From Nitrospirota bacterium (GTDB lineage: Bacteria > Nitrospirota > Thermodesulfovibrionia > Thermodesulfovibrionales > Magnetobacteriaceae): a stretch of 64,000 nt of DNA. The first letter of the stretch is position 1. Every line of letters starts with the position of its first letter. Positions 1 through 64,000 of the stretch are shown piece after piece. The DNA lies in NCBI GenBank assembly GCA_015233725.1, contig JADFXD010000007.1, positions 1 to 64,000 on the forward strand, in the 5' to 3' direction. Under the pieces are notes generated by a model. The model was not told the DNA's origin, made no database searches, and saw only the letters and a program-made list of their open reading frames with translations. A program made the position numbers and the translations under genes.

Positions 1-48
1 TCTTGCTATTACTTCTGCTCTTAAGTATTTCAAGGCTTCATCTGTCAT
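1..48 (-). CDS. Start of an unidentified gene downstream of hemA (partial)
   Basis: An ATG at 46-48 on the minus strand opens a frame that stays open to the window edge (16 codons, beginning MTDEALKYLRAEVIAR). A GAGG ribosome-binding site lies a few bases upstream, right after the hemA stop. The position suggests the next gene of the hemA operon. Sixteen residues are too few to name it. Confidence 0.4.
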   Translation of the reverse strand, partial: MTDEALKYLRAEVIAR

Positions 49-54
49 TCCTCT

Positions 55-1326
55 TTACGAATCATTTTTGCCATTTAGGCCGTAGAGCTTCCTGATCGTG
101 GTGATGAGCGTGTCCTTGTCCTCGGCGCCTTCCCTGAGGGCTGCCGTTGGGGGATGCACCAGTTTGTTGACTATCGAGTTGGCCATTATCTCTATGGACT
201 TCCTGTCTTTCTCATCGAGGGTGTTGAGCTTGTTAAAGAGTTTTGTAAGCTCGTCTTTTTTGATATCGTCGGCCATTTCGCGCAGGGCTACGATTGTTGG
301 CACAGCATCAAGGGATTGCAGCCACTTGTTGAATCCCTCCACCTCCTCATCGATGATGCTGGATGCCTTGAGGGCCTCCTTCTGCCGCTGATTGATATTG
401 GTGTCAACAACGCCCCGCAGGTCATCGATATCATAGAGATATACGTTGTCTATGCGGTTTATATCTGGGTCAACGTTTCTTGGCACCGAGATGTCAATTA
501 TAAAGACAGACTTCAACCGCCTGTCCTTCATGACCCTAGCCATCTCGTCATGTGTGATCACGTAGTTGGGCGCCCCCGTTGAACAGATGACAATGTCCGT
601 GTTGACCAACTCCCTCTTGAAGTCACCAAACTGTATCGCCCGCCCCGAAAACTCCTTGGCCAACGCACAACCACGCTCATAGGTCCTGTTTGCCACAATG
701 ACCTCCCTGACACCACAGTTGGTCAGATGCCGCGCGGCCAACTCCGCCATCTCCCCCGCCCCAAGGAGCATAAAGACCTTGTTGCCAAGATTGTTGAATA
801 TCTTCCTGGCTAACTCAACCGCGGCGTAACCTATGGAGACGGCATTTTCGGCTATCCCCGTCTGCGTCCTCACCCGCTTGGCCACAGAGATGGCCTTCTT
901 CATCAGCCTGTTGAGTATTATCCCCGAACTCTTATGGGTCAACGACAGGTCAAAGGCATCCTTCAACTGCCCCAGTATCTGCGGCTCCCCCACCACCATC
1001 GAATCCAAGCTCGAGGCAACCCTAAAGATGTGCCTTACCCCCTCATCATCAAGATGCACATACAACGCCTTGTCAAGCCTCCCCCGCTCCAACGAACGAG
1101 TCCGCGACAGAAAATCCCTTATCCCCTCCGAGACATTAACACCATCATCGGCATAGACGTACATCTCCACCCTGTTACAAGTCGATAAGATTATCGCCTC
1201 ACTAACCCCCAACATCCCCTTAAGCGACGATAACCCCTCAACAAGCATCTCCGGAGTAAACGCAACCCTCTCCCTGATCTCCACATCCGCCGTCTTGTGA
1301 TTAAGCCCTATTACAATTATATTCAT
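55..1326 (-). CDS. hemA: Glutamyl-tRNA reductase
   Basis: Reduces glutamyl-tRNA(Glu) to glutamate-1-semialdehyde with NADPH, the first committed step of C5 tetrapyrrole synthesis in the cytoplasm. The N-terminus MNIIVIGLNHKTADVEIRER is typical, and the catalytic cysteine is C50 in STCNRVE. A Rossmann NADPH-binding domain (LGAGEMAELAARHL) and a C-terminal helical dimerisation region follow. The open frame extends 12 codons upstream, but those codons read through a short direct repeat, so the ATG at 1326 is chosen; the resulting 423 aa is normal for the family. The upstream cytochrome-assembly gene ccsA fits a shared haem role. Confidence 0.95.
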   Translation of the reverse strand: MNIIVIGLNHKTADVEIRERVAFTPEMLVEGLSSLKGMLGVSEAIILSTCNRVEMYVYADDGVNVSEGIRDFLSRTRSLERGRLDKALYVHLDDEGVRHIFRVASSLDSMVVGEPQILGQLKDAFDLSLTHKSSGIILNRLMKKAISVAKRVRTQTGIAENAVSIGYAAVELARKIFNNLGNKVFMLLGAGEMAELAARHLTNCGVREVIVANRTYERGCALAKEFSGRAIQFGDFKRELVNTDIVICSTGAPNYVITHDEMARVMKDRRLKSVFIIDISVPRNVDPDINRIDNVYLYDIDDLRGVVDTNINQRQKEALKASSIIDEEVEGFNKWLQSLDAVPTIVALREMADDIKKDELTKLFNKLNTLDEKDRKSIEIMANSIVNKLVHPPTAALREGAEDKDTLITTIRKLYGLNGKNDS

Positions 1327-1368
1327 AAAATTTAAGATGCAAGCATAACATTTAAGATACAAGCATAG
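1327..1368. repeat. Tandem 20-bp direct repeat upstream of hemA
   Basis: Two adjacent near-identical units, each of the form ATTTAAGATNCAAGCATA, lie directly before the hemA start. In the hemA direction they fill the expected leader. No function is evident. Confidence 0.6.
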
Positions 1369-1373
1369 AATGA

Positions 1374-1480
1374 TGGGGGCAAGGGGACTTCTTTTTGGCC
1401 GGGGTGCCTCACCCCTCCCCTTGCAGGGGGGTCCAAGGGGGGGCGGCCAGGCGCTCCCCTTCTTCTTTTCTTCTCTTTTC
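1374..1480 (+). repeat. GC-rich double-hairpin intergenic repeat, copy 1
   Basis: This copy carries an extended first hairpin arm (GGGGTGCCTCACCCC), a second GC-rich block with the variant GGCGGCCAGGCGCTCCCC, and a pyrimidine tail. The tail ends at the ccsA stop codon. Confidence 0.8.
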
Positions 1481-1482
1481 TT

Positions 1483-2292
1483 TTAGAATCCATGTAACGA
1501 CTTTAGCAGGAGATTTACGCCGAAGAATGTAAAGAGCACGGCGGTAAAACCGATAACCGACAGGATTGCGGATTTCTTGCCATGCCAGCCCGAGTGTGTG
1601 CGCACATGCAACACCATTGCATAGAACAACCACGTTATCAGCGACCAGACCTCCTTCGGGTCCCAACTCCAGAAGGCGCCCCAGACGCCCTCCGCCCATA
1701 TCGCGCCCGTTATGATGGCAAGGGTCAACAGCGGAAAGCCAATGCTCAATAGCCGATAGTTGATATCATCCAGTACCTGGAGGCTGGGCATCCTGTGAAA
1801 CAACCCGCCTAATTTCTTGGACTTGACAAAACGCTCCTGCACAAGATACATCACGCCAATGCCACAGGCCACCGCAAAGGCGGCATCCCCCAGGAAGGCC
1901 AACGTCGTGTGTATCCACAGCCAGTAGCTCTGCAACGTTGGATCAATGGGCTTGATCTGACGCGGCAACACCGAGGAAGACAACATCAGGATAAACACCC
2001 CGGGCATCACAAACGACCCCAGGAGGCTCACCTCGTAATTCAGCTCGATTATAAAAAAGATCAGGACGATACTCCACGTAAAAAACGACACGGCCTCGTG
2101 CATGGACGTTATGGGCATCTGCCCCCCTAAGACATACCTCACGAAGACATTGACCGTGTGGAGCACAAAGCCAACAACGATCAGCGCCTTCATGGCCCTG
2201 GAGACGGGAGAACTCCCCACGACCAACTGCACTATCCCAAGGATCGCGGCAGTGAAATAACAGGAAAGCGCTAACTCAAAGGTCGTAACCAA
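1483..2292 (-). CDS. ccsA: CcsA/CcsB (HemX)-type cytochrome c assembly membrane protein
   Basis: Multi-pass membrane protein of 269 aa with about eight hydrophobic segments. The tryptophan-rich haem-handling motif WGAFWSWDPKEVWSLITW lies in the C-terminal half, as in CcsA/ResC and HemX proteins that handle or export haem for c-type cytochrome ligation (system II). The start is taken as TTG at 2292, directly after the mobB-like stop; no better start is visible. It sits between the mobB-like gene and hemA, a common arrangement for a HemX-like gene. Whether it acts in ligation or in regulating HemA cannot be decided from sequence. Confidence 0.85.
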   Translation of the reverse strand: MVTTFELALSCYFTAAILGIVQLVVGSSPVSRAMKALIVVGFVLHTVNVFVRYVLGGQMPITSMHEAVSFFTWSIVLIFFIIELNYEVSLLGSFVMPGVFILMLSSSVLPRQIKPIDPTLQSYWLWIHTTLAFLGDAAFAVACGIGVMYLVQERFVKSKKLGGLFHRMPSLQVLDDINYRLLSIGFPLLTLAIITGAIWAEGVWGAFWSWDPKEVWSLITWLFYAMVLHVRTHSGWHGKKSAILSVIGFTAVLFTFFGVNLLLKSLHGF

Positions 2293-2880
2293 CTAAAAAC
2301 ACCCCATCCTGTTGATCTCTTTATGCGTTATGTCACCCATAATAATGTTGAGACATTCGTCCCAGTCCTCCTGGTTGTCTTTTTCGTAGACGGTGCAAAT
2401 CTTTTTTCCAGAAAATGCTCCATTCAATGTCCCATTTTTGCTGCTGCCATCCCAGGTAACGACGATAGAGGCCTTTGCAATGGCCTGCTGGCTATGCTCC
2501 TTTACCCGAGCCATGTCCCTGCCATAGACAAAGACGACCAGGTCGCTGCGCATAAACTCAATGGGGCTGTTACCCTCAACTATTATACCATTTATGTCGT
2601 TAAAGTTGTCATTAAAGCTGCATAGGGCCATGCCCAGGACGTCGTCCAGTCCCAGATAGGGTGCCTGCACCCACACGACGTCAACGGCGCCGGCCATCAA
2701 CAACCTGGCCGTGTCCTTACCCTCCTGCAGGAGCGTCTCCTTGTCGGAGACAATGCCGGTGTAGAAGGCCGTCCTGGTGTACTTGATGGCCCCCCACCTG
2801 CCCTTAAGGGCAGCGAGTAACCCCTCGGCCAGGGTGGTCTTGCCACAACCACTGTGCGCCCCGCCTATACACACGATCAA
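2293..2880 (-). CDS. P-loop NTPase, MobB-like
   Basis: The N-terminus contains a Walker A motif, GGAHSGCGKTT, followed by KYTRTAF. This resembles MobB, which binds GTP and helps convert molybdopterin to its guanine dinucleotide form. The frame is open upstream to 2979, but that part overlaps topA; TTG at 2880 lies four bases after the topA stop and gives 195 aa (GTG at 2874 is also possible). The C-terminal half is not strongly MobB-like, so the substrate is uncertain. The Mo-cofactor genes at 8438-10481 give it a plausible partner pathway. Confidence 0.6.
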   Translation of the reverse strand: MIVCIGGAHSGCGKTTLAEGLLAALKGRWGAIKYTRTAFYTGIVSDKETLLQEGKDTARLLMAGAVDVVWVQAPYLGLDDVLGMALCSFNDNFNDINGIIVEGNSPIEFMRSDLVVFVYGRDMARVKEHSQQAIAKASIVVTWDGSSKNGTLNGAFSGKKICTVYEKDNQEDWDECLNIIMGDITHKEINRMGCF

Positions 2881-2884
2881 GGGG

Positions 2885-5335
2885 CTAAGAGCTCTCGTGC
2901 TTATAATCGCACTCCTTGTTAGCGCAAAATAGGCTGACGGTGCCCTCTGTATCGGTCTTTTCAAAGATATATGCGGCATTGCACTGTGGACAGGGCTGCG
3001 GCACAGGCTTGTACGCGGAGGCGAACTTACAGTCTGGATAGTTGCCGCACGAATAAAACATCTTACCCCACTTTGACTTCCTCTTTACCAGGTCGCCGCC
3101 ATCTACGGGGCATTTCAGGCCGGTTGGCATCGGCTTGATGCGCTTGCACTTGGGGTAGTTTGAACATGCCAGGAACTTTCCATACCTGCCGGTTTTTACA
3201 ACCATCGGGGAGGAGCATTTATCGCAGACCTCATCGGTCTTTTCCTCCTCGACGGCGGGCTTGCCATCCCCATTGGGGGAGTCTATTGGTCTGGCATTCT
3301 TACAATCGGGATAACCGGAGCAGGCCAGGAACCTTCCATTTTTGCCCCAACGTATAACCATTGGCTTGCCACACTTGTCACAGTTCAACTCGGTAGGTTT
3401 GTCCTCGGGTTTTATCCTGCCCAGCGTACTTTTGGCGGCATCGAGCTCATTGCGGAAGTTGGGGTAGAAGTCCCCTATCACCTTGGTCCAACCCACTGCG
3501 CCATCCTCGATCCTGTCGAGGTTGTCCTCCATAGTGGCCGTAAACTGTATGTCTATCAACTCGGGGAAACGCTCCACCAGCATGTCGTTGACCACAGCAC
3601 CCAGCTCGGTTGGCTTAAATCGATTCTCCTGTTTCTCGACGTACTTTCTGTCCTCTATGGTGGACATGATGGTGGCATAGGTGCTGGGTCTGCCGATGCC
3701 TTTCTCCTCAAGGGTCTTTACCAGGGAGGCCTCGTTATAACGTGGCGGGGGTTGTGTAAAGTGCTGTTGGGCATCCAGTTGCAGGAGCTTTAGCGATTGA
3801 CCAACCTTTAGGTTGGGTAGTATCTCGTTTTCTTCCTTGTCGTTCTTGTCATTATTTTCTACGGTCTCAGAATAGAGGGCCAGAAATCCATTGAATTTAA
3901 TCACCGTCCCTGTGGTTCTGAACATGGCCTTCTCACTTGAATCAACTATCTCAAAGGTGGTCTGGTCCAGTTGTGCGGCTGCCATCTGGCTGGCCATAAA
4001 GCGCTTCCATATAAGCTCGTACAGGGCGTAGTGGTCATTGTGGAGGTACTTTTTGATCTTCTCTGGGGGATATTCCATGTACGTGGGTCTTATGGCCTCG
4101 TGGGCCTCCTGGGCGTTGGCCTTTACCTTGTACTTATGGGGCTTGTCGGGGAGATAGTCCTTACCGAAGGTCTCAAGTATGTACTGGGCTGCCCAGGCCT
4201 GTGCCTCGGCGGCTATACGTGTGGAGTCGGTACGCATGTAGGTGATAAGACCGACGGAGCCCTTGTCTGCTATCTCTATGCCCTCGTAGAGCTTTTGGGC
4301 AACGCCCATTGTCTTTTTTGCCGGATAGTACAGCTTGCGTGAGGCCTCCTGTTGCAGGGTGCTGGTGATAAAGGGGGGTGAGGGCAGGCGTTTCCTTGCC
4401 TTTTTCTCTATGTTTTTGAGGGTATAGGACTGACCTTCCAGGCTGTCTTTGATCCTGTTGGCGTCCTGTTCAGATGTGATGTAGAACTTACTGCCCTCTG
4501 CCAGTCGCTCTATGATCGTGTTGTTGTCATACTTGAACAGGCGTGAGAGAAAGGTTGGTTTTTTGCTGCCATCAAACAATCCGGTGATGCTCCAGTACTC
4601 CTGTGTTACAAAGGCCTCTATCTCCCGTTCCCTGTCAACGATCAATCGTACTGCTACCGATTGGACACGACCCGCGCTAAGTCCCCGTCTGACCTTCTGC
4701 CACAACAGGGGGCTAAGGCCATAGCCCACCAGCCTGTCCAGTATCCGGCGGGCCTGCTGGGCGTTTACCTTGTTGATGTCAATGACCGTGGGGTTGTCAA
4801 TGGCGTGCCTGACCGCCCGTTCCGTTATTTCGTTAAACGTAACCCTGTATACCTCGGGCATGTGGGTCGTTTTTTTCTCCTGGGAGATAATTTCGGAGAT
4901 ATGCCATGCTATGGCCTCCCCCTCACGGTCCGGATCGGGGGCGAGGTATACGACAGAGGCCCGTTGGGCTGCATGTCTAAGCTCATCCACTACCTTCTCC
5001 TTGCCGGGGATGGTTACGTATTTAGGCGAAAAACCGTTGTCCGTGTCCACTCCCAACTCCTTCTTGGGAAGGTCTATGATGTGCCCCACCGATGCCTTTA
5101 CCGAAAAGCTCTCGCCAAGTATCTTTTTGATCGTGCCGGCCTTAGCCGGAGACTCTACGATAACCAGCTTATCCACCTTAGACAGCCTCTTAGTCTTAGG
5201 CAGCTTATCCGATTCAGACAGCTCCTCTGTCTTAGCCAGCTTCTTTGTCTTAGCCAGCTTCTTCGCCTTAGGCAATTCTTCCAGCTCAGGCGGCAGTTCT
5301 TCCATCGGTTTCTTGCCATTGCCCTTTAGTGCCAT
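2885..5335 (-). CDS. topA: DNA topoisomerase I (type IA)
   Basis: Relaxes negative supercoils by transient cleavage of one DNA strand. Residues 57 onward hold the Toprim domain (KLVIVESPAKAG, acidic residue E61). The active-site tyrosine is in GLITYMRTDSTRIA. Four C-terminal zinc-ribbon-like units with Cys pairs occupy about the last 170 residues. At 816 aa it has the usual length plus an odd N-terminal extension: residues 20-56 are Lys/Leu/Thr-rich, built on a KLxKTK-like hexamer. The start at 5335 overlaps the upstream small gene by 10 bases. An alternative start is M11. Confidence 0.95.
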   Translation of the reverse strand: MALKGNGKKPMEELPPELEELPKAKKLAKTKKLAKTEELSESDKLPKTKRLSKVDKLVIVESPAKAGTIKKILGESFSVKASVGHIIDLPKKELGVDTDNGFSPKYVTIPGKEKVVDELRHAAQRASVVYLAPDPDREGEAIAWHISEIISQEKKTTHMPEVYRVTFNEITERAVRHAIDNPTVIDINKVNAQQARRILDRLVGYGLSPLLWQKVRRGLSAGRVQSVAVRLIVDREREIEAFVTQEYWSITGLFDGSKKPTFLSRLFKYDNNTIIERLAEGSKFYITSEQDANRIKDSLEGQSYTLKNIEKKARKRLPSPPFITSTLQQEASRKLYYPAKKTMGVAQKLYEGIEIADKGSVGLITYMRTDSTRIAAEAQAWAAQYILETFGKDYLPDKPHKYKVKANAQEAHEAIRPTYMEYPPEKIKKYLHNDHYALYELIWKRFMASQMAAAQLDQTTFEIVDSSEKAMFRTTGTVIKFNGFLALYSETVENNDKNDKEENEILPNLKVGQSLKLLQLDAQQHFTQPPPRYNEASLVKTLEEKGIGRPSTYATIMSTIEDRKYVEKQENRFKPTELGAVVNDMLVERFPELIDIQFTATMEDNLDRIEDGAVGWTKVIGDFYPNFRNELDAAKSTLGRIKPEDKPTELNCDKCGKPMVIRWGKNGRFLACSGYPDCKNARPIDSPNGDGKPAVEEEKTDEVCDKCSSPMVVKTGRYGKFLACSNYPKCKRIKPMPTGLKCPVDGGDLVKRKSKWGKMFYSCGNYPDCKFASAYKPVPQPCPQCNAAYIFEKTDTEGTVSLFCANKECDYKHESS

Positions 5336-5673
5336 AGTATACGTTTCCCCTTCCCAAATATTATAGTGTAGATGTCCTCGCTATCCATATAGGTATCCTT
5401 TACGACTACGTAGCTCAGAAATGCCTTCAGGGTGTCAATATCCTCTTCCGAGAGGATATCCAGGCTTTCCAGGTCTCTGAGGTCATCGCCAAGGCAGGCG
5501 AGGTCGTAGTCCCTGATATTCATCTTTATATTAACATCATCGAAATTCAGGTCACTTCCGACAATCTCTTTTGCAATTATCCGCAGGATAGTCATAAACT
5601 TCTTTTGCATCTTAATCCTCCATATTAAAATATCCCAAAGCTCAGGTTGCTCATTTATTGTATCAAAGTTCAT
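5326..5673 (-). CDS. Small acidic protein of unknown function between dprA and topA
   Basis: This 115-aa protein is not recognised. It is soluble and acidic, predicted mostly helical, with a repeated Asp/Glu-rich central region (LGDDLRDLESLDILSEED). Its ATG overlaps the dprA stop as ATGA and its end overlaps the topA start by 10 bases, so it is probably translationally coupled to both. In many proteobacteria the smg gene (DUF494) occupies this place, but I see no clear Smg sequence signature. A function in DNA handling is only an inference from position. Confidence 0.75.
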   Translation of the reverse strand: MNFDTINEQPELWDILIWRIKMQKKFMTILRIIAKEIVGSDLNFDDVNIKMNIRDYDLACLGDDLRDLESLDILSEEDIDTLKAFLSYVVVKDTYMDSEDIYTIIFGKGKRILWH

Positions 5674-6782
5674 CAGGAAATTAGGTGAAATCTTTTTCCT
5701 TCAAGCTGTTTAACCAGGCCTTTGATCTCGAGACCAAGCAGTATTGTCAGGACGCTGTTGGCAGCAATCCCCGCGTTTCTTATAATATCATCTATGTGTG
5801 TAGGTTCGCAAGAGAGGCACTGGCAGAGAGTCTTTTCTTGTTCGTTGAGCTGAATCTCTCTCTTGGCGGATTGCTTGATATACCCCTTTAGGACAGGGGC
5901 CAGTTCGTCGATGATGTCATCGGCGCAGTGCACCAGTTTAGCGCCCTTTTGGATGAGTCTGTGGGTGCCGATTGTAGAGGTGGAAAAGATGTTGCCTGGG
6001 ACGGCAAAGACATCCCTTCCCTGTTCGAGGGCAATGTTGGCCGTAATCAGGGCGCCGCTGGTTTGACCGGCCTCCACGACAAGCACGCCGAGTGACAGGC
6101 CGCTTATCAGGCGATTACGCACAGGGAAGTTCTCCTTATTTGGTTTGGTGCCGGGGATGAACTCCGAAATCACCGCCGCCTTATCGGATATCCTCTGCAT
6201 TATCCATCTGTTCTCCGGTGGATAGACCCTGTCGATGCCACATCCCAGCACGGCGATGGTGCGTCCGTTTGCCCTGAGCGCGGCCTTATGTGCCGCCGTA
6301 TCGATCCCACGTGCCAGTCCGCTAACGATGGTAAACCCCTTTGAGGCAAGCTCCTCCGAAAGCCTCTCTGTGGCGCTGATACCGTAGGGGGTACTCAACC
6401 GGCTGCCCACCACGGCAACCGCGTAACGGTCCTCCGGCAGCAACTGTCCCTTTACGTAGAGGATTATCGGGGCGTCGTAGAGCTCCCTCAGGTGTGTCGG
6501 ATAGTCCTCGTCACCGAGCTTTATGACGGTGGCGCCAGTTTTTGCTATATTGCCGATGATCCGCTCGATATCACCCCAGCGCGAGTCCCTGGATGAAAAG
6601 GCTGCAATGTTTTCAGCCCTGTTCTTCCCAACGCCATCCACCTCCATCAGGGTCTTGACACTTGTCCCAAGCACGGCCTCCGGTGTCCCAAAGCGGGCAA
6701 GCAGATTGCGGGCAACCGTGTTGCCAACATCCGGCACCATCGACAAAGCCAACCAGTATCGTAAATCCGTATCTAATCCCAT
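5673..6782 (-). CDS. dprA: DNA-processing protein DprA (Smf)
   Basis: Binds incoming single-stranded DNA and loads RecA during transformation or related recombination. The order is an N-terminal helix-hairpin-helix region (MEVDGVGKNRAENIA), a Rossmann-like core with GSR, SGLARGIDTAAH and GCGIDRVYPPEN, and a C-terminal winged-helix segment. The 369-aa length is typical. The start is 8 bases from the A-rich (in plus orientation) end of a GC-rich repeat, so its promoter or leader may lie in or beyond that repeat. Confidence 0.95.
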   Translation of the reverse strand: MGLDTDLRYWLALSMVPDVGNTVARNLLARFGTPEAVLGTSVKTLMEVDGVGKNRAENIAAFSSRDSRWGDIERIIGNIAKTGATVIKLGDEDYPTHLRELYDAPIILYVKGQLLPEDRYAVAVVGSRLSTPYGISATERLSEELASKGFTIVSGLARGIDTAAHKAALRANGRTIAVLGCGIDRVYPPENRWIMQRISDKAAVISEFIPGTKPNKENFPVRNRLISGLSLGVLVVEAGQTSGALITANIALEQGRDVFAVPGNIFSTSTIGTHRLIQKGAKLVHCADDIIDELAPVLKGYIKQSAKREIQLNEQEKTLCQCLSCEPTHIDDIIRNAGIAANSVLTILLGLEIKGLVKQLEGKRFHLIS

Positions 6783-6790
6783 CTCATCAA

Positions 6791-6876
6791 GAAAAAGAGA
6801 AAAAAGAAGAAGGGGGGCGGCTCCGCCCCCCCCTCAGACCCCCCCGCAAGGGGACCAGTCCCCTTGACCCCATTAT
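6791..6876 (-). repeat. GC-rich double-hairpin repeat, copy 2
   Basis: It holds GGGGACTGGTCCCC-type and GGGCGGAGCCGCCC-type palindromes and a pyrimidine tail in minus orientation. The tail ends just before the dprA start, so transcripts arriving from argG would read hairpins followed by a U-rich run. Confidence 0.85.
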
Positions 6877-6942
6877 ACCTTGTTCACGGTACATGCTTAT
6901 ACACAATATCTCAATATTATATCCTGAACTATTTCATCACGT

Positions 6943-8139
6943 TTACGGCAAAATTCTTATTTTCGCCATTTTTAACCGCAGGGCATTGAGTCTGATAAAT
7001 CCCTCGGCATCTTTTTGGTCGTAGAGGTCTTCTTCTTCGAAGGTGGCGAGTTTAGGGTCATACAGGGACACCGGCGAACTTCGGCCAACCACCAGGCAAT
7101 TGCCTTTGTACAGCTTGAGTCTCACCGTGCCGGAGACGCCCTTTTGGGTCTCGTCGATGAACTTCTGTAGTGCCAGTCTCTCTGGTGAGAAGAAGTACCC
7201 ATAGTATATCATCTGTGCATAGGTCTGGATCAAGGAGTCTCGCAGGTGCATGACCTCCCTGTCCATGGTGATTGACTCGATGGCGCGGTGGGCTATGTGC
7301 ATGACCGTCCCGCCGGGGGTCTCGTAGACCCCTCTGGATTTTATGCCGACGTATCTGTTTTCGACGATGTCCACCCTGCCGATACCGTTTGCGCCAGCTA
7401 TGGCATTTAACGCGTTGAGCAGCTCATAGGGGGACTTGTCCTGGCCGTCGATCTTGACGGGATTTCCGTCCTCGTAGGTGATCTCCGTATAGACTGCCTT
7501 ATCGGGGGCATGTTCGGGGGCCACCATCATTGTGTACATGTCATCGGGTGGTTCCTGGGACGGGTCCTCCAGGATACCGCCCTCGTAGCTGATGTGCAGG
7601 GCGTTGCGGTCTGTGCTGTAGGGTCTTTCCTTTGTCACGGGGATATCTATATTGTTTGCCTGTGCGTACTGGATAAGGGCACTTCTGGACTTAAATGGCC
7701 ACTGACGCCACGGGGCGATCACCTTGATCCTTGGCATCAGGGCAAGGTAGCTCAACTCAAACCTCACCTGATCGTTGCCCTTACCCGTGGCCCCGTGTGC
7801 CACGTACTGGGCGCCTTCCTTGATGGCTATCTCTATCTGTTTCTTGGCTATCAACGGTCTGGCAATCGATGTCCCCAGCAGGTAGGTCTGTTCATATATT
7901 GCCTCTGCCCTAAAGATCGGAAATACATAATCCCGGACAAACTCCTCCCTCAGGTCCTCGATATAGACCCTTGAGGCCCCGGTTTTCAGGGCCTTATCCC
8001 TGACCCCGTCAAGCTCCTGGCCCTGGCCGAGGTCTGCGCAGAAGGCTATCACCTCAGCGTCGTAAGTCTCCTTTAGCCACTTTATAGCCACCGACGTATC
8101 CAAACCGCCGGAGTAGGCTAACACTATCTTCTTTGTCAT
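6943..8139 (-). CDS. argG: Argininosuccinate synthase
   Basis: Joins citrulline and aspartate with ATP to form argininosuccinate in arginine synthesis. The N-terminus has the family ATP-binding motif [15 protein letters not shown], and the central region has [16 protein letters not shown]. The whole 398-aa length is collinear with the family. It begins the minus-strand series that continues to hemA, but 160 bases containing a repeat separate it from dprA, so it may be a separate transcript. Confidence 0.97.
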
Positions 8140-8281
8140 CCTAAACCCCCAATTATTACATCCTTTCTTAAAGAAGTTAGGTTAGTATACAATTTTCTTA
8201 GCTCAGAAATATATGCAAGGCAATCGCATTAGAATTTTTGGTGCGTTGATTCAGATACACATGCACTGTGAACTAAGGTAT

Positions 8282-8366
8282 TAAGGGGTCAAGGGCACTG
8301 GTGCCCTTGCAGGATGGGTCTGAGGGGAGGGCGGCCAGGCGCTACCCTTCTTTCTTTTCTTTTTTA
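8282..8366 (+). repeat. GC-rich double-hairpin repeat, copy 3
   Basis: The first palindrome is AGGGCACTGGTGCCCT, a compensated variant of the usual GGGGACTGGTCCCC, so pairing is kept while sequence changes. The pyrimidine tail runs into the promoter of the molybdenum-cofactor unit. The preceding stretch 8140-8281 shows nothing else recognisable. Confidence 0.85.
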
Positions 8367-8372
8367 TCTGCC

Positions 8373-8401
8373 TTGACAAATGTTGGTGTAATCTGTCATA
8401 A
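8373..8401 (+). promoter_or_regulatory. Probable sigma-70-type promoter for the moeA-like/moaA unit
   Basis: TTGACA at 8373-8378 is followed after 17 bases by TCATAA (or, with 18 bases, CATAAA preceded by TGT). It lies about 40 bases before the start of the downstream gene and directly after a terminator-like repeat. Confidence 0.5.
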
Positions 8402-8437
8402 AATAGCTGTATACAACTATGACAGCAAGGAGCTTAC

Positions 8438-9502
8438 ATGTGTGAAACAGATCGTAAAGGTTTTAAGACCTTGCCAGTGGAAGATGCCGTGGGTAGCGTC
8501 CTGGCACACGACATCACAGAGATAAGACAGGGGGAGTTTAAGGGCAGGGCGTTTAAGAAGGGGCACGTCATCACGGTTGATGACATCGAACACCTCAAGA
8601 GGCTCGGCAAAAACAACATCTACCTCCTGGAGATAGATGACGACTCACTGCACGAAAACGACGCTGCCTTTGCGCTGGCTCAGTCGCTGATTGGCGATGG
8701 CGTAGAGATCGAGGGTCAACCCAAGGAGGGCAAACTAAACCTCCTGGCAGGGCGAAATGGCCTGCTGAAGGTCGATAAAGATGCCCTCTATAACTTCAAC
8801 CTCGTTGGCGAGGTGATGTGCGCCACGCTGCATACAAACACGGTCGTTACTAAGGGACAGATCGTTGGCGGGGTCAGGGCCATACCGCTGGTGGTCAAAA
8901 GGGCAATCGTCGAAAGTGCCGTCTCCGCCGCCAAGGACGTGTTTGAGGGTTGCCTGCAGGTCAGGGTCATACGCAAGCCCAGGGCCGGTGTGGTTATTAC
9001 AGGCAGCGAGGTCTATACCGGCAAGGTCGAGGACAAGTTCCTGCCCGTTGTAAAGACCAAGATAGAGCGCTTTGAGGGCGAGGTCATAGGTTCATACCTC
9101 GCACCCGACGATGCCTCATTCATTGCACAGAGGCTCAGGGGGCTCATCGAGGCGGGGGCTGACCTGCTGGTAGTCACCGGCGGGTTGTCGGTAGACCCCG
9201 ATGACGTCACGCGGTTTGCCGTAAAGATGCTAGGCGCTACAGAGATGCACTATGGGGCAGCGGTGCTGCCTGGGTCGATGTTCCTGATTGCCTATATCGA
9301 GGGCAACGCAGGGACGACCATCCCCATCCTCTGCATCCCGGCCTGTGGGATATATCATGGTATAACCATCTTTGACCTGGTGCTGCCACGCATCCTGGCC
9401 GGAGACCACATCGGTAGAGAAGAACTCGCTGAGATGGGACACGGAGGGATGTGCATACAGTGCAAGGACTGCTACTATCCAGTCTGCCCCTTTGGAAAGT
9501 GA
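8438..9502 (+). CDS. MoeA/Mog-like molybdopterin-binding protein with C-terminal cysteine tail
   Basis: The N-terminal half (VGSVLAHDITEIRQGEFKGR) resembles MoeA domains. The C-terminal half has the MoaB/Mog fold signatures GVVITGSEVYTGKVEDKF and VVTGGLSVDPDDVT. Such proteins bind molybdopterin during molybdate insertion. The last 16 residues hold CxxCxxCxxxxC (CIQCKDCYYPVCPFGK), which is not part of standard MoeA and could bind a metal or iron-sulfur cluster. Start ATG 8438 follows AGGAGC. moaA begins four bases after the stop, so the two form an operon. Confidence 0.8.
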   Translation: MCETDRKGFKTLPVEDAVGSVLAHDITEIRQGEFKGRAFKKGHVITVDDIEHLKRLGKNNIYLLEIDDDSLHENDAAFALAQSLIGDGVEIEGQPKEGKLNLLAGRNGLLKVDKDALYNFNLVGEVMCATLHTNTVVTKGQIVGGVRAIPLVVKRAIVESAVSAAKDVFEGCLQVRVIRKPRAGVVITGSEVYTGKVEDKFLPVVKTKIERFEGEVIGSYLAPDDASFIAQRLRGLIEAGADLLVVTGGLSVDPDDVTRFAVKMLGATEMHYGAAVLPGSMFLIAYIEGNAGTTIPILCIPACGIYHGITIFDLVLPRILAGDHIGREELAEMGHGGMCIQCKDCYYPVCPFGK

Positions 9503-9506
9503 CGCC

Positions 9507-10481
9507 ATGCAACTACGCGATACTTATGGTCGGGTCATTGACTATATCCGTATCTCGATAACAGACAGATGCAGCCTGAGATGTATATATTGTACCCCAA
9601 CGACCTCCGCGCCACACTACGACAGAAATGAGGTGCTGACCTTTGAGGAGATATTGAGGTTCGTTGTGGCCGCCTCAGAGCTTGGGGTCAAGAAGATACG
9701 CATCACCGGCGGGGAACCCCTGATGCGTCACGGTCTGCCAGAGCTGGTCAGGGAGATTAAGGCCATCGGAGGCATCGTTGACCTCAGCCTCACCACTAAC
9801 GGGTTGCTGTTGCCGGCATATGCCCAAAGACTGGCCGCTGCCGGCCTCGACAGGGTAAACATCAGCCTCGACTCCCTCCTGCCCCAAAGGTATGCAGAGA
9901 TAACCGGAGGCGGCAACCTCACAAAGGTGCTCGACGGTATACAGGCAGCAAGAGACGCCGGTCTCACACCCATTAAATTGAACGTGGTGCCCATGAGAGG
10001 CATCAACGACAACGAAATTGAGTCATTCGCCCGCATGACACTCCTGCAGGATATCCACGTGCGATTTATAGAACTCATGCCAACGGCCGTGATCGGCCCA
10101 GAGTACACAGCAACACTAATCAACAGCAGTGAAATCCATCAACGCCTGCAACAGATAGCCCCCCTGCTCCCAGTCAAACTAAGGCTCAACGGCCCAGCCC
10201 GATACTATCGGTTTGAATCCGCCACCGGCGTCATCGGCATTATCAGCGCCATAACATGCCACTTCTGCCAGGACTGCAACAGGATGAGACTCACGGCCAT
10301 CGGTAAACTCAAGCCATGTCTCTTCTCAAATAAGCTCATCGATCTCAAACCATTCTTGAACAATAGCTCATCTATCGAGCAACTAAAAGACCTGATACTC
10401 ACCGCCACCAAACTAAAACCCCAAAACCACAATATCACCCCCTCAACCTCCACCCTCGCCATGTCCCAAATCGGCGGCTAA
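9507..10481 (+). CDS. moaA: GTP 3',8-cyclase MoaA
   Basis: Radical SAM enzyme that, with MoaC, turns GTP into cyclic pyranopterin monophosphate, the first step of molybdenum-cofactor synthesis. The N-terminal cluster cysteines are C22, C26 and C29 (CSLRCIYC). The C-terminal cluster is in CHFCQDCNRMRLT plus a later Cys, and the protein ends in the characteristic GlyGly (MSQIGG). The frame is open upstream to 9372, but ATG 9507 matches the family N-terminus, giving 324 aa. No moaC, moaE or moaD is visible in this window. Confidence 0.95.
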   Translation: MQLRDTYGRVIDYIRISITDRCSLRCIYCTPTTSAPHYDRNEVLTFEEILRFVVAASELGVKKIRITGGEPLMRHGLPELVREIKAIGGIVDLSLTTNGLLLPAYAQRLAAAGLDRVNISLDSLLPQRYAEITGGGNLTKVLDGIQAARDAGLTPIKLNVVPMRGINDNEIESFARMTLLQDIHVRFIELMPTAVIGPEYTATLINSSEIHQRLQQIAPLLPVKLRLNGPARYYRFESATGVIGIISAITCHFCQDCNRMRLTAIGKLKPCLFSNKLIDLKPFLNNSSSIEQLKDLILTATKLKPQNHNITPSTSTLAMSQIGG

Positions 10482-10562
10482 AAGACAAAGAAAAAGAAGG
10501 GGAGCGGCTCCGCCCTCCCCTCAGACCCCTCCTGCAAGGGGACCAGTCCCCTTGACCCCTTC
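10482..10562 (-). repeat. GC-rich double-hairpin repeat, copy 4
   Basis: It starts directly at the moaA stop codon with its purine-rich side, so it points away from the preceding gene. The stretch after it, 10563-10635, holds nothing recognisable. Confidence 0.85.
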
Positions 10563-10635
10563 CTGCGATGGCTTTAGCTTGAACTTGTGCACCATTTTTA
10601 CGGCGTGTGATTATCGGGTTTGACAATCAGAAATC

Positions 10636-11342
10636 CATTGACATTTTTTGTCATACACTTACAAAAGGTGTCATACACATGCGCCCATATTTTTCATCGA
10701 TGCGCCTATTTTGCTTGTCGTTATGGCTGGCACGTTAAATGCCTACAACATGGTGGACTATCATACTGGCCGATTTATGCTACGCTATCTAATGGGCATC
10801 TGTGCTAATTACCAGATTTTGCTGGTATACAGAGCCAATATTAAACGTATGTTTGGAGGAAGAATCATGTCGTTGCGAAGTAACAGTCAAACTAGGATAA
10901 GGTATCTCTACCGTAACAGTGTGTTCAGCGTAAGGGTATTGTTTATGCTGGCGATGTTTATCGCGGTTGGGGCGGTGTTTTTGGGCAGCTTTACACCTGA
11001 TGCCTTTGGGGATGGCAGCGCAGGGAAACCTACCGCGATAGTAATAGTACCCACGCCGACGCCCACCCCGACGCCGACGGTCTTTTTAACTGTTCACACG
11101 AACGGTGGCACAGGCGGTGGGTCAGTGATGAGTTCAGACGCCACTATCGACTGCGGAAGGGTCTGTACGGCCAGCTATACGTTAGGCACAACCGTCATCC
11201 TGACGGCAACGCCAGATTCCACCTCGACCTTTGACAGCTGGAGTAGTGACTGCACAAGGGTAAGCGGGGCGGTTTGCTACGTATCGATGACGGCAGCAAA
11301 AGATGTGACAGCAACGTTTACTTCAAACGCAAGGCCGACACC
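10636..11342 (+). repeat. 707-bp direct repeat, copy A (leader plus 5' end of gene)
   Basis: By eye it is identical to 14328-15034. It covers 231 bases of leader and the first 159 codons of the NHL/VCBS gene, ending where the Pro-Thr linker begins to differ. The leader holds two GTGTCATACAC-like direct repeats at 10649-10680 and a short hairpin, TACCAG/CTGGTA, near 10809-10826. Confidence 0.9.
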
Positions 11343-14214
11343 AACGCCTACACCGACACCAACACCGTCGTCAAGGCCAACACCGACGCCAACACCGACG
11401 CCAAGGCCAACGTCAACACCGGCGCCAACACCGTCGTCAACACCAACGCCGACCGTGACGCCAACACCATCGTCAACCCCTACACCAACGTCAACACCGG
11501 CGCCGACACCAGTAGCTTATAACGTTGTAGCCACATGGGGAAGCCTTGGAACAGCAAATATGCAGTTTAATAACCCTCAGGGCGTGGCGGTGGACAAAGC
11601 AGGAAACGTATATGTCGCTGATTCTGGCAACAACCGCATCCAGAAGTTTAACGGTAACGGTTTCTTTAAGACCAAGTGGGGAAGCCTTGGAACAGCAGAT
11701 GGCCAGTTTAATCAACCTGAGGGAATAGCTCTGGACAAAACAGGAAACGTATATGTCGCTGATACAATCAACAATCGCATCCAGATATTTGACGGTAACG
11801 GTAATTTCAACCTCAAGTTGGGCGCCTCTGGAATCGGAGATGGCTATTTTAACAAACCCATTGGAATAGCGGTGGATAGCGATGGACGCATCTATGTCGC
11901 TGACGATATGAACTATCGCATCCAGGAGTTTAACCAAGGCACTTATTACTTTATAACCAAGTGGGGTACCCTTGGAACAGGAAATGGCCAGTTTAATCAG
12001 CCTTATGGCGTGGCGGTGGACAGCGCAGACAACATATACGTCTCTGATTCTGCTAATTCCCGCGTTGAGAAATTTGATTATGCCACTAACTTTCTAACCT
12101 CATGGTGGACGGCAGGAAATGGAAATCCCTCATTGGGATACACCACTGGAATAGCGGTGGACAGTGTAGGAAACGTGTATGTCGCTGATTCTTCTCACGC
12201 TTGCATTAACAAGTATGATGCTAACGGCAACTTCATAACCAAGTGGGGAAGCCAGGGTTCAGGAAGTGGTCAGCTTGATCACCCCGCCGGAATAGCGGTG
12301 GACAGCGCAGGAAACGTGTATGTCGCTGATTCTTATAACAATCGCATCCTGAAGTTTGCTCCATCCTCGCCAATACCAACGCCAACCCCAGTATCTTATT
12401 CCTTTTCCGGCAAGTGGGGAAGCCTTGGAGCAGGCAATGGGCAGTTTAATAATCCTTACGGAGTGGCGGTGGATAATACAGGAGACGTATATGTCGCTGA
12501 TTCGGGCAACAGCCGCATCCAGAAGTTTGACACAATCGGTACCTTTAAGACCATGTGGGGAAGCCTTGGGACAGCAAATGGGCTGTTTAATAATCCTGAG
12601 GGAATTGCAGTGGACAAAACAGGAAACGTCTATGTCGCTGATACACTGAACTATCGCATCCAGAAGTTTGACGGTAGCGGTAATTTCACCCTCAAGTTGG
12701 GAAGCGGACCATTAGTTTTAGATGGCTACTTTGACACACCCATTGGAATATCGGTAGATAGCGACGGACGCATATATGTTGCAGATACGAAGAACTATCG
12801 TATCCAGGAGTTTGACTCAAACACTAATTTTATAACCAAGTGGAGTACTACAAACGTAGGATGTGGCCTGTATAGTCCACCTTTTGGAGTGGCGGTGGAC
12901 AGCGTAGACAACATATATGTCTCTGCTACTGGCAGCAGCCCCTGCGTTGAGGAGTATGATTATAACACTAATCTTACAGACTTAGTGTTTATGGGAGGAG
13001 ACGTCTCACTGGGGACCACCACTGGAGTGGCAGTTGACAGCCTGGGAAACATGTATGTTGCTGATATTGATCACGCTTGCATTAACAAGTATGACGCTAA
13101 CGGCAACTTTTTAACCAAGTGGGGAAGCCAGGGAGCAGGAGATGGTCAGTTTAATCATCCCATTGGGGTTGCGGTGGACAGCGTAGGAAACGTGTATGTC
13201 GCTGATTCCTATAACAATCGCATCGAGAAGTTTGCCCCCTCCTCTCCAATACCAACACCGACGCCAACACCAACGCCAGCTCCAAAACCACACGTTAAAG
13301 GTGACTTCGACGGCGATGGCAAGAGCGACATGCTCTGGTATGAAACCACCACAGGGAATGTCTATATCTGGTTTATGAATGGAGCCACGCCAAGTTCCAA
13401 ACAGTTTGTAGCCCAGGGCGTGCCATCAGATTGGACGATTGTAGGTAAGCCCGATCTAAACGGCGATGGCAAGACCGACGTGCTCTGGCAAAACACCATC
13501 TCTGGGGATGTTGTTGACTGGATAATGAATGGAGCCTACGTGACATCAGCTAACTATGTGTATCATGGTCTGCCTCCGGAGTGGCAGATTATCGGAGTGG
13601 GAGACTTTGACGGCGATGGCAAGGACGATTTACTGTTGCGAGACACAACTCATGGGGGGCTTCTTGTTATCTGGTTTATGGACGGATACAAAATAAGTTC
13701 AGCGCAGCTCCTGTCCCAGGTCGCACCGTCAAATTTAGTGCTTAAAGGCATTGCCGATCTAAACGGCGATGGCAAGGCCGATATGGTCTGGCAAGACACC
13801 AGCAATAATAATGTAGCTGGCTGGCTAATGAATGGAGGCATTATAGCATCCAAGGACTGGATTGAACTTGGTTTGCCTCCAGTGTGGCAGATTCTTGGCG
13901 TGGGAGACTTTGACGGCGATGGCAAGGACGACATATTGATATACGCCGCAGGTACTGGAGATTATGCCATCTGGCTTATGAATGGACTCACGATAACTGC
14001 AGGGAATTATGTAGACCTGCACCCTCAGCACATTCCATCAGTTTGGGCATTTAGAGGCATAGCCGATCTAAACGGCGATGGCAAGAGCGATATCCTTTTG
14101 CAAGACACCAACTCCGGTGGTGTTGCTCTCTGGACAATGAATGGATTCATGGCACCATCAAAAGACTATATTGTCACTGCCACTACCATGCCTTCACAGT
14201 TTCAGATCAAATAA
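10867..14214 (+). CDS. Exported NHL-propeller/VCBS repeat protein, paralogue A
   Basis: Large modular protein of 1115 aa. Order: a basic N-terminus and one hydrophobic segment (about residues 24-42), Pro-Thr linker, an InlB-type beta repeat with Cys pairs (about 72-150), a long Pro-Thr linker, two blocks of NHL repeats ([23 protein letters not shown] type) that could each form a propeller, another Pro-Thr linker, and C-terminal VCBS/FG-GAP repeats with Ca-binding DFDGDGKSD motifs. ATG 10867 follows GGAGGA; the frame upstream is leader. Probably secreted or surface-attached; ligand unknown. It is a tandem paralogue of the next gene. Confidence 0.88.
13787..14168 (+). repeat. 382-bp direct repeat, copy A (3' end of gene)
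   Basis: By eye it is identical to 17434-17815, within otherwise diverged VCBS repeats. The offset here (3647) differs from the 5' repeat (3692), showing a net 45-bp length change in between. Confidence 0.88.
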
Positions 14215-14246
14215 ACCCTTAGCAATAAGGTCGAATTGACTTAAGA

Positions 14247-14290
14247 GGGGCTGGCCGCAGAGTTGCTGTGTGCCAGCCCCTTCTTGTTTA
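14247..14290 (+). terminator. Rho-independent terminator of paralogue A
   Basis: A perfect 9-bp stem, GGGGCTGGC/GCCAGCCCC, with a 16-base loop is followed by TTCTTGTTTA, 33 bases after the stop. The rest of 14215-14558 is the duplicated leader of the next gene and a short spacer. Confidence 0.85.
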
Positions 14291-14327
14291 TTTCGTTAGT
14301 TCAATACCTCGCTGCTTTATTCTGGTG

Positions 14328-15034
14328 CATTGACATTTTTTGTCATACACTTACAAAAGGTGTCATACACATGCGCCCATATTTTTCATCGATGCGCCTA
14401 TTTTGCTTGTCGTTATGGCTGGCACGTTAAATGCCTACAACATGGTGGACTATCATACTGGCCGATTTATGCTACGCTATCTAATGGGCATCTGTGCTAA
14501 TTACCAGATTTTGCTGGTATACAGAGCCAATATTAAACGTATGTTTGGAGGAAGAATCATGTCGTTGCGAAGTAACAGTCAAACTAGGATAAGGTATCTC
14601 TACCGTAACAGTGTGTTCAGCGTAAGGGTATTGTTTATGCTGGCGATGTTTATCGCGGTTGGGGCGGTGTTTTTGGGCAGCTTTACACCTGATGCCTTTG
14701 GGGATGGCAGCGCAGGGAAACCTACCGCGATAGTAATAGTACCCACGCCGACGCCCACCCCGACGCCGACGGTCTTTTTAACTGTTCACACGAACGGTGG
14801 CACAGGCGGTGGGTCAGTGATGAGTTCAGACGCCACTATCGACTGCGGAAGGGTCTGTACGGCCAGCTATACGTTAGGCACAACCGTCATCCTGACGGCA
14901 ACGCCAGATTCCACCTCGACCTTTGACAGCTGGAGTAGTGACTGCACAAGGGTAAGCGGGGCGGTTTGCTACGTATCGATGACGGCAGCAAAAGATGTGA
15001 CAGCAACGTTTACTTCAAACGCAAGGCCGACACC
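14328..15034 (+). repeat. 707-bp direct repeat, copy B
   Basis: Second copy of the shared leader and gene start. The sequences 5' of both copies are unrelated, so the duplication boundary is sharp at CATTGACATTTTTTGTCATA. Confidence 0.9.
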
Positions 15035-17855
15035 GACACCGACGCCAACACCGTCGTCAAGGCCAACGCCAACACCGACACCGACGTCAAGACCGACGCC
15101 GACGCCGACACCGTCGTCAACACCGACACCTACGTTGACACCTACACCAACGTCAACACCGACGCCAACACCATCGTCGTCCCCAACACCGTATGTCTTT
15201 ATCAGCAAGTGGGGAAGCAAAGGGGTAGACAATGGGCAGTTTAATGAGCCTCATGGAGTGGCCGTGGACAGCGCAGGAAACGTGTATGTCGCTGATACCA
15301 TGAACAATCGCATCCAGAAGTTTGGTTCAAATGGTAACTTCATAGCCAAGTGGGGAAGCCCTGGCACAGGAAATGGCCAGTTTAATCAGCCTTATGCCGT
15401 GGCAGTGGACAAGGCAGGAAACGTGTATGTTGCTGATACGGTCAACAGTCGCATCCAGGTGTTTGACGGTAACGGTAATTTTCAAACCAGTTTGGGAGCC
15501 TCTGGAATCGGAGATGGCTATTTTAACCAACCAAGAGGATTAACGATAGACAACGACGGACGCATATATGTGGCCGATACGATGAACTATCGCATCCAGG
15601 AGTTTAACCCAGGCACTTATAACTTTATAATCAAGTGGGGTACCCTTGGATCAGGAAATGCCCAGTTTAATCAGCCTTTTGGAGTGGCGGTGGATAGCTC
15701 ACAAAACATATATGTCGCTGATGCTGCTAATAGCCGCATCCAGAAGTTTGATTATACCACTAATTTTATAACCTCGTGGGGACTCTCAGGGGCTAACCCA
15801 TTGAATGGACCCGCTGCCGTGACATTGGACAGCGCAGGAAGTGTGTATGTCTCTGATTCGGGTAACGCTCGCATCCAGAAGTATGACGCTAACGGCAACC
15901 CTATAATCATGTGGGGCAGCCTTGGAACGGGAGATGGGCAGTTTGATCACCCGGCTGGAATTGCGGTGGATAGCGCAGGAAACGTGTATGTCGCTGATTC
16001 TTATAACAATCGCATCGAGAAGTTTTCTTCAACACCGACAACGCCAGTATCTTATTCCTTTGCCGGTAAGTGGGGAAGCCCTGGCACAGGAAATGGGCAG
16101 TTTAATCAGCCTTACGGAGTAACGGTGGACAAGACAGGAAACCTGTATGTCGCTGATACGGGCAACAGCCGCGTCCAGAAGTTTGACACAAGCGGTAACT
16201 TTAAAACCACGTGGGGAAGCCTTGGAACAGCAGATGGGCAGTTTAATCAGCCTGAGGGAATAACGGTGGACAAGGTAGGCAACGTGTATGTCACTGATAC
16301 CATGAACAATCGCATCCAGACATTTGACGGTAACGGTAATTTCAGCCTCAAGTGGGGTGCCTTTGGAATAGGAGATGGCTTGTTTCACTATCCCGTTGGA
16401 ATAGCGGTGGATAGCGACGGACGCATATATGTGGCTGATGAGATGAACTATCGCATCCAGGAGTTTAACCCAAACACGAATTTTATAATCCAGTGGGGTA
16501 CACTTGGATCAAGCAATGGCCAGTTTAATGAGCCTTTTGGAGTGGCGGTGGACAGCGCAGACAACATATATGTCTCCGACCTTGCTAACGCCCGCGTTGA
16601 GAAATTTGCCTATACCACTAATTTTCTAACCTCATGGTGGATGGCAGGAAATGTCTCATTGGGATACACCACTGGAATAGCGCTGGACAGCCTTGGAAAC
16701 GTGTATGTCGCTGATACCTCTCACGCTTGCATTAACAAGTATGACTCTAACGGTAACTTTCTAACCAAGTGGGGAAGCCAGGGGTCAGGAGATGGTCAGT
16801 TCGATCACCCCACAGGAATAGCGGTGGACAGCGTAGGAAACGTGTATGTCGCTGATTCCTATAACAATCGCATAGAGAAGTTTGCCCCCTCCTCGCCAAT
16901 ACCAACACCAACACCGACACCAACGCCAGCTCCAAAACCACACGTTAAAGGTGACTTCGACGGCGATGGCAAGAGCGACATATTTTGGAAAGACACAATT
17001 TTTGGGTTTACTTATATCTGGTTTATGAATGGGAGCACGATAAGTTCCCCTCAATCAGTATTTGGGGGAATATCATTAAATTGGAAGTTTTTAGGTAAGC
17101 CCGATCTAAACGGCGATGGTAAGAGTGACATGCTCTGGCAAAGCAACAGCACAGGGGATGTTGTTGCCTGGATAATGAATGGAGCCACTATAGCATCCGA
17201 ATGCTATGTTAAGTATAATCTGTCTCCAGAGTGGAAGATTATCGGAGTGGGAGACTTTGACGGCGATGGCAAGGACGATATATTGTTGCAAGACCCAACT
17301 TATGGATATGTTGGTATCTGGTTTATGGATGGATGCACAATAACTTCAGCAAGCCTTATACCCCAGCTCCTGCCTGTAAATTGGACACTCAAGGGAGTGG
17401 CCGATCTAAACGGCGATGGCAAGGCCGATATAATCTGGCAAGACACCAGCAATAATAATGTAGCTGGCTGGCTAATGAATGGAGGCATTATAGCATCCAA
17501 GGACTGGATTGAACTTGGTTTGCCTCCAGTGTGGCAGATTCTTGGCGTGGGAGACTTTGACGGCGATGGCAAGGACGACATATTGATATACGCCGCAGGT
17601 ACTGGAGATTATGCCATCTGGCTTATGAATGGACTCACGATAACTGCAGGGAATTATGTAGACCTGCACCCTCAGCACATTCCATCAGTTTGGGCATTTA
17701 GAGGCATAGCCGATCTAAACGGCGATGGCAAGAGCGATATCCTTTTGCAAGACACCAACTCCGGTGGTGTTGCTCTCTGGACAATGAATGGATTCATGGC
17801 ACCATCAAAAGACTACATTATCACTAGCATACCTTCAGCGTATCAGATACAATAA
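14559..17855 (+). CDS. Exported NHL-propeller/VCBS repeat protein, paralogue B
   Basis: Protein of 1098 aa with the same order of modules as its upstream neighbour: N-terminal hydrophobic segment, InlB-type repeat, Pro-Thr linker, two NHL blocks, Pro-Thr linker, VCBS repeats. The first 159 codons and about 127 codons near the end are identical to paralogue A, while the first Pro-Thr linker, the NHL blocks and the first VCBS units differ at many positions. ATG 14559 follows GGAGGA. The NHL face most likely binds a ligand, so the variable middle could change specificity; this is inference. It ends YQIQ where A ends FQIK. Confidence 0.88.
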   Translation: MSLRSNSQTRIRYLYRNSVFSVRVLFMLAMFIAVGAVFLGSFTPDAFGDGSAGKPTAIVIVPTPTPTPTPTVFLTVHTNGGTGGGSVMSSDATIDCGRVCTASYTLGTTVILTATPDSTSTFDSWSSDCTRVSGAVCYVSMTAAKDVTATFTSNARPTPTPTPTPSSRPTPTPTPTSRPTPTPTPSSTPTPTLTPTPTSTPTPTPSSSPTPYVFISKWGSKGVDNGQFNEPHGVAVDSAGNVYVADTMNNRIQKFGSNGNFIAKWGSPGTGNGQFNQPYAVAVDKAGNVYVADTVNSRIQVFDGNGNFQTSLGASGIGDGYFNQPRGLTIDNDGRIYVADTMNYRIQEFNPGTYNFIIKWGTLGSGNAQFNQPFGVAVDSSQNIYVADAANSRIQKFDYTTNFITSWGLSGANPLNGPAAVTLDSAGSVYVSDSGNARIQKYDANGNPIIMWGSLGTGDGQFDHPAGIAVDSAGNVYVADSYNNRIEKFSSTPTTPVSYSFAGKWGSPGTGNGQFNQPYGVTVDKTGNLYVADTGNSRVQKFDTSGNFKTTWGSLGTADGQFNQPEGITVDKVGNVYVTDTMNNRIQTFDGNGNFSLKWGAFGIGDGLFHYPVGIAVDSDGRIYVADEMNYRIQEFNPNTNFIIQWGTLGSSNGQFNEPFGVAVDSADNIYVSDLANARVEKFAYTTNFLTSWWMAGNVSLGYTTGIALDSLGNVYVADTSHACINKYDSNGNFLTKWGSQGSGDGQFDHPTGIAVDSVGNVYVADSYNNRIEKFAPSSPIPTPTPTPTPAPKPHVKGDFDGDGKSDIFWKDTIFGFTYIWFMNGSTISSPQSVFGGISLNWKFLGKPDLNGDGKSDMLWQSNSTGDVVAWIMNGATIASECYVKYNLSPEWKIIGVGDFDGDGKDDILLQDPTYGYVGIWFMDGCTITSASLIPQLLPVNWTLKGVADLNGDGKADIIWQDTSNNNVAGWLMNGGIIASKDWIELGLPPVWQILGVGDFDGDGKDDILIYAAGTGDYAIWLMNGLTITAGNYVDLHPQHIPSVWAFRGIADLNGDGKSDILLQDTNSGGVALWTMNGFMAPSKDYIITSIPSAYQIQ
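17434..17815 (+). repeat. 382-bp direct repeat, copy B
   Basis: Matches 13787-14168 without a visible mismatch; the first difference after it is C at 17816 against T at 14169. Confidence 0.88.
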
Positions 17856-17880
17856 ACCCTTAACGATAAGGTCGAAATAG

Positions 17881-17926
17881 GGGCTGGCCGCAGAGTTGCT
17901 GTGTGCCAGCCCTTTCTTGTTTATTT
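17881..17926 (+). terminator. Rho-independent terminator of paralogue B
   Basis: Stem GGGCTGGC/GCCAGCCC with the same loop as the terminator of paralogue A, followed by TTTCTTGTTTATTT. One outer base pair is lost relative to the first copy. Confidence 0.85.
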
Positions 17927-17990
17927 CCTTAGTTATAGGGATCAATTGGAATATTATTATTGTGTAACGCATACACTGTGAGAAAGGTAT

Positions 17991-18077
17991 AATGGGGTCA
18001 AGGGCACTGGTGCCCTTGCAGGGGGTTCTAAAGGGGGGCGGAGCCGCCCCTTTCTTTCTTTTCTTCTTCTTCTTTTA
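17991..18077 (+). repeat. GC-rich double-hairpin repeat, copy 5
   Basis: It has the AGGGCACTGGTGCCCT variant and an intact GGGGCGGAGCCGCCCC palindrome. The pyrimidine tail ends exactly at the stop codon of the convergent minus-strand gene. Confidence 0.88.
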
Positions 18078-18749
18078 TTATTCGTAGACCTCGTCGTTGT
18101 GTTGTTCTTTTGGGGTGGCGTCGGGTTGACCATCCACTGGCGGCGTGGCGCTGTCAACGTCTGCGCCTAGGATGTCCTGCATACTGCTTACACGCTTGTA
18201 GGTCTTTGGAACCTCAAACATGGACTTGTCAGCGGCGCCAACCTTTATGTCAGTCAGCTCCATCTTGACCGTAGAGGCCTTGCCCTTGCGTTTGGAATCC
18301 GACGACTTTACCTCGTACTTGATTATCAAACCACCGAGGTCATCCGCCTCCCAGATGACGCCATCATACCTTGCCTTTGGCCTATCCTTGAGATAGAATG
18401 TGACATTGTACTTGGTGCAGGGGTGGTCATTTACGGTCTCGTTGCCGGTCTTTTCCTTGTCTACCCTGGCGTTTTTATCGCCGGGGGAAGGTACATCCTG
18501 TCTTAAGGGCTGCTCCATGTAGGACTTTGCATCGTTAGAGACCGTTATGGATTTTTTGGCATCAGGCAGATTGATAAAGACAATACCATTAATTGACGGG
18601 TTTTCAATCCTCATCTTATTGTCCATATAAGCCACGGTCACAGACATCCCGCTCAGTGTCATCTTCGCCGTGTAGTTGTCCGGTGCGGCGGCATCAACAA
18701 CGCCCGCCACTATCAACAGCAAGCACAGGGCTAACAGATACTTATACAC
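18078..18749 (-). CDS. Exported DUF4412-like protein
   Basis: This 223-aa protein has a clear signal peptide (MYKYLLALCLLLIVAGVVDA). The mature part carries the pattern of DUF4412/LolA-like beta proteins: YTAKMTLSGMSVTVAYMDNKMRIE, later YMEQPL, and a closing DKSMFEVPKTYKRV. Such proteins are periplasmic or outer-membrane associated, with unknown ligands. A low-complexity acidic tail follows residue 200. It stands alone upstream of a GC-rich repeat. Confidence 0.7.
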   Translation of the reverse strand: MYKYLLALCLLLIVAGVVDAAAPDNYTAKMTLSGMSVTVAYMDNKMRIENPSINGIVFINLPDAKKSITVSNDAKSYMEQPLRQDVPSPGDKNARVDKEKTGNETVNDHPCTKYNVTFYLKDRPKARYDGVIWEADDLGGLIIKYEVKSSDSKRKGKASTVKMELTDIKVGAADKSMFEVPKTYKRVSSMQDILGADVDSATPPVDGQPDATPKEQHNDEVYE

Positions 18750-18770
18750 AAGACCTCCTCCAAGGATATC

Positions 18771-19034
18771 CTATTTCCTTCCCTTATAAATATCTTTACG
18801 ATGCCCAATATCTTTAATCACGATGTTGTTTTCATATACGGTAAAGATAATTCTCCACTTACCTATGACATACCTATAATGACTTGACCAAGGTCCATTA
18901 AGAGCTTTATATGTGAGTTCATCTATGTTGTCAATTAAATGATCTATTTTTTCACTAATTCGTTTAGCAATACCAGGATCAAGCTTTTCTAACTTACATG
19001 ATGCCTTATGAGACCACGTTAAGTTTGCTCTCAA
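18771..19034 (-). CDS. RelE/ParE-family toxin
   Basis: Small basic protein with the RelE-type core: a helical pair (KLEKLDPGIAKRISEKIDHL), then beta strands YRYVIGKWRIIFTVYENNIVIKDIGHRKDIYK. RelE proteins cleave mRNA in the ribosome; ParE relatives inhibit gyrase, and the sequence does not separate these safely. The frame is open to 19067. TTG 19034 lies 12 bases after AGGAGG and gives 87 aa, the usual length, but ATG 19055 is possible. It overlaps the upstream antitoxin gene. Confidence 0.75.
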   Translation of the reverse strand: MRANLTWSHKASCKLEKLDPGIAKRISEKIDHLIDNIDELTYKALNGPWSSHYRYVIGKWRIIFTVYENNIVIKDIGHRKDIYKGRK

Positions 19035-19206
19035 TACGCCTTTTAACCTCCTCATGCGAAATACCACTCTGATCGTCTTTATGAGTCTCGAGGTATTCCT
19101 TCACCTCATCCTGAAGTTCTAACCCATCATCAGGGTCTATCATATCAGCAATAATACGCCTCATGAGTTTTTCAAACTCTTCAACCGTTAAGTCCTTGAC
19201 AAACAT
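19006..19206 (-). CDS. Antitoxin of the RelE-type pair
   Basis: An acidic 66-aa protein (MFVKDLTVEEFEKLMRRII...) upstream of and overlapping the toxin gene, the usual antitoxin-first order. It has a helical N-terminal part and no obvious DNA-binding fold. ATG 19206 is chosen because AAGGAG sits nine bases upstream; ATG 19215 would touch that site. Related small proteins with VKDLTVEEF-like starts commonly pair with RelE toxins. Confidence 0.7.
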   Translation of the reverse strand: MFVKDLTVEEFEKLMRRIIADMIDPDDGLELQDEVKEYLETHKDDQSGISHEEVKRRIESKLNVVS

Positions 19207-19260
19207 ATTAAGCATCTCCTTGTTTGAATCTTTTAATCGTGCTATATCACAAGCCTCTGT

Positions 19261-19845
19261 CTACCCCCTTGGTTTGGCAAGTATCTCAAGGACCTTGAGG
19301 TCGAGAAAGCGTTTTGAGGCGGCGGCTCGCACGACCATTACCGTATCTGCCCCCCTGCCCGTACCGGCCACAACCACGACCTCGCCACCCTCGGGGACAA
19401 GCCCGGCATCGGCAGCCATCATGACCATTTCGCAACACACCTTCGGCCCCTCGCCAAACCTCCTCAACGCCTGAGCCACGATCATCGCCGGGTACATCCC
19501 GCCGCTCTTGGTCGAGAGCGCCGTCTCCAACGAGTGCGTTATCATAGTCCCCGTATAGAGTGTCGCCCCGTTTTGACGGATCACCTCAACGCTCTCTGGC
19601 GATATCTCTATAGCGTTGGCCTCCCGAAACCCATAGGAATGGGTCACCACAATGACCCGTGTGTCGCCCCCCTTAAAGGCCTCCGAAAAGGCAACGCCGG
19701 TCTCTCCCGTTGTGCTTGCCACGATCAGATGCTTATAGCCATACTGCTCGATGGCCCCCCTTGCGATCCGCAGACACGCGGGCGTGTGTGCCTTGCCGGG
19801 TGAGTCAAAATACACGATCTGTCTTTCTATATTCTCCTTGCTCAT
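19261..19845 (-). CDS. Pyruvate-kinase C-terminal-domain-like protein
   Basis: This 194-aa protein resembles a stand-alone pyruvate kinase alpha/beta (PK_C) domain: KHLIVASTTGETGVAFSEAF, RVIVVTHSYGFREANAIEI and the end GGEVVVVAGTGRGADTVMVV. The catalytic barrel is absent, so it is not a pyruvate kinase. The fold binds phosphorylated effectors in true kinases; whether this protein does so is unknown. It starts six bases after the pth stop, in the prs-rplY-pth operon. Confidence 0.8.
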   Translation of the reverse strand: MSKENIERQIVYFDSPGKAHTPACLRIARGAIEQYGYKHLIVASTTGETGVAFSEAFKGGDTRVIVVTHSYGFREANAIEISPESVEVIRQNGATLYTGTMITHSLETALSTKSGGMYPAMIVAQALRRFGEGPKVCCEMVMMAADAGLVPEGGEVVVVAGTGRGADTVMVVRAAASKRFLDLKVLEILAKPRG

Positions 19846-19851
19846 AATCTC

Positions 19852-20406
19852 TTAATTACCCTTTACGTTGAATCTGTTCATACAACTATCCACGCCCTCA
19901 ACAACGATGCAGCCAATGGCCTCAACCGCACGCTGTATGGCCTCCTCCACCACCGTTGCCTCAGACCTGCTAAAGCCACTGAGGACGTACTCCTCAACCG
20001 GCACATCGATGTCCCTGCCAACGCCCAGCTTTACCCTCACAAAATCCCTCTGCCCTGTGCAGTCTATGATGGACTGTATCCCCTTATGACCACCGGAGGA
20101 GCCACCACGTTTGATCTTTAACCGACCGGTGTCCATATCTATGTCGTCGTGGATGACGATGGTGGTATCCATGTGGTACTTCATTATATCTCTCATGGCA
20201 TTTCCACTTAGGTTCATATACGTCAGCGGTTTTATGAGCAGCGCCTCTTGCCCCTCAATAACCCCGTTGCCAGTCTCCGCTGCCCCCCTGGTCTTCAGCT
20301 TTATGCCGTACCGGGAGGCCACCTGGTCGAGTACCATAAAGCCCACGTTGTGGCGCGTATATCTGTATCTTGAGCCTGGGTTGCCAAGCCCCGCTATGAC
20401 CCACAT
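19852..20406 (-). CDS. pth: Peptidyl-tRNA hydrolase
   Basis: Releases tRNA from peptidyl-tRNA that drops off ribosomes. Family residues are visible: N8 in GLGNPGSRYRYTRHNVGF, the catalytic His in TRHNVGF, YMNLSG, and HDDID followed by GGSSGGHKG. The 184-aa length is normal. It follows rplY by 37 bases, the widespread prs-rplY-pth order. Confidence 0.96.
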   Translation of the reverse strand: MWVIAGLGNPGSRYRYTRHNVGFMVLDQVASRYGIKLKTRGAAETGNGVIEGQEALLIKPLTYMNLSGNAMRDIMKYHMDTTIVIHDDIDMDTGRLKIKRGGSSGGHKGIQSIIDCTGQRDFVRVKLGVGRDIDVPVEEYVLSGFSRSEATVVEEAIQRAVEAIGCIVVEGVDSCMNRFNVKGN

Positions 20407-20443
20407 AATTGATAGCTATCAAGACTGATCAATATAAGTGGTA

Positions 20444-21100
20444 TTATTTTTCCTTTTCCTTATCCTCAGCCTTTCCTTTCTTTATGACCTCAGGCTCCTT
20501 GACGGCCTCAGCGCCTTCACCGGATGCCTGCTCTGAGGCAAGCAGCGCCGTGGATAACACCGTGGCGAGCACCTCGACAGGGTCGGTGAGGACCTTTATG
20601 CCGCTCTGCACCTTGAGGTCGTTGACGTGCAAGGAGTGACCGATCTCAACGTCCGTGACGTCCAACTCAATATGGGCAGGGATCGCATCAGGCAGACACT
20701 CTATCTCTATCTCCCTCAGACCCGATTGAAGTATCCCGCCATCCCTCTTGACACCAACGGGTACGCCCACCAAGAGCACCGCCACGCTTAACCTCAGGGT
20801 CTCCTGCATGGAGACCTCGTAAAAGTCCGTGTGCAAGAGCGCACCCTTTAGGTAGTCAAGCTGATGGTCCTTCATCAGGGCCAGCTTAGTGGTGCCGTCA
20901 GTGAAGTTAAGATTAACGAGCAGTTGTTGACCATAGCTGGCATTAACAAAGGCAACAAGCTCCTTCCTGCTTATCTGTATCGGCGTGGACTGTCCATGTC
21001 TGTAGATTACGCATGGTATAACCCCATTACGCCTTAGCGAACGCGCGACACCCTTACCAGTTTCCTTTCTGACCTCCGTGGCCAGATTCATTCTTTCCAT
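20444..21100 (-). CDS. rplY: Ribosomal protein bL25 (long, CTC type)
   Basis: Binds 5S rRNA in the large subunit. Residues 1-90 match the L25 domain (RKETGKGVARSLRRNGVIPCVIY), and residues 95-185 match the beta-rich TL5/CTC C-terminal domain. The last 30 residues are a charged Glu/Lys tail. Total 218 aa, as in other CTC-type proteins. It lies between prs and pth. Confidence 0.95.
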   Translation of the reverse strand: MERMNLATEVRKETGKGVARSLRRNGVIPCVIYRHGQSTPIQISRKELVAFVNASYGQQLLVNLNFTDGTTKLALMKDHQLDYLKGALLHTDFYEVSMQETLRLSVAVLLVGVPVGVKRDGGILQSGLREIEIECLPDAIPAHIELDVTDVEIGHSLHVNDLKVQSGIKVLTDPVEVLATVLSTALLASEQASGEGAEAVKEPEVIKKGKAEDKEKEK

Positions 21101-21162
21101 AAATCTATCTTCTCCCGTTTTTCATTAAGTTTTTTCATAATCTTTGTTCATTATAGAGTATG

Positions 21163-22107
21163 CTACAAGAACAGTGAGCTGATAGAGGACTCCACATGGA
21201 TCCTCTCAATGGCCTCGCCAAGCAGACGCGCCACACTTAAGGTAACCAGCTTTGGACAGTGGTCGCTCTTGCTGTCAAGTGGGATCGTGTTGGTGGCAAT
21301 GACCTTTTCTATAATCGATTCATTAATCCTCTGCACCGCCGGCCCGGAGAGGACGGCGTGGGTGCAAGCGGCGTATACCCGTTTGGCACCGTTTTCTATT
21401 AATATCTGTGCAGCCTGGGACGTTGTGCCGGCAGTATCTATCATATCGTCCAGTATCAGCGTATCCTTGCCTTTTACATCTCCGATGACATTCATCACCA
21501 TACAGACGTTTGCCTCCTCCCGCCTCTTATCGATTATGGCCAGGGAGCAGTTAAGGCGTCTGGCAAATGACCGTGCCCTCTCCACCCCCCCCGCATCCGG
21601 AGAGACGATGACGAGGTTATCCACAGGGCAGTTCTGCCGTATGTACTCCAACAGCACCGGTATGGCATAGAGATGGTCTACCGGTATGTTGAAAAAACCC
21701 TGAATCTGTCCCGCGTGCAGGTCTATTGTCAGCACCCGGTGTGTCCCTGCCACCTCTATGAGGTCGGCCACCAGCTTGGAGGATATGGGGACGCGCGGCT
21801 GCACCTTTCTGTCCTGCCTGGCATAACCGTAATAGGGGATAACCGCCGTTATCCGCCCCGCCGAGGCACGCTTGAGGGCATCTATCATCAGCAACAGCTC
21901 CATTATGTTGTTGTTGACAGGCATACAGGTTGACTGTATGACAAAGGCATCATCCCCCCTGACATTCTCATTAATCTTTATTGATATCTCACCATCGCTA
22001 AAGGTCTTTACCGACGTGTCGATCAACGGAATCTTCAGGTGCTGGGATACCTCTTCAGCTAACTTACGGTTAGAGTTACCCGTGAGCAGCTTGATCTCTT
22101 TAGACAT
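21163..22107 (-). CDS. prs: Ribose-phosphate pyrophosphokinase
   Basis: Makes PRPP from ribose-5-phosphate and ATP for nucleotide, histidine and tryptophan synthesis. Signatures include the N-terminal [15 protein letters not shown], the PPi-loop region [19 protein letters not shown], the metal-binding [11 protein letters not shown] and the PRPP loop [10 protein letters not shown]. The 314-aa length is typical. It is first in the prs-rplY-pth series, with tRNA-Gln 66 bases upstream. Confidence 0.97.
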
Positions 22108-22173
22108 TCTAATAACTCCTTTACTAAGTTTGACTCCTTACTTTCTTGAGTTTGGCCTTATTTATTAAACCTT

Positions 22174-22245
22174 CTGGGACGGGAGGATTCGAACCTCCAA
22201 ATGGGAGATCCAAAGTCTCCTGACTTGCCATTTGTCGACGTCCCA
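22174..22245 (-). tRNA. tRNA-Gln (anticodon UUG)
   Basis: A complete cloverleaf on the minus strand: acceptor stem TGGGACG/CGTCCCA with discriminator G, D-arm GAC...GTC, anticodon arm GGAGA-CTTTGGA-TCTCC with anticodon TTG, and T-arm GGAGG-TTCGAAT-CCTCC. CCA is not encoded. Because gatA is also in this window, this tRNA may be charged through Glu-tRNA(Gln) transamidation; that is inference. Confidence 0.95.
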
Positions 22246-22305
22246 ACTGCTTACAGGTATTGTAAATCATGTGCAGTACAATTGTCAAAAAAGAAATTCG
22301 CTCTA

Positions 22306-22334
22306 TTGACAACATTTTATCTTTATGCTATTAT
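22306..22334 (+). promoter_or_regulatory. Strong sigma-70-type promoter for the second toxin-antitoxin pair
   Basis: TTGACA at 22306-22311, exactly 17 bases, then TATTAT at 22329-22334. It is followed about 70 bases later by AAGGAG and the antitoxin start. The upstream stretch between it and the tRNA gene shows nothing else. Confidence 0.7.
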
Positions 22335-22402
22335 TTAATATAAGCTTTATAAGCGCTAAAGCATAGTTTAGTTGCGATACTTTAGCAGAAGGAGAATGAA
22401 AG

Positions 22403-22591
22403 ATGCAGCAGTCGAGGATTCTTGCAAGGAGCGATGAGGCTTGGCCAGACACCGCGAACATATCCACTGTGGAGATCCCATTATCGGAACAATGGCTGTA
22501 TGACAACAAAGAAGCCCTCGAAAGTGTCAGGGCAGGGTTGGAGGACTCTAAAGCAGGCAGGATAACGAAACTCAACCTCGACGAACTATAG
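22403..22591 (+). CDS. Antitoxin-like small protein
   Basis: This 62-aa protein ends in ALESVRAGLEDSKAGRITKLNLDEL. That C-terminal pattern (about 10 residues, then GLEDxKAGR) is common in type II antitoxins encoded before RelE-type toxins. ATG 22403 follows AAGGAG by eight bases. It is separated from the toxin gene by eight bases and has its own promoter upstream. Confidence 0.7.
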   Translation: MQQSRILARSDEAWPDTANISTVEIPLSEQWLYDNKEALESVRAGLEDSKAGRITKLNLDEL

Positions 22592-22599
22592 GAAGGCTC

Positions 22600-22893
22600 T
22601 TGTTTGAGGTCTTCTATACTGGTAAAGCCAAAGACCAGCTAATCAGGCTCAAATCCAACAGCGGTTTGGCAAAAAGGTATAGTGCGGTTAAAAAGGCTAT
22701 CGGGTATCTTTCCCAAAATCCTAAATACGCCGGATTAAATACCCATGAGTTTAAAATGCTAAAAGGCCCCAAAGGAGAGAAAGTCTTTACCGCGTATGCG
22801 GAACAATCCACACCGGCAGCATACCGTATCTTTTGGCACTATGGCCCGGAAAAAGATCAGATAACAATTATAGCCGTAACATCCCATCCATAA
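22600..22893 (+). CDS. RelE-family toxin-like protein
   Basis: A 97-aa basic protein with a RelE/ParE-like helical start (FYTGKAKDQLIRLKSNSGLAKRYSAVKKAIGYL), then beta strands ending AAYRIFWHYGPEKDQITIIAVTSHP. It starts at TTG 22600, only three bases after GGAAGG; a start slightly downstream cannot be excluded. The partner antitoxin is directly upstream. Activity would be expected on mRNA at the ribosome. Confidence 0.7.
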   Translation: MFEVFYTGKAKDQLIRLKSNSGLAKRYSAVKKAIGYLSQNPKYAGLNTHEFKMLKGPKGEKVFTAYAEQSTPAAYRIFWHYGPEKDQITIIAVTSHP

Positions 22894-22916
22894 GCCTTAT
22901 AGTCTTTTTCACATCT

Positions 22917-22983
22917 GAGGAGGGCCAGGAGCGTGCCTTGAGCGGTAAAGAAGCAGCGCCGCCCCCCTTTTTTTTTCTTCTTA
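22917..22983 (+). repeat. Degenerate GC-rich repeat, copy 6
   Basis: It has only the second half of the repeat plus the accessory segment GCCAGGAGCGTGCCTTGAGC and a GCAGCGCCGCC block followed by a nine-T run. It lies between the toxin stop and the convergent kinase stop and could terminate transcription from the left. Confidence 0.6.
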
Positions 22984-23022
22984 GGGGTTGAACTATACCC
23001 TTGGTCAAATGCGATTGCCCTG

Positions 23023-25074
23023 TTACTGAATCGGCAGGGTAAAGGAGAAGGTACTTCCCTTGCGTGGGGTACTTTCGACCCATATGCGGCCCCCGTGGTG
23101 TTTTACAATCTCCCTGCAGATGGGAAGGCCAAGTCCGGTTCCCCTTGGTTTGTCCGTCAGCGTGTCGCCAATCTGTTTGAATTTCTCGAAGACCTCATTA
23201 TGCTCTGACGGGGGTATTCCAATACCCGTGTCAATCACCGATATAAGTAGTAATCCCTCCTGTCTTGTGGCTTTAAGCGTTATGGAGCCCTCCGGTGTGA
23301 ACTTCACGGCGTTGGATATCAGGTTTATCACAACCTGAAGGATTTTATCGTGATCTCCCGTTGTGGCGGGAAGATTCTCTTGTGCCTCAATTAAAAACCG
23401 GACGGAATCTTTCCCCCTAACCAGAGAGGAAGTCGCCTTTACCGCGTGGTTTAACAGCTCTTTCAAGTTGATGGCCTCGCTTTGCCAGACCATCTTGCCG
23501 GCCTCAATCTTCGTAAGGTCAAGCACGTTGTTTATTAGATCGGTCAACCTTTGGCCTTCCGACAATATAATGTTGATGTTATCCTTGATTCGATTGCTGT
23601 GACGCCTTACCTTTTTATCGTTGTGGTTAAGCGATGGGAAGATAACGGAGTCGAACGAATCCTGTATGATCTCGGCAAACCCAATGACCGACGTCAGGGG
23701 CGTTCTCAACTCGTGTGATACATTGGAGAGAAAGGCCGACTTCATTTCGTCCAGCTTCTTGAGTTTGTCATATGCCTCCTGGAGTTCTTCAGTTCTCTCC
23801 TTTACCTTTGAGTCGAGGGTCTCGATATTATTTCTTAATTGATCGACCATACCATTAAATGTATCGGATAATATTCCAATCTCGTCGTTGCTTTTAATGC
23901 AGCTTTTTGCCGTCAGGTCTCCCTCCTTGACCTTTGAGGCAGTTATGAAAAGCTCTTTCAGAGGGCTTACCAACTTCCTGGACAGGCTGTATCCGATGGG
24001 AAATAAAACCAATAACCCGGCAAAGGCTACAATAAGTATCCTGTTTTTGAGGATACTGGAGCTTCTGCGGAGTTCCTCCACGTAAACAGATGAGGCGATG
24101 TACCAGCCCAGGGGCTTATAAGAGCGCGACCAGGTTATTTTATCGTATATATAGTTTCCGGGGTCTTCAAGTTTATCCCACTTGTATCTCACCCCTTCAG
24201 GCTTGTCCGCGATCTCGACAAATTCGGGCATAATGGGTCTACCCCTCTCAGGGTCTATCAAGCCCTTGACGCTTGTATTATCCAGGTTTTTATTGGGATG
24301 TATCACCATAAACAGGTCTGTGTCGAAAACGTATATATAACCGGTTTTAGCTATCTTAACGTCTTTCAATATACGGTGCAAATCGGATATCATGGATTTT
24401 TTCCTTGCGTCAACCACTCTTTCGATGTCGTCCAGGTATACGCCGGTACAGATAACCCATCCCCATTGCGGGATATTTCTGAAATAAGTCAGTTTCTCTA
24501 CAGGGGTATCGGTACCAAGCCTTCTCCATTTATAGGTATGATAGCCCTCTGAGTCTTTCAAGGCCATTTCGACCATGGGAGGTATAATAGGTTTCCCTTC
24601 GACGTCAACGAGGTTGACCAGATTCTCTCCCTGTAATGTCTTATCAGGATGGGAGAGTATTATACAATTATAATCAAATATGTAGATGTAATCGTCATGG
24701 CCGAATCTGAATCTCAGGAATTGTCCGAGGATTTTTTTCTGGGCGTCCTCTCTCGATATAAGACCTCGTTTAACCTCCAGGTCTACCGAATCGATATATT
24801 GCACGGCGAGGCCCAGGATATCCCTGAGTTCTCCTTTCCTTGTCTGGAGCGCTACCTCTCTGTAGGCCTCAAGGCTCATGTGCTGGCTTCTTACTATCTC
24901 GTAGACGTTATCCAAGACGGTTTTTGCGTTGGCCTCCTCGATTTCGTATACCTTGTCCTTTATAAATGGAACCGAAAGGGCGTAGAACAATACAGTAAGC
25001 GTCAGAAGGAGCACTACTATGGTCGAGAAATATTTTAAGAAGATCTTCGATCTAAACAAACCCACTCCATACAA
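23023..25074 (-). CDS. Sensor histidine kinase with two Cache domains
   Basis: Membrane sensor kinase of 683 aa. Order: TM helix (about 15-35), two extracytoplasmic single-Cache-type units (about 60-220 and 230-335; both contain YIYxFD and a later GW motif), second TM (about 345-365), HAMP (about 365-420), coiled coil, HisKA with phospho-acceptor H454 in FLSNVSHELRTPL, and HATPase with DTGIGIPP and GTGLGLPI. Cache domains of this kind often bind small carboxylates or amino acids; the ligand here is unknown. The receiver protein upstream in the same direction is the likely phosphate acceptor. Confidence 0.93.
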   Translation of the reverse strand: MYGVGLFRSKIFLKYFSTIVVLLLTLTVLFYALSVPFIKDKVYEIEEANAKTVLDNVYEIVRSQHMSLEAYREVALQTRKGELRDILGLAVQYIDSVDLEVKRGLISREDAQKKILGQFLRFRFGHDDYIYIFDYNCIILSHPDKTLQGENLVNLVDVEGKPIIPPMVEMALKDSEGYHTYKWRRLGTDTPVEKLTYFRNIPQWGWVICTGVYLDDIERVVDARKKSMISDLHRILKDVKIAKTGYIYVFDTDLFMVIHPNKNLDNTSVKGLIDPERGRPIMPEFVEIADKPEGVRYKWDKLEDPGNYIYDKITWSRSYKPLGWYIASSVYVEELRRSSSILKNRILIVAFAGLLVLFPIGYSLSRKLVSPLKELFITASKVKEGDLTAKSCIKSNDEIGILSDTFNGMVDQLRNNIETLDSKVKERTEELQEAYDKLKKLDEMKSAFLSNVSHELRTPLTSVIGFAEIIQDSFDSVIFPSLNHNDKKVRRHSNRIKDNINIILSEGQRLTDLINNVLDLTKIEAGKMVWQSEAINLKELLNHAVKATSSLVRGKDSVRFLIEAQENLPATTGDHDKILQVVINLISNAVKFTPEGSITLKATRQEGLLLISVIDTGIGIPPSEHNEVFEKFKQIGDTLTDKPRGTGLGLPICREIVKHHGGRIWVESTPRKGSTFSFTLPIQ

Positions 25075-25079
25075 GAGAA

Positions 25080-25198
25080 AGAAGAGAGGGGGGGCCGCCC
25101 CCTGGCCCCCTGCAAGGATGGCGGCTCCGCCCCCCCCTCACCCCCCTGCAAGGGCAGGGGTGAGGCACCCCTGCCACGAAGAAGTGCCCTTGACCCAT
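25080..25198 (-). repeat. GC-rich repeat, copy 7 (double)
   Basis: Two successive GC-rich palindromic blocks occur, with GGGGTGAGGCACCCC inserted before the tail end, as if one repeat had inserted into or duplicated within another. It separates the histidine-kinase start from the receiver gene and could uncouple their expression. Confidence 0.75.
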
Positions 25199-25219
25199 TA
25201 ATTCTCAATCCTACCCTCG

Positions 25220-25600
25220 TTATTTAAGTCCGAGGATGTCTCTTGCCATGCGTTTTAATTCCCTTGGGCTGAAGGGTTTTGTTATGTACTGGTCGCAGTG
25301 ACATTCCAGTCCCTTTTCCTTATCGAACTCCTGTCCTTTTGCTGTAAGCAGTATCACGTAGACGTAGTTCATTCCAAGTGTGTTCTTGACCGTGTTGCAT
25401 ACGTCAAAACCATTCATCCTGGGCATCATGACGTCGAGAAAGACGAGTTGTGGCCTTCTGGCTTTTATGATCTCAAGGGCGTCGATGCCATTTTCGGCTG
25501 TGAGGATTTCAACGCCATCCTCCTCCTCAAGGGTCTCCAGCGATTGTTCGATAAGCGTCCTGATATGCGGTTCGTCCTCTACGATCAAGATTGTAGGCAT
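25220..25600 (-). CDS. Single-domain response regulator
   Basis: A 126-aa stand-alone receiver domain. Acidic pocket E8/D9, phospho-acceptor D56 (LVFLDVMMP), T86 and K108 (YITKPFSP) are all present. There is no output domain, so it must act by protein contact, as CheY or phosphorelay receivers do. It lies 18 bases downstream of the HD-GYP gene and upstream of a histidine kinase. Confidence 0.95.
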   Translation of the reverse strand: MPTILIVEDEPHIRTLIEQSLETLEEEDGVEILTAENGIDALEIIKARRPQLVFLDVMMPRMNGFDVCNTVKNTLGMNYVYVILLTAKGQEFDKEKGLECHCDQYITKPFSPRELKRMARDILGLK

Positions 25601-25618
25601 GGTTTTTCTCCCAATTAT

Positions 25619-26968
25619 TTAGTTTATACTGTTTTTCTTGTAGGCATTGAGGAATGCCTCAACAACCTTGGTGTCGAACTGGGTGCCGGAGCATTTTCTT
25701 AATTCCTCTAAGGCCGCCTCTAAGCTTAAACCTTTTCTGTAAGGCCTGTCGCTAGTCATGGCGTCAAAGGAATCTGCAACGGCTATTATCCTGGCGATCA
25801 GGTCGATTTCCTCGCCCATTAATCCATCGGGATACCCTTTGCCATCAACACGCTCGTGGTGGGACTTGATGCCAGGGATCACGTCTTTGAGCTCTTCGAT
25901 GTGGGAGAGTATCTCCTGTCCATAGACCGGATGCATTTTGATTTCGTCGAACTCCTCCTCCGTAAGCCTGGAGGTTTTAAGCAAGACGTTGTCGCTTACG
26001 CCTATCTTACCGATGTCGTGAAGGATGGAGGCAAGTTCGAGTCTCTTCATGTCGCGGGTGGATAGGCCGAGTCCCTCTCCTATCAGGGCGCTGTAGTTCA
26101 TGACCCTTTTGGTGTGGCCTCCGGTATAGGGGTCTCTTTTTTCTATAGTATCGGCGAGGGTGTTTATCGTCGTGATAAAGGCCTCTTTGAGGTGTTCGTA
26201 AAGTCGGGCGTTGTCAATGGCAAAGGCCGCCTGAGACACGAGGGTCGAAAAGAACTTGAGGTCGTTGGCAGTATAGTTATAGGGCTTTATCGTCCCTGCG
26301 CTTACGACTCCAATGGTTTTTTCCTTTGTCTTTATGGGGGCGCATATAAGGGAGCTAATGTTATTTCTGCTTATATATCTTTTGTCGGAGAGGCAGTCGT
26401 TGATTATTTCGGCCTTGCCGGTAAGTACAACGCTTCCGGCTATACCCATGCCTAGCTTTAGGGTCGTTTCCGACTCAACACAAGTACCGCTTGCAGCTAT
26501 CACTTCGAGAGAGCCGGTTTTCTCGTTGTATACCATGACTGACACATTATCCGCGTGAATCTGGACCAACACCTGTTTGATGAGAAAATCACCTATCTCC
26601 CTGACATTAAAGGCATTGACTCTTTCCACAAAATCGTAGAGCATGGTAAGCTCGTTGTATTTGTCGAGGGCCTCCGTAGCCAGCGCCTTCTTTTCTACCT
26701 CCGTCTTTACCAGGTAGTTAAGCGCAGAGGCTATCACGGCAGTCTTGCCGTCGTCTCCGTACACCCATCCAACGGCCTGCCCCTCAGATACTATTGGCAC
26801 GCCCACAGGGGGGGGCGGAACCAGCGGACCGGATACTTCATCTCCATACAGGGAGTTGCCTACGCTATCCCTGATAAGTATGTCCACTCCAAGGGAATCA
26901 ACAAGCTCGTCAATCAGTCTTGACGTATCCTTTTTCAAAAGGAGCTTCTTCAGATTAAAAAGTGCCAT
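25619..26968 (-). CDS. GAF/HD-GYP protein, probable c-di-GMP phosphodiesterase
   Basis: Protein of 449 aa. A Pro-rich N-terminal region (residues 1-90) is followed by a GAF domain (about 125-258) and an HD-GYP domain (about 262-445). Catalytic residues are present: H317-D318 in LHDIGKIG, HHE at 370-372 and GYP at 378-380 in DGKGYP. HD-GYP enzymes hydrolyse cyclic di-GMP. No membrane segment is seen, so sensing by GAF is cytoplasmic. It is first of a three-gene signalling series with a receiver and a histidine kinase. Confidence 0.93.
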   Translation of the reverse strand: MALFNLKKLLLKKDTSRLIDELVDSLGVDILIRDSVGNSLYGDEVSGPLVPPPPVGVPIVSEGQAVGWVYGDDGKTAVIASALNYLVKTEVEKKALATEALDKYNELTMLYDFVERVNAFNVREIGDFLIKQVLVQIHADNVSVMVYNEKTGSLEVIAASGTCVESETTLKLGMGIAGSVVLTGKAEIINDCLSDKRYISRNNISSLICAPIKTKEKTIGVVSAGTIKPYNYTANDLKFFSTLVSQAAFAIDNARLYEHLKEAFITTINTLADTIEKRDPYTGGHTKRVMNYSALIGEGLGLSTRDMKRLELASILHDIGKIGVSDNVLLKTSRLTEEEFDEIKMHPVYGQEILSHIEELKDVIPGIKSHHERVDGKGYPDGLMGEEIDLIARIIAVADSFDAMTSDRPYRKGLSLEAALEELRKCSGTQFDTKVVEAFLNAYKKNSIN

Positions 26969-27155
26969 TTACATAAATCCCCATATCTAATATTACTGCA
27001 ATTACCCCTTTAATCCCTGCGGCAGTTTCTAAAACATCGGATGTATTATAACATGATTTCTGAGCTATTTGCCAACTAAAAAAATGGGGGCATAGAATTT
27101 TCATGGGAACAAGTAAGTAAATGGACATATCTTTACGACATTAGGATTGAGGATT

Positions 27156-27240
27156 ATGGGGTCAAGGGGGCCGCGACCCCTTGCAGGGGGTTCTGAAGGG
27201 GGGCGGAGCCGCCCCTTTCTTTTTTCTCTCTTTTTCTTTC
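27156..27240 (+). repeat. GC-rich double-hairpin repeat, copy 8
   Basis: Typical second palindrome GGGGCGGAGCCGCCCC with a long T/C tail. The preceding intergenic part 26969-27155 shows only a sequence near 27087-27112 that resembles the left end of the 138-bp element at 37702. The downstream end leads into the chemoreceptor promoter. Confidence 0.85.
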
Positions 27241-27248
27241 CCTTACGG

Positions 27249-27278
27249 TTGAGAAATGCGCCTGTTTTATGCTATGAT
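27249..27278 (+). promoter_or_regulatory. Probable promoter of the chemoreceptor gene
   Basis: TTGAGA, 18 bases, TATGAT, about 35 bases before the start codon, followed by the ribosome-binding site AAGGAGG at 27294-27300. Confidence 0.5.
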
Positions 27279-27311
27279 TGATTTATATTTTTATAAGGAG
27301 GATTAAGTATT

Positions 27312-29537
27312 ATGAGGTGGTTCTATAACCAGAAGATAGGGACAAAGCTAATCTTGAGCTTTGTCGTAGTTTCATTGATCACGGCTGCGATAGGCTATTT
27401 AGGCATTGTGAATCTGCATAAGCTCGATAATGCAAATACGATGCTCTATGAAAAGGCTACCCTCGCTGTTTCCTACATGGGACTTATTGGTATTGATTTT
27501 CAGAGGATCCGTACCAACGTTAGAGAGGCTATACAGGCCGACAAGGAATCAGACCAGCAGAAATATCTTGAGGTCTGTAAGCAGCTCAAGGAAGGAATAC
27601 TTAAAAACACGGAGTTATACAAAAATACGTTGCATGATGATGAAGGCCGTGCTATGTTCAAGGAATTCATCGACACATTCAATGCCTATACCCCTTTGCT
27701 TGACAAGGAGATTGCACTGGGCACTGAACATAATATGCCTCAACTAAAGGAACTAGTCAATGGTGATGGCTCAAAGGCAGAAAGAGCACTGTACCCGATT
27801 ATCAGAGGTTTCATTGAATATAATGACAAGGCGGCCAAGGCCATCGCTGATAAGAACACGATCCTGGCACACTCTGTAGCCAACACGATCATCATATTTA
27901 CGGTTATCGGGATGGTATTAGCGATACTGCTTGGTCTTTTCATATCGCGTATAATCTCTGTGGCCGTCAGGAAGATCGCCAATGCGGCAGACAATCTGGC
28001 CCTTGGCGATGTGCACATAAATATCGATATTGACACAAATGACGAGATAGGTATGCTTGCGAGGTCGTTTCAGGGCGTTGTGGACAACATCAAGGAGGCG
28101 GCAGGCGCATCCGAAAGAATAAGCGCCGGAGACGTCTCGGTGGTCGTAAAGCCAAGGTCTGACAAGGATATCCTCGCCATAAGCATGGCCAAGGTCGTGG
28201 AGACCCTCAACGGGTTGATCTCGGAGACCGCGACGCTTACGGAGGCCGCCGTTAACGGCAGGCTTGGCGTAAGAGGCAGTGGCGACAGGTTTAAGGGCGG
28301 CTACAAGGAGATAGTCGTAGGGATCAACAAGACGCTGGATGCCGTTATCGGTCCGTTAAAAGTTGCAGCCAGGAACATAGACCGCATAAGCAAGGGGGAC
28401 ATCCCTGATAAGATAACCGCCGAGTACAACGGCGAGTTCAATGACATCAAGAACAATCTGAATTCGTTGATAGAGGCAGAGGCGCTGGTGGCCTCAATTG
28501 CTGAGGAGCTCTCACGGGGTAATCTCCAGTTGAAGGTAAAAGAGCGCTCAGACAAGGACAGGCTCATGCAGTCGTTGTCGCAGATGGTGGAGAGGCTTAC
28601 GGATGTGGTGTCCAAGGTCCAGTTGTCGGCGGATGAGGTAACGGATGGCAGCACGCAGTTGAGCACGGCCTCTCAGGAGCTTTCCCAGGGGGCCAGTGAG
28701 CAGGCCTCATCGGTACAGGAGGTATCGGCCTCTATGCAGCAGATGTCTGCCAATATCAAGAGTAACGCCAACAACGCCTTCCATACGGAGAAGATCGCCG
28801 TCAAGTCCTCACAGAGCGCAAAGGAGAGCGGCGAGGCAGTGATCAAGACCGTCAAGGCCATGAAGGATATAGCGGAGAAGATAACGATCATCGAGGATAT
28901 AGCCAGGCAGACAAACCTGTTGGCCCTCAATGCGGCCATAGAGGCGGCACGGGCGGGGGAGCATGGCAAGGGGTTTGCCGTGGTGGCATCCGAGGTGCGT
29001 GAGTTGGCCGGCAGGAGCCAGGCCGCTGCGGCTGAGATCAACAACCTCGTCTCATCCAGTGTTGCTGTATCGGAGAAGTCAGGCGAGATGCTAAAGGCCC
29101 TCGTGCCCGACATCCAGAAGACTGCCGAGCTGGTGCAGGAGATAAGCTCCTCCAGCGCCGAGCAGAACTCCGGAGCAGACCAGATCAACAAGGCCATCCA
29201 GCAGTTAGACCAGGTAATCCAGCAAAATGCCGCCGCCGCAGAAGAGATGTCAACCACCTCGGAGCAGTTATCGGCACAGGCAGAACAGATGCAAAGCGCC
29301 ATTGGCTTCTTCAATACAGGCAGCGATGTTAAGCCCTCAAGAAAACCAGAGGTCATCCACACAAAAAGGCAGAGGACAAGGATTGCAGAACCCAGGATGA
29401 TCGGCAATGATAGAGCCAGTGACCTAAAAAGATATCAAGCTAAACCAGACAGCAGGACAAAACTCACTGGCCCTAGCATACGACTCAACGAGGAAGATAG
29501 AGGCGCCTCAAAAGACAACGAGTTTGAACACTATTAG
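27312..29537 (+). CDS. Methyl-accepting chemotaxis protein
   Basis: Chemoreceptor of 741 aa. TM1 is at about residues 10-32, a four-helix-bundle sensor follows (to about 190), then TM2 (about 193-213), a HAMP domain, further HAMP-like segments (about 270-430), and the signalling domain with the conserved hairpin tip [37 protein letters not shown] (quoted only as the start of that region: [20 protein letters not shown]). The C-terminal 60 residues are basic and lack a recognisable CheR-binding pentapeptide. Its likely partners CheA/CheW are not in this window. Confidence 0.95.
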
Positions 29538-29640
29538 AAAAGAAAAGGGAAAAAAAAGAAAGAAGGGAAAGAAGGAGGGACGCCTGACCGCCCCCTCCTC
29601 AGACCTCCCCTGCAAGGGGTCACGGACCCCTTGACCCCTT
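29538..29640 (-). repeat. GC-rich double-hairpin repeat, copy 9
   Basis: The purine-rich side begins directly after the chemoreceptor stop. The first palindrome has the form GGGGTCCGTGACCCC. The remaining intergenic part to 29770 holds the leader of the next gene with an AGGAGG site at 29759. Confidence 0.85.
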
Positions 29641-29770
29641 ATAGCGCGGGCTGATTAACAACTCACCAAATTTTCTAACGCGCTTGCCCTAGCTTGACTA
29701 AAGTCTCACGTAGGGTTAGAATAAATCAGGCAGGCTTGCTGCTTACAATGATTATTTAGGAGGTATTAGC

Positions 29771-30208
29771 ATGAAGGGCAAATTTAAGGCGTTTATGTTT
29801 TTAGGGGTGTTGTTGTTTTTGACAGGCATTTATATGTTGCCATTGTTATTGGCCTCTGAGACAGATGAGACCTGTTCATTGTTTAAGGAGGGCAGCATCG
29901 ATGGTATTCAATACCTCTCCGGTGGTATTGGAGTGGATGAACGGGCTCAGATTGAAAAGATGGCAAGGGGCAAGTACAACGTGAAGTTGGTGTTTGCCGT
30001 AACTGCTGGCAATTACCTTGGAAATATACCAGTAGAGGTTCAGGATAAAAAGGGGAATAAGGTCTTGAGCGTTGAGGTTGAGGGTCCCTGGTTTTACGTA
30101 AATCTCCCCAACGGGGCATACACGATAAAGGCCAATCTTGATGGCAAGGTGAAGGTTCACAGGCTCACTGTAGAGAAGAAGCTGCAAACGGTTGTCTTTG
30201 TCTGGTAA
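29771..30208 (+). CDS. Exported small protein with a carboxypeptidase-regulatory-like fold
   Basis: A 145-aa protein with an N-terminal signal or anchor (KAFMFLGVLLFLTGIYMLPLLL). The body (YNVKLVFAVTAGNYLGNIPVEVQDKKGNKVL, PWFYVNLPNGAYTIKANLDGK) has the strand pattern of carboxypeptidase regulatory/transthyretin-like domains. No enzyme motif is seen. The function is unknown; the glycosyltransferase gene starts 57 bases downstream and may be co-transcribed. Confidence 0.7.
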   Translation: MKGKFKAFMFLGVLLFLTGIYMLPLLLASETDETCSLFKEGSIDGIQYLSGGIGVDERAQIEKMARGKYNVKLVFAVTAGNYLGNIPVEVQDKKGNKVLSVEVEGPWFYVNLPNGAYTIKANLDGKVKVHRLTVEKKLQTVVFVW

Positions 30209-30265
30209 GCAAGGGCTCAACAAACGTAAGGGTGGGGGGCCTCGTGTTCCACCACTTGATGTGAG

Positions 30266-31282
30266 ATGGAAAAGAAGCAGTTAAGCGTTATAGTGCCGTG
30301 TTTTAATGAAGAGCTGGTCATTGGTGAGACCAATACCAGGCTTATGGTCTTATTGGCTGGCTTTATAGAGAAGGGGTTGATAACCGATTTTGAGGTATTG
30401 TATGTAAACGACGGTTCTTCAGATGGCACGTTAGAGATGTTAAGCGAGTTTGCGTCAAAGGAAAGGCGCATAAAGGTCATTTCTTTCACTGGCAATTTTG
30501 GGCATCAGGCGGCGTTGACGGCGGGGCTCTATAGCTCTTCTGGCGACATTGCCGTCTCCCTCGACGCCGACCTCCAGGACCCGCCGGAGGTGATAGAGGC
30601 CATGATCGAAAGATACAACAGCGGTTGTGACATCGTCTATGGTGTACGCAGCAACCGTGAGCAGGACTCGTTCTTTAAGCGATTCACGGCACAGTTCTTT
30701 TACAGACTCATGGCGTTTATGGGGGTAAACATAGTCTACAACCATGCGGATTTCAGGCTTATCTCCAGGGCCGTTATAAGCGAATTCAAGAAATACGGCG
30801 AGATAAACAGGTTTCTACGCGGCATGTTCCCGGCTATGGGGTTCAAACAGGGGGTAGTTGAATACGCCCGTGAGAAGCGCTTTGCCGGCGAGACAAAGTA
30901 TCCCCTCAGGAAGATGCTCATGTTTGCCGTTGAGGGCATAACCTCCTTTAGTAACTTTCCGTTGAGGTTGTCTTTTTTGCTGGGGTTTGTCAACTTTGTA
31001 GCGGCCTTGATCCTGGTTGTCTGGACGCTGCTAACCAAGCTCAAGGGGGCAGCGATCCCTGGTTGGGCATCCACCGTGTTACCGCTATACCTCTTTGGGG
31101 GCATTCAGTTGATGTTCATAGGGATATTGAGCGAGTACGTCGGAAAGATATACATGGAGGTCAAGCGACGACCCCTATTCATCATAAAGGAGACATATAA
31201 CCTAAGCCACGCAAAAAAGACGTTTACACGCCGCCACAACGTTCAGCAAAAAAAAAGGGGGACGCCTGCCGCCCCCCTTTAG
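30266..31282 (+). CDS. Family 2 glycosyltransferase (ArnC/GtrB-like)
   Basis: Transfers a sugar, probably to a polyprenyl phosphate at the inner membrane. The GT2 core has VIVPCFNEE, YVNDGSSDGT and DADLQDPPE. Two C-terminal TM helices (about residues 235-260 and 270-295) match GtrB/ArnC-type enzymes. Of its 338 residues, about the last dozen (KKRGTPAAPL) are read from a GC-rich repeat, which also provides the stop codon, so the native C-terminus was probably replaced. Confidence 0.9.
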   Translation: MEKKQLSVIVPCFNEELVIGETNTRLMVLLAGFIEKGLITDFEVLYVNDGSSDGTLEMLSEFASKERRIKVISFTGNFGHQAALTAGLYSSSGDIAVSLDADLQDPPEVIEAMIERYNSGCDIVYGVRSNREQDSFFKRFTAQFFYRLMAFMGVNIVYNHADFRLISRAVISEFKKYGEINRFLRGMFPAMGFKQGVVEYAREKRFAGETKYPLRKMLMFAVEGITSFSNFPLRLSFLLGFVNFVAALILVVWTLLTKLKGAAIPGWASTVLPLYLFGGIQLMFIGILSEYVGKIYMEVKRRPLFIIKETYNLSHAKKTFTRRHNVQQKKRGTPAAPL

Positions 31283-31320
31283 AACCCCCTGCAAGGGGTC
31301 ACGGCCCCCTTGACCCCGTA
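31248..31320 (-). repeat. GC-rich double-hairpin repeat, copy 10, overlapping a gene end
   Basis: It begins with a long A run inside the glycosyltransferase frame and contains the stop codon of that gene (31280-31282). The first palindrome is GGGGGCCGTGACCCC-like. Confidence 0.85.
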
Positions 31321-31431
31321 ATGGGTGGGTGCTGCTACTGTGCACCCGATTCCGGATATACTGTATAATAGATCAAATCGGCATTAGACACTACAGACGA
31401 ACAAAGTGACATACGGAAGGAGGAAGACGTT

Positions 31432-31893
31432 ATGTACCTTTACCTCATACAACATGCAGAGGCAAAGAGCGATGAAGAAGACCCACAAAGACCCCTTAAT
31501 GACGTTGGATTAGCAAACATCAAAAAGACTGCCGCCTTTCTTAAACGGGGCAACATCAAGATTGACAAGATTTACCACTCGAGCAAGCTGCGGACAGTGC
31601 AAACAGCCAATGCCCTGGAGAATGAGCTCAACACCCCAGGTGGCACCGCAAAAATCGATGGACTGCTGCCCCTGGATAACCCGGCCTTATGGACAGACCG
31701 ACTGGTAGAAATGGATGGCTCCGTGGCTATCGTCGGACACCTTCCACACCTGAGCAAACTTACCTCAATGCTCCTGTGTAACGCCGCCGAAACAGGTCTT
31801 ATCACCTTTAAGATGGCATGTGTACTATGCCTGAAACGAAACGAACAAGACCTCTGGCTAATACAATGGATGATAACACCCGAAATATGTTGA
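31432..31893 (+). CDS. sixA: SixA-type phosphohistidine phosphatase
   Basis: A 153-aa histidine-phosphatase-superfamily protein. The catalytic histidine is H8 in the motif LIQHAEA (QHAEA in place of the classic RHG, as in SixA). The second histidine lies in AIVGHLPHL. In E. coli SixA dephosphorylates phosphohistidine in phosphotransfer proteins. ATG 31432 follows GGAGG. It stands alone between two GC-rich repeats. Confidence 0.88.
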   Translation: MYLYLIQHAEAKSDEEDPQRPLNDVGLANIKKTAAFLKRGNIKIDKIYHSSKLRTVQTANALENELNTPGGTAKIDGLLPLDNPALWTDRLVEMDGSVAIVGHLPHLSKLTSMLLCNAAETGLITFKMACVLCLKRNEQDLWLIQWMITPEIC

Positions 31894-31931
31894 AAAAGGT
31901 TCTATATAGAATGATTGGGGAGCAAGCATTA

Positions 31932-32005
31932 CGGGGTCAAGGGGACTGGTCCCCTTGTGGGTGGGTCTGAGGGAGGGCAAAGCCCTCCCTTCTTTCTTTT
32001 CTTCC
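31932..32005 (+). repeat. GC-rich double-hairpin repeat, copy 11
   Basis: The second arm is the variant GGGAGGGCAAAGCCCTCCC, again conserving pairing. Its pyrimidine tail abuts the stop codon of the convergent Lcl-domain gene. Confidence 0.85.
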
Positions 32006-32560
32006 TTACTTAGCCTGCCAGTCGGGGGGCATACCGTTTACCACGAGTCCTTTATCTGCGGGCGAGTAGGTTTCAGTTTGACCTGTAGCCCAAATAAACG
32101 CATTGCCAAATGCCCCAGTCTGCCCAGCACGAACCGGCCATACAAATTCGTTGTAATTCTTATCGTTCATAGGGTTAATCCAGCCGTCGCCTATGATGAC
32201 AGCCCACGCGTCGTATGTATCGTTACAGATAGGGGTAGATGACCAGTAGGAAACCAGGTAGTCAAGCGAGTTGACAATCTGCACATTGGCAAACCCTTGC
32301 GAAATTAACCATGCCCCTGGATTAGCCAGACCCACATTGATAAGACTCTCTATCTCGTTGATGTTTGGCAACCTCCAGTCGCTATAACCAAGATAATTGG
32401 CATTGTTTAAACAGTCCACATAATCAAGCGCAGCTTGCCATTTCATATTGCCACCTGTGCAACTGCCCACCGTTGGTGTACCTGCGTTTTTGCTCCACAC
32501 CAACCCCGTGAGATTGTCGGTGACCGTCTGATCAGGCAGGTCAATAGCAAGAAAAATCAT
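32006..32560 (-). pseudogene. Truncated Lcl (DUF1566)-domain protein
   Basis: A 184-aa frame begins inside an Lcl/DUF1566 domain (QTVTDNLTGLVWSKNAG, YSDWRLPNINEIESLI, YWSSTP, YNEFVWPVRAGQ) without signal peptide. The last residues (ADKGLVVNGMPPDWQAK) match the very end of the VCBS protein at 52593 (ADKGYVINGMSSDWKAK). It looks like the remnant of a larger secreted protein after deletion of the N-terminus and of the VCBS repeats between the Lcl domain and the C-terminus. Expression as a short cytoplasmic protein is possible but unlikely to be useful. Confidence 0.7.
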
Positions 32561-32669
32561 GGTTGGGACGCTTAACTCTCCATTAGCGCCTGATTACTCT
32601 ATGTCCAAATACTTTTTAATGTGACCACGTTTGAATGGAGTACTACTGCTACTACAATGCCTTGTCGAT

Positions 32670-33206
32670 TTACATCCCTAAAAAGAAATCACCAAATATG
32701 TTATTAACGTCCACCTCCAGTCCTTCAATGACCTTAGACTTAATCATGCCATCACTCTCTGATGTGGAAAAAAGTTTATATTTATCCCCTTCTATGGTAA
32801 AGACCTCGATAGTTTCAATTTCGGGAAAGACTAACCAAAATTCAGGTACTTTATAACGTTCGTACACCTCTTTCTTAGTTACAGTGTCCTTAGTATGAGA
32901 GCCTTTAGAGACGATTTCAATAACCATATCCGGCACTCCCCTTATCCAGTCTTGCGCTATAGCCTTATTCTCTTTTCTGATAAACAATAAATCAGGTTGT
33001 AACTCTTGTTCCTTCTCTTGTAGAATAACGTCAAGCGGTGAATAATAAACAACCCCCAATTTATTTTTCACAACAATTGGATTTATTGTGTCATATAGAT
33101 TTTTGCTAATATTCTGATGCTTCCTAAACGGACTAGGCCCCATAACTTCCACCCCATTGATAATCTCTGTCAAGTCAAAGTCTCTGTCTAATGTTTGTGC
33201 TTCCAT
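32670..33206 (-). CDS. Uma2-family protein (PD-(D/E)XK nuclease-like, DUF820)
   Basis: A 178-aa protein with the family core: N-terminal MGPSPFRKHQNISKNLY, LQPDLLFI, then PDMVIEIVSKGSHTKDTVTKKEVYERYKVPEFWLV. The acidic residues and E-I-V-S resemble a PD-(D/E)XK active site. Uma2 proteins are often multi-copy and of unknown role, sometimes linked to mobile DNA. It stands alone. Confidence 0.85.
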   Translation of the reverse strand: MEAQTLDRDFDLTEIINGVEVMGPSPFRKHQNISKNLYDTINPIVVKNKLGVVYYSPLDVILQEKEQELQPDLLFIRKENKAIAQDWIRGVPDMVIEIVSKGSHTKDTVTKKEVYERYKVPEFWLVFPEIETIEVFTIEGDKYKLFSTSESDGMIKSKVIEGLEVDVNNIFGDFFLGM

Positions 33207-33303
33207 ACAACTATTGTAGCATAAGGGATTGTTTTTTTAGAATCTAAGTGAGCAGATAAGTATTCGGCTTCCTCCTTACAGTCGCTGGGTATGATTGAGC
33301 ATT

Positions 33304-33444
33304 GGGGTCAAGGGGACTTCTTTGTGGGGCGGCTCGCCCCTCCCCTTGTGGGTGGGTCTGAGGGAGCCAGGAGCGTCCTGGAGCGGTAAAGAGCCAGGAG
33401 CGTCCTGGCGCGCTAAGAAGACAGAGCCGCCATCTTTTTTCCCC
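33304..33444 (+). repeat. GC-rich repeat, copy 12, with extra CCAGGAGCGTCCTGG palindromes
   Basis: Within the usual frame, two tandem units of GAGCCAGGAGCGTCCTGG occupy 33364-33410. The unit is a perfect 15-bp palindrome. Of the remaining gene-free stretch, 33207-33303 carries one copy of CTCCTTACAGTCG (33272-33284) and 33445-33614 holds only the leader of motA. Confidence 0.8.
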
Positions 33445-33614
33445 ATGCTAGAATAATTTTCCTGACCTAGGCAAAAACTTCCCCCTCCTGTATACTGTCC
33501 AACCTGCCATCAACATGTCTCTACCGCACGTTGCCGTGAATCTACCCACCTGGCATGGTAACTGCAAAGTAGTAATCGGTCTAAATAATTAAACTATTTT
33601 ATGGAGGTACACAG

Positions 33615-34421
33615 ATGAAGGCAGCAAGGTTATTAACAGGAGTGTTGATGGTTGCGATACTGGCGGTGGTATTGGTGTCGCTATTTAGGGGGATGGGGTT
33701 GGCAATGCTGTTCAACGTTGACGCATTTGTGATCGTCATTGGCGGTACGTTTGTTGGCTCGCTCATCGGGTTTCCAATGCGCAGGATCAAGACCACGGTG
33801 CTTGACATTGTCAACTCGTTTAGGGAGAAGGCTGATAACGCCTATATCGTGAGGGAAATCCAGGAGTGTTCGTCTATCAATCGCAGCGATGGCTTACGTG
33901 CCCTTGAGGATAAGGTGTCGGAGATCAAGGATGATTTCTTGCGGTTTGGTATCAACCTGGTGGTAAACAGCTACAGCGACAACGCAATCAGAGATATCAT
34001 GGAGAGGGAGATGAATAACAGGCTTGTCAACCTTAACTTCAGCCAGAATGTGCTAAAGACCATAGCGCGCCTGACACCGTCATTGGGTCTTGCCGGTACG
34101 GTGGTGAGCCTTATAAAGATGTTTAAGAATATGAGCTCGGTTGAGACCCTTGCCCCAATGATGGCAGTTGCGCTGATGTCAACGTTCTATGGCGTGATTT
34201 CCTCAAACCTCATAGCAATACCACTGTGCGCAAAGCTCAAGGACAGGGCAATGATGTTGGAGGCTCATATGGCCTTAATCATTACCGGCACCATGTGCGT
34301 AAGCAACCTGGAACACCCCACAAAGATTGAAGAGAAGCTCAGACAATACGACGACGTGGAAGAGACAGTGGGCTTTAAGGGTCAATTAAGGACGATACCG
34401 GCAAGCGGTCTCCTGCGTTAA
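33615..34421 (+). CDS. motA: MotA-like stator subunit
   Basis: A 268-aa inner-membrane protein with four TM segments: two near the N-terminus (residues about 5-50) and two around 155-205 (LTPSLGLAGTVVSLIKMF, APMMAVALMSTFYGVISSNL). That is the MotA/TolQ/ExbB channel pattern, and the large cytoplasmic loop between TM2 and TM3 is MotA-like. With MotB it forms the ion-driven stator of the flagellar motor. ATG 33615 follows TGGAGG. The adjacent motB confirms the assignment; no flagellar structural genes are in the window. Confidence 0.9.
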   Translation: MKAARLLTGVLMVAILAVVLVSLFRGMGLAMLFNVDAFVIVIGGTFVGSLIGFPMRRIKTTVLDIVNSFREKADNAYIVREIQECSSINRSDGLRALEDKVSEIKDDFLRFGINLVVNSYSDNAIRDIMEREMNNRLVNLNFSQNVLKTIARLTPSLGLAGTVVSLIKMFKNMSSVETLAPMMAVALMSTFYGVISSNLIAIPLCAKLKDRAMMLEAHMALIITGTMCVSNLEHPTKIEEKLRQYDDVEETVGFKGQLRTIPASGLLR

Positions 34422-34442
34422 GCTATATTATATAAAGGATGG

Positions 34443-35234
34443 TTGGTCATGAGAAGTAACAACAATAAGGTCGATAACACAAGAGGTTTGATGAACATGT
34501 ACTACGCACGTTTAGTAGAGAGGTCAGGGTCTTCTTCGGAGGATAATCTCTGGCTCTTTACAATGACGGATGTTATGTCGCTACTGCTGGTGTGTTTTGT
34601 CATGTTCTTTATAATAACAAACAAGAACAAGGCAACCGCCCAGGAGACAAGGCCCAACAAGGCCGTTTTGGTTGAGACCAAAAAGGAGGCTCTGGATAGG
34701 GATATCAGGATCAATGACCCAGCTCCTATAGCACAGGAAATCACAGTAGACCTGAAAAATGAAATGCCCGTTGTAACAACCGAGGTTGCGATAACCGGCG
34801 AGATAGCCTCGATCATCAGGGAGCTTAACCTCCAGGATGACGTAACCGTTGTTGCCATGAACAAAGATATAGTCGTAACGATGAAGGAAAATGTCAGCTT
34901 TGCCCCAGCAACGGCCAAGGTGCTTGATACCTCAAAACCAATCCTGGATAACATAGCCGAGATTATCAAGAGACATTCAGGCTTCATGGTCGAAATTGAC
35001 GGACACACCGATAACGTACCGATCAATACCGTCCAGTACCCATCAAACTGGGAACTCTCCGCGGCAAGGGCAACCAGCGTGCTTAGGTACTTCATAAACA
35101 CACACGACATAGAACCTTCCCGGCTCTACGTAAAGGGTAACGCCGATAGCCGCCCCATAGTCCCCAATGACACCCCAGAGCACAGGGCACAAAACAGAAG
35201 AGTTGAGATCAGACTCAAAGAGATAGCATCGTAA
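34443..35234 (+). CDS. motB: MotB-like stator subunit (OmpA C-terminal domain)
   Basis: A 263-aa protein with a single TM (about residues 38-60) in which D43 (FTMTDVMSLLLVCF) matches the ion-binding aspartate of MotB. A linker (65-150) and an OmpA/MotB peptidoglycan-binding domain (VEIDGHTDNVPI, NWELSAARATSVLRYF, NRRVEIRL) follow. It starts 21 bases after motA. A GC-rich hairpin with eight T residues ends the unit 45 bases after the stop. Confidence 0.93.
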   Translation: MVMRSNNNKVDNTRGLMNMYYARLVERSGSSSEDNLWLFTMTDVMSLLLVCFVMFFIITNKNKATAQETRPNKAVLVETKKEALDRDIRINDPAPIAQEITVDLKNEMPVVTTEVAITGEIASIIRELNLQDDVTVVAMNKDIVVTMKENVSFAPATAKVLDTSKPILDNIAEIIKRHSGFMVEIDGHTDNVPINTVQYPSNWELSAARATSVLRYFINTHDIEPSRLYVKGNADSRPIVPNDTPEHRAQNRRVEIRLKEIAS

Positions 35235-35279
35235 AAGGTGAGAATTAATCAATCCGCTCCTTACAGTCGCAGGGGGCCA

Positions 35280-35302
35280 GGGGGCGGAGCCCCCATTTTT
35301 TT
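35280..35302 (+). terminator. Rho-independent terminator after motB
   Basis: Stem GGGGGC/GCCCCC (35280-35285 with 35289-35294), a three-base loop, then ATTTTTTTT. The sequence is a short form of the GC-rich repeat and is preceded by CTCCTTACAGTCG at 35257-35269. The remainder to 35394 holds a left-end-like sequence (GGTGCATAAATTTTTCATGG) of the element at 37702. Confidence 0.85.
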
Positions 35303-35394
35303 TATCCTGCCGACAGTAAAGGTGTAATGTCAAATGTGATTGCCCTGTCAGCCATAAAGGTGCATAAATTTTTCATGGATATTAGTGAATCGTT

Positions 35395-35507
35395 GGTACC
35401 ACTCCATTCAAACGTGGTCACATTGCTCAAGCATAGTAACAATGCCATATTATGAAGGCATAGAAATGGCTTAAATCCTGGTGACCACGGTTGATTGTGG
35501 TGCTACC
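35395..35507 (+). mobile_element. Short inverted-repeat element, GGTAGCAC family, copy A
   Basis: A 113-bp block whose ends are imperfect inverted repeats (GGTACCACTCCATTC... against ...GATTGTGGTGCTACC). It shares most of its length with 46553-46663. No coding capacity and no clear target duplication, so movement would depend on a transposase elsewhere. Confidence 0.65.
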
Positions 35508-35560
35508 AAGTACCGCACGGCAATAGCATTTGACGAAAATTGTCTCAAGCCCACGCAAGA

Positions 35561-35639
35561 AGGGGTCAAGGGGACTGGTCCCCTTGCAGGGGAGGTCTAA
35601 GGAGGGGGCGGAGCCGCCCTCCTTTTTTTTTCTTATCCC
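35561..35639 (+). repeat. GC-rich double-hairpin repeat, copy 13
   Basis: Canonical GGGGACTGGTCCCC and GGGCGGAGCCGCCC arms plus a nine-T run. The tail reaches the lolA stop codon. Confidence 0.88.
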
Positions 35640-36305
35640 TTAGTTATCCACAATCTTGGTGTCTTTGGGGGGGGTGAAGGTGAAGGTCTCGTCGATGATG
35701 TTGGTGTTTAGGCGGACATCATTGAGCGTTATCTCGATTTCGTTGTCCTTGACGTCGCTGACGACTATCTTTTTGATCGGAAAGCCACCCTCCGACGGAT
35801 AGATGTCGAAGTGCTTCATGTTGTTAAACTCCTTCTTGGGAACCAGACGCAGGACGCCGTTGTTTTCCGTGATGTCGTAGTTCTTCTCTACGTCCTTGAG
35901 GCCGCTTAACAGGGCTATCGGGCTATGACCCATTGTCTGTGCATCATAGTGGGTGCGTATGGCCTGGGACAGCTTCTTCTGATAGACTATGAGCACGTTG
36001 TCGTTGACGTAGACCTCCTGTACCTGATCCCCCTCGTAGTACCAGAACAACCTGTTTGGTATCTTGATGAAAAACTCGCCGTTGAAATTCATCTCCTTCC
36101 CGAGGTCCTTGAGCCTGCTTGTCTGCTTAAACTTTCCCTTTATGTCCTTGAGCGTGGAGTAGGCCTCCTTTACCCGCGACAAGAACTTGCCCTTGGCCTC
36201 CTCCGCTGTGGCATCCGTGCTCATCAGAGCCATTATAAGTGTGACAGACATAAGTGTGACAGACAACGATAAACCCAGGGACATTCCCTTTAAACCTTTA
36301 ATCAT
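35640..36305 (-). CDS. lolA: Outer-membrane lipoprotein carrier LolA
   Basis: Periplasmic chaperone that ferries lipoproteins from LolCDE to the outer membrane. A signal peptide (MSLGLSLSVTLMSVTLIMALM) is followed by the LolA body: VKEAYSTLKDIKGKFKQTSRLKD, FNGEFFIKIPNRLFWYYEG, and a C-terminal IVVSDVKDNEIEITLNDVRLN. 221 aa is typical. Its ATG overlaps the stop of the glycosylphosphotransferase gene by two bases, so the two are translationally coupled. Confidence 0.92.
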   Translation of the reverse strand: MIKGLKGMSLGLSLSVTLMSVTLIMALMSTDATAEEAKGKFLSRVKEAYSTLKDIKGKFKQTSRLKDLGKEMNFNGEFFIKIPNRLFWYYEGDQVQEVYVNDNVLIVYQKKLSQAIRTHYDAQTMGHSPIALLSGLKDVEKNYDITENNGVLRLVPKKEFNNMKHFDIYPSEGGFPIKKIVVSDVKDNEIEITLNDVRLNTNIIDETFTFTPPKDTKIVDN

Positions 36306-37645
36306 CCTTTCTCTCTCCTTTTATAAGAAAATACTACCGTCATGGTTCTTAACAGTATGAACAGGTCAAGCCACAACGACCAATTCATTATATACCATAT
36401 GTCCAATCTAATTCTATTTTCGTATGTGTCGTCCTTTCTCAGGGAGACCTGCCACAGGCCGGTTATCCCTGGCGCTACCTTTGTGATGGCGTCGATGTTG
36501 TCCTGTACGGCGTTGACCTCGCTCAACAAATACGGCCGAGGCCCGATGAGACTCATGTCCCCTTTGAGGACGTTGATCACCTGTGAGAGCTCATCCAGGG
36601 ACGTCTTTTTCAAGAACCTCCCAACCCGTGTCAACCTGCCATCTACCGTGCTCCTGAAGTTCAGGCACCTGAAGGGGCGGCCCTCCCTGCCTATCCTCAC
36701 ACTGCAAGAGATAACGCTTCCACCCGGGGTTTCGAGCTTTATAAACGCCCATATAATGGCCATTAACACCAACCACAGTGGAGACAGGGCAAGGCTCACA
36801 GAGACATCAAAGAGCCTCTTGATAAACCTGTTAGGCAGTGACTTGAGATTGTTTCTGACCCTCAACAGGAACAACTCCTCATAGAACAGGTGTAACATCT
36901 GAGTGTTTAACATGGCCACCCCATAAAGGTCTGGCACGATCAGGGTGTGCCTGACCCTTCGCTGTATCTCATAGGCCATTGCCGAGGTCTTTTCGGCCCC
37001 CATCGAGGGCATTGCTATGATTATAGTGTCTATGCCAAGCTCCCTGACAAACCTGGTATAATGCCTGACCCGGCCAAAGACCTTTCTACCGTTTATGAAT
37101 TGCCCTGTTTTTTCCGTCTTGTCATCCAAAAAGCCCACCACGTCATATCCGATATGCCTCTCCCTGTCCAACCACTGCACGATGAGGCGTCCAGCCTTAC
37201 CTGCGCCAAGTATGAGTACCTTTTCCTTGCATATCCCCATGCGAAAAAAAAACTTCTTGCCGTAGAGATGAAACACCGGAAAGACAAACATCGAACCGAC
37301 CCACAACATCACCAACACCGTACTAGACACCATCTCATACACCCTTCCGAGCATCACCACGGCCATCAACACGATAAAGGCCAACGTAAGGGCATGGAAC
37401 AACTTCTTGGCCTCATCCCCAAAAGGTAAACGAGCCGTATATGTCTGCTGATAGGCTATGAAAAAGATATAAATTACCGGTATCCACCACAGTCTGACAT
37501 AGTAACCAAGTGAATAATTGGGCGCTACCCCCTCATAAAACACAGGTACCAACCACTGCCTCACAGACCATGCACCCGATAGAGAGACATAATAAGACAG
37601 TATGTCAAGCAGTATCAGGCACGTTAACTCTAAACCCCGTTTCAT
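36302..37645 (-). CDS. Polyprenyl glycosylphosphotransferase (WbaP/WcaJ type)
   Basis: Starts a polysaccharide repeat unit by moving sugar-1-phosphate to undecaprenyl phosphate. Four or five N-terminal TM segments (residues 1-120), a Rossmann-like CoA-binding region (VLILGAGKAGRLIVQWL, about 145-260), one TM near 285-305, and the catalytic domain (NFRSTVDGRLTRVGRFLKKT, LDELSQVINVLKGDMSLIGPRPYL). Length 447 aa is usual. The motif after the last TM (LETPGGSVISCSVRIGREG) is slightly unusual: the common FxQERxG glutamate-containing segment reads SCSVRIG. Confidence 0.92.
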   Translation of the reverse strand: MKRGLELTCLILLDILSYYVSLSGAWSVRQWLVPVFYEGVAPNYSLGYYVRLWWIPVIYIFFIAYQQTYTARLPFGDEAKKLFHALTLAFIVLMAVVMLGRVYEMVSSTVLVMLWVGSMFVFPVFHLYGKKFFFRMGICKEKVLILGAGKAGRLIVQWLDRERHIGYDVVGFLDDKTEKTGQFINGRKVFGRVRHYTRFVRELGIDTIIIAMPSMGAEKTSAMAYEIQRRVRHTLIVPDLYGVAMLNTQMLHLFYEELFLLRVRNNLKSLPNRFIKRLFDVSVSLALSPLWLVLMAIIWAFIKLETPGGSVISCSVRIGREGRPFRCLNFRSTVDGRLTRVGRFLKKTSLDELSQVINVLKGDMSLIGPRPYLLSEVNAVQDNIDAITKVAPGITGLWQVSLRKDDTYENRIRLDIWYIMNWSLWLDLFILLRTMTVVFSYKRREKG

Positions 37646-37701
37646 ATCTATCCGGGTATTTTACCTTATTTCAGGTATAACTGTAAAAAAAGGAAAGTAT
37701 G

Positions 37702-37839
37702 GGGTGCATCAATTTTTCATGGGTAAGAGTATCAATTACGGGGTCAAGGGGGCCGTGCTCCCTTGTGGAGGGGTCTGAGGGGAGGCAAAGCCTCCCCTTC
37801 TTTCTTTGACCAAGCTACCAATGACTTTTTGATGCACCC
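37702..37839 (+). mobile_element. 138-bp MITE-like element with 11-bp inverted ends and 8-bp target duplication
   Basis: The ends are GGGTGCATCAA (37702-37712) and TTGATGCACCC (37829-37839), perfect inverted repeats that continue imperfectly for about 12 more bases. AAAGTATG flanks it on both sides (37694-37701 and 37840-37847). Its interior (37740-37806) is a GC-rich double-hairpin repeat. It carries no gene. Confidence 0.88.
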
Positions 37840-37893
37840 AAAGTATGGGGGACCTTGTCCCCCTGACAGTCTCCTACGCCACCAACCTCTTCG

Positions 37894-39774
37894 TTACCAA
37901 CTGATGTCTTTAGAGCGTAAATATTGCTGTGCATTTTTGGACCCAAGTTGTGCTGCCCTGGTGTAGTCAGCGATACCCTTGTCGTGGTCTCCTCTGTCAT
38001 GGTATGCCTTGCCTCGATTATAATACGCCTTGGCATGGCGTGGATTTACCTCAATGGCCTTGGTAAAATCAGAGATAGCCTTGTCGTAGTTTCCTTTACC
38101 ACTGTATGCCTTACCTCGGTTGTTGTATACCTCGGCATCTTTTGGATTTAGCTCAATAGCCCTGGTAAAATCAGCTATAGCCTTATCGTTTTCTCCTTTA
38201 TTATCATAGTCAACACCACGATTTATATATGCCCAGACAAAACCTGGCTTTATTTCAATAGCCCTGGTAAAATCAGCTATAGCCATATCGTTTTCCCCCT
38301 TGTTATCATAGTCAACACCACGGCTATAGTAGACCTCAGCGTCTTTTGGATTTATCTCGATTGCCTTGGTAAAATCAGCTATAGCCTTGTTATATTCCCA
38401 TTTGCTATCATAGGCAAGACCACGATTGTAGTAAGCCTTACCATGACGGGGGTCTATCTCAATAGTTCTGCTAAAATAAGTGATAGCGTCGTTGTAGTTT
38501 CCTTTGCCTCTGTAGGCCCTGCCACAACCATAGTATGCCTCCGCATCTTTTGGGCTTATCTCAATGGCCTTGATATAGTCGGAGATAGCCTTGTCGTAGT
38601 CTCCCTTGTCATTGTATGCCTTAGCCCGATTGTTGTATGCCTCAACATCTCCTTGATTTATCTCAATTACCCTGGTGAAATCATCTATAGCCTTGTCATA
38701 GTCTCCTTTGCCGCTGTAGACCTTAGCTCGATTGTTGTATGCCTCCGCATCTCTTGGATTTATCTCAATGGCCTTGTTGAAGTCAATGAAAGCTCTGTCG
38801 TAGTTTCCTTTACCCGCCCATGCGATACCTCGATTATAGTACGCCTTGCCATGATGCGGGTTTAGCTCAATTGCCCTGGTGAAATCAGCTATGGCCTTGT
38901 CATAATTTCCCTTAACAATCCACGCGATACCTCGGCTAGTGTATACCTTGGCATCTCTTGGGTTTATCTCAATAGCCCTGGTGAAATCAGCGAAGGCATT
39001 AGCGTGATTTCCTTTACCCGCCCATGCGATACCTCGATTATAGTATGCCTTAGCGTGACGTGGGTTTATCTCAATTGCCCTGGTGTAGTTAGCGATAGCC
39101 TTGTCATAGTCTCCTTTGCCATTGTAGGCCTTACCGTATCCGTAATACGCATCAGCGTCTTTGGGATTTATCTGAAGTGACCTGGTTAAATCAACGAGGG
39201 CCTTATCATAGTCTCCTTTAGCAATCAGTGCAATACCACGGTTAGTGTATGCGGTTGTATCTCTTGGGTCTATTTTAATTGCCTCGGTGAAATCATCAAT
39301 GGCTTGATCGTATTGCCCTTTTTCATGGTAGACTTTACCACGGCCATTGTACGCCTCAATGTGCCATCTATTTATCTCTATTGCCTTGGTGAAATCAACG
39401 ATAGACGTATCGTAGTCCAAATTTTGTGCCAATGCGATGCCACGATTAATGTATGCCTTGACATGGCGTGGCTCTATCTCTATTACCTTGGTGAGATCAG
39501 CGATGCCCTTGTCGTAGTCTCCTTTGTTGTTGTAGGCAATACCACGATTATAGTATGCCTCGGTATCTCTTGGGTTTCTGTCAATTGCCCCGGTTAGCTC
39601 AACAATGGCTTTGTCGTAGTCTACTTCGTCCTTATGAGCCTTACTGGCAGTAGGGTGTGTGACAGCATCTTCAGCGTATGAAACTCTCAAACTAAAATAC
39701 TCCTCCCCCTGTCTTATATGTATTGCCATGCTAATGACAAAGAAAAGTAACGTACAGATTGTCCTTAAATACAC
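37894..39774 (-). CDS. Exported tetratricopeptide-repeat protein
   Basis: A 626-aa protein with an N-terminal signal peptide (TICTLLFFVISMAIHI) and about 17 consecutive 34-residue TPR units from residue 54 to the C-terminus (DKAIxDFTRAIEINPRDAEAYYNRGxAYxxKGxY). The repeats are very alike at both protein and DNA level, suggesting recent internal duplication and possible length variation. The superhelix would bind peptide or protein partners in the periplasm or at the surface; no partner is identifiable. It ends with QYLRSKDISW. Confidence 0.92.
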   Translation of the reverse strand: MYLRTICTLLFFVISMAIHIRQGEEYFSLRVSYAEDAVTHPTASKAHKDEVDYDKAIVELTGAIDRNPRDTEAYYNRGIAYNNKGDYDKGIADLTKVIEIEPRHVKAYINRGIALAQNLDYDTSIVDFTKAIEINRWHIEAYNGRGKVYHEKGQYDQAIDDFTEAIKIDPRDTTAYTNRGIALIAKGDYDKALVDLTRSLQINPKDADAYYGYGKAYNGKGDYDKAIANYTRAIEINPRHAKAYYNRGIAWAGKGNHANAFADFTRAIEINPRDAKVYTSRGIAWIVKGNYDKAIADFTRAIELNPHHGKAYYNRGIAWAGKGNYDRAFIDFNKAIEINPRDAEAYNNRAKVYSGKGDYDKAIDDFTRVIEINQGDVEAYNNRAKAYNDKGDYDKAISDYIKAIEISPKDAEAYYGCGRAYRGKGNYNDAITYFSRTIEIDPRHGKAYYNRGLAYDSKWEYNKAIADFTKAIEINPKDAEVYYSRGVDYDNKGENDMAIADFTRAIEIKPGFVWAYINRGVDYDNKGENDKAIADFTRAIELNPKDAEVYNNRGKAYSGKGNYDKAISDFTKAIEVNPRHAKAYYNRGKAYHDRGDHDKGIADYTRAAQLGSKNAQQYLRSKDISW

Positions 39775-39948
39775 TGTTGCCTCCTTGCAATTATATCCTG
39801 GTCAACACCATAAACTAAAATTACGTTTTTCTTATAACCATATTCTATCACATTGACATATTTTATAAGTACCTGCCTGTAATTAATTATTGTCTTTACG
39901 CATAAGAGCTTTGGTGAATATTTAACAGTCCTGCGCATAGTCCGTGCT

Positions 39949-40089
39949 ATGGAGAAGGTGGTAAAGGAGCTGCAAGATCGGGACAAAGGCCCTGATGATG
40001 GCTGGGATGAGCGCGAGGCGCTCAAGCACTGGTGTCAAATCTGTGGGCCAAGCGCCATTTCACCGTACATCCATAAATTCTTACTGTAA
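39949..40089 (+). pseudogene. Small gene fragment ended by a mobile element
   Basis: A frame beginning MEKVVKELQDRDKGPDDGWD, open upstream to about 39887 and rich in sensible codons, ends at TAA inside the left end of the inverted-repeat element at 40084. It may be the 5' part of a small gene cut by that element. I do not recognise the protein. The rest of 39775-39948 is the leader of the divergent TPR gene. Confidence 0.35.
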
Positions 40090-40249
40090 ATATTTCTGTG
40101 ATAAGTACCTGCCCTACCAGAAGAGAAGAAAGAAAGGGGCGGCTCCGCCCCCCTTTAGAACCCCCTGCAAGGGCACCAGTGCCCTTGACCCCATAATTCT
40201 TAATCCTGATGTCTCATTCTTAATCATATCATCACAGGATTTTTGACAG
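40084..40249 (+). mobile_element. MITE-like element, CTGTAAA family, copy 1
   Basis: A 166-bp element with imperfect inverted ends: CTGTAAATATTTCTGTGAT on the left, ATCACAGGATTTTTGACAG on the right. Its core (40120-40195) is a GC-rich double-hairpin repeat in minus orientation. Its right 60 bases are identical to those of the copy at 44098-44275. No clear target duplication. Confidence 0.75.
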
Positions 40250-40294
40250 CAAGTGACTTTTTGATGCCCCCTCCTTCTTTCCCTTTTCTTGTAG

Positions 40295-41761
40295 TCACAG
40301 TGAGGGTTTCCGTGTATTCCATTGCGTAGTCCTTTCGTAGGCGTGGGCGGCCTTGAGGATCGTCTCCTCGTCAAATGGCCGACCGATGAGCTGAAGGCCT
40401 ACGGGCAGGCCCCTGGAGTCAAACCCGGCAGGAATGGATATGGCCGGCACCCCCGCGAGGTTTACCGAGATGGTGAATATGTCGCTGAGGTACATCTGAA
40501 GGGGGTCGTTGGCCTTTTCGCCGATCTTAAACGCCGTTGTCGGCGCCGTTGGCGTGACGATGACGTCCACCTTTTTGAAGGCCTCTTCAAAGTCCATCGT
40601 GATGAGCGTCCTTACCTGCTGTGCCTTCTTGTAGTAGGCGTCGTAGTATCCCGATGACAGCGCATAAGAACCCAACATGATGCGACGCTTGACCTCATTG
40701 CCAAAGCCCGCAGCTCGGGTCTTGAGGTACATATCCAGGAGATTGTCGCCATCGACCCGCAGGCCGTACTTGACGCCGTCGTAGCGGGCGAGGTTGGAGC
40801 TGGCCTCAGATGTAGCAAGGACGTAGTAGGTGGCAACGGCATAGGCCGTGTGTGGGAGGTTTATCTTAACGGTTGTGGCTCCCTGGGCGCTGAGTTCGTC
40901 GATGGCCTTGAGGATGCAGCCGTGGACTTCCTTGTCCATGCCGTCGATGAAGTACTCATCGGGTAGGCCAACCTTAAGCCCCTTGAGGTTGCCCCCAAGC
41001 GCCTGCGTAAAGTCCGGCACCTCAACGGGGGCGGATGTGGAGTCCTTTGGGTCCCTGCCGGAGATCAGGTTTAGCAGTATGGCCGAATCCTCGACGGTCT
41101 TGGTCAGGGGGCCGATCTGGTCCAGCGATGAGGCAAAGGCAACAAGGCCATATCTGGAGACCCTGCCGTATGTGGGCTTAAGCCCCACGACGCCGCAAAA
41201 AGACGCCGGCTGCCGGATGGAGCCCCCCGTGTCCGACCCCAGGGCGGCTATGCACTCATCCGCCGCCACTGCCGCTGCGGAACCGCCACTGCTGCCACCG
41301 GGGGCCCTGTCGATAGCCCAGGGGTTTTTGGTCGTGAAAAATGCCGAGTTTTCAGTCGAGGAGCCCATCGCAAACTCGTCGAGGTTGGTCTTGCCAACCA
41401 GCACATAACCGGCAAGCTTTTCCGTGACCGTGCTCTCGTATGGCGGGACGAAGTTCTCCAGTATCCTCGAGCTACAGGTCGTCCTGATACCCTTGGTACA
41501 CATATTGTCCTTGATGGCAATGGGTATGCCAGCAACTGGATTGCTTAAGGTACCTGCATAATCAGAGCCACTCCTTACAGTCGTTGGGGTTAACCTGGCC
41601 TGCTCAACGCCAATGTCTCTGGTAACCGTGACGTAGGCATTGACGTGCTTATCAACCGCATCTATTCTATCAAACACCGCATCAGCAAGCTCAACGGGTG
41701 TTATCTCTTTGGCGGAGATCATCTCTTGCGCCTTCTTAAGCGTAAGTCTGTATGGTTTCAA
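40295..41761 (-). CDS. gatA: Asp-tRNA(Asn)/Glu-tRNA(Gln) amidotransferase subunit A
   Basis: Supplies ammonia by hydrolysing glutamine for transamidation of misacylated tRNA, in complex with GatB and GatC. The amidase triad is visible: K84 (IPIAIKDN), S157 (GGSSGGSAA) and S181 ([12 protein letters not shown]). 488 aa. Residues about 60-72 ([13 protein letters not shown]) form a longer loop than I expect before PVAGIP, and their DNA contains the repeated 13-mer CTCCTTACAGTCG. Neither gatB nor gatC lies next to it here. Confidence 0.96.
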
Positions 41762-41915
41762 AACGCCTCCTTAATTGCTTTAATGTGAGGATATTATATC
41801 ATCGCTCCTTCCTTTATTTCAATCCTGCGAATCGACGTTATGACCTGCCGTGTTTTTTTTTGTCTCAGTTTTAGGATATCATAATACGGTATGCTGATAA
41901 ATCGGATTGAGCATT

Positions 41916-42011
41916 ATGGGGTCAAGGGGACTTCTTCGTGCCCGGGGCGGCTCGCCCCTCCCCTTGCAGGGGGGTTTAGGGTTAAGAAGAGCCGCCCCCC
42001 TTCTTTTCTTC
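41916..42011 (+). repeat. GC-rich repeat, copy 15, in frame ahead of gspK
   Basis: Carries the longer first arm (CGGGGCGGCTCGCCCCTCCCC) and the pyrimidine tail. The whole repeat is open in the gspK frame. Confidence 0.85.
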
Positions 42012-42025
42012 AGGAGGGGTCGGCG

Positions 42026-42913
42026 GTGTTGCTTACGATCTTCCTGTCGGCGATCATCATAACCATCGGCGTGGGGTTTAACTGGCTCGTGAAGGAGCAC
42101 CTCAAGACGGCCGCGGTCCTAAAAGACAAGTCCGAGGCAATGGTGGCGGCTACCTCGGCCTATGAGACGTTTATATACGCGGCCCTCACCGGAAGGCTAC
42201 TAAACAACAGACTCGTCCTCTCCGATGAGACACTCCTGGGCACCGCGCAACTGCCCATCAACAACACAGCAGTAAGGGTCAGGGACAACATCGTTATCAG
42301 CATCCAGGACAGCAACGGCAAGATATCTGTAACCCACGGCGTGGATAGCGAATTCGCACGCCTGGTACAACACCTCGACAACAAAAAAAATATATCGGAG
42401 ATAACCGACAGCATAAACGACTGGATCGACAACGACGACATCACCCGTCCCAACGGAGCCGAAGGCGATTACTACAAGGAACAGGCAAGAGGCTACACAC
42501 CAGGAAACTCGCCGCTTCAGTACACAGAGGAACTCCTGCTTATAAGGGGGATGGACATAGAGTTCTTTAAGAAGCTGCGCCCCTTTATAACCGTCCTGCC
42601 ATCAACGGGGTTTAACCCCAACAGCGCCTCTGCCGAGGTACTCTACGCATACTTAAACATCGCCCCGGACTCTATCAGGGCAATCACCGATTACACAAGG
42701 GCAGCCCCGATAGAATCCCTCGACGACCTCAATAAACTTGCCGGCACGTCCATGTCTGGATCACTTGACAGGGATTACCTGACCCCCTCAATGTACCTCG
42801 ATGTTACGGTACAGTGTGGCCTCAACCACGCCCTATACACAATCAACGCCGGCATTGGCCTCAACGCTGGAGACTTCTCCCCGTATCAGGTCTACTATTG
42901 GCGGGAGGGTTGA
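42026..42913 (+). CDS. gspK: GspK-like type II secretion minor pseudopilin
   Basis: The N-terminal hydrophobic helix (VLLTIFLSAIIITIGVGFNW) is followed by GspK-like sequence: ITDSINDWIDNDD, YTEELLLIRGMD, FNPNSASAEVLYAYL and a C-terminal helix-hairpin-helix-like segment. GspK tips the type II pseudopilus. GTG 42026 follows AGGAGG by about eight bases, giving 295 aa. The frame is open back to 41891, but those codons are repeat sequence. The expected prepilin leader with Gly-1 is missing or reduced to QEG|SAVLL, so the original 5' end was probably lost to the repeat. gspL overlaps its stop. Confidence 0.7.
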   Translation: MLLTIFLSAIIITIGVGFNWLVKEHLKTAAVLKDKSEAMVAATSAYETFIYAALTGRLLNNRLVLSDETLLGTAQLPINNTAVRVRDNIVISIQDSNGKISVTHGVDSEFARLVQHLDNKKNISEITDSINDWIDNDDITRPNGAEGDYYKEQARGYTPGNSPLQYTEELLLIRGMDIEFFKKLRPFITVLPSTGFNPNSASAEVLYAYLNIAPDSIRAITDYTRAAPIESLDDLNKLAGTSMSGSLDRDYLTPSMYLDVTVQCGLNHALYTINAGIGLNAGDFSPYQVYYWREG

Positions 42914-44088
42914 TGAAGACACGATTGTTCTACGTACATGGACAGGGCGTCGATCCCTACATGGTCAAGGACGCACAGGTTGTGCCTCAGGACGTCCTGC
43001 CAGGCGCTGACAATAGGATTTCGATAATTGATAGCCTCTTTTGTAGAAACATCCTGGTAATAAGCAAGGAGCTGCTACACTACAGGCGCGAGAGATATCC
43101 TCCCACATCGGCAAAGAACCTCTCAGGGATTATCGCTAACGACGTCACAGACCTCTTTCCCATGTTAAACGCCCCGGACTTCCACTACAGGGTCTTTGAA
43201 TCCCAGCGCGGCTACAGTGTCGTCGATATATGGGCGTGGCCATCACAGTTGATCAGAGGACACGCACAGGCGCTCCGATGCAATTACGTCATACCGGAGG
43301 ATGCACTGTTTACCTCCGTTGAGCCCGAGGTAACGATCTACACCCACGCCCTGTTTGACTATGCGGTTGCCCACGACTCACGGGGATTTATCGGCAGCCG
43401 TACCTTCGTCCATCCCCTGAGGCAGACCGATATCGACCTCTTTCTTCACGGCCTCGGCGGCTTCAGACAGGACGTCAGGCGGATCAACTCCTACCTGGAA
43501 CAGAAAGCGCCCTATCCACCATCGCTTATCCAGACAACCAGGATAAACATAAAACCCTTTAAGACAACCAAGCAACACTCACTCACAGAGGTGACCCTGT
43601 TGTACAGGCTTGCCTCCTATGCCGTGATTGGCTATGTGGCGTGGGCCTGGTTCAGCATCAGGCAGATTGACGGCACCATAACCCTCATGGAGGACAAGAT
43701 AAAGAAGGTAGATAATCAGGTAAACTTTCTGGCAAATCTTAAATCAAAAGACGAGACAACCAAGATAGCCGACGAGCTGCAAAAGAGGATAGCTCACGTC
43801 CCCACGCCCGTTGATTGTCTGGACGTCCTGGCGGGCGTCTTGTCGGATGGCACCTACGTCAATCAGTTAAATATAACCTATGGCGGCATAGAGGCCGCCC
43901 TGACCTCCCCCGATCCGGCCGGGACAATAAAGGCGCTTAATGCCTCCAGGTCCGTACAAAGCGTCCAGCTCAAAGGAGAGCCACAAAAGGACGCCCAGGA
44001 CTATAGATTTCGTCTATCAATTGGCATCAGAGCCCCAGCTCCCTCAGTTGAGGCATCCAACACCGGTGTTTCGACCCCCAAGCAGTGA
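42913..44088 (+). CDS. gspL: GspL/PilN-like inner-membrane secretion protein
   Basis: A 391-aa protein. A divergent actin-like N-terminal part (residues 1-220), a TM helix (about 232-250, LASYAVIGYVAWAWFSI), a periplasmic coiled coil (TLMEDKIKKVDNQVNFL) and a ferredoxin-like C-terminal domain follow the GspL/PilMN pattern. GspL links the secretion ATPase to the pseudopilus. ATG 42913 overlaps the gspK stop (TGATG). It is followed by an inverted-repeat element and no further gsp gene. Confidence 0.72.
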   Translation: MKTRLFYVHGQGVDPYMVKDAQVVPQDVLPGADNRISIIDSLFCRNILVISKELLHYRRERYPPTSAKNLSGIIANDVTDLFPMLNAPDFHYRVFESQRGYSVVDIWAWPSQLIRGHAQALRCNYVIPEDALFTSVEPEVTIYTHALFDYAVAHDSRGFIGSRTFVHPLRQTDIDLFLHGLGGFRQDVRRINSYLEQKAPYPPSLIQTTRINIKPFKTTKQHSLTEVTLLYRLASYAVIGYVAWAWFSIRQIDGTITLMEDKIKKVDNQVNFLANLKSKDETTKIADELQKRIAHVPTPVDCLDVLAGVLSDGTYVNQLNITYGGIEAALTSPDPAGTIKALNASRSVQSVQLKGEPQKDAQDYRFRLSIGIRAPAPSVEASNTGVSTPKQ

Positions 44089-44097
44089 GCCCACCCC

Positions 44098-44275
44098 ATA
44101 AGTACCTGCCCATATACAAGTAGAGGGAAAGAAAGGGGCGGCGGAGCTTCTTTACCGCTCCAGGTCGCACCTGGCCCCCTTTAGAACCCCCTGCAAGGGG
44201 ACCAGTCCCCTTGACCCCATAATTCTTAATCCTGATGTCTCATTCTTAATCATATCATCACAGGATTTTTGACAG
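44098..44275 (+). mobile_element. MITE-like element, CTGTAAA family, copy 2 (left end eroded)
   Basis: The left side starts at ATAAGTACCTGCC, lacking the outer CTGTAAA; the right end ATCACAGGATTTTTGACAG is intact. The core is a GC-rich repeat in minus orientation that contains the accessory TTTACCGCTCCAGG segment. It begins ten bases after the gspL stop. Confidence 0.7.
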
Positions 44276-44338
44276 CAAGGCATATTTTGTATTTAATCCA
44301 ATTGAAATCTGCTATACACTATCTAATAACATTATATT

Positions 44339-44384
44339 CTCCTTATGTTTTAGTTGGTTTGCTACTACACTTTAACATAAGGAG
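44339..44384. promoter_or_regulatory. Long-looped hairpin with an 11-bp perfect stem
   Basis: CTCCTTATGTT (44339-44349) pairs with AACATAAGGAG (44374-44384) around a 24-base loop. The right arm continues into AAGGAGGT, a perfect ribosome-binding sequence, on the plus strand. It lies beyond the end of the efflux-adaptor gene. It could be a terminator for that gene or a leftover of an insertion; no reading frame of note follows it on the plus strand. Confidence 0.5.
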
Positions 44385-44412
44385 GTCTCTGTTTAGGAGA
44401 TTTGCAAGAGGC

Positions 44413-45660
44413 TCATGTGCCTGTAATTATCACGGTGAATTTGTTCTCTACCCCCCTCCCATAAAGAGAGTAGGGCAATACTTGAGAGACCTTTCCACCG
44501 GAGGAGGGGGAATTTGTTGGGGAGTGGTCTTTGACGGCGACCTTGCTGCCCGTAACGAGGCGCAGTTGACCGTCCGTTACGACGTTGTCCCCGGGATGCA
44601 AGCCGGAGTCAACGACCGTCTGGCCATCTGATGTCAGTGAGGTCGTCACGGGTGTGTTTGTCACCGTCTGGTTGTCCGAGATCACAAATACGTACTGTCC
44701 ATTTTGCCCCGCTAACACTGCCTCAGAGGGCACTACAATGGCACGCGGCCTTGTGGTAAGATGCAGCACGACGTTGACAAACTGTCCGGGCCACAGTCGC
44801 CTGTCCGAGTTTTCAAACTCCCCCTTGAGGTGTATCGTGCCCGTTGTCTTATCGATGGTGTTGTCTATAAACGTCAGGGTTCCCTTTATCGAGGCGCTAT
44901 TTGATGAGGCATTGTTTGATGAGGCTCCCTGACCCTGAGTTATAATCGCCTCAACGACGAGCCGCTGGGACTGACTCAACGTGTTTATCTGTTGCAGGTA
45001 CCCGGCGGCCACGGCGAAATCCACGTATATGGGCTGTATCTGATTAATGATCACGATGGCCTTGTTGTCGTCGCTAGCCTTTATGATATTGCCCTGGTAC
45101 AGGAGTATGCTGCCCAGGCGGCCTGAGATGGGGGCACGGATGTAACAGTAGCCTAGCTGGAGGGCTGCGTTGTCGATGGCGGCCTTGTCGGCCTCCACCG
45201 TGGCCTTGAGGGAACTGGCTGAGGTACTCACCTGATCGTACTGAGAAGTCGATATGTATTCCTTCTTCAGGAGCTGCTCGTATCGGAGAGCCTCTTTTTG
45301 GGCGGTTTCAAGCTGTACGGTGTCTTTTACCAGATTGGCCCTGGCCTGCTCAAGCGCTGCCTCAAAGGGGCCTGGGTCGATGGTAAAGAGGATGTCACCC
45401 TTATTAACGTCCTGTCCCTCCCTGAAGTGTATGTGTTGCAGTTGCCCACCCACCACGGACTTGATCGATACGGTTGCGTGTGGCTGTACCTCTCCCACGG
45501 CCCGCAACAACACGGGGATGTCTCTTTCGACCGCCCTGGCCGCCGTGACAGAGACCACCGGCGGGGGTGGGGGTGTTTTCGGCTTGTCCTTTTCAACTGT
45601 ACATGAGGCCAAGAGCAAAAACAAAAGCAAGAGCGCCAGCAGGGCTGACTGAACCCTCAT
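44413..45660 (-). CDS. RND efflux periplasmic adaptor (membrane fusion protein)
   Basis: A lipoprotein of 415 aa: signal sequence ending LLLASC, then the adaptor fold with a lipoyl half (VGGQLQHIHFREGQDVNKGDILFTIDP), coiled hairpin, second lipoyl half (YCYIRAPISGRLGSILLYQGNII) and beta barrel (LTFIDNTIDKTTGTIHLKGEFEN, LWPGQFVNV). Such adaptors join an inner-membrane RND pump to an outer-membrane channel. ATG 45660 is chosen; the open frame to 45777 overlaps the preceding gene. The last 25 residues (from KVSQVLPYSLYGRG) look like read-through, and no pump gene follows. Confidence 0.88.
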   Translation of the reverse strand: MRVQSALLALLLLFLLLASCTVEKDKPKTPPPPPVVSVTAARAVERDIPVLLRAVGEVQPHATVSIKSVVGGQLQHIHFREGQDVNKGDILFTIDPGPFEAALEQARANLVKDTVQLETAQKEALRYEQLLKKEYISTSQYDQVSTSASSLKATVEADKAAIDNAALQLGYCYIRAPISGRLGSILLYQGNIIKASDDNKAIVIINQIQPIYVDFAVAAGYLQQINTLSQSQRLVVEAIITQGQGASSNNASSNSASIKGTLTFIDNTIDKTTGTIHLKGEFENSDRRLWPGQFVNVVLHLTTRPRAIVVPSEAVLAGQNGQYVFVISDNQTVTNTPVTTSLTSDGQTVVDSGLHPGDNVVTDGQLRLVTGSKVAVKDHSPTNSPSSGGKVSQVLPYSLYGRGVENKFTVIITGT

Positions 45661-45668
45661 CGAGTATC

Positions 45669-46433
45669 TCACGTGGCCTTGTCCAGGTTTGGCTGGGCAG
45701 TCTTGTTGTCCGTCAGGGAGGTGTCTTTGTTTTTTTCGTTTATCGCGTCGAAATTGAGGATATCGAGGTACTCCCACTGTCTGTATGCGACAACATGTAA
45801 GCCCTTCCTTGTTGCATATGCGATGATGTTATCCGCAACAACAACGCTTGCCAACATCGGGATTATCTGTTTCCCGATGCACTCGTCGAAAAAGGCAGGC
45901 AGTGTCTTTACCTTCTCCAGGATATCATCTACGTCTCTTGTATCAGGCTTGGATTTTACCTCTATCATAAATGCCTTGTAATCACAGATAAGCAAGAGGT
46001 CTACCTCACAGTTCTGAGGGCCTTTACGTTTCTTGGTTCTTGGGCGAAAGTCATAGGGTTCGCATTTAAAATATTGCCTTATCAATGGTGGCGTTCCAGG
46101 TGCGATTATGTCTTCAACGAGGGTGCCAAGCTGTTTAGCTATATCTGCCCTTGTTTTATTGAGCTTCTTCTCTGATGCCTCACGTTCTTCTTCCCTTTCT
46201 TTCTTATCCTGTTTAAGCCACTCCTCGAACCTCCGATCTCGCTCCTCAGCATCGAGTTTAATTGCTATTATCTCTTTGCGAAAGGCCTCTTGCGCCTCTT
46301 TGTCCTTCCGATCACGCTCCACTGCCTCAAGCTTCATTACCTTCATCTCATGGGTAAACTCCCTATGAAGCTCGATCACCTCTGCCATGAGGTTCTCTAA
46401 ACGGTCAACCCTTGATTCCAATATCATCTGCAT
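45669..46433 (-). CDS. Coiled-coil protein with a nuclease-like C-terminal domain (DUF3782-like)
   Basis: Of 254 residues, about 1-105 are a long charged coiled coil, and the rest has CEVDLLLICDYKAFMIEVKSK followed by RDVDDILEKVKTLPAFF. The D...E-x-K pattern with a preceding hydrophobic strand suggests a PD-(D/E)XK fold, as in DUF3782 proteins. Function is unknown; such genes are frequent in cyanobacteria and other repeat-rich genomes. The adaptor gene starts eight bases downstream, so it may be co-transcribed without shared role. Confidence 0.75.
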   Translation of the reverse strand: MQMILESRVDRLENLMAEVIELHREFTHEMKVMKLEAVERDRKDKEAQEAFRKEIIAIKLDAEERDRRFEEWLKQDKKEREEEREASEKKLNKTRADIAKQLGTLVEDIIAPGTPPLIRQYFKCEPYDFRPRTKKRKGPQNCEVDLLLICDYKAFMIEVKSKPDTRDVDDILEKVKTLPAFFDECIGKQIIPMLASVVVADNIIAYATRKGLHVVAYRQWEYLDILNFDAINEKNKDTSLTDNKTAQPNLDKAT

Positions 46434-46552
46434 CGTTGTAGTCCTCTATACCTTTATGTCTTCTATGGTAGCATGTTCCATAGGCGTTTGGCAACTGCAC
46501 CGTGAGATATTTCACCCCCTGTGTCTCATAAAGAACCAAATGGCCGAATAAT

Positions 46553-46663
46553 GGTAGCACTCCATTCAAACGTGGTCACATTAGCTCAAGCATAAGTAAC
46601 AATGCCATATTATGGGGGCACAGAAATGGAATCCTATCAACCACGGTTGATTGTGGTGCTACC
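46553..46663 (+). mobile_element. Short inverted-repeat element, GGTAGCAC family, copy B
   Basis: A 111-bp element with ends GGTAGCAC and GTGCTACC, a perfect 8-bp inverted pair that extends imperfectly to about 24 bp. The interior matches 35395-35507 closely (CATTCAAACGTGGTCACATT and AACAATGCCATATTATG). It lies four bases beyond the end of the DUF2442 gene. Confidence 0.75.
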
Positions 46664-46667
46664 GTCG

Positions 46668-46931
46668 TTACCTGATTGACAGTATATCATCTTTCTTCTC
46701 TACTCCTATCTCATACAAAAAGTCCGGTGACATGTCTGCCCCATTATCCCAGCATATAGTATCTATATCACTGTTGACACAGACAGTCTTAAAGTAATTA
46801 ATATCCCTTAAGGGTTCAAATATCTCTCCGTCCAGATGTTCTTCTAAATCAACGTATCTTACAACACCATTGTCAAAGGTAATCATAAGTTTATAATCTG
46901 ATATGTATGCTACCTTTCTCACAAATTGCAT
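46668..46931 (-). CDS. DUF2442 protein
   Basis: An 87-aa protein with the DUF2442 pattern: VAYISDYKLMITFDNGVVRYVDL, then FEPLRDINYFKTVCVNSDIDTICWDNGADMSPDFLYE. Genes of this family are usually found directly after a DUF4160 gene, as here, and the pair has been proposed to act like a toxin-antitoxin module; no activity can be read from sequence. An AGGGGGG site precedes the ATG. Confidence 0.88.
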   Translation of the reverse strand: MQFVRKVAYISDYKLMITFDNGVVRYVDLEEHLDGEIFEPLRDINYFKTVCVNSDIDTICWDNGADMSPDFLYEIGVEKKDDILSIR

Positions 46932-46940
46932 ATACCCCCC

Positions 46941-47201
46941 CTATACCAGATGTGATATTGGACGTAGTGGCTTTTTAGCCATTGCGAGTTCCCAATTTTC
47001 CATAAGCTCCTTCCTGTGTTCAAATGCCCATTCAATAACCAAAGAGGCGATCCTTTTAGGGAGATACCCCTCAATAAGTTTTAGTTCATCAATGGTGAAG
47101 ACACCTGTTTGTTGTCCATACTTGGCGTGAAAATGCGCCGGCTTATGGTCTTTATAATAAATCATAATCACGATCCCAAAAAATCTGCTTACCTCTGGCA
47201 T
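46941..47201 (-). CDS. DUF4160 protein
   Basis: An 86-aa protein with the DUF4160 signature: PEVSRFFGIVIMIYYKDHKPAHFHAKYG and a helical tail VIEWAFEHRKELMENWELA. The conserved HxPAHFHA-like histidines might bind a metal. It precedes the DUF2442 gene by nine bases in the usual order. Confidence 0.88.
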   Translation of the reverse strand: MPEVSRFFGIVIMIYYKDHKPAHFHAKYGQQTGVFTIDELKLIEGYLPKRIASLVIEWAFEHRKELMENWELAMAKKPLRPISHLV

Positions 47202-47227
47202 TTATTTAAATCATTATAACACAATTC

Positions 47228-47348
47228 AGACAAAAAAGGAAGAAGAAAAGAAAAAGGCAAAAGACAAAAATGGAGAAGGGTGGGGCACGATGTTGTCGCA
47301 GCGGGTTGCCACCCGCCACGGCCACAAAGAAGCCCCCTTGACCCCTTA
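47228..47348 (-). repeat. Degenerate GC-rich repeat, copy 16
   Basis: The central arm is GCGGGTTGCCACCCGC instead of the usual sequence, flanked by the normal purine-rich start and the CCCCCTTGACCCC end. It separates the DUF4160 start from the convergently placed end of the TIR gene. Confidence 0.65.
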
Positions 47349-47353
47349 ATGCT

Positions 47354-48046
47354 TTATAGTGATAGGGGTACTCTGGTAAAAATTACATATTTCTCAACTA
47401 AATTGAGCCGACTACGCTTCCATCCTGCATCTAACCAGGCCTTTGCATGAGAGTGCGCAGTAGCTGTGCCATTTGACCACCAAGCAGTATGTTTATAGCT
47501 TGATTTAGGTAAAGACCTCTCTATAATTTGCTCTATCCGTTCAAAACTCAATGTTAGCTCTTTAATATGTATAGGTGTTTTCTCTAAAAATTCTCTAAGT
47601 GGCTGATATTGAGTAGTTGTAATCGGGGGTTCTGGTGGATTAATTACCCTCTCTTTTACTACAGTGCATATTTGTTCGGCAGTCATGTCAATACCAATGT
47701 CAAAAGCATCTATCCGATGTTTTCCATTCAAGTACAAGGCTAATGCACCCTTGAGTTCAACATCCTCAATGCGCACAGGTACTATATAAATATCATTGTT
47801 ATCTGCAAGCCCGACTTCTCTTGTAACTTGCTTTGATTGTAATGTTTTTCCAGACAAGATAACAACCATCAGAAGTCCATAATTTTCTGTTATTGCATTA
47901 AATATCTCATCACCCCAACTTGAACCAGGAGGCAAATCATAATGGTCAATCCAACACCTAATGTTTCTCTTTGCCAAACTACTCACGAGGTTGTCAGCAA
48001 AGGTTCGGTCTTTGTTGTTATAACTTATAAATACATCATAGCCCAT
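47354..48046 (-). CDS. TIR-domain protein with a DUF7662-like C-terminal domain
   Basis: A 230-aa protein. Residues 1-120 form a TIR domain: GYDVFISYNNKD, CWIDHYDLPPGSSWGDEIFNAI, LLMVVILSGKTLQSKQVTREVGLA and IVPVRIED. E77 in TREVGLA matches the catalytic glutamate of NAD-degrading TIR domains. Residues about 148-230 (PLREFL, LTLSFERIEQII, LPKSSYKHTAWWSN, HSHAKAWLDAGW, YVIFTRV) resemble the family I know as DUF7662. No TM or signal. ATG 48046 has GAGGAG about ten bases upstream; the frame opens at GTG 48058. It is a single gene without obvious partners, which makes it a candidate NAD-consuming stress or phage-response effector; that role is inference. Confidence 0.82.
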   Translation of the reverse strand: MGYDVFISYNNKDRTFADNLVSSLAKRNIRCWIDHYDLPPGSSWGDEIFNAITENYGLLMVVILSGKTLQSKQVTREVGLADNNDIYIVPVRIEDVELKGALALYLNGKHRIDAFDIGIDMTAEQICTVVKERVINPPEPPITTTQYQPLREFLEKTPIHIKELTLSFERIEQIIERSLPKSSYKHTAWWSNGTATAHSHAKAWLDAGWKRSRLNLVEKYVIFTRVPLSL

Positions 48047-48083
48047 AATATAAATCACTCCTCATTTAAAAGGAATTCATTTC

Positions 48084-49601
48084 TTAGCCACGGAGCATCA
48101 TTCGATTGGTGGTTGAGCGGGTTTCGCCGATGGAGGTGACGCGGATGGCGGCCTTGTCGTGGACGGGGCACTTGTTTTCACATATCCCGCACCCCACACA
48201 CAGCTTTGTATCCACAAACGGACGCTTAAACACCCGCACCCCGCCATCCCTGAGCTGCACCTGCACCTCCTGAAACCATATAGCCTTGGGCGATGTCGGA
48301 CAGACCTCCTCGCACACGATACACTCCGTGTTCATGGCCCATGGCAGACACCTGCCACGATCATAAAAGGCCGTGCCTATCTTCGTGGGGGGGATGTCGG
48401 GCCTCCTGCCGATCTTTCTCTCAACGCTCAGGGGCACCAACGCCCCTGTTGGACACACATGACTGCACAGGATGCAGTTGTGCTCGCAGTAGCCTATCCT
48501 GTTGACGAGCATTGGCGTCCACAAGGCCTCAAATCCACCCTCTAACATGGCCGGTTGAAGCACGTTGGTGGGGCATACGCGCATACACTCTCCGCACTTG
48601 ATGCACCGTCGCAGGAAATCGGCCTCGGCGATGGCTCCTGGGGGACGTATCACGTCGGGGCTTGCAACGGTTGAGGCGGTTGCCGAGCTCCTCATCACGG
48701 GGTAGAGGATGACTGAGGCCGCGACCGTCTCAATGAGCCTGCGACGATTGATATCCAACGGCGCATGGATAGAGCTATGGGCATCGGCCAACCCGTAGTG
48801 GAGCGCCCCCTCGGGGCAGTCCTCAATACAGTTAAAGCACAGATGACACTCGTGAGGCCTCAGATACGCCTGCGGGTCACAGCCTCCGTGACAATTGCGC
48901 ATACAACGCTGACAGTCGGTGCACTTGCTGACGTTGCGGCGGACCTTAAACAACGCCGCCTTTGACAATACCCCCAACAACGCCCCCAACGGACAGAGCA
49001 CCCTACACCATAGGCGCGTAAGGTATCTGTTGGCAAACAGTATCACTATAAATATGAGGCCAATCAGTATTGCGCCTGTAAACCTGGGCTGCTTTATGTA
49101 CAGATTCCCCGTGAAATAATTTGAGGCCGGGTATATGGCAACTGCAAAGGAGCGTGTCAGTAGGGCAATGGGGTCAAACAACCCCACCTGTAGTGCCCCC
49201 ATCAACGCCAGGACGATCAGCGAGGTCAGGATGTAGTACTTCAATCTGAATATGCCGCGGTAGGCGTTGATCCTGTAGTCATCGACTGCCCTGTTTTTTG
49301 TAAACAGTCGTGCAGAGCACTGGTTTAGTATCCCAAGGGGGCAGACCCAGGAACAGAAGAACCTGCCGAAAAAGAGCGTCGGGATGATTATAAACAGCGA
49401 CAGGACAAGCCCCTTGTACATGCCCCATCCAGTCAGGAGTGTCGAGAGAGACACCAGCGGAGACAGCTCAAGAAACAGCGACGTCTCGTATCCCTTGAGG
49501 CGTCTAAAGTCGGTGAGCAACAGCAGCAGGACAAAGAGCGCTAAGAAAAACACAGCGTATATCCGTCGTATGTTTGCCAGTGTAAGATACTTTTTAATCA
49601 T
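48084..49601 (-). CDS. Membrane polyferredoxin (NapH/NosR-like 4Fe-4S protein)
   Basis: A 505-aa protein with about five TM helices in the N-terminal 230 residues and cysteine-proline motifs at membrane faces (CSWVCPLGILNQC, CRVLCPLGAL), as in NapH/NosR/CcoG relatives. The C-terminal half holds clusters typical of ferredoxins: CTDCQRCMRNC, CHLCFNCIEDCP, CIKCGECMRVCP, CILCSHVCP, CIVCEEVCP and CVGCGICENKCP. It should carry several 4Fe-4S clusters and pass electrons between the quinone pool and a periplasmic or cytoplasmic acceptor. It starts three bases after the DUF362 gene; the two form a unit. Confidence 0.88.
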   Translation of the reverse strand: MIKKYLTLANIRRIYAVFFLALFVLLLLLTDFRRLKGYETSLFLELSPLVSLSTLLTGWGMYKGLVLSLFIIIPTLFFGRFFCSWVCPLGILNQCSARLFTKNRAVDDYRINAYRGIFRLKYYILTSLIVLALMGALQVGLFDPIALLTRSFAVAIYPASNYFTGNLYIKQPRFTGAILIGLIFIVILFANRYLTRLWCRVLCPLGALLGVLSKAALFKVRRNVSKCTDCQRCMRNCHGGCDPQAYLRPHECHLCFNCIEDCPEGALHYGLADAHSSIHAPLDINRRRLIETVAASVILYPVMRSSATASTVASPDVIRPPGAIAEADFLRRCIKCGECMRVCPTNVLQPAMLEGGFEALWTPMLVNRIGYCEHNCILCSHVCPTGALVPLSVERKIGRRPDIPPTKIGTAFYDRGRCLPWAMNTECIVCEEVCPTSPKAIWFQEVQVQLRDGGVRVFKRPFVDTKLCVGCGICENKCPVHDKAAIRVTSIGETRSTTNRMMLRG

Positions 49602-49604
49602 GCC

Positions 49605-50600
49605 TCAATCCGTGTTAAGCTCGTGGGTGTTGATGGCCTTGATGTCGGTGCTACCGACTCCTCGCCCCTGGGCGATGCTCAGAAACGGGACGTCCGCGAC
49701 GTTGAGGTCGAGGAATCTGAGGCTGTAGGTATCGATGGCCACCTCGTCAACGCCGGCGATGATGGTGTTGGCTATCTCAACGTCGGCGATACTTCCACCC
49801 GTGGGGCCGTTTCTCTTGAGGACGCGCGTGGCGTCCATGACCGTCAACGTGGGTCGGATGGCGTTTGCCAGGTCGGCTATCGAGAGGTTGATCTCCTGAT
49901 GGAGGCGGTTTCTGCTGCCACCTAAGACGCCGTACCAGTTTTTCATGGAAAGCGTACACCTGCTCAGTGAGTGGTGTTTGAGCACAGGGATGTTTATCAG
50001 CTTGTCCACCTGATGAAAGTACCTGCACACAGGCCAGCTCTTTAGTACCTCTCCCTTGAGGTCGGTCTGGAGGAAATCATCCCCCGTGGTGAACCTGACC
50101 TTCCCGCCGGCCTTCAAGACGGCTGCCTCCACGCCGGAGCGTGCAAAGCTCCTGTAGGGGTCGTTGATGGAGACGTCCGTCACCCACACCTCCGATGCCC
50201 TAGCCTGAAGGCACATCGCTACAACCGCTCCCACGACCTCGGGATTGGTGTTTGCGGCCAGCTCTGGCTGTCGGTCCCATCCCACGTTTGGCTTTATCAG
50301 CACCCTGTCACCGGGCTTGATAAATCGCGACAATCCTCCAAGTTTGTCAAAGGCTGCCTGAAGCATCTTTTTGACGTCCTTGCCGTGGGCTATCACCATC
50401 GCGGGATACAGCGTTGAGGCCTCAACCCTGTAGCGCTTAAACGTGTAGATGGTCTCCTGGCTGCGTCGCATGGGTCTGTCGGAGTAGGAGATGACGCCCA
50501 AGGCCCCCGTCACCGTGGCAATGGCCCCGGTTACACCCGCCTTGATCAGGAACTCGCGCCTGCTCAGTGTCGGCTCTGTCTTGTCGTTCTTAGATGGCAT
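49605..50600 (-). CDS. Tat-exported DUF362 protein
   Basis: A 331-aa protein with a twin-arginine signal (SRREFLIKAGVTGAIATVTG) followed by the DUF362 domain: GDRVLIKPNVGWDRQPELAANTNPEVVGAVV, DKLINIPVLKHHSLSRCTLSMKNWYGVLGG and a C-terminal DEVAIDTYSLRFL. The open frame extends to 50696, but its first 32 codons are repeat sequence, so ATG 50600 is chosen. Members often sit beside iron-sulfur proteins. The reaction is unknown; export through Tat suggests folding or cofactor loading in the cytoplasm. Confidence 0.88.
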   Translation of the reverse strand: MPSKNDKTEPTLSRREFLIKAGVTGAIATVTGALGVISYSDRPMRRSQETIYTFKRYRVEASTLYPAMVIAHGKDVKKMLQAAFDKLGGLSRFIKPGDRVLIKPNVGWDRQPELAANTNPEVVGAVVAMCLQARASEVWVTDVSINDPYRSFARSGVEAAVLKAGGKVRFTTGDDFLQTDLKGEVLKSWPVCRYFHQVDKLINIPVLKHHSLSRCTLSMKNWYGVLGGSRNRLHQEINLSIADLANAIRPTLTVMDATRVLKRNGPTGGSIADVEIANTIIAGVDEVAIDTYSLRFLDLNVADVPFLSIAQGRGVGSTDIKAINTHELNTD

Positions 50601-50686
50601 AAGATAAAAGAGTAAAAGAAAGAAGGAGGGCGGCTCCGCCCCCTCCTCAGACCTCCCCTGCAAGGGGACCAGTCCCCTTGACCCCG
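50601..50686 (-). repeat. GC-rich double-hairpin repeat, copy 17
   Basis: It is open in the DUF362 frame and its pyrimidine tail (minus strand) touches the DUF362 start codon. The remaining gene-free bases to 50910 are AT-rich and carry the leader of the next gene, with GGAGGA at 50901. Confidence 0.85.
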
Positions 50687-50910
50687 TAATGCTCAACTCT
50701 AATCATTGATATCATAGCTATATTATATCATGGCGCTCAAAAATTTTTCTGTTGGTCTTTTAAGTTGCAGTAGCTCTGTTGTCAGACATCCATCAACCCC
50801 AAATGAAATATTTATTTTAATAACACAAATTGGCTATCGTTTTTTTGTATAATTTCGAGTATGCTTTATTTTAGAGCTGACTGTATAGTTTTATAATTCA
50901 GGAGGAATGG

Positions 50911-52131
50911 ATGTATATGCGAAAGGTTAGAGTTTTATGTTTGTTGTTTAGTTTTATCTTCACGGCAGGCTTTTTGTTGGTACCAAGGGGAGTTACTGCT
51001 AACCCATTAACAGCGGCAGCTATTATCACCGCAGCTCGGAATCTCGTACAGGCACTTAACAATATAGGGCCAAGCCTGGGTACTAATGGACAGGTGGTCG
51101 TTAATGACGCAGTGCAACAACTTAACACATTAGCAAACAAGCTTGAGAAAATTGCGGGCAAAAACATCAAAGACCCATTAGAAAATCTTGGATTGGATGC
51201 TCAGAATATTGCAAATACTCTTATGGTGACAACGTCTAGTATAAATAGTATGCTTACAGTGCAGAGAAACTGCCTTGCGAAAGATTCCGGGATTTTTCTC
51301 GCAGGAGTTCAAACTACAATTGCAAATGCGAAGAAAGGGATACCGTTTGTAAAGTCCGGCACTCCGTTTGTGTCTATTTTCAGTTTTGCAGGTAACCCAC
51401 CCCATACACCTTTCATTATCCCACCTGATGGTGGCACTATGACAATATCGGGGTATGCCTTACGGGAGAAGCTCCCCACCCAAGTAAGCATTGTAGACTC
51501 TGAGTCAAAAAAGACGGTATTTACTCCAATACGTGGCAGCAGCAATGACGAGGTTTCTTTAAGTGTGTCTAAGAAATTCATCCAGGAAAACACCGGTAAA
51601 TGCCTAACATTGGGAGTAGAACCAATGGAGAAACAAGGCTTTCTATTTTCTCATGGTAAAACTACGATAACTCAGTTGAATATCCCATTTTGTGTGCCTC
51701 AGGATTTCGCTGTTCAGCTTCGACTGACCGGCACCATAGCATTTTCATGTACAAATGTAACGACATCTCCTGTGCCAGTAACTGGATATGTAACTCAAAT
51801 AAATGACGATTGTGACCACACCACCACTGTTGGTTACACGTTTGCAATGTCTGTACCACAAGGATGTAGAATAATTGAAGCAACGGCTATGAGAGGAAAC
51901 AATACCCGTAACGAAATTGGCGCAACACACGCTTCTTTTACTGATTCAAACGTTACATTAACCGGACAGATTGGCGCTGCTAATTGTGCAGGTATACCAT
52001 TCACTGGTATAAAGAAAGAAAATAATCATGCTGTTTGGCAGTATGCAGCGAGTGCAATCAAACAGTGCTCGGAGCAAATTATTCTTACTGTAAAAAATCC
52101 TGTGATGATATGCTTAAGAATAAGACATTAG
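50911..52131 (+). pseudogene. Secreted protein gene of unknown family, 5' part, interrupted by a mobile element
   Basis: Signal peptide (VRVLCLLFSFIFTAGFLLVPRGVTA) then a helical region (LVQALNNIGPSLGTNGQVVVNDAVQQL) and beta-rich sequence with several Cys. Codons up to 52083 (391) are native; the last 15 residues (from LTVKNP) are read from an inserted element. Removing 52085-52253 plus one copy of AAATTATTC joins this part in frame to 52262-52561 for a 490-codon product. The family is not recognised. It may still be secreted as a shortened protein. Confidence 0.85.
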
Positions 52132-52253
52132 GATTAAAAGTTATGGGGTCAAGGGGACTGGTCCCCTTGCAGGGGGTTCTAAAGGGGGGCGGAGCCGCCC
52201 CTTTTTTCTCTTTTGGTGTGGCAGGTACTTATCACAGAAATATTTACAGGAGG
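52085..52253 (-). mobile_element. MITE-like element, CTGTAAA family, copy 3, inserted in a gene
   Basis: About 169 bp. Ends CTGTAAAAAATCCTGTGAT (from 52088) and ATCACAGAAATATTTACAG (to 52249) are imperfect inverted repeats. AAATTATTC flanks it on both sides (52076-52084 and 52254-52262); the similarity extends to 14 bases with one mismatch (GGAGC/GGAGG). A GC-rich repeat forms the core. Orientation is opposite to the copy at 40084. Confidence 0.9.
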
Positions 52254-52261
52254 AAATTATT

Positions 52262-52561
52262 CAAAATTCTACTACTGATTCCGGATGGATGTCTATGCAA
52301 TCACCTCAGACACAGATATGCGTTAACATCCCAAAATCCTGCGAATCTAACAGTAGTGACGCATCGCTGATACTTGAACAGAAATATGGCGATGCCATCA
52401 GCAATCTTTACGAGCCTCCTCGTATAACCGCTGCAACAGCTTCCGCACCATTTGACCAAATTACCAAGGGTAAATACACTATGTCAGGCAGCCTTAATAA
52501 AGGTGTTTCGAATAAAGGACAAATCTGTGCTCAAGTCAGCTTACCAAGTTGCGGTTATTAA
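52262..52561 (+). pseudogene. 3' part of the interrupted secreted-protein gene
   Basis: Ninety-nine codons in the frame that continues the upstream part after element removal (QNSTTDSGWMSMQSPQTQIC...). It ends VCAQVSLPSCGY-like with paired Cys (KGQICAQVSLPSCGY). An ATG at 52289 could start a 90-aa product, but no ribosome-binding site precedes it and there is no signal peptide. Confidence 0.8.
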
Positions 52562-52592
52562 TTTAACTCCGTCCGTCTTTCCAAGCGGAGAT

Positions 52593-53453
52593 TCATTTAG
52601 CCTTCCAATCTGAAGACATACCGTTTATCACATACCCTTTATCGGCTATATTCAACCCATCCATAAACCAGGTATAGACGCCTCCAGTGTTTGTATCTTG
52701 CCACATGATATCAGCTTTAGCATCACCATTGTAGTCCGCCACTGACAATATTTGCCAGTTTTTGGGTATCCCACTGGCTATATATCCACCACCGATTATA
52801 TTAAATCCGTCCATTAACCATACATAAACATCGCCTGAATTACTGTCTTGCCAAAGCATATCGGCATTGCCATCGCCGTCAAAGTCTCCAACTGCCTTTA
52901 ACTGCCAGTTGCCAGGAACATCCTTATAGGCATAATCCCCCATTGAAATGCTTACCCCATCCATTAACCAAACATAGATGCTACCGCTACTGGTATTTTG
53001 CCAGACTATATCGCTTTTAGTGTCTCCATTCAAATCTGCTACGCTATTAATGACCCAACCTGACGGTATCCCTTTAGCGACAAAGGCACCTTTCTTTATG
53101 TTCTTACCGTCCATTAACCATACAACCACATCGCCTGTATTGCTATTTTGCCATAGAATATCGCTCTTACCGTCACCATCGAAGTCACCAATGGCCTTAA
53201 ACACCCAATCTTTTGATAATCCCCTCAAGGCAAAATCGTGAGTGGATATCTTAGTCCCGTCCATTAAATAAACATAGACATCCCCATTGCCCTTGTGTCG
53301 CCATAACATGTCGGCTTTGCCGTCACCATCGAAATCTCCAACTCCTTTGATTTCCCATTCAGGTGGAACACCTTTTGTGACGTAATCGCCTACGTTTATA
53401 TTGGTCTTGCTCATAAGCCAGATAACACATCTCCTGTTGCGGCATTGTACCAC
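52593..53453 (-). pseudogene. VCBS/FG-GAP C-terminal part of a frameshifted secreted protein
   Basis: Contains about eight half-units of the VCBS repeat ([40 protein letters not shown]), ending ADKGYVINGMSSDWKAK. Its frame meets the upstream frame at about 53423: the sequence reads GATGTGTTATC where repeats elsewhere have GATGTGGTT, so one G appears missing. With that base restored the junction reads GDVVIWLMS. Confidence 0.85.
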
Positions 53454-54502
53454 AGGGCATCGCTATTACCATCGCCATCAAAGTCGTATGGATGTTCCTG
53501 TTCCTTGTTAGACGCAAACTCAACGGTAACGCTCTTATTGGTGTTCATCTTAACCTGGCATTGGATGTTACCTATATTGTCATCACAACCCATCCATATT
53601 GCCTTGAATCCCAACCCTGGTGTGGTTGTTATAGTAACGTCCGTACCGATTTTGTAAGAGGCCGCGCCAATTTTGCTACTTGTATCCCATTTGAGGGTTC
53701 CAGGTGCCGCTGTGACCGTGCCACTGCCAGCGCCCTTTATTGTAATAGTTAGTATTACTGTCGGGGTTGGAGTAGGTGTTGCTGAGGGACTTGGTTTAGC
53801 CGTAGGAGAAGGAGTTGGCGTAGGGGTAGATGAGGGTGTCGGTGATGGCGTAGGAGTTGAGGTTGGAGTAGGCGTTTGAAAGGCCGCTGTTATTTGTTTA
53901 TCCATGCTCATTGTTACGGTGCATTTATTATCGCTGGAGGTTGTATCACAGCCAGACCAGTCCCCAAAGGTAGAGTTACTATCTGGTGTTTCATTGAGGA
54001 TAACTAATGTACCGCCGGCATAAATAGAGGTTCCGGTGCTTCCACTCCAATTAATCGTGCCAGTGGAGACTGTCACAGAACCCATACCGGTACCGGTCTT
54101 TGTTATTGTCAGTGTGAAGACTGCTGTAAAACTAACCGATACATTCCTGTTTGCTGACATTGTAATAATACATTGATTACCGCTTGTGGAATCGCATCCT
54201 GTCCAGGCTCCAAACACTGCGTCATAACCTGCCGTTGCGGTGAGGGTCACGGCTGCCCCACTGGCATATACAACTGTGCCGGTGTTACCACTCCAGCTTA
54301 TTGTACCCGTGGAGGCTTTTACTGCATTCGTACCGGAACCGGTCATTGTGATTGTCAGGGTGGATGCAGGATTAAAACTAACCGATATGTTCTTGTTTGA
54401 CGACATTATGACTGTACATTGGTTGTCATTTGTGGAGTCACACCCTGTCCAGGCTCCAAAGATTGAACCACTGGCTGCTGTTGCGGTAAGGGTAACAGAC
54501 AT
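53411..54502 (-). pseudogene. InlB-repeat and Pro-Thr linker part of the same frameshifted gene
   Basis: Several InlB-type beta repeats (SVTLTATAASGSIFGAWTGCDS, TGTINWSGSTGTSIYAGG), a Pro-Thr/Ser linker, one more beta repeat with Cys pair, and the first VCBS motif (DFDGDGNSDALWYN). It joins the upstream part by a frame change around 54540-54556: the last repeat of that part reads VTPDNLEWQHRQH-stop, while the other frame continues ITWSGNTGSTKYGG. Confidence 0.83.
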
Positions 54503-54515
54503 CCCACCACCGTAT

Positions 54516-56012
54516 TTAGTGCTGCCGGTGTTGCCACTCCAGGTTATCAGGCGTCACTGAACCAGACCCTGTACCGGTCTTTGTAATGGTCAGTGTAGAC
54601 GGATACGCTATAGCCTCAAAGAGCACCGACACACTCTTGGCCGCCAACATCGTAACTGTACATCGATTCTCATGAACAAAATCACACCCTTGCCATACCT
54701 GATATTGTGAACCAGAATATGCAATGGCAGTGAGGACAATAGACGTTCCGCTGATATATGAAGCGGTACCGGTGTTTCCATTCCAGTCGATAGACCCCAT
54801 TGACGCGGTAACTGTACCTGAACCGGTACCGGTTTTTGTGACGGATAGGTTAAAGAGAGTTGGTTTTGGGATGGCAACCTTCCCGATCTTGTTACCTACG
54901 TTTTCAGCGAACCATATATTACCGTCTACACCGGAGGTTATACAAGAAGGCCAACTATTGGGTGTGGGTAGAGAATACTCGGTGATAACGCCTGCTGTGG
55001 TAATCTTCCCTATGTGGTTAGCGCTGGCCTCAGTAAACCATAAGTTACCGTCTGAACCGGAGGTTATACCCAACGGAGCGCTACCTACTGTGGGTATGGT
55101 GTACTCAGTGATAGTACCTGATGTGGTGATCTTACCTATCTTGTTACCACCCTGTTCAGTAAACCATAGGTTACCGTCTGGGCCGGAGGTTATACCCCAC
55201 GGAGTGCTACCTGCTGTGGGTATGATATACTCAGTAATAACACCTGCTGTAGTAATCTTCCCTATGTGGTTAGCGCCGGCCTCAGTAAACCATATGTTAC
55301 CATCTGAACCGGAGGTTATACCCAACGGAGCGCTACCTGCTGTGGGTATGGTGTACTCGGTGATAGTCCCTGATGGTGTGATCCTCCCTATCTTGTTACC
55401 TGATCCTTCAGTAAACCATAGATTACCGTCTGGGCCGGAGGTTATACCCCACGGAGAGCTACCCGCTGTGGGTATGATATACTCGGTGATAGTCCCTGAT
55501 GTTGTGATCTTCCCTATCCTGTTAGCGCCTTGTTCGGTAAACCATAGATTGCCGTCTGGGCCGGAGGTTATATCTGCCGGTTTACTGTCCTTTGTAGGTA
55601 TGATATACTCAGTGATAGCCCCTGCTGTGGTAATTTTCGCTATCTTGTTGGCATTAAACTCGGTAAACCACAGATTGTCGTCTGGGCCGGAGGTTATACC
55701 CCACGGAGCGCTACCTGCTGTGGGTATGGTGTACTCGGTGGCAGGGATTAGTGGTGGCGGCGATGGAGTGGGCGTTGGTGTAGGGGTTGGCGTTGGAGTA
55801 GGTGTGGAAGATAGATTGAATGTTGCCGTCACGTTTTCAGATTCCGACACCGTTAGCACGCAGGTTGAGGTCTTCCCTGTGCAGGCGCCATTCCAGCCGG
55901 CAAAGGTCGAGTCGGAGTTAGCTGTTGCGGTTAGGGTAACGGACGTTCCTGTAGCATAGGAGGCGGTTCCGATGTTTCCGCTCCATATAATCGTGCCAGT
56001 GGAGGCTGTCAC
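54516..56012 (-). pseudogene. Vgb-like propeller part of the same frameshifted gene
   Basis: InlB-type repeat, Pro-Thr linker, then about eight units of [42 protein letters not shown], a streptogramin-lyase (Vgb)-like seven- or eight-bladed propeller, then two more beta repeats. The catalytic histidines of true Vgb are not evident, so it is probably a binding propeller. The native frame extends upstream of 56012 (AGANLYGITSFNLTITKAGTGSGT) to the frame change at 56081-56085. Confidence 0.85.
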
Positions 56013-56073
56013 TGTACCTGAACCGGTTCCGGCTTTTGTAATGGTGAGGTTAAATGAGGTTATACCATAAAGA

Positions 56074-56325
56074 TTAGCCCCCGCTAATGGTATGCCCCGT
56101 GATAAGCAGTGGTGTAGGCGTACCAGAGACGCCTCTGGAGATCGTAGACGCCGCTTCTGGAAGGTTGATTATACCGGCGCTGGGTGTGGTGGCTGTGCCT
56201 TGTGCTACGCTGTGGATTACAGCCCCGTTACCGGAGTTGATCGCCAGGGTAACTGCAACAGACAACGCAAATACTACCAATAGGATAATAATTCTCACCG
56301 ACATTAGCCGAATGTGTCTAATCAT
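56074..56325 (-). pseudogene. Signal-peptide part of the same frameshifted gene
   Basis: A signal peptide (MSVRIIILLVVFALSVAVTLA) and about 50 residues. GGAGG precedes the ATG by seven bases. The frame stops in ATTAGCGGGGGCTAA; removing one G from the five-G run gives ISGANLYGITSFNLTI and joins the next part. Together the four parts make one gene of about 3.7 kb with three frame changes. Confidence 0.8.
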
Positions 56326-56339
56326 GAAAGATTCCTCCT

Positions 56340-56447
56340 TTATGAAATATCCTCTATAATTGTTCTGAGCATTTTCATTAGTATTGGGATATCATCATTG
56401 CAGGCATCAAAGATGGCTTCATAACTGATATCAAAGTACCTTATCAT
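56340..56447 (-). pseudogene. Remnant of a HEPN (DUF86-like) toxin gene
   Basis: A 35-codon frame (MIRYFDISYEAIFDACNDDI...) overlaps the stop of the nucleotidyltransferase gene as ATGA. RYFDISYEAIFDACNDDIPIL matches the end of HEPN proteins, where an R-x-x-x-x-H-x-YF motif precedes an acidic helix. Nearly all of the roughly 110-residue domain, including the catalytic motif, is missing. Confidence 0.6.
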
Positions 56448-56749
56448 ACATAGATAGTTTCGCTGTCTATTCTCTCTTTTAACAGCCGGTTCATCCTCTC
56501 CCGATAATGCACGATATCGACATGCCTTTGGAGCAGTTCCTCTATTTCAAGACGGATGCGGGACATCTTAATAATATTGGGGATATCCATTTCAATGACA
56601 ATATCGACATCGCTGTCGATCCGCATCTCGTTACGGGCAAGCGAACCAAAGACTCCAATAGATATTATTCCGTATTGATCCGCAAATTGCCGTTTGTATT
56701 TGCGCAATGCAGCAATTATTTCGTCGTTTCCCATCATTATGTTTTCCAC
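56444..56749 (-). CDS. MNT-type minimal nucleotidyltransferase (MntA-like antitoxin)
   Basis: A 101-aa protein with the nucleotidyltransferase signature GVFGSLARNEMRIDSDVDIVIE (GSxAR...DxDxD), as in MntA, which AMPylates and silences a HEPN ribonuclease toxin. GTG 56749 has GAGG five bases upstream; ATG 56737 is an alternative. The HEPN partner immediately downstream is reduced to a 35-codon tail, so this antitoxin seems to be an orphan. Confidence 0.85.
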   Translation of the reverse strand: MENIMMGNDEIIAALRKYKRQFADQYGIISIGVFGSLARNEMRIDSDVDIVIEMDIPNIIKMSRIRLEIEELLQRHVDIVHYRERMNRLLKERIDSETIYV

Positions 56750-56920
56750 GGTTACCTCAATAACCCTCCCTTTATGTCTTTATGTGACTCGGAATAAACA
56801 CCACCACAATGTTACCATAACAATTATTGTAAACATAGTCTCAATATTAATGCAATAGGAGAATTTTTCCTATTTATCTTTATATTTATGGTATACTTAA
56901 AACTATAAGAAAATAAAGGC

Positions 56921-59116
56921 TTGATTATCCAATTGAGATATGTTGCCGATCCGGCTAACAACCGCATCCAGAAGTTTAGCTCGAGTGGTGCCTTTATAAC
57001 CAAGTGGGGCAGTTCTGGCAGCGGTGATGGGCAGTTCAATTCTCCATACGGGGTAGCTGTTGATACCTCTGGAAATGTCTATGTTGCCGATAATGGTAAC
57101 AACCGTATCCAGAAGTTTGCTCCAGCCACAACCGTCAACCTGCCGCAGACGGGACAGACAACGAGCTACGCCGCTGGCGATGACGGCGCACTCCGGGCTG
57201 GCGTGGCCTGGCCGAATCCGAGGTTTACGGACAATGGCGATCAGACACTCACCGATAACCTTACGGGGCTGATGTGGATCAAGAACGCCAATCTTCCAGG
57301 TACTACCAAGACATGGCAACAGGCGTTGGACTACGTCGCGTCTATGAACACCGGAGCCATCGGTACGTGTGGCTATACCGACTGGCGGCTGCCAAACATT
57401 ATAGAGATGGAGAGCCTTGTCAATGTAGGACAGGCTGACCAGACGACCTGGTTGGGTTCGCAGGGATTTACTAATGTGCAGTCGAGCTACTACTGGTCGT
57501 CTACTACCTACACTAACAGTACGCCCAGCAACGTGTGGGTTATCCACATGTACGATGGTCAGGTAAATCTCTACGCTAAATCAGGTAACAGCTACGTTTG
57601 GCCGGTTAGTTCTGGACAGTCTGGAACATCGGCTATTTGGCAAACAGGCCAGACTACTACTTATGCCACTGGTGATGATGGTGCATTACAAAAAGGTGTG
57701 GCGTGGCCTAATCCAAGGTTTACAGACAACGGCAATCAAACGGTCACAGATAACCTCACAGGGCTGATCTGGACCAAAGATGCCAACCTTCCAGGCACTT
57801 ATAAGGCATGGCAGCAGGCCCTGGACTATGTCGCATCAATGAACACCGGGGCCGGCATGTATGGGTATACCAACTGGCGGCTGCCAAATAGGGAAGAGCT
57901 ATTTAGTCTGATTGACCGAGGAAGGGTTAGCCCATCACTTCCATCTGGGCATCCATTTTCCAACATACAGTCTTCATGCTGGTGGTACTGGTCGTCTAGT
58001 ACCTACGCTAACGATACATCCAACGCGTGGGTCACTTTAATGGACGATGGCAAAGTCTACGCCGACGGTAAGTCCAAAAATACCTACTACTGCGTGTGGC
58101 CGGTTCGTGGTGGACAGTCTGATAATACAACCGGTGTCTTCTGGACAGGGAACAGTTCGCTTATGAGTTACCATTCGGCGTTACTGTCAAATCCAAACCA
58201 GGATGGTCTTGCCACAGACGTGATTGGACTACAACCTGGTACGCCAGCAGGTTTCTTCCAATGGGAATTTGATAAAACACTATGTCCGCATGTACAGATA
58301 TCAGACGCTAATAATACTGGTACACCAGCAACCGTCAACATTGTTGTACAGGACTGGGCCAATAACATGGCTGATCGTGGTATGCCCAATGATCCTGACG
58401 TATACAGGGGTGTAACTCTCTCCCCCTCCTCACCAATAGTTATTGCACCGTATGACGCCACAGACGGCGCGTGGTCAACCGTGATGATCCAATTTAATAA
58501 TGTTGCCACCGCAAGACAATTAGGTATAAGCTGTACAACGGCTGCTCCCAACATTGGGAATCCTGTAGCTGCCAACGGTACCGAGGGTATCTTGTATGAT
58601 GGCACTTACAAGTGGACAGGAAATGGTTCTATTATCAGTACATACTTCAGCAGTTTGTATAGTTATCGCAATACAGATAGTCCCAGCATAAGACCTGTCC
58701 TTGGGAGCTCTGCCCTGACAACGGAGGAAGATTGGCCATACGGCGTCTTCAGGGACGTTGCTGCCGCCAGCAAGTCGTCATACAAACCGGTTGTGTTTTT
58801 CCAGTGGCAGGTAACACCGGGCGGTAAGTCTGGTAGTAATGGTGGATGCGAAATGCTTACATTGTATGCGACTAGCGCCTCTGAGATTGGTGGTGGGACA
58901 ACAAACAACACCGTCACTGCTGACATTAAGGTAAAGCCCTGGAATGCGCCAGATTCAATGGCAACAGTCTACAACAATCAGGTCATTTCAGGTTTCCAGA
59001 TACAACCGGATATGTCTACCGGTCTTGGTCTGTGGTGGGTCATAGAGGTTAAGTTTAACGCGCCTGTCACTAGTCCTGTGTATGTTCATGCGGTCTGCAA
59101 TGGCGTTACGCTATAA
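56921..59116 (+). pseudogene. 5'-truncated NHL/Lcl protein with a duplicated C-terminal domain
   Basis: The frame (TTG 56921, 731 aa) starts inside an NHL repeat (RYVADPANNRIQKF) with no signal peptide. It contains one more NHL unit, two Lcl/DUF1566 domains (about residues 75-250 and 250-420; YTDWRLPNIIEMESLV, YTNWRLPNREELFSLI), and two related C-terminal units beginning FFQWEF (about 440) and FFQWQV (about 625), each with Cys, a central W and a VMIQFN/VIEVKFN strand. The missing 5' end suggests a gene fragment, unless a promoter and start exist that I cannot see. Confidence 0.75.
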
Positions 59117-59152
59117 CCTGAGTATTGAGAGCCATAGATGGCGAGGGATAGA

Positions 59153-60625
59153 ATGAATGTAGATGAAACATTAAGGTGCAATCGTACATTGCAAATAGTT
59201 TCAATAGTTGTAGTGTTGCTGATTTTCCTGTTTACATCAACACAATCAGCAAACGCGATATGCCTGCAAAAAGATATATATAGCCTACGAGTAAAAGTAA
59301 GTGGTACTGCCACTGGTACTGTTGTAGCCACCACAAAGCCTCCCTCTGTCTCTGATGGTGATCAGATCAGTTGTAACAGTGCTGGTACTGCCGGTCCGTG
59401 TGGGGATGCGTATTGTCAATACATAGACGAAAACGCCAAACCCCTCGTACCTGCCAACATATCAGTGCTTCTAACTGCTACACCGACAAATGCTAGTTCA
59501 CAGATCACTTGGGGTGGAGACTGCGGGGCGGCAACAGGTTCAACCTGCACTGTAATCATGTCGGGGAATAAGATGGTAACGGTCACATTTGCCACTCCGA
59601 CGGCGACACCAACTCCTACGGCTACACCCACTCCAACTTCTACGCCAATCCCGACGCCTACACCAACTCCTACACCCACTCCAAGTTCTACCCCAACGCC
59701 GACACCAAGTTCTACGCCCACCCCGACGACTACACCAACACCAAGTTCTACACCCACCACCACACCGACTTCAACTCCTACGCCCACCCCGACGACTGCG
59801 CCGACCCCAAGTTCTACACCCACCCCGACGACTACCCCAACGCCGACACCAACTCCAAGTTCTCACCATGTACTTGGTAAAAAAATAGACCTAAATGGTG
59901 ACGGCAAACCTGATATTGTATGGCGAGAGACCACTTCCGGTAACATTATTGCCTGGTTACTTAATGGAACTACGATAACCAATGCCTTCTATCTGGCTAA
60001 AGGTATCCCGAACAATTGGCAGATAGTCGCTTTCGGTGATATCAACGGCAACGGTAAGAGTGATATCATCTGGCAGGATTCCACTACTGGCGACGTCGCA
60101 GCCTGGCTGATGAATCTGACTACACCAAGCGGCGCCTATTTAGCTAAAGGCATACCGAACAACTGGCAGATAGTAGCTATCGGCGACCTCAATGGTGATG
60201 GCAAGAGCGATATCATCTGGCAAGATTCCACTACCGGCGATGTAGTAGCATGGTTGATGAACGGGGTTACACCAAGCGGCGCCTATCTGGCTAAGGGCAT
60301 ACCGAACAACTGGCAGATAATCGCTATAGGCGATCTCAATGGTGATGGCAAGAGCGATATCGTCTGGCGGGATACCACAACCGGCGACGTCGCAGCCTGG
60401 CTGATGAGCGGCGCTACGATATCCAGCGGCAACTATATCTCTAAAGGCATCCCGGGCAACTGGCAGATAGTAGCTATGGGTGATCTCAACGGCGATGGCA
60501 AGAGCGATATCATCTGGCAAGATTCTGCTACCGGTGACATCGCAGCATGGTTAATGAACGGTACTACGATAACCAGCGGCAACTATCTGGCTAAGGGCAT
60601 ACCGAGCAACTGGCAGATTCAATAA
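59153..60625 (+). CDS. Exported VCBS/FG-GAP repeat protein
   Basis: A 490-aa protein. Signal peptide ([21 protein letters not shown]), a Cys-rich InlB-like beta domain (about 45-145), an 85-residue Pro-Thr linker, then about nine VCBS half-units ([39 protein letters not shown]). The repeats are nearly identical to each other. ATG 59153 follows GAGGG; ATG 59138 also lies in frame. Ends GIPSNWQIQ. Ca-binding acidic loops (D-x-N-G-D-G-K-S-D) are intact. Confidence 0.87.
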
Positions 60626-60672
60626 CAAGTAAACGGTGCGTTACGGGGTTGTAGAATCCCTACCATATAAAG

Positions 60673-60698
60673 AGGGGCATAGTCGCCCCTTCTTTTAT
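60673..60698 (+). terminator. Rho-independent terminator after the VCBS gene
   Basis: Stem AGGGGC/GCCCCT with a six-base loop followed by TCTTTTA, 47 bases after the stop. Confidence 0.7.
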
Positions 60699-60741
60699 CC
60701 TCTGCTGTGGCAAGGTATATATCTTTGCAGTATCTGAGTTT

Positions 60742-61584
60742 TTATTTAACCATCCCAATAAGGCTTGCCTTTACTTCGTCTACCGTATCAGACTTCTTTA
60801 TAATGACCTTTAGTTGGTTAAGTTTTTCAATATTGTCAATATTTTTAACCAACTCCATAAGCTCAAGACCTTTAGAGCCGTATTTAATCTCAAGTGCCAT
60901 TTCTATACCCTCAAGCAAACCCTTTCTCTCACCCTCAAGCAAACCCTCTTGTTTGCCATCCAAAAACATCTCACTTTCTCTTATGTCGAATGTTATAGGC
61001 ATGTTCTCGACCTCCTTCTTAACTTTATTGTACATCTTTTTCAGGTTTGAAAGACCTAATAGCTTGAAACAGTAGTCCTTTGCATCTTCCGGTGATAAAC
61101 CTGAGAGCCTACCAACTATTGTTTTTATAACGCCATCGATGTCGTCGGTCTGGCACAGAATTGCGAGTATAAAATCATCTGGCACCTCGCTATCAAGAAG
61201 CTCATAGCAGTTAATCTCCTTCATGTCACGAATTCTATACGAGTAATTAACGTCCCTGCCTAGTAGTCTATTGGTTGTATTGATTGGCTTATCACCGATG
61301 TATAAAAGCGTTTGAAGTGGCAATATGTTATATTGCTTAAGGATTAGGGCGCTATATTCATACATTCGAGGTGTTATATTTTTATCATTGGTGGACTGTA
61401 TTTCGATATGAACGATGTTACCATCCAACACATCAACCAACAAATCCGGTTGCCTCATCTGTACGCTTGAAAGTTGGATATCCAGGAATTTTCCTGTTTC
61501 GTACCCAGTAAGTATTTTTAGAAATTTGGGTGGCACATTTTTAATGATTTCCTTAAGGAGCTTATCATATATCTGATGCATCAT
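60742..61584 (-). CDS. Rpn-family (PD-(D/E)XK) nuclease/transposase-like protein
   Basis: A 280-aa protein of the family once called putative transposase YhgA/DUF4351: N-terminal DKLLKEIIKNVPPKFL, then QPDLLVDVLDGNIVHIEIQS (D...E-x-Q version of the nuclease motif), and a C-terminal region with a short tandem repeat (EGLLEGERKGLLEG). E. coli RpnA-like proteins are nucleases that promote recombination. The tandem repeat is direct at DNA level and could vary in number. No inverted ends mark the gene as mobile. Confidence 0.85.
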   Translation of the reverse strand: MMHQIYDKLLKEIIKNVPPKFLKILTGYETGKFLDIQLSSVQMRQPDLLVDVLDGNIVHIEIQSTNDKNITPRMYEYSALILKQYNILPLQTLLYIGDKPINTTNRLLGRDVNYSYRIRDMKEINCYELLDSEVPDDFILAILCQTDDIDGVIKTIVGRLSGLSPEDAKDYCFKLLGLSNLKKMYNKVKKEVENMPITFDIRESEMFLDGKQEGLLEGERKGLLEGIEMALEIKYGSKGLELMELVKNIDNIEKLNQLKVIIKKSDTVDEVKASLIGMVK

Positions 61585-61652
61585 ACTGTTTTCTAATATT
61601 CTTTCTTCCGCCCTTCTATCATTAAGTATACCATTTTCCTATGTTTTTATTC

Positions 61653-61834
61653 CTGCAAATATTTCTGTGATGATAAGGTTAAGCATTATGGGGGCAAGGG
61701 GTATTGATTGGATTGCTCCTTACAGTTGCTGGTCCCCTTGTTGGGTGGTCTGAGGAGGGGCAAAGCCCCTCCTTCTTTCTCTTTGCGCTATTTATGGGCA
61801 GGTGCTTATCATATCATCACAGGATTTTTTACAG
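61653..61834 (+). mobile_element. MITE-like element, CTGTAAA family, copy 4
   Basis: A 182-bp element with ends CTGCAAATATTTCTGTGAT and ATCACAGGATTTTTTACAG. The GC-rich core lies in plus orientation (61688-61780), opposite to copies 1 and 2 relative to the ends, and carries CTCCTTACAGTTG. It sits between the Rpn gene and the convergent end of the flavoprotein gene. Confidence 0.8.
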
Positions 61835-61855
61835 CAATCAAAAATTGGCCTGCAT

Positions 61856-64000
61856 CTATATATTCTCGCTCATTTCCCAGATACCGCACGGACACACACC
61901 GGCACAGAAGCCACAGCCTATGCAGCTCTTGTCATCCACCACGTACTCGTATGACCCATCATCCAGCTCTCTCCTGCTGATGGCACCATAATAGCAGACG
62001 ATCTCACACATGTGACAGTCCCTGCACACGGCACAGGACATGCACCGGCTGGACTCGACTTTAGGCGTGAAGGTGTCATCCCTACACTGCTCGTAGTAGG
62101 CGTCCTTGATCTTTGCATACGGGATGGGCAACTTGACGGGTGGTCTGTAGTAGGAGCGCCCGGCCAGGAGGGTGTTAATCGCATCCGCGGCATTTATGCC
62201 ATGCCCTATGGCATGGGTGACCAGTCCCAACCTTGTGGCGTCGCCGATTGCGTAGACCTTTGGGTCGCTTGTAAATCCTGCCTCATCGGCCTGTATCCAG
62301 CCGTTTTTATCCGCCTGAACGCCTGGTGGCAGAAAGTCGGTCACGGGCGTATCTCCCACGCTGACGATCACAACGTCGGCGTCGAGGGATGAGCCATCGG
62401 TGAGGTAGAGCTTTCGTTCGTCCCTGGCGTATCGTTGCGTGAACTTGGGCCACAGCACCTTTGTCCCCAGGGCCACGGCTATCTCCAGCTCCTTACCAGA
62501 GGCCGCTGGCTTTTGGACGTCAATGGCTGTGACCTCTTTAGCCCCGCAGGCATAGGCGGAGGCGGCGACGTCCATTCCCACGTTTCCGGCTCCGATTATC
62601 ACCACCCGCTTGTCCCTGAGGTTGGGACGACATGAGGGGTCTGAGGCGTTGACATTTATCGTCTTGAGGAAATCGTAGGCGTTGATGGTGTCCTCCACAC
62701 CGGGTATGTTTAACTTACGTGGCCTGTGTGCCCCGCAGGCCACGACAACTATATCGTGCGTGTCATATATCTCTTTAAACTTACTGGCGTCCACCTTAGA
62801 TTTTAAGATCGTGTTGATCCCGATCGACTTAAAACGCTCCAGCTCGTGTGTGAGCACCTCGTGAGGGAGTCTATCCCTGGGGATGCACAACTCGACCTTG
62901 CCTCCGAGCTTGTCCTCGGCCTCGTACAGGTCAACCTCGTGTCCCTTGAGGGCCAACTGCCAGGCCGCCGAAAGTCCACCGGGGCCTCCGCCGACAACCG
63001 CCACCCGCTTGCCAGTTTTTGGTGCAGCAACGGGAGCCTTGACGTCAAGACTGGCCTTGCCAAGCCCCTTGATGTTTAGCGGCCTGTCGAGGTGTCTTCG
63101 TGTGCAGGCATCCATGCAGGGGTTTGGGCAGATTTCGCCACAGACCGTTGCGGGAAGGGGCGAGTACTGAAGTATCAATTCGAGGGCCTCGTGCAGCCTC
63201 TCTGCCCTGATCAACGCTGTGCGTCTCTGTGTCGGTATCCCGCTTGGACAGTACGCCTGACAGGGTGGGGCGTATTTTTGGTTATTCCACAGTGGCTTGT
63301 GCCGTCTGTCAGCGCCGCTTGTGACGTAAGGCAGGACGGTCAACGGGTGACTGAGGTAGGGGGCAAAGATGCCGCCCTGTCCCACGCCCTTGTCCCCCTT
63401 TTCCCATATGTCCTTACGGAAGTCGGCGATGGTCATCTTAAATGGGCGTTTCTTTGAGCGCTCGGCGGCGGTGTATGGGAGGAGTTTCTTCCAATCATCC
63501 CTTGAGGCGGTGAGTTCGTCGATGAAACTGAGTCTGTCGATTGCCTCCAGGTATGGTCTCATACGTTGTGTCAGCCACTGCCAATCCTGATCGGTCAGCT
63601 CGAGGAGCCTCACATCCGACTCACTGTAGCCCGTTATGGGGCCGCGAAAATAGACCACCCCACCGACCATCCCAACGCACGGTCGATAGCCGAGGATATT
63701 CTTTTTGTTGCGCGGATTGACGCCGCACACCACAGCGATCCCTCCGGCCTTGAACTCGGCAAAGGTATCGCCGACGTCCCTGAGGTACCAGGACTCCGGC
63801 GGGTCAAACTTGGGGTTGTGCTTTGTCATGGTGTCGCAGCGCGCACCACCGCTGCCCTGGACGTAGAGGCGTCCCTGAGCTGCGGCATTGTGGGCGCCGT
63901 TTGTGACATCCCCCAGGACAGTGATAGTCGCTCCGCAGTTGAGCCATCCAACGTCGTCTGAGGCATTACCGGCAACGACGATCTCCGTGCCGAACATCCC
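61856..64000 (-). CDS. GltB-GXGXG / GltD-like FAD oxidoreductase / ferredoxin fusion (partial)
   Basis: The frame reaches the window edge; an ATG at 63997 exists, but the first domain looks incomplete. Order: GXGXG beta-helix as at the end of the glutamate synthase large subunit (GNASDDVGWLNCGATITVLG, VNPRN, MVGGVVYF; residues 1-130), linker, GltD-like Cys-cluster region (CQAYCPSGIPT, CGEICPNPCMDAC), FAD and NAD(P) Rossmann motifs (VAVVGGGPGGLSAAWQ, VVIIGAGNVGMDVA), and a C-terminal dicluster ferredoxin (CMSCAVCRDCHMC, CIGCGFCAGVCPCG). It should move electrons between NAD(P)H, FAD and iron-sulfur clusters. No glutaminase domain is visible in this part. Confidence 0.88.
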   Translation of the reverse strand, partial: GMFGTEIVVAGNASDDVGWLNCGATITVLGDVTNGAHNAAAQGRLYVQGSGGARCDTMTKHNPKFDPPESWYLRDVGDTFAEFKAGGIAVVCGVNPRNKKNILGYRPCVGMVGGVVYFRGPITGYSESDVRLLELTDQDWQWLTQRMRPYLEAIDRLSFIDELTASRDDWKKLLPYTAAERSKKRPFKMTIADFRKDIWEKGDKGVGQGGIFAPYLSHPLTVLPYVTSGADRRHKPLWNNQKYAPPCQAYCPSGIPTQRRTALIRAERLHEALELILQYSPLPATVCGEICPNPCMDACTRRHLDRPLNIKGLGKASLDVKAPVAAPKTGKRVAVVGGGPGGLSAAWQLALKGHEVDLYEAEDKLGGKVELCIPRDRLPHEVLTHELERFKSIGINTILKSKVDASKFKEIYDTHDIVVVACGAHRPRKLNIPGVEDTINAYDFLKTINVNASDPSCRPNLRDKRVVIIGAGNVGMDVAASAYACGAKEVTAIDVQKPAASGKELEIAVALGTKVLWPKFTQRYARDERKLYLTDGSSLDADVVIVSVGDTPVTDFLPPGVQADKNGWIQADEAGFTSDPKVYAIGDATRLGLVTHAIGHGINAADAINTLLAGRSYYRPPVKLPIPYAKIKDAYYEQCRDDTFTPKVESSRCMSCAVCRDCHMCEIVCYYGAISRRELDDGSYEYVVDDKSCIGCGFCAGVCPCGIWEMSENI

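Follow-up and report, generated by a model that had tools for sequence, protein, structure and literature searches.

Exact terminal tracts in two tandem NHL-propeller genes of a Nitrospirota genome are best explained by segmental gene conversion

The window analysed here (64,000 nucleotides, the whole stretch of DNA presented above) is contig C35 of genome G000 (3.32 Mb, 168 contigs, 88.6% complete). Two large genes, A and B, lie head to tail on it; these genes and all their parts are on the plus strand. Gene A (10867..14214; sequence, Pfam, start inspection, and structure model) encodes 1115 amino acids from its likely ATG at 10867, which stands behind a GGAGG. Its product carries a hydrophobic, signal-like sequence (recognized by eye) and an InlB-type repeat, then a Pro-Thr linker, 12 NHL blades in two sets of six, and FG-GAP repeats. 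Gene B (14559..17855; 1098 amino acids) has the same architecture by Pfam, with the equivalent start at 14559 assigned through its identity with A. Pfam placed NHL repeats (E values for the pair, 7.6e-93 and 2.1e-103), an InlB-type repeat (Flg_new_2), and FG-GAP repeats on both genes; an earlier first-pass annotation had named NHL, InlB, and VCBS units, of which the first two agree with Pfam and the C-terminal repeats match FG-GAP instead.

In gene A, the remainder of the Pro-Thr linker (11343..11520), where identity with B stops, carries indels and has a dS of ~0.76. Behind it lie propeller 1 (11536..12372) and propeller 2 (12412..13248), each of six NHL blades by Pfam, propeller comparison, and structure model, and then the FG-GAP repeats (13282..14211), the first part of which is diverged from B while most of the rest falls in an identical tract. 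The counterparts in gene B are propeller 1 (15210..16040) and propeller 2 (16068..16898), delimited by Pfam and propeller comparison, and the FG-GAP repeats (16932..17852), delimited by Pfam and alignment. An AlphaFold model of A had 24 strands in one NHL part and 23 in the other, with pLDDT mostly 70 to 90 there (whole-protein mean, 56; pTM, 0.36) and low confidence outside them, FG-GAP repeats included. The NHL parts of A are thus modelled as two six-bladed propellers, with strand counts as expected, and PDB relatives of the NHL parts include Thin, TRIM71, PknD, and designed Pizza proteins. Both proteins are probably secreted.

Gene A is preceded by a gene that we take, from its translation, to be MoaA-like. 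Each of the two genes is followed by the same terminator-like hairpin core of 34 bp (14246..14279 behind A, 17879..17912 behind B; exact match and folding), the surroundings of which are diverged. Terminator-like sites numbered 14 against 6.5 by shuffling, and these two hairpins were judged by folding instead; a promoter scan gave 13 sites where shuffling predicted 10.1, and nothing useful. At the Rfam gathering score, the sole match in the window was a tRNA, with no known RNA in the leader shared by A and B, and a riboswitch or other known RNA there was rejected on that basis. Elsewhere in the window, at 52593-56012 (minus strand) and 59138-60625 (plus strand), further open reading frames carry InlB-type repeats, Pro-Thr linkers, and FG-GAP or Vgb-lyase-like repeats (by eye).

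Two long tracts are identical between the units. The 5' tract is an exact match of 707 bp (10636..11342 in unit A, 14328..15034 in unit B) and consists of ~231 nt of noncoding leader, placed by start-codon inspection, followed by ~476 nt from the start of the coding sequence, which hold the signal sequence, the InlB-type repeat, and the start of the Pro-Thr linker. The 3' tract is an exact match of 382 bp (13787..14168 in unit A, 17434..17815 in unit B) and leaves 46 nt in A and 40 nt in B up to and including the stop codon. The left edge of the 5' tract is abrupt, at 10636 and 14328, and coincides with the outer end of the duplicated unit; its inner side is flanked by divergence, as are both sides of the 3' tract. 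The third-longest exact match between the units is 65 bp. Their alignment has 500 differences in 3606 columns, none of them inside the tracts, and identity outside the tracts is 80.1% over 2517 aligned columns. When the 3606 columns were shuffled 5000 times, no run exceeded 102, so tract lengths of 707 and 382 bp, edged by diverged sequence, are far above chance. (The profile of this pair gives 707/708 for the longer run, the one base being a chance match of the flank.) The first-pass annotation had reported both exact matches, differing middles, and borders of identity at the linker and inside a VCBS unit, and this description was confirmed: the inner boundary at 11342 lies in the Pro-Thr linker of A, and the 3' tract starts at 13787 inside an FG-GAP/VCBS-type unit.

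Over the 746 codons of the middle, dS was 0.40 and dN was 0.20 (dN/dS, 0.50). In 15 windows along it, silent change was homogeneous (P = 0.30) and replacement change was heterogeneous (P = 5e-9). The tracts held no silent change over 116 silent sites (5' coding part) and 83 silent sites (3' tract); at the rate of the middle, the chance of this is 2.5e-19 and 4.9e-14, respectively. Together with the homogeneous silent divergence of the middle, this implies that the ends were made alike recently. Behind the 3' tract, divergence resumes in the final 13 aligned codons (dS, 0.30; dN, 0.27), and in the last 100-column stretch, which includes the 3' flank, 69 of 85 aligned bases are identical.

Purifying selection strong enough to keep just the ends identical, for which nothing speaks beyond the identity itself, would have to preserve silent sites and a noncoding leader as well. 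Related sequences also argue against it: leaders in genome G001 are 71 to 75% identical over 104 to 217 nt, InlB parts on contig C91 of G000 are 76 to 77% identical, and a related 3' part in G001, in a non-syntenic relative, is 67% identical. Divergence of 23 to 33% in the related leaders and ends compared, and the noncoding nature of the leader, mean that constraint cannot explain the identity of the tracts; we rejected it as the cause and regard it as extremely improbable.

Segmental gene conversion, which the first-pass annotation had proposed, emerged as the best-supported mechanism, on the strength of exact tracts, no silent change in them, a diverged tail, and similar tracts elsewhere. 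We consider it likely that A and B go back to an older tandem duplication and that ectopic conversion recently laid two tracts over it. The whole unit of leader, gene, and hairpin would first have been duplicated in tandem in this lineage, both copies would then have diverged along their full length, and homologous recombination would recently have overwritten two distinct stretches of one copy with sequence of the other, the first at the 5' terminus and the second within the FG-GAP region. We infer a RecA-type process, a donor copy, and identity of the tracts in the real genome beyond the assembly. Conversion is favoured over a recent duplication of the whole because the tail behind the 3' tract has diverged again.

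In three of three same-genus genomes (G001, G002, and G003), as seen from the MoaA side only, the MoaA-like gene is followed by genes other than A and B, so that the A/B pair looks lineage specific. Positional orthologues of A or B behind the MoaA-like gene were found in none of the three, and a search with the 5' leader gave no match on the G001 and G002 contigs that carry the other flank. The dS of the MoaA-like neighbour to G001, G003, and G002 was 0.87, 0.85, and 1.25, respectively, with dN/dS of 0.10 to 0.12.

A rival reading is a recent duplication of the whole gene, after which one middle was replaced through recombination by a diverged relative (cassette exchange). Possible donors are many, with at least 134 NHL matches in G000, and the closest pair of propellers is not collinear: A propeller 1 and B propeller 2 are 86.4% identical, compared with 81.3% for A propeller 2 and B propeller 2 and 78.7% for A propeller 1 and B propeller 1. 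The propellers are therefore not clean collinear pairs, which counts against simple conversion too, and a clean phylogeny of them was not obtained (2:2 site patterns, 16/16/6); the non-collinear likeness may reflect exchange between propellers or unequal rates. A replaced middle nevertheless does not account for the diverged tail and 3' flank past the 3' tract, and the homogeneous silent divergence over the middle speaks against it. Within the genome, each middle matches the other copy best (80%, 1961 bits), contig C105 coming next (67%; 214 and 242 bits), and an outside donor of a middle was not found among the candidates scored (40 of 93 and 40 of 99). Such an exchange is accordingly improbable.

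The main rival to conversion is an assembler that homogenized repeats, in which case the true ends would be merely similar, with one consensus written into both copies (or the middles swapped between copies). Near-identical repeats in short-read metagenome assemblies can receive one consensus, and an exact repeat of 707 bp is longer than many short-read inserts. The assembly of G000 resembles those from short-read metagenomes in its 168 contigs and in that the Rfam model found no 16S rRNA gene, and its fragmentation and incompleteness weigh against conversion. The first-pass annotation had thought an artefact less likely because the middles differ throughout; this argument is weak, as differing middles prove two genes and are compatible with consensus ends. 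Other evidence against an artefact comes from this assembly and from others. The window holds no N, a 5' tract in a third near-identical copy was not found in the 88.6% complete assembly, a three-copy locus on contig C37 retains single-base differences next to its shared core, so that variants were kept apart there, and similar tracts occur in two further assemblies, G001 and G006. Moreover, a collapse would be expected to hide only a few percent of difference, and even then the ends would be much more recent than the middle; exact identity may thus mask a few percent, which would alter the age of the event and leave its nature unaltered. Taken together, we hold an artefact to be unlikely.

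Recurrence was assessed by comparing exact matches of at least 60 bp among 15 stretches of G000 and 13 of G001. Apart from A/B, one large case between genes was seen in G000, on contig C37 (L067), where three genes with NHL and peptidase C13-like parts (4129-7371, 11774-15013, and 15047-18325) share their 3' ends: copies 1 and 2 match exactly over 712 bp and all three copies over 598 bp, with a few single-base differences beside the shared core in the third copy. For this trio, dS was 0.72 to 0.92 in the NHL parts, 0.23 to 0.28 in the C13 parts, and 0.01 to 0.04 in the tract with its edges; the dN/dS of 1.10 for the tract shared by copies 1 and 2 was not used, given near-zero change there (dS, 0.011). 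On contig C183 of G006, a genome of the same family, an adjacent NHL pair has tracts of 494 and 236 bp, which are found 5'-terminally and within the gene's first half; its C termini differ. Between contigs C3 (L082; C3c) and C7 (L083) of G001, NHL/FG-GAP paralogues share an exact run of 359 bp; this run sits inside a highly similar stretch with one long internal gap. A 2001-bp match between stretches C3a and C3b of G001 was dropped as an overlap of the two stretches, and all runs of L090 and all but one of L091 were dropped as shifts of a uniform run of ~100 bases, taken as masked N; L091 also has a separate 79-bp repeat.

Ten paralogue pairs were profiled, those outside the window that proved positive having been chosen because exact matches had already been seen in them. 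Runs of 359 to 712 bp, against shuffle maxima of 60 to 87 (1000 shuffles), were found in six: A/B, the three C37 pairs (712, 598, and 598 bp), the adjacent pair of G006, and the cross-contig pair of G001. The remaining four count against the conversion reading. Two had a weak excess, with runs of 74 bp (a tandem pair, cytochrome-like by eye) and 57 bp (a separated NHL pair of G006), and two had none, with runs of 38 bp (another NHL pair of G006) and 20 bp (a tandem pair, porin-like by eye). Likewise, between the adjacent genes on G001 C11 (C11b) and between those on G000 C41, all exact matches fall short of 60 bp. An NHL search of five genomes assembled in 1 to 3 contigs gave no match in three, and the stretches taken from the other two, G029 and G022, showed no long exact repeat between NHL genes.

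The first-pass annotation had gone on to propose that conversion keeps the export and anchoring parts uniform while the propellers diversify, as in antigenic or adhesin variation. This functional reading is not supported. The position of the tracts varies by locus: those of the C37 trio lie solely at the 3' end and those of the G006 pair in the 5' half, so that they reveal no general rule by which export or anchoring parts would be kept uniform; the 3' tract of A and B lies in FG-GAP repeats, and no mark of an anchor was found there. As for diversification, the dN/dS along the alignment, a check that had been suggested with the proposal, exceeded 1 in no 50-codon window (one pair of copies compared), the highest values reached being 0.85 (propellers) and 0.95 (the short final window).

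In the NHL blades, the D at -6, the Y at 0, and the V at +1 were the same in all 12 blades compared, and amino acid changes avoid this core motif and cluster at positions between the conserved ones, probably in loops (by eye). Relaxed constraint and a changing binding face would each be consistent with this pattern. A dedicated antigenic or adhesin variation system, with identical ends serving as recombination arms that shuffle propeller middles, could draw on this placement of changes outside the core motif and on a middle dN/dS of 0.50 that exceeds the 0.10 to 0.12 of the MoaA-like neighbour; ends of 382 to 707 bp are, in addition, ample for homologous recombination. Such a system is nonetheless very improbable: A and B are both full open genes with their own leaders, the search with the 5' part returned no third near-identical copy, and neither the dN/dS windows nor the shifting place of the tracts agrees with it.

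A broader reading, that this lineage (G000 and relatives) holds several tandem arrays of probably secreted propeller proteins in a recombining state, we consider quite unlikely. Were it true, frequent tract conversion between array members and between the propellers of one gene would generate new mosaic propellers on a constant frame, working in the manner of babA/babB but with NHL propellers, and the constant part would be the secretion signal and the C-terminal frame.

Precedents exist for the kind of event favoured here. In Helicobacter pylori, according to a review (PMC3960876), babA/babB and homA/homB have a 3' segment that is homogenized within a strain while other segments diverge, most likely, for babA/babB, by RecA-dependent intragenomic recombination; sabA has its highest identity with the paralogues sabB and hopQ at its 5' and 3' ends, with conversion mainly through intragenomic recombination. 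A and B resemble babA/babB and homA/homB in the segmental homogenization of paralogous genes, which encode outer membrane proteins there, and resemble sabA/sabB/hopQ in that both ends are alike among paralogues. They differ from babA/babB and homA/homB, where many strains were compared and the ligand of BabA is known, in coming from one assembly and encoding NHL-propeller proteins; and they differ from sabA/sabB/hopQ, which are outer membrane adhesins at separate loci with phase variation, in being tandem NHL genes. Concerted evolution in prokaryotes, in which paralogues within one species are more alike than their age predicts, is described in a second source (PMC6053082) as recurrent and long-lasting homogenization in genes of important pathways, unlike the apparently recent homogenization of segments only in A and B.

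Within the library searched, no paper was found that combined gene conversion, NHL, tandem, and propeller; the A/B case is a new instance of an already known kind of event. If the tracts are real, they provide a clear example of concerted evolution acting on segments of large propeller proteins, with more than one locus and more than one genome showing it. Propeller genes of this kind are also spots where assemblies need checking, and conserved ends around a variable middle are by themselves no proof of adaptive diversification.

Other repeats were observed in the same material. Exact direct repeats of 227 to 327 bp lie within contigs of G000 in L031 (C23; 1391-1628 and 2519-2756), L074 (C159; 4535-4761 and 5039-5265), and L068 (C105; 6997-7323 and 8331-8657), the first two inside repeat-protein genes and the third beside one, and they may reflect recombination among repeats. 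A dispersed repeat of ~134 bp, with inverted repeats by eye, occurs in the window at 40120-40260 (minus strand), 44175-44279 (minus strand), 52084-52209 (plus strand), and, directly behind gene B, 17989-18066 (plus strand); its sites had no Rfam match at the gathering score. It has at least 51 matches in G000 and at least 40, 41, and 49 in three same-genus genomes (40 candidates scored per genome), several copies on separate contigs are 99 to 100% identical, and it looks like a REP- or MITE-like family.

Follow-up and report, generated by a model that had tools for sequence, protein, structure and literature searches.

The locus raises the question of whether two consecutive open reading frames, separated by a block with inverted ends, are the remains of a single gene split by a mobile element, and of what kind of transposase could have placed the element there. 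We examined it within a window of 64,000 nucleotides, which is the whole stretch of DNA analysed; the host is by inference a magnetotactic Nitrospirota bacterium, a Candidatus Magnetobacterium species, and its genome is referred to as G000. The feature is a real and recent insertion of a short non-autonomous element, a MITE, into a gene. We put the probability of the whole explanation, in which a MITE mobilised in trans broke a 490-codon gene and duplicated 8 bp of its target, at about 0.93; within it, the transposase type is a proposal drawn from terminal sequences.

Table 1. Coordinates of the interrupted gene, the inserted element and their parts in the window.
Feature	Position	Strand	Remarks
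Interrupted gene, 5' part, 391 codons	50911..52083	+	signal-peptide-like N terminus, no Pfam family
8-bp target duplication AAATTATT, left copy	52076..52083		
MITE, 170 bp	52084..52253	+	identical copy at G000:C82:8396-8565
Left terminal inverted repeat CTTACTGTAAAAAATCCTGTGAT, type B end	52084..52106	+	
Tail of the broken gene supplied by the element, 15 residues (LTVKNPVMICLRIRH) and TAG stop	52084..52131	+	
Core, genus-specific hairpin repeat (GGGGTCAAGGGGACTGGTCCCCTTG hairpin and GGGGCGG-AGCC hairpin)	52145..52215	+	
Intrinsic-terminator-like hairpin with T-rich tail, in the gene's sense	52181..52215	+	fold z -2.1
Right terminal inverted repeat CCTCCTGTAAATATTTCTGTGAT, type A end	52231..52253	-	
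8-bp target duplication AAATTATT, right copy	52254..52261		
Interrupted gene, 3' part, 99 codons and TAA stop (52559-52561)	52262..52561	+	

The upstream frame reads ...Q I I up to the ATT at 52081-52083, and the broken gene as it stands encodes 406 residues, the final 15 of which, together with the stop codon, are contributed by the element. Virtual excision of 178 bases, comprising the element and one copy of the duplication, repairs the frame as the sequence-only reading had predicted, giving 490 codons from 50911 to 52561. That reading treated the repair as strong evidence; the frame is indeed restored, but taken alone its restoration carries limited weight, because any insertion flanked by a duplication restores the frame and one frame in three matches by chance. 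The coding character of the 3' part adds to this: scored against the codon usage of the window, the joined frame is the best of six (-0.06 vs -0.22 to -0.73), and a fixed frame stayed open over the same length in only 14 of 5000 shuffles. By inspection the N terminus resembles a signal peptide, and the product is probably secreted, while a Pfam search with the gene returned noise only and no family. Homologues were found neither in 396 genomes of the phylum nor in the 40 nearest genomes nor in viral contigs, and the proposed comparison with relatives therefore yielded no empty site at this locus and no direct view of the intact gene. We infer that the gene was still whole when the element arrived; its apparent confinement to this species is in keeping with a disruption that the host can bear.

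The boundaries of the element were set by comparison with 18 other complete copies, which places its terminal sequences at CTTACTG...CAGGAGG. The inverted ends, already recognised in the sequence-only reading, are 23 bp long, imperfect and asymmetric; the pattern CTGTAAAAAATCCTGTGAT occurs exactly at 52088-52106 and with three mismatches on the minus strand at 52231-52249, and the window holds six matches to the end pattern at three or fewer mismatches where 0.03 are expected, far beyond chance. The direct repeat AAATTATTC lies where it had been placed (52076-52084 and 52254-52262), but the comparison of copies shortens the duplication itself from nine bases to the 8 bp of AAATTATT, since the C on the left opens the element, and its counterpart at 52262 is a base of the gene. 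The block thus shows the features of a MITE, with terminal inverted repeats, a target duplication of fixed length, a short span, no transposase gene, dispersed near-identical copies and an empty site for a sister copy (C165:40548). An Rfam search of the window gave no family matching the element or its hairpin core.

The other copies of the family carry the case for an insertion. The sister copy at C82, identical over 170/170 positions, lies at a different site with its own perfect 8-bp duplication, AAAGTTTT. Perfect duplications of exactly 8 bp flank 9 of the 19 complete copies in the host genome, and duplications of 9 bp or more flank none; the chance expectation, obtained from mismatched left and right flanks of different copies, is 0.056. 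The duplicated target 8-mers are 91% A+T, compared with 59% in the flanks. The other complete copies are 170-277 bp long, and most copies are intergenic, the one in the window being the only one of the 19 clearly within a gene. For the copy at C165:40548-40721 an empty site could be examined: its two flanking genes, 206 bp apart in the host genome, are separated by 14 bp in the congener G001 and, where the element is likewise missing, by 103 bp in G002. The family is present in the same-genus genomes G001 and G003, G002 having only two end matches, and contigs with matching ends carry the names of Candidatus Magnetobacterium casense and related Nitrospirae; the assignment of the host to this genus rests on these two observations. 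The sister copy, the 19-copy family and the C165 empty site in a congener together bear out a MITE-like insertion that splits a gene, and its suggested fairly recent date is consistent with the perfect duplication and the identical sister copy.

Other family members also lie in the window at 40080-40253, 44257-44279 and 61649-61838 (one complete, one single-ended, one older and diverged). A congener has a 58-bp coreless element whose two inverted ends nearly abut (L081 476-533, G003:C204).

Three other accounts of the locus were weighed. The frames could be two genes, the upstream one ending naturally near codon 391-406 and 52289-52561 being independent, with the repeat as an intergenic spacer; this accords with the mostly intergenic position of the copies, with a 90-codon reading frame that has its own ATG at 52289, and with a joined length seen in no homologue. 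We nevertheless consider it improbable, given that taking out the element and one 8-bp duplication joins the frame exactly and without a stop, that the 406-residue frame owes its last 15 residues and its stop to element sequence present unchanged in the C82 copy, and that beyond the junction no other frame scores as well for coding as the joined one. A contig misjoined inside the repeat, with flanks drawn from different places, is barely credible, even though the assembly is fragmented into 168 contigs, with many of them breaking off inside such elements, and a second identical copy is available: a misjoin would mix AAATTATT and AAAGTTTT, so the presence of AAATTATT on both flanks, and of the C82 copy's own pair, speaks against it, and the reading frame is continuous across the junction. 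It is also very improbable that the element is a reversible switch whose precise excision turns the secreted protein on and off. Exact excision leaving one duplication would restore the frame, but that holds for any duplication-flanked insertion; no dedicated recombinase, second state or conserved arrangement turned up, and the gene is not common to relatives.

The trans-mobilised MITE insertion would have proceeded as follows. A transposase acting in trans would have moved the 170-bp non-autonomous element into the 490-codon gene of a probably secreted protein, and 8 bp of target would have been duplicated on insertion. This enzyme would most likely have belonged to the prokaryotic Mutator-like (IS256/ISKra4/ISLre2) kind, an ISKra4-like member being the best candidate. 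The predicted protein is truncated after residue 391 and gains 15 foreign residues and a stop, behind which a terminator-like hairpin would have been placed, so that the transcript of the broken gene would end inside the element. Given the early stop and the hairpin, expression of the last 99 codons is improbable.

The sequence-only reading had proposed a search of the genome for a transposase with matching ends, and this found none: no transposase flanked by these ends turned up in the host genome or its congeners, the ISKra4-like genes of the host genome and genus lie without such ends, and facing pairs of ends on one contig of the host genome are all less than 300 bp apart. The end pattern expected of an autonomous partner is CTTGCTGTAAAAAATCCTGTGAT...CAG[TC]AAG, and a full match to the candidate left end, GATGATATGCTATAAGAAGGAGCGATAATTTTT, was obtained solely where a contig breaks off. 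Contigs C23, C144 and C163 of the host genome end about 50 bp inside an element that has the same left end but a different interior, GATATGCTATAAGAAGGAGCGATAATTTTT, including the ribosome-binding-site-like AAGGAG; the autonomous partner possibly begins in this element, broken at the contig ends. In M. casense a solo end has ordinary genes as neighbours, and a search of viral contigs for the ends gave no match.

In other phyla, too, CTGTAAATWTTTCTGTGAT and CTTGCTGTMAAWAATCCTGTGAT form the ends of short elements, whose interiors are unrelated; these occur in Parabeggiatoa, in the cyanobacterium Iningainema tapete and in bacterium UASB270. Iningainema tapete contains two elements (C13 and C134) of about 1.6-1.7 kb, with the ends CCACCTGTAAATTTTTCTGTGRT in near-perfect inverted form, perfect 8-bp duplications (AAAATTTT and AAAAAATT) and a transposase inside. 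This transposase matches the NCBIfam model NF033572 (ISKra4) with an E-value of 2.7e-30, its ISLre2 match being weaker; because its score of 105.8 bits falls below the curated cut-off of 205, we call it only ISKra4-like. A further point against the assignment is that the Iningainema elements carry a type A end on both sides, the MITE one end of each type, A and B. By inspection, coding sequence upstream of the transposase lies in another frame beside a run of A, and degenerate end-like sequences adjoin diverged relatives of the transposase in UASB270, Gloeocapsopsis and Acaryochloris. A survey of prokaryotic Mutator-like transposases describes inverted repeats that measure 18-39 bp and carry a terminal C, together with duplications of 8 or 9 bp; it includes Nitrospirae in the host range of the relevant group and ties asymmetry of the ends to insertion orientation (PMC3942029). 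The features of the MITE fit this description and that of the survey's p-MULT 4 group: its inverted repeats have a terminal C (CTTACTG..., CCTCCTG...) and its duplication is 8 bp, while such ends bound a transposase of the family in Iningainema and not in the host genome. The ends of the Iningainema insertion sequence thus suggest that the mobilising family may be ISKra4-like.

An unrelated family that makes 8-bp duplications could mobilise the element instead, the match to the Iningainema ends being coincidental; IS1595, ISL3, IS66 and IS4 types, for example, also produce duplications of that length. The partner not found in the host genome and the sub-threshold NCBIfam match of the Iningainema transposase leave room for this account, which we rate as somewhat unlikely because the Iningainema element has the inner end sequence CTGTAAATWTTTCTGTGAT in common with the MITE, because the duplication length is equal and the target A+T-rich in both, and because degenerate end-like sequences lie beside diverged relatives of the transposase in UASB270, Gloeocapsopsis and Acaryochloris.

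The interior of the element has a history of its own. The core repeat has 486 matches in the host genome and 108, 416 (G002) and 193 in congeners, compared with 22 in one other genus, at most four elsewhere and none in the reversed control, and it is found without MITE ends at hundreds of sites across the genus. In the window, the hairpin repeat (GGGGTCAAGGGGACTGGTCCCCTTGCAGGGG...GGGGCGGAGCCGCCCC, followed by a T-rich stretch) occurs, often between genes, at 1376, 6858, 8286, 10546, 17995, 25184, 27159, 29625, 31304, 31934, 33305, 35563, 37741, 40179, 41919, 44205, 47332, 50672 and 52146. Its stem shows paired two-sided changes (GGGGAC/GTCCCC, GGGCAC/GTGCCC, GGGGGC/GCCCCC, GGGGTC/GACCCC). The MITE core is a captured copy of this independent, genus-specific hairpin repeat. 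That the hundreds of core repeats are instead decayed MITEs was considered and ruled out, because G002 has 416 cores and only two end matches.

Copies whose arms are identical (no differences over 121 arm bases) nevertheless have cores of 53, 80, 105 and 156 bp; the core measures 156 bp in C29:14417 and 105 bp in C30:5960, against 53 bp in the commonest copy, and the C116 and C2 copies depart from the commonest copy solely in the hairpin stem, where the two sides have changed as a pair. Change in the core is modular and far quicker than in the arms. Tentatively, and as a possible rather than a probable reading, the MITE would be a two-tier unit in which a Mutator-like frame holds a core that is repeatedly replaced or extended by modules from the roughly 490 genomic repeats, through gene conversion or through insertion of palindromic modules. 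If this is true, such a unit would spread ready-made stop-plus-terminator cassettes and serve as a vehicle for the hairpin repeat.

Elsewhere, modules (GGCCAGGAGCGTCCTGGAGCG..AAAGAAG and GACTTCTTCGTGGCCGGGG..CACCCCTCCCC) are nested in the loops of core repeats, sometimes several times, as at 33305-33480 in the window, L045 1501-1777 and L048 1501-1726. A core repeat with a terminator-like hairpin also lies at 50620-50690 in the window, behind a promoter-like stretch and immediately before the probable start codon of the gene at 49605-50600 on the minus strand, an arrangement that resembles an attenuator.

The element shares with bacterial MITEs such as Nezha of cyanobacteria and MITEAba12 of Acinetobacter (PMC10969869) its short length, lack of a transposase gene, inverted ends, target duplication and many near-identical, mostly intergenic copies. 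It departs from them, Nezha being compared by description and not by sequence, in that its interior is an independent genus-specific hairpin repeat and in that module content differs between copies with identical arms. Its 23-bp asymmetric ends starting with C and its 8-bp duplications are like those of p-MULT 4 (the ISAzba1, ISMich2 and ISKra4 groups; PMC3942029), and the Iningainema transposase with ends like those of the MITE seems to be divided between two frames in the manner of the ISMich2 group; unlike p-MULT 4, the MITE contains no transposase, and none with matching ends was found in the host genome. The core alone resembles REP-like and terminator-like repeats such as the pneumococcal BOX, RUP and SPRITE (PMC3049150, PMC10969869) in being short, multi-copy, hairpin-forming and intergenic, but here the repeat is cargo inside a MITE with ends of its own, and it had no Rfam match in the window. 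As far as the open-access literature searched shows, the element is of an ordinary kind, a gene-breaking MITE, and belongs to a new family; no earlier miniature elements in Candidatus Magnetobacterium, an uncultured group, were found in the searchable literature. The modular core is unusual cargo and the part worth following.

These observations describe a MITE family recently active in Candidatus Magnetobacterium, with ends that may be linked to a Mutator-like transposase type across phyla. Its identical arms and modular cores form a natural record of the growth and exchange of small palindromic repeats, processes that are otherwise hard to date.
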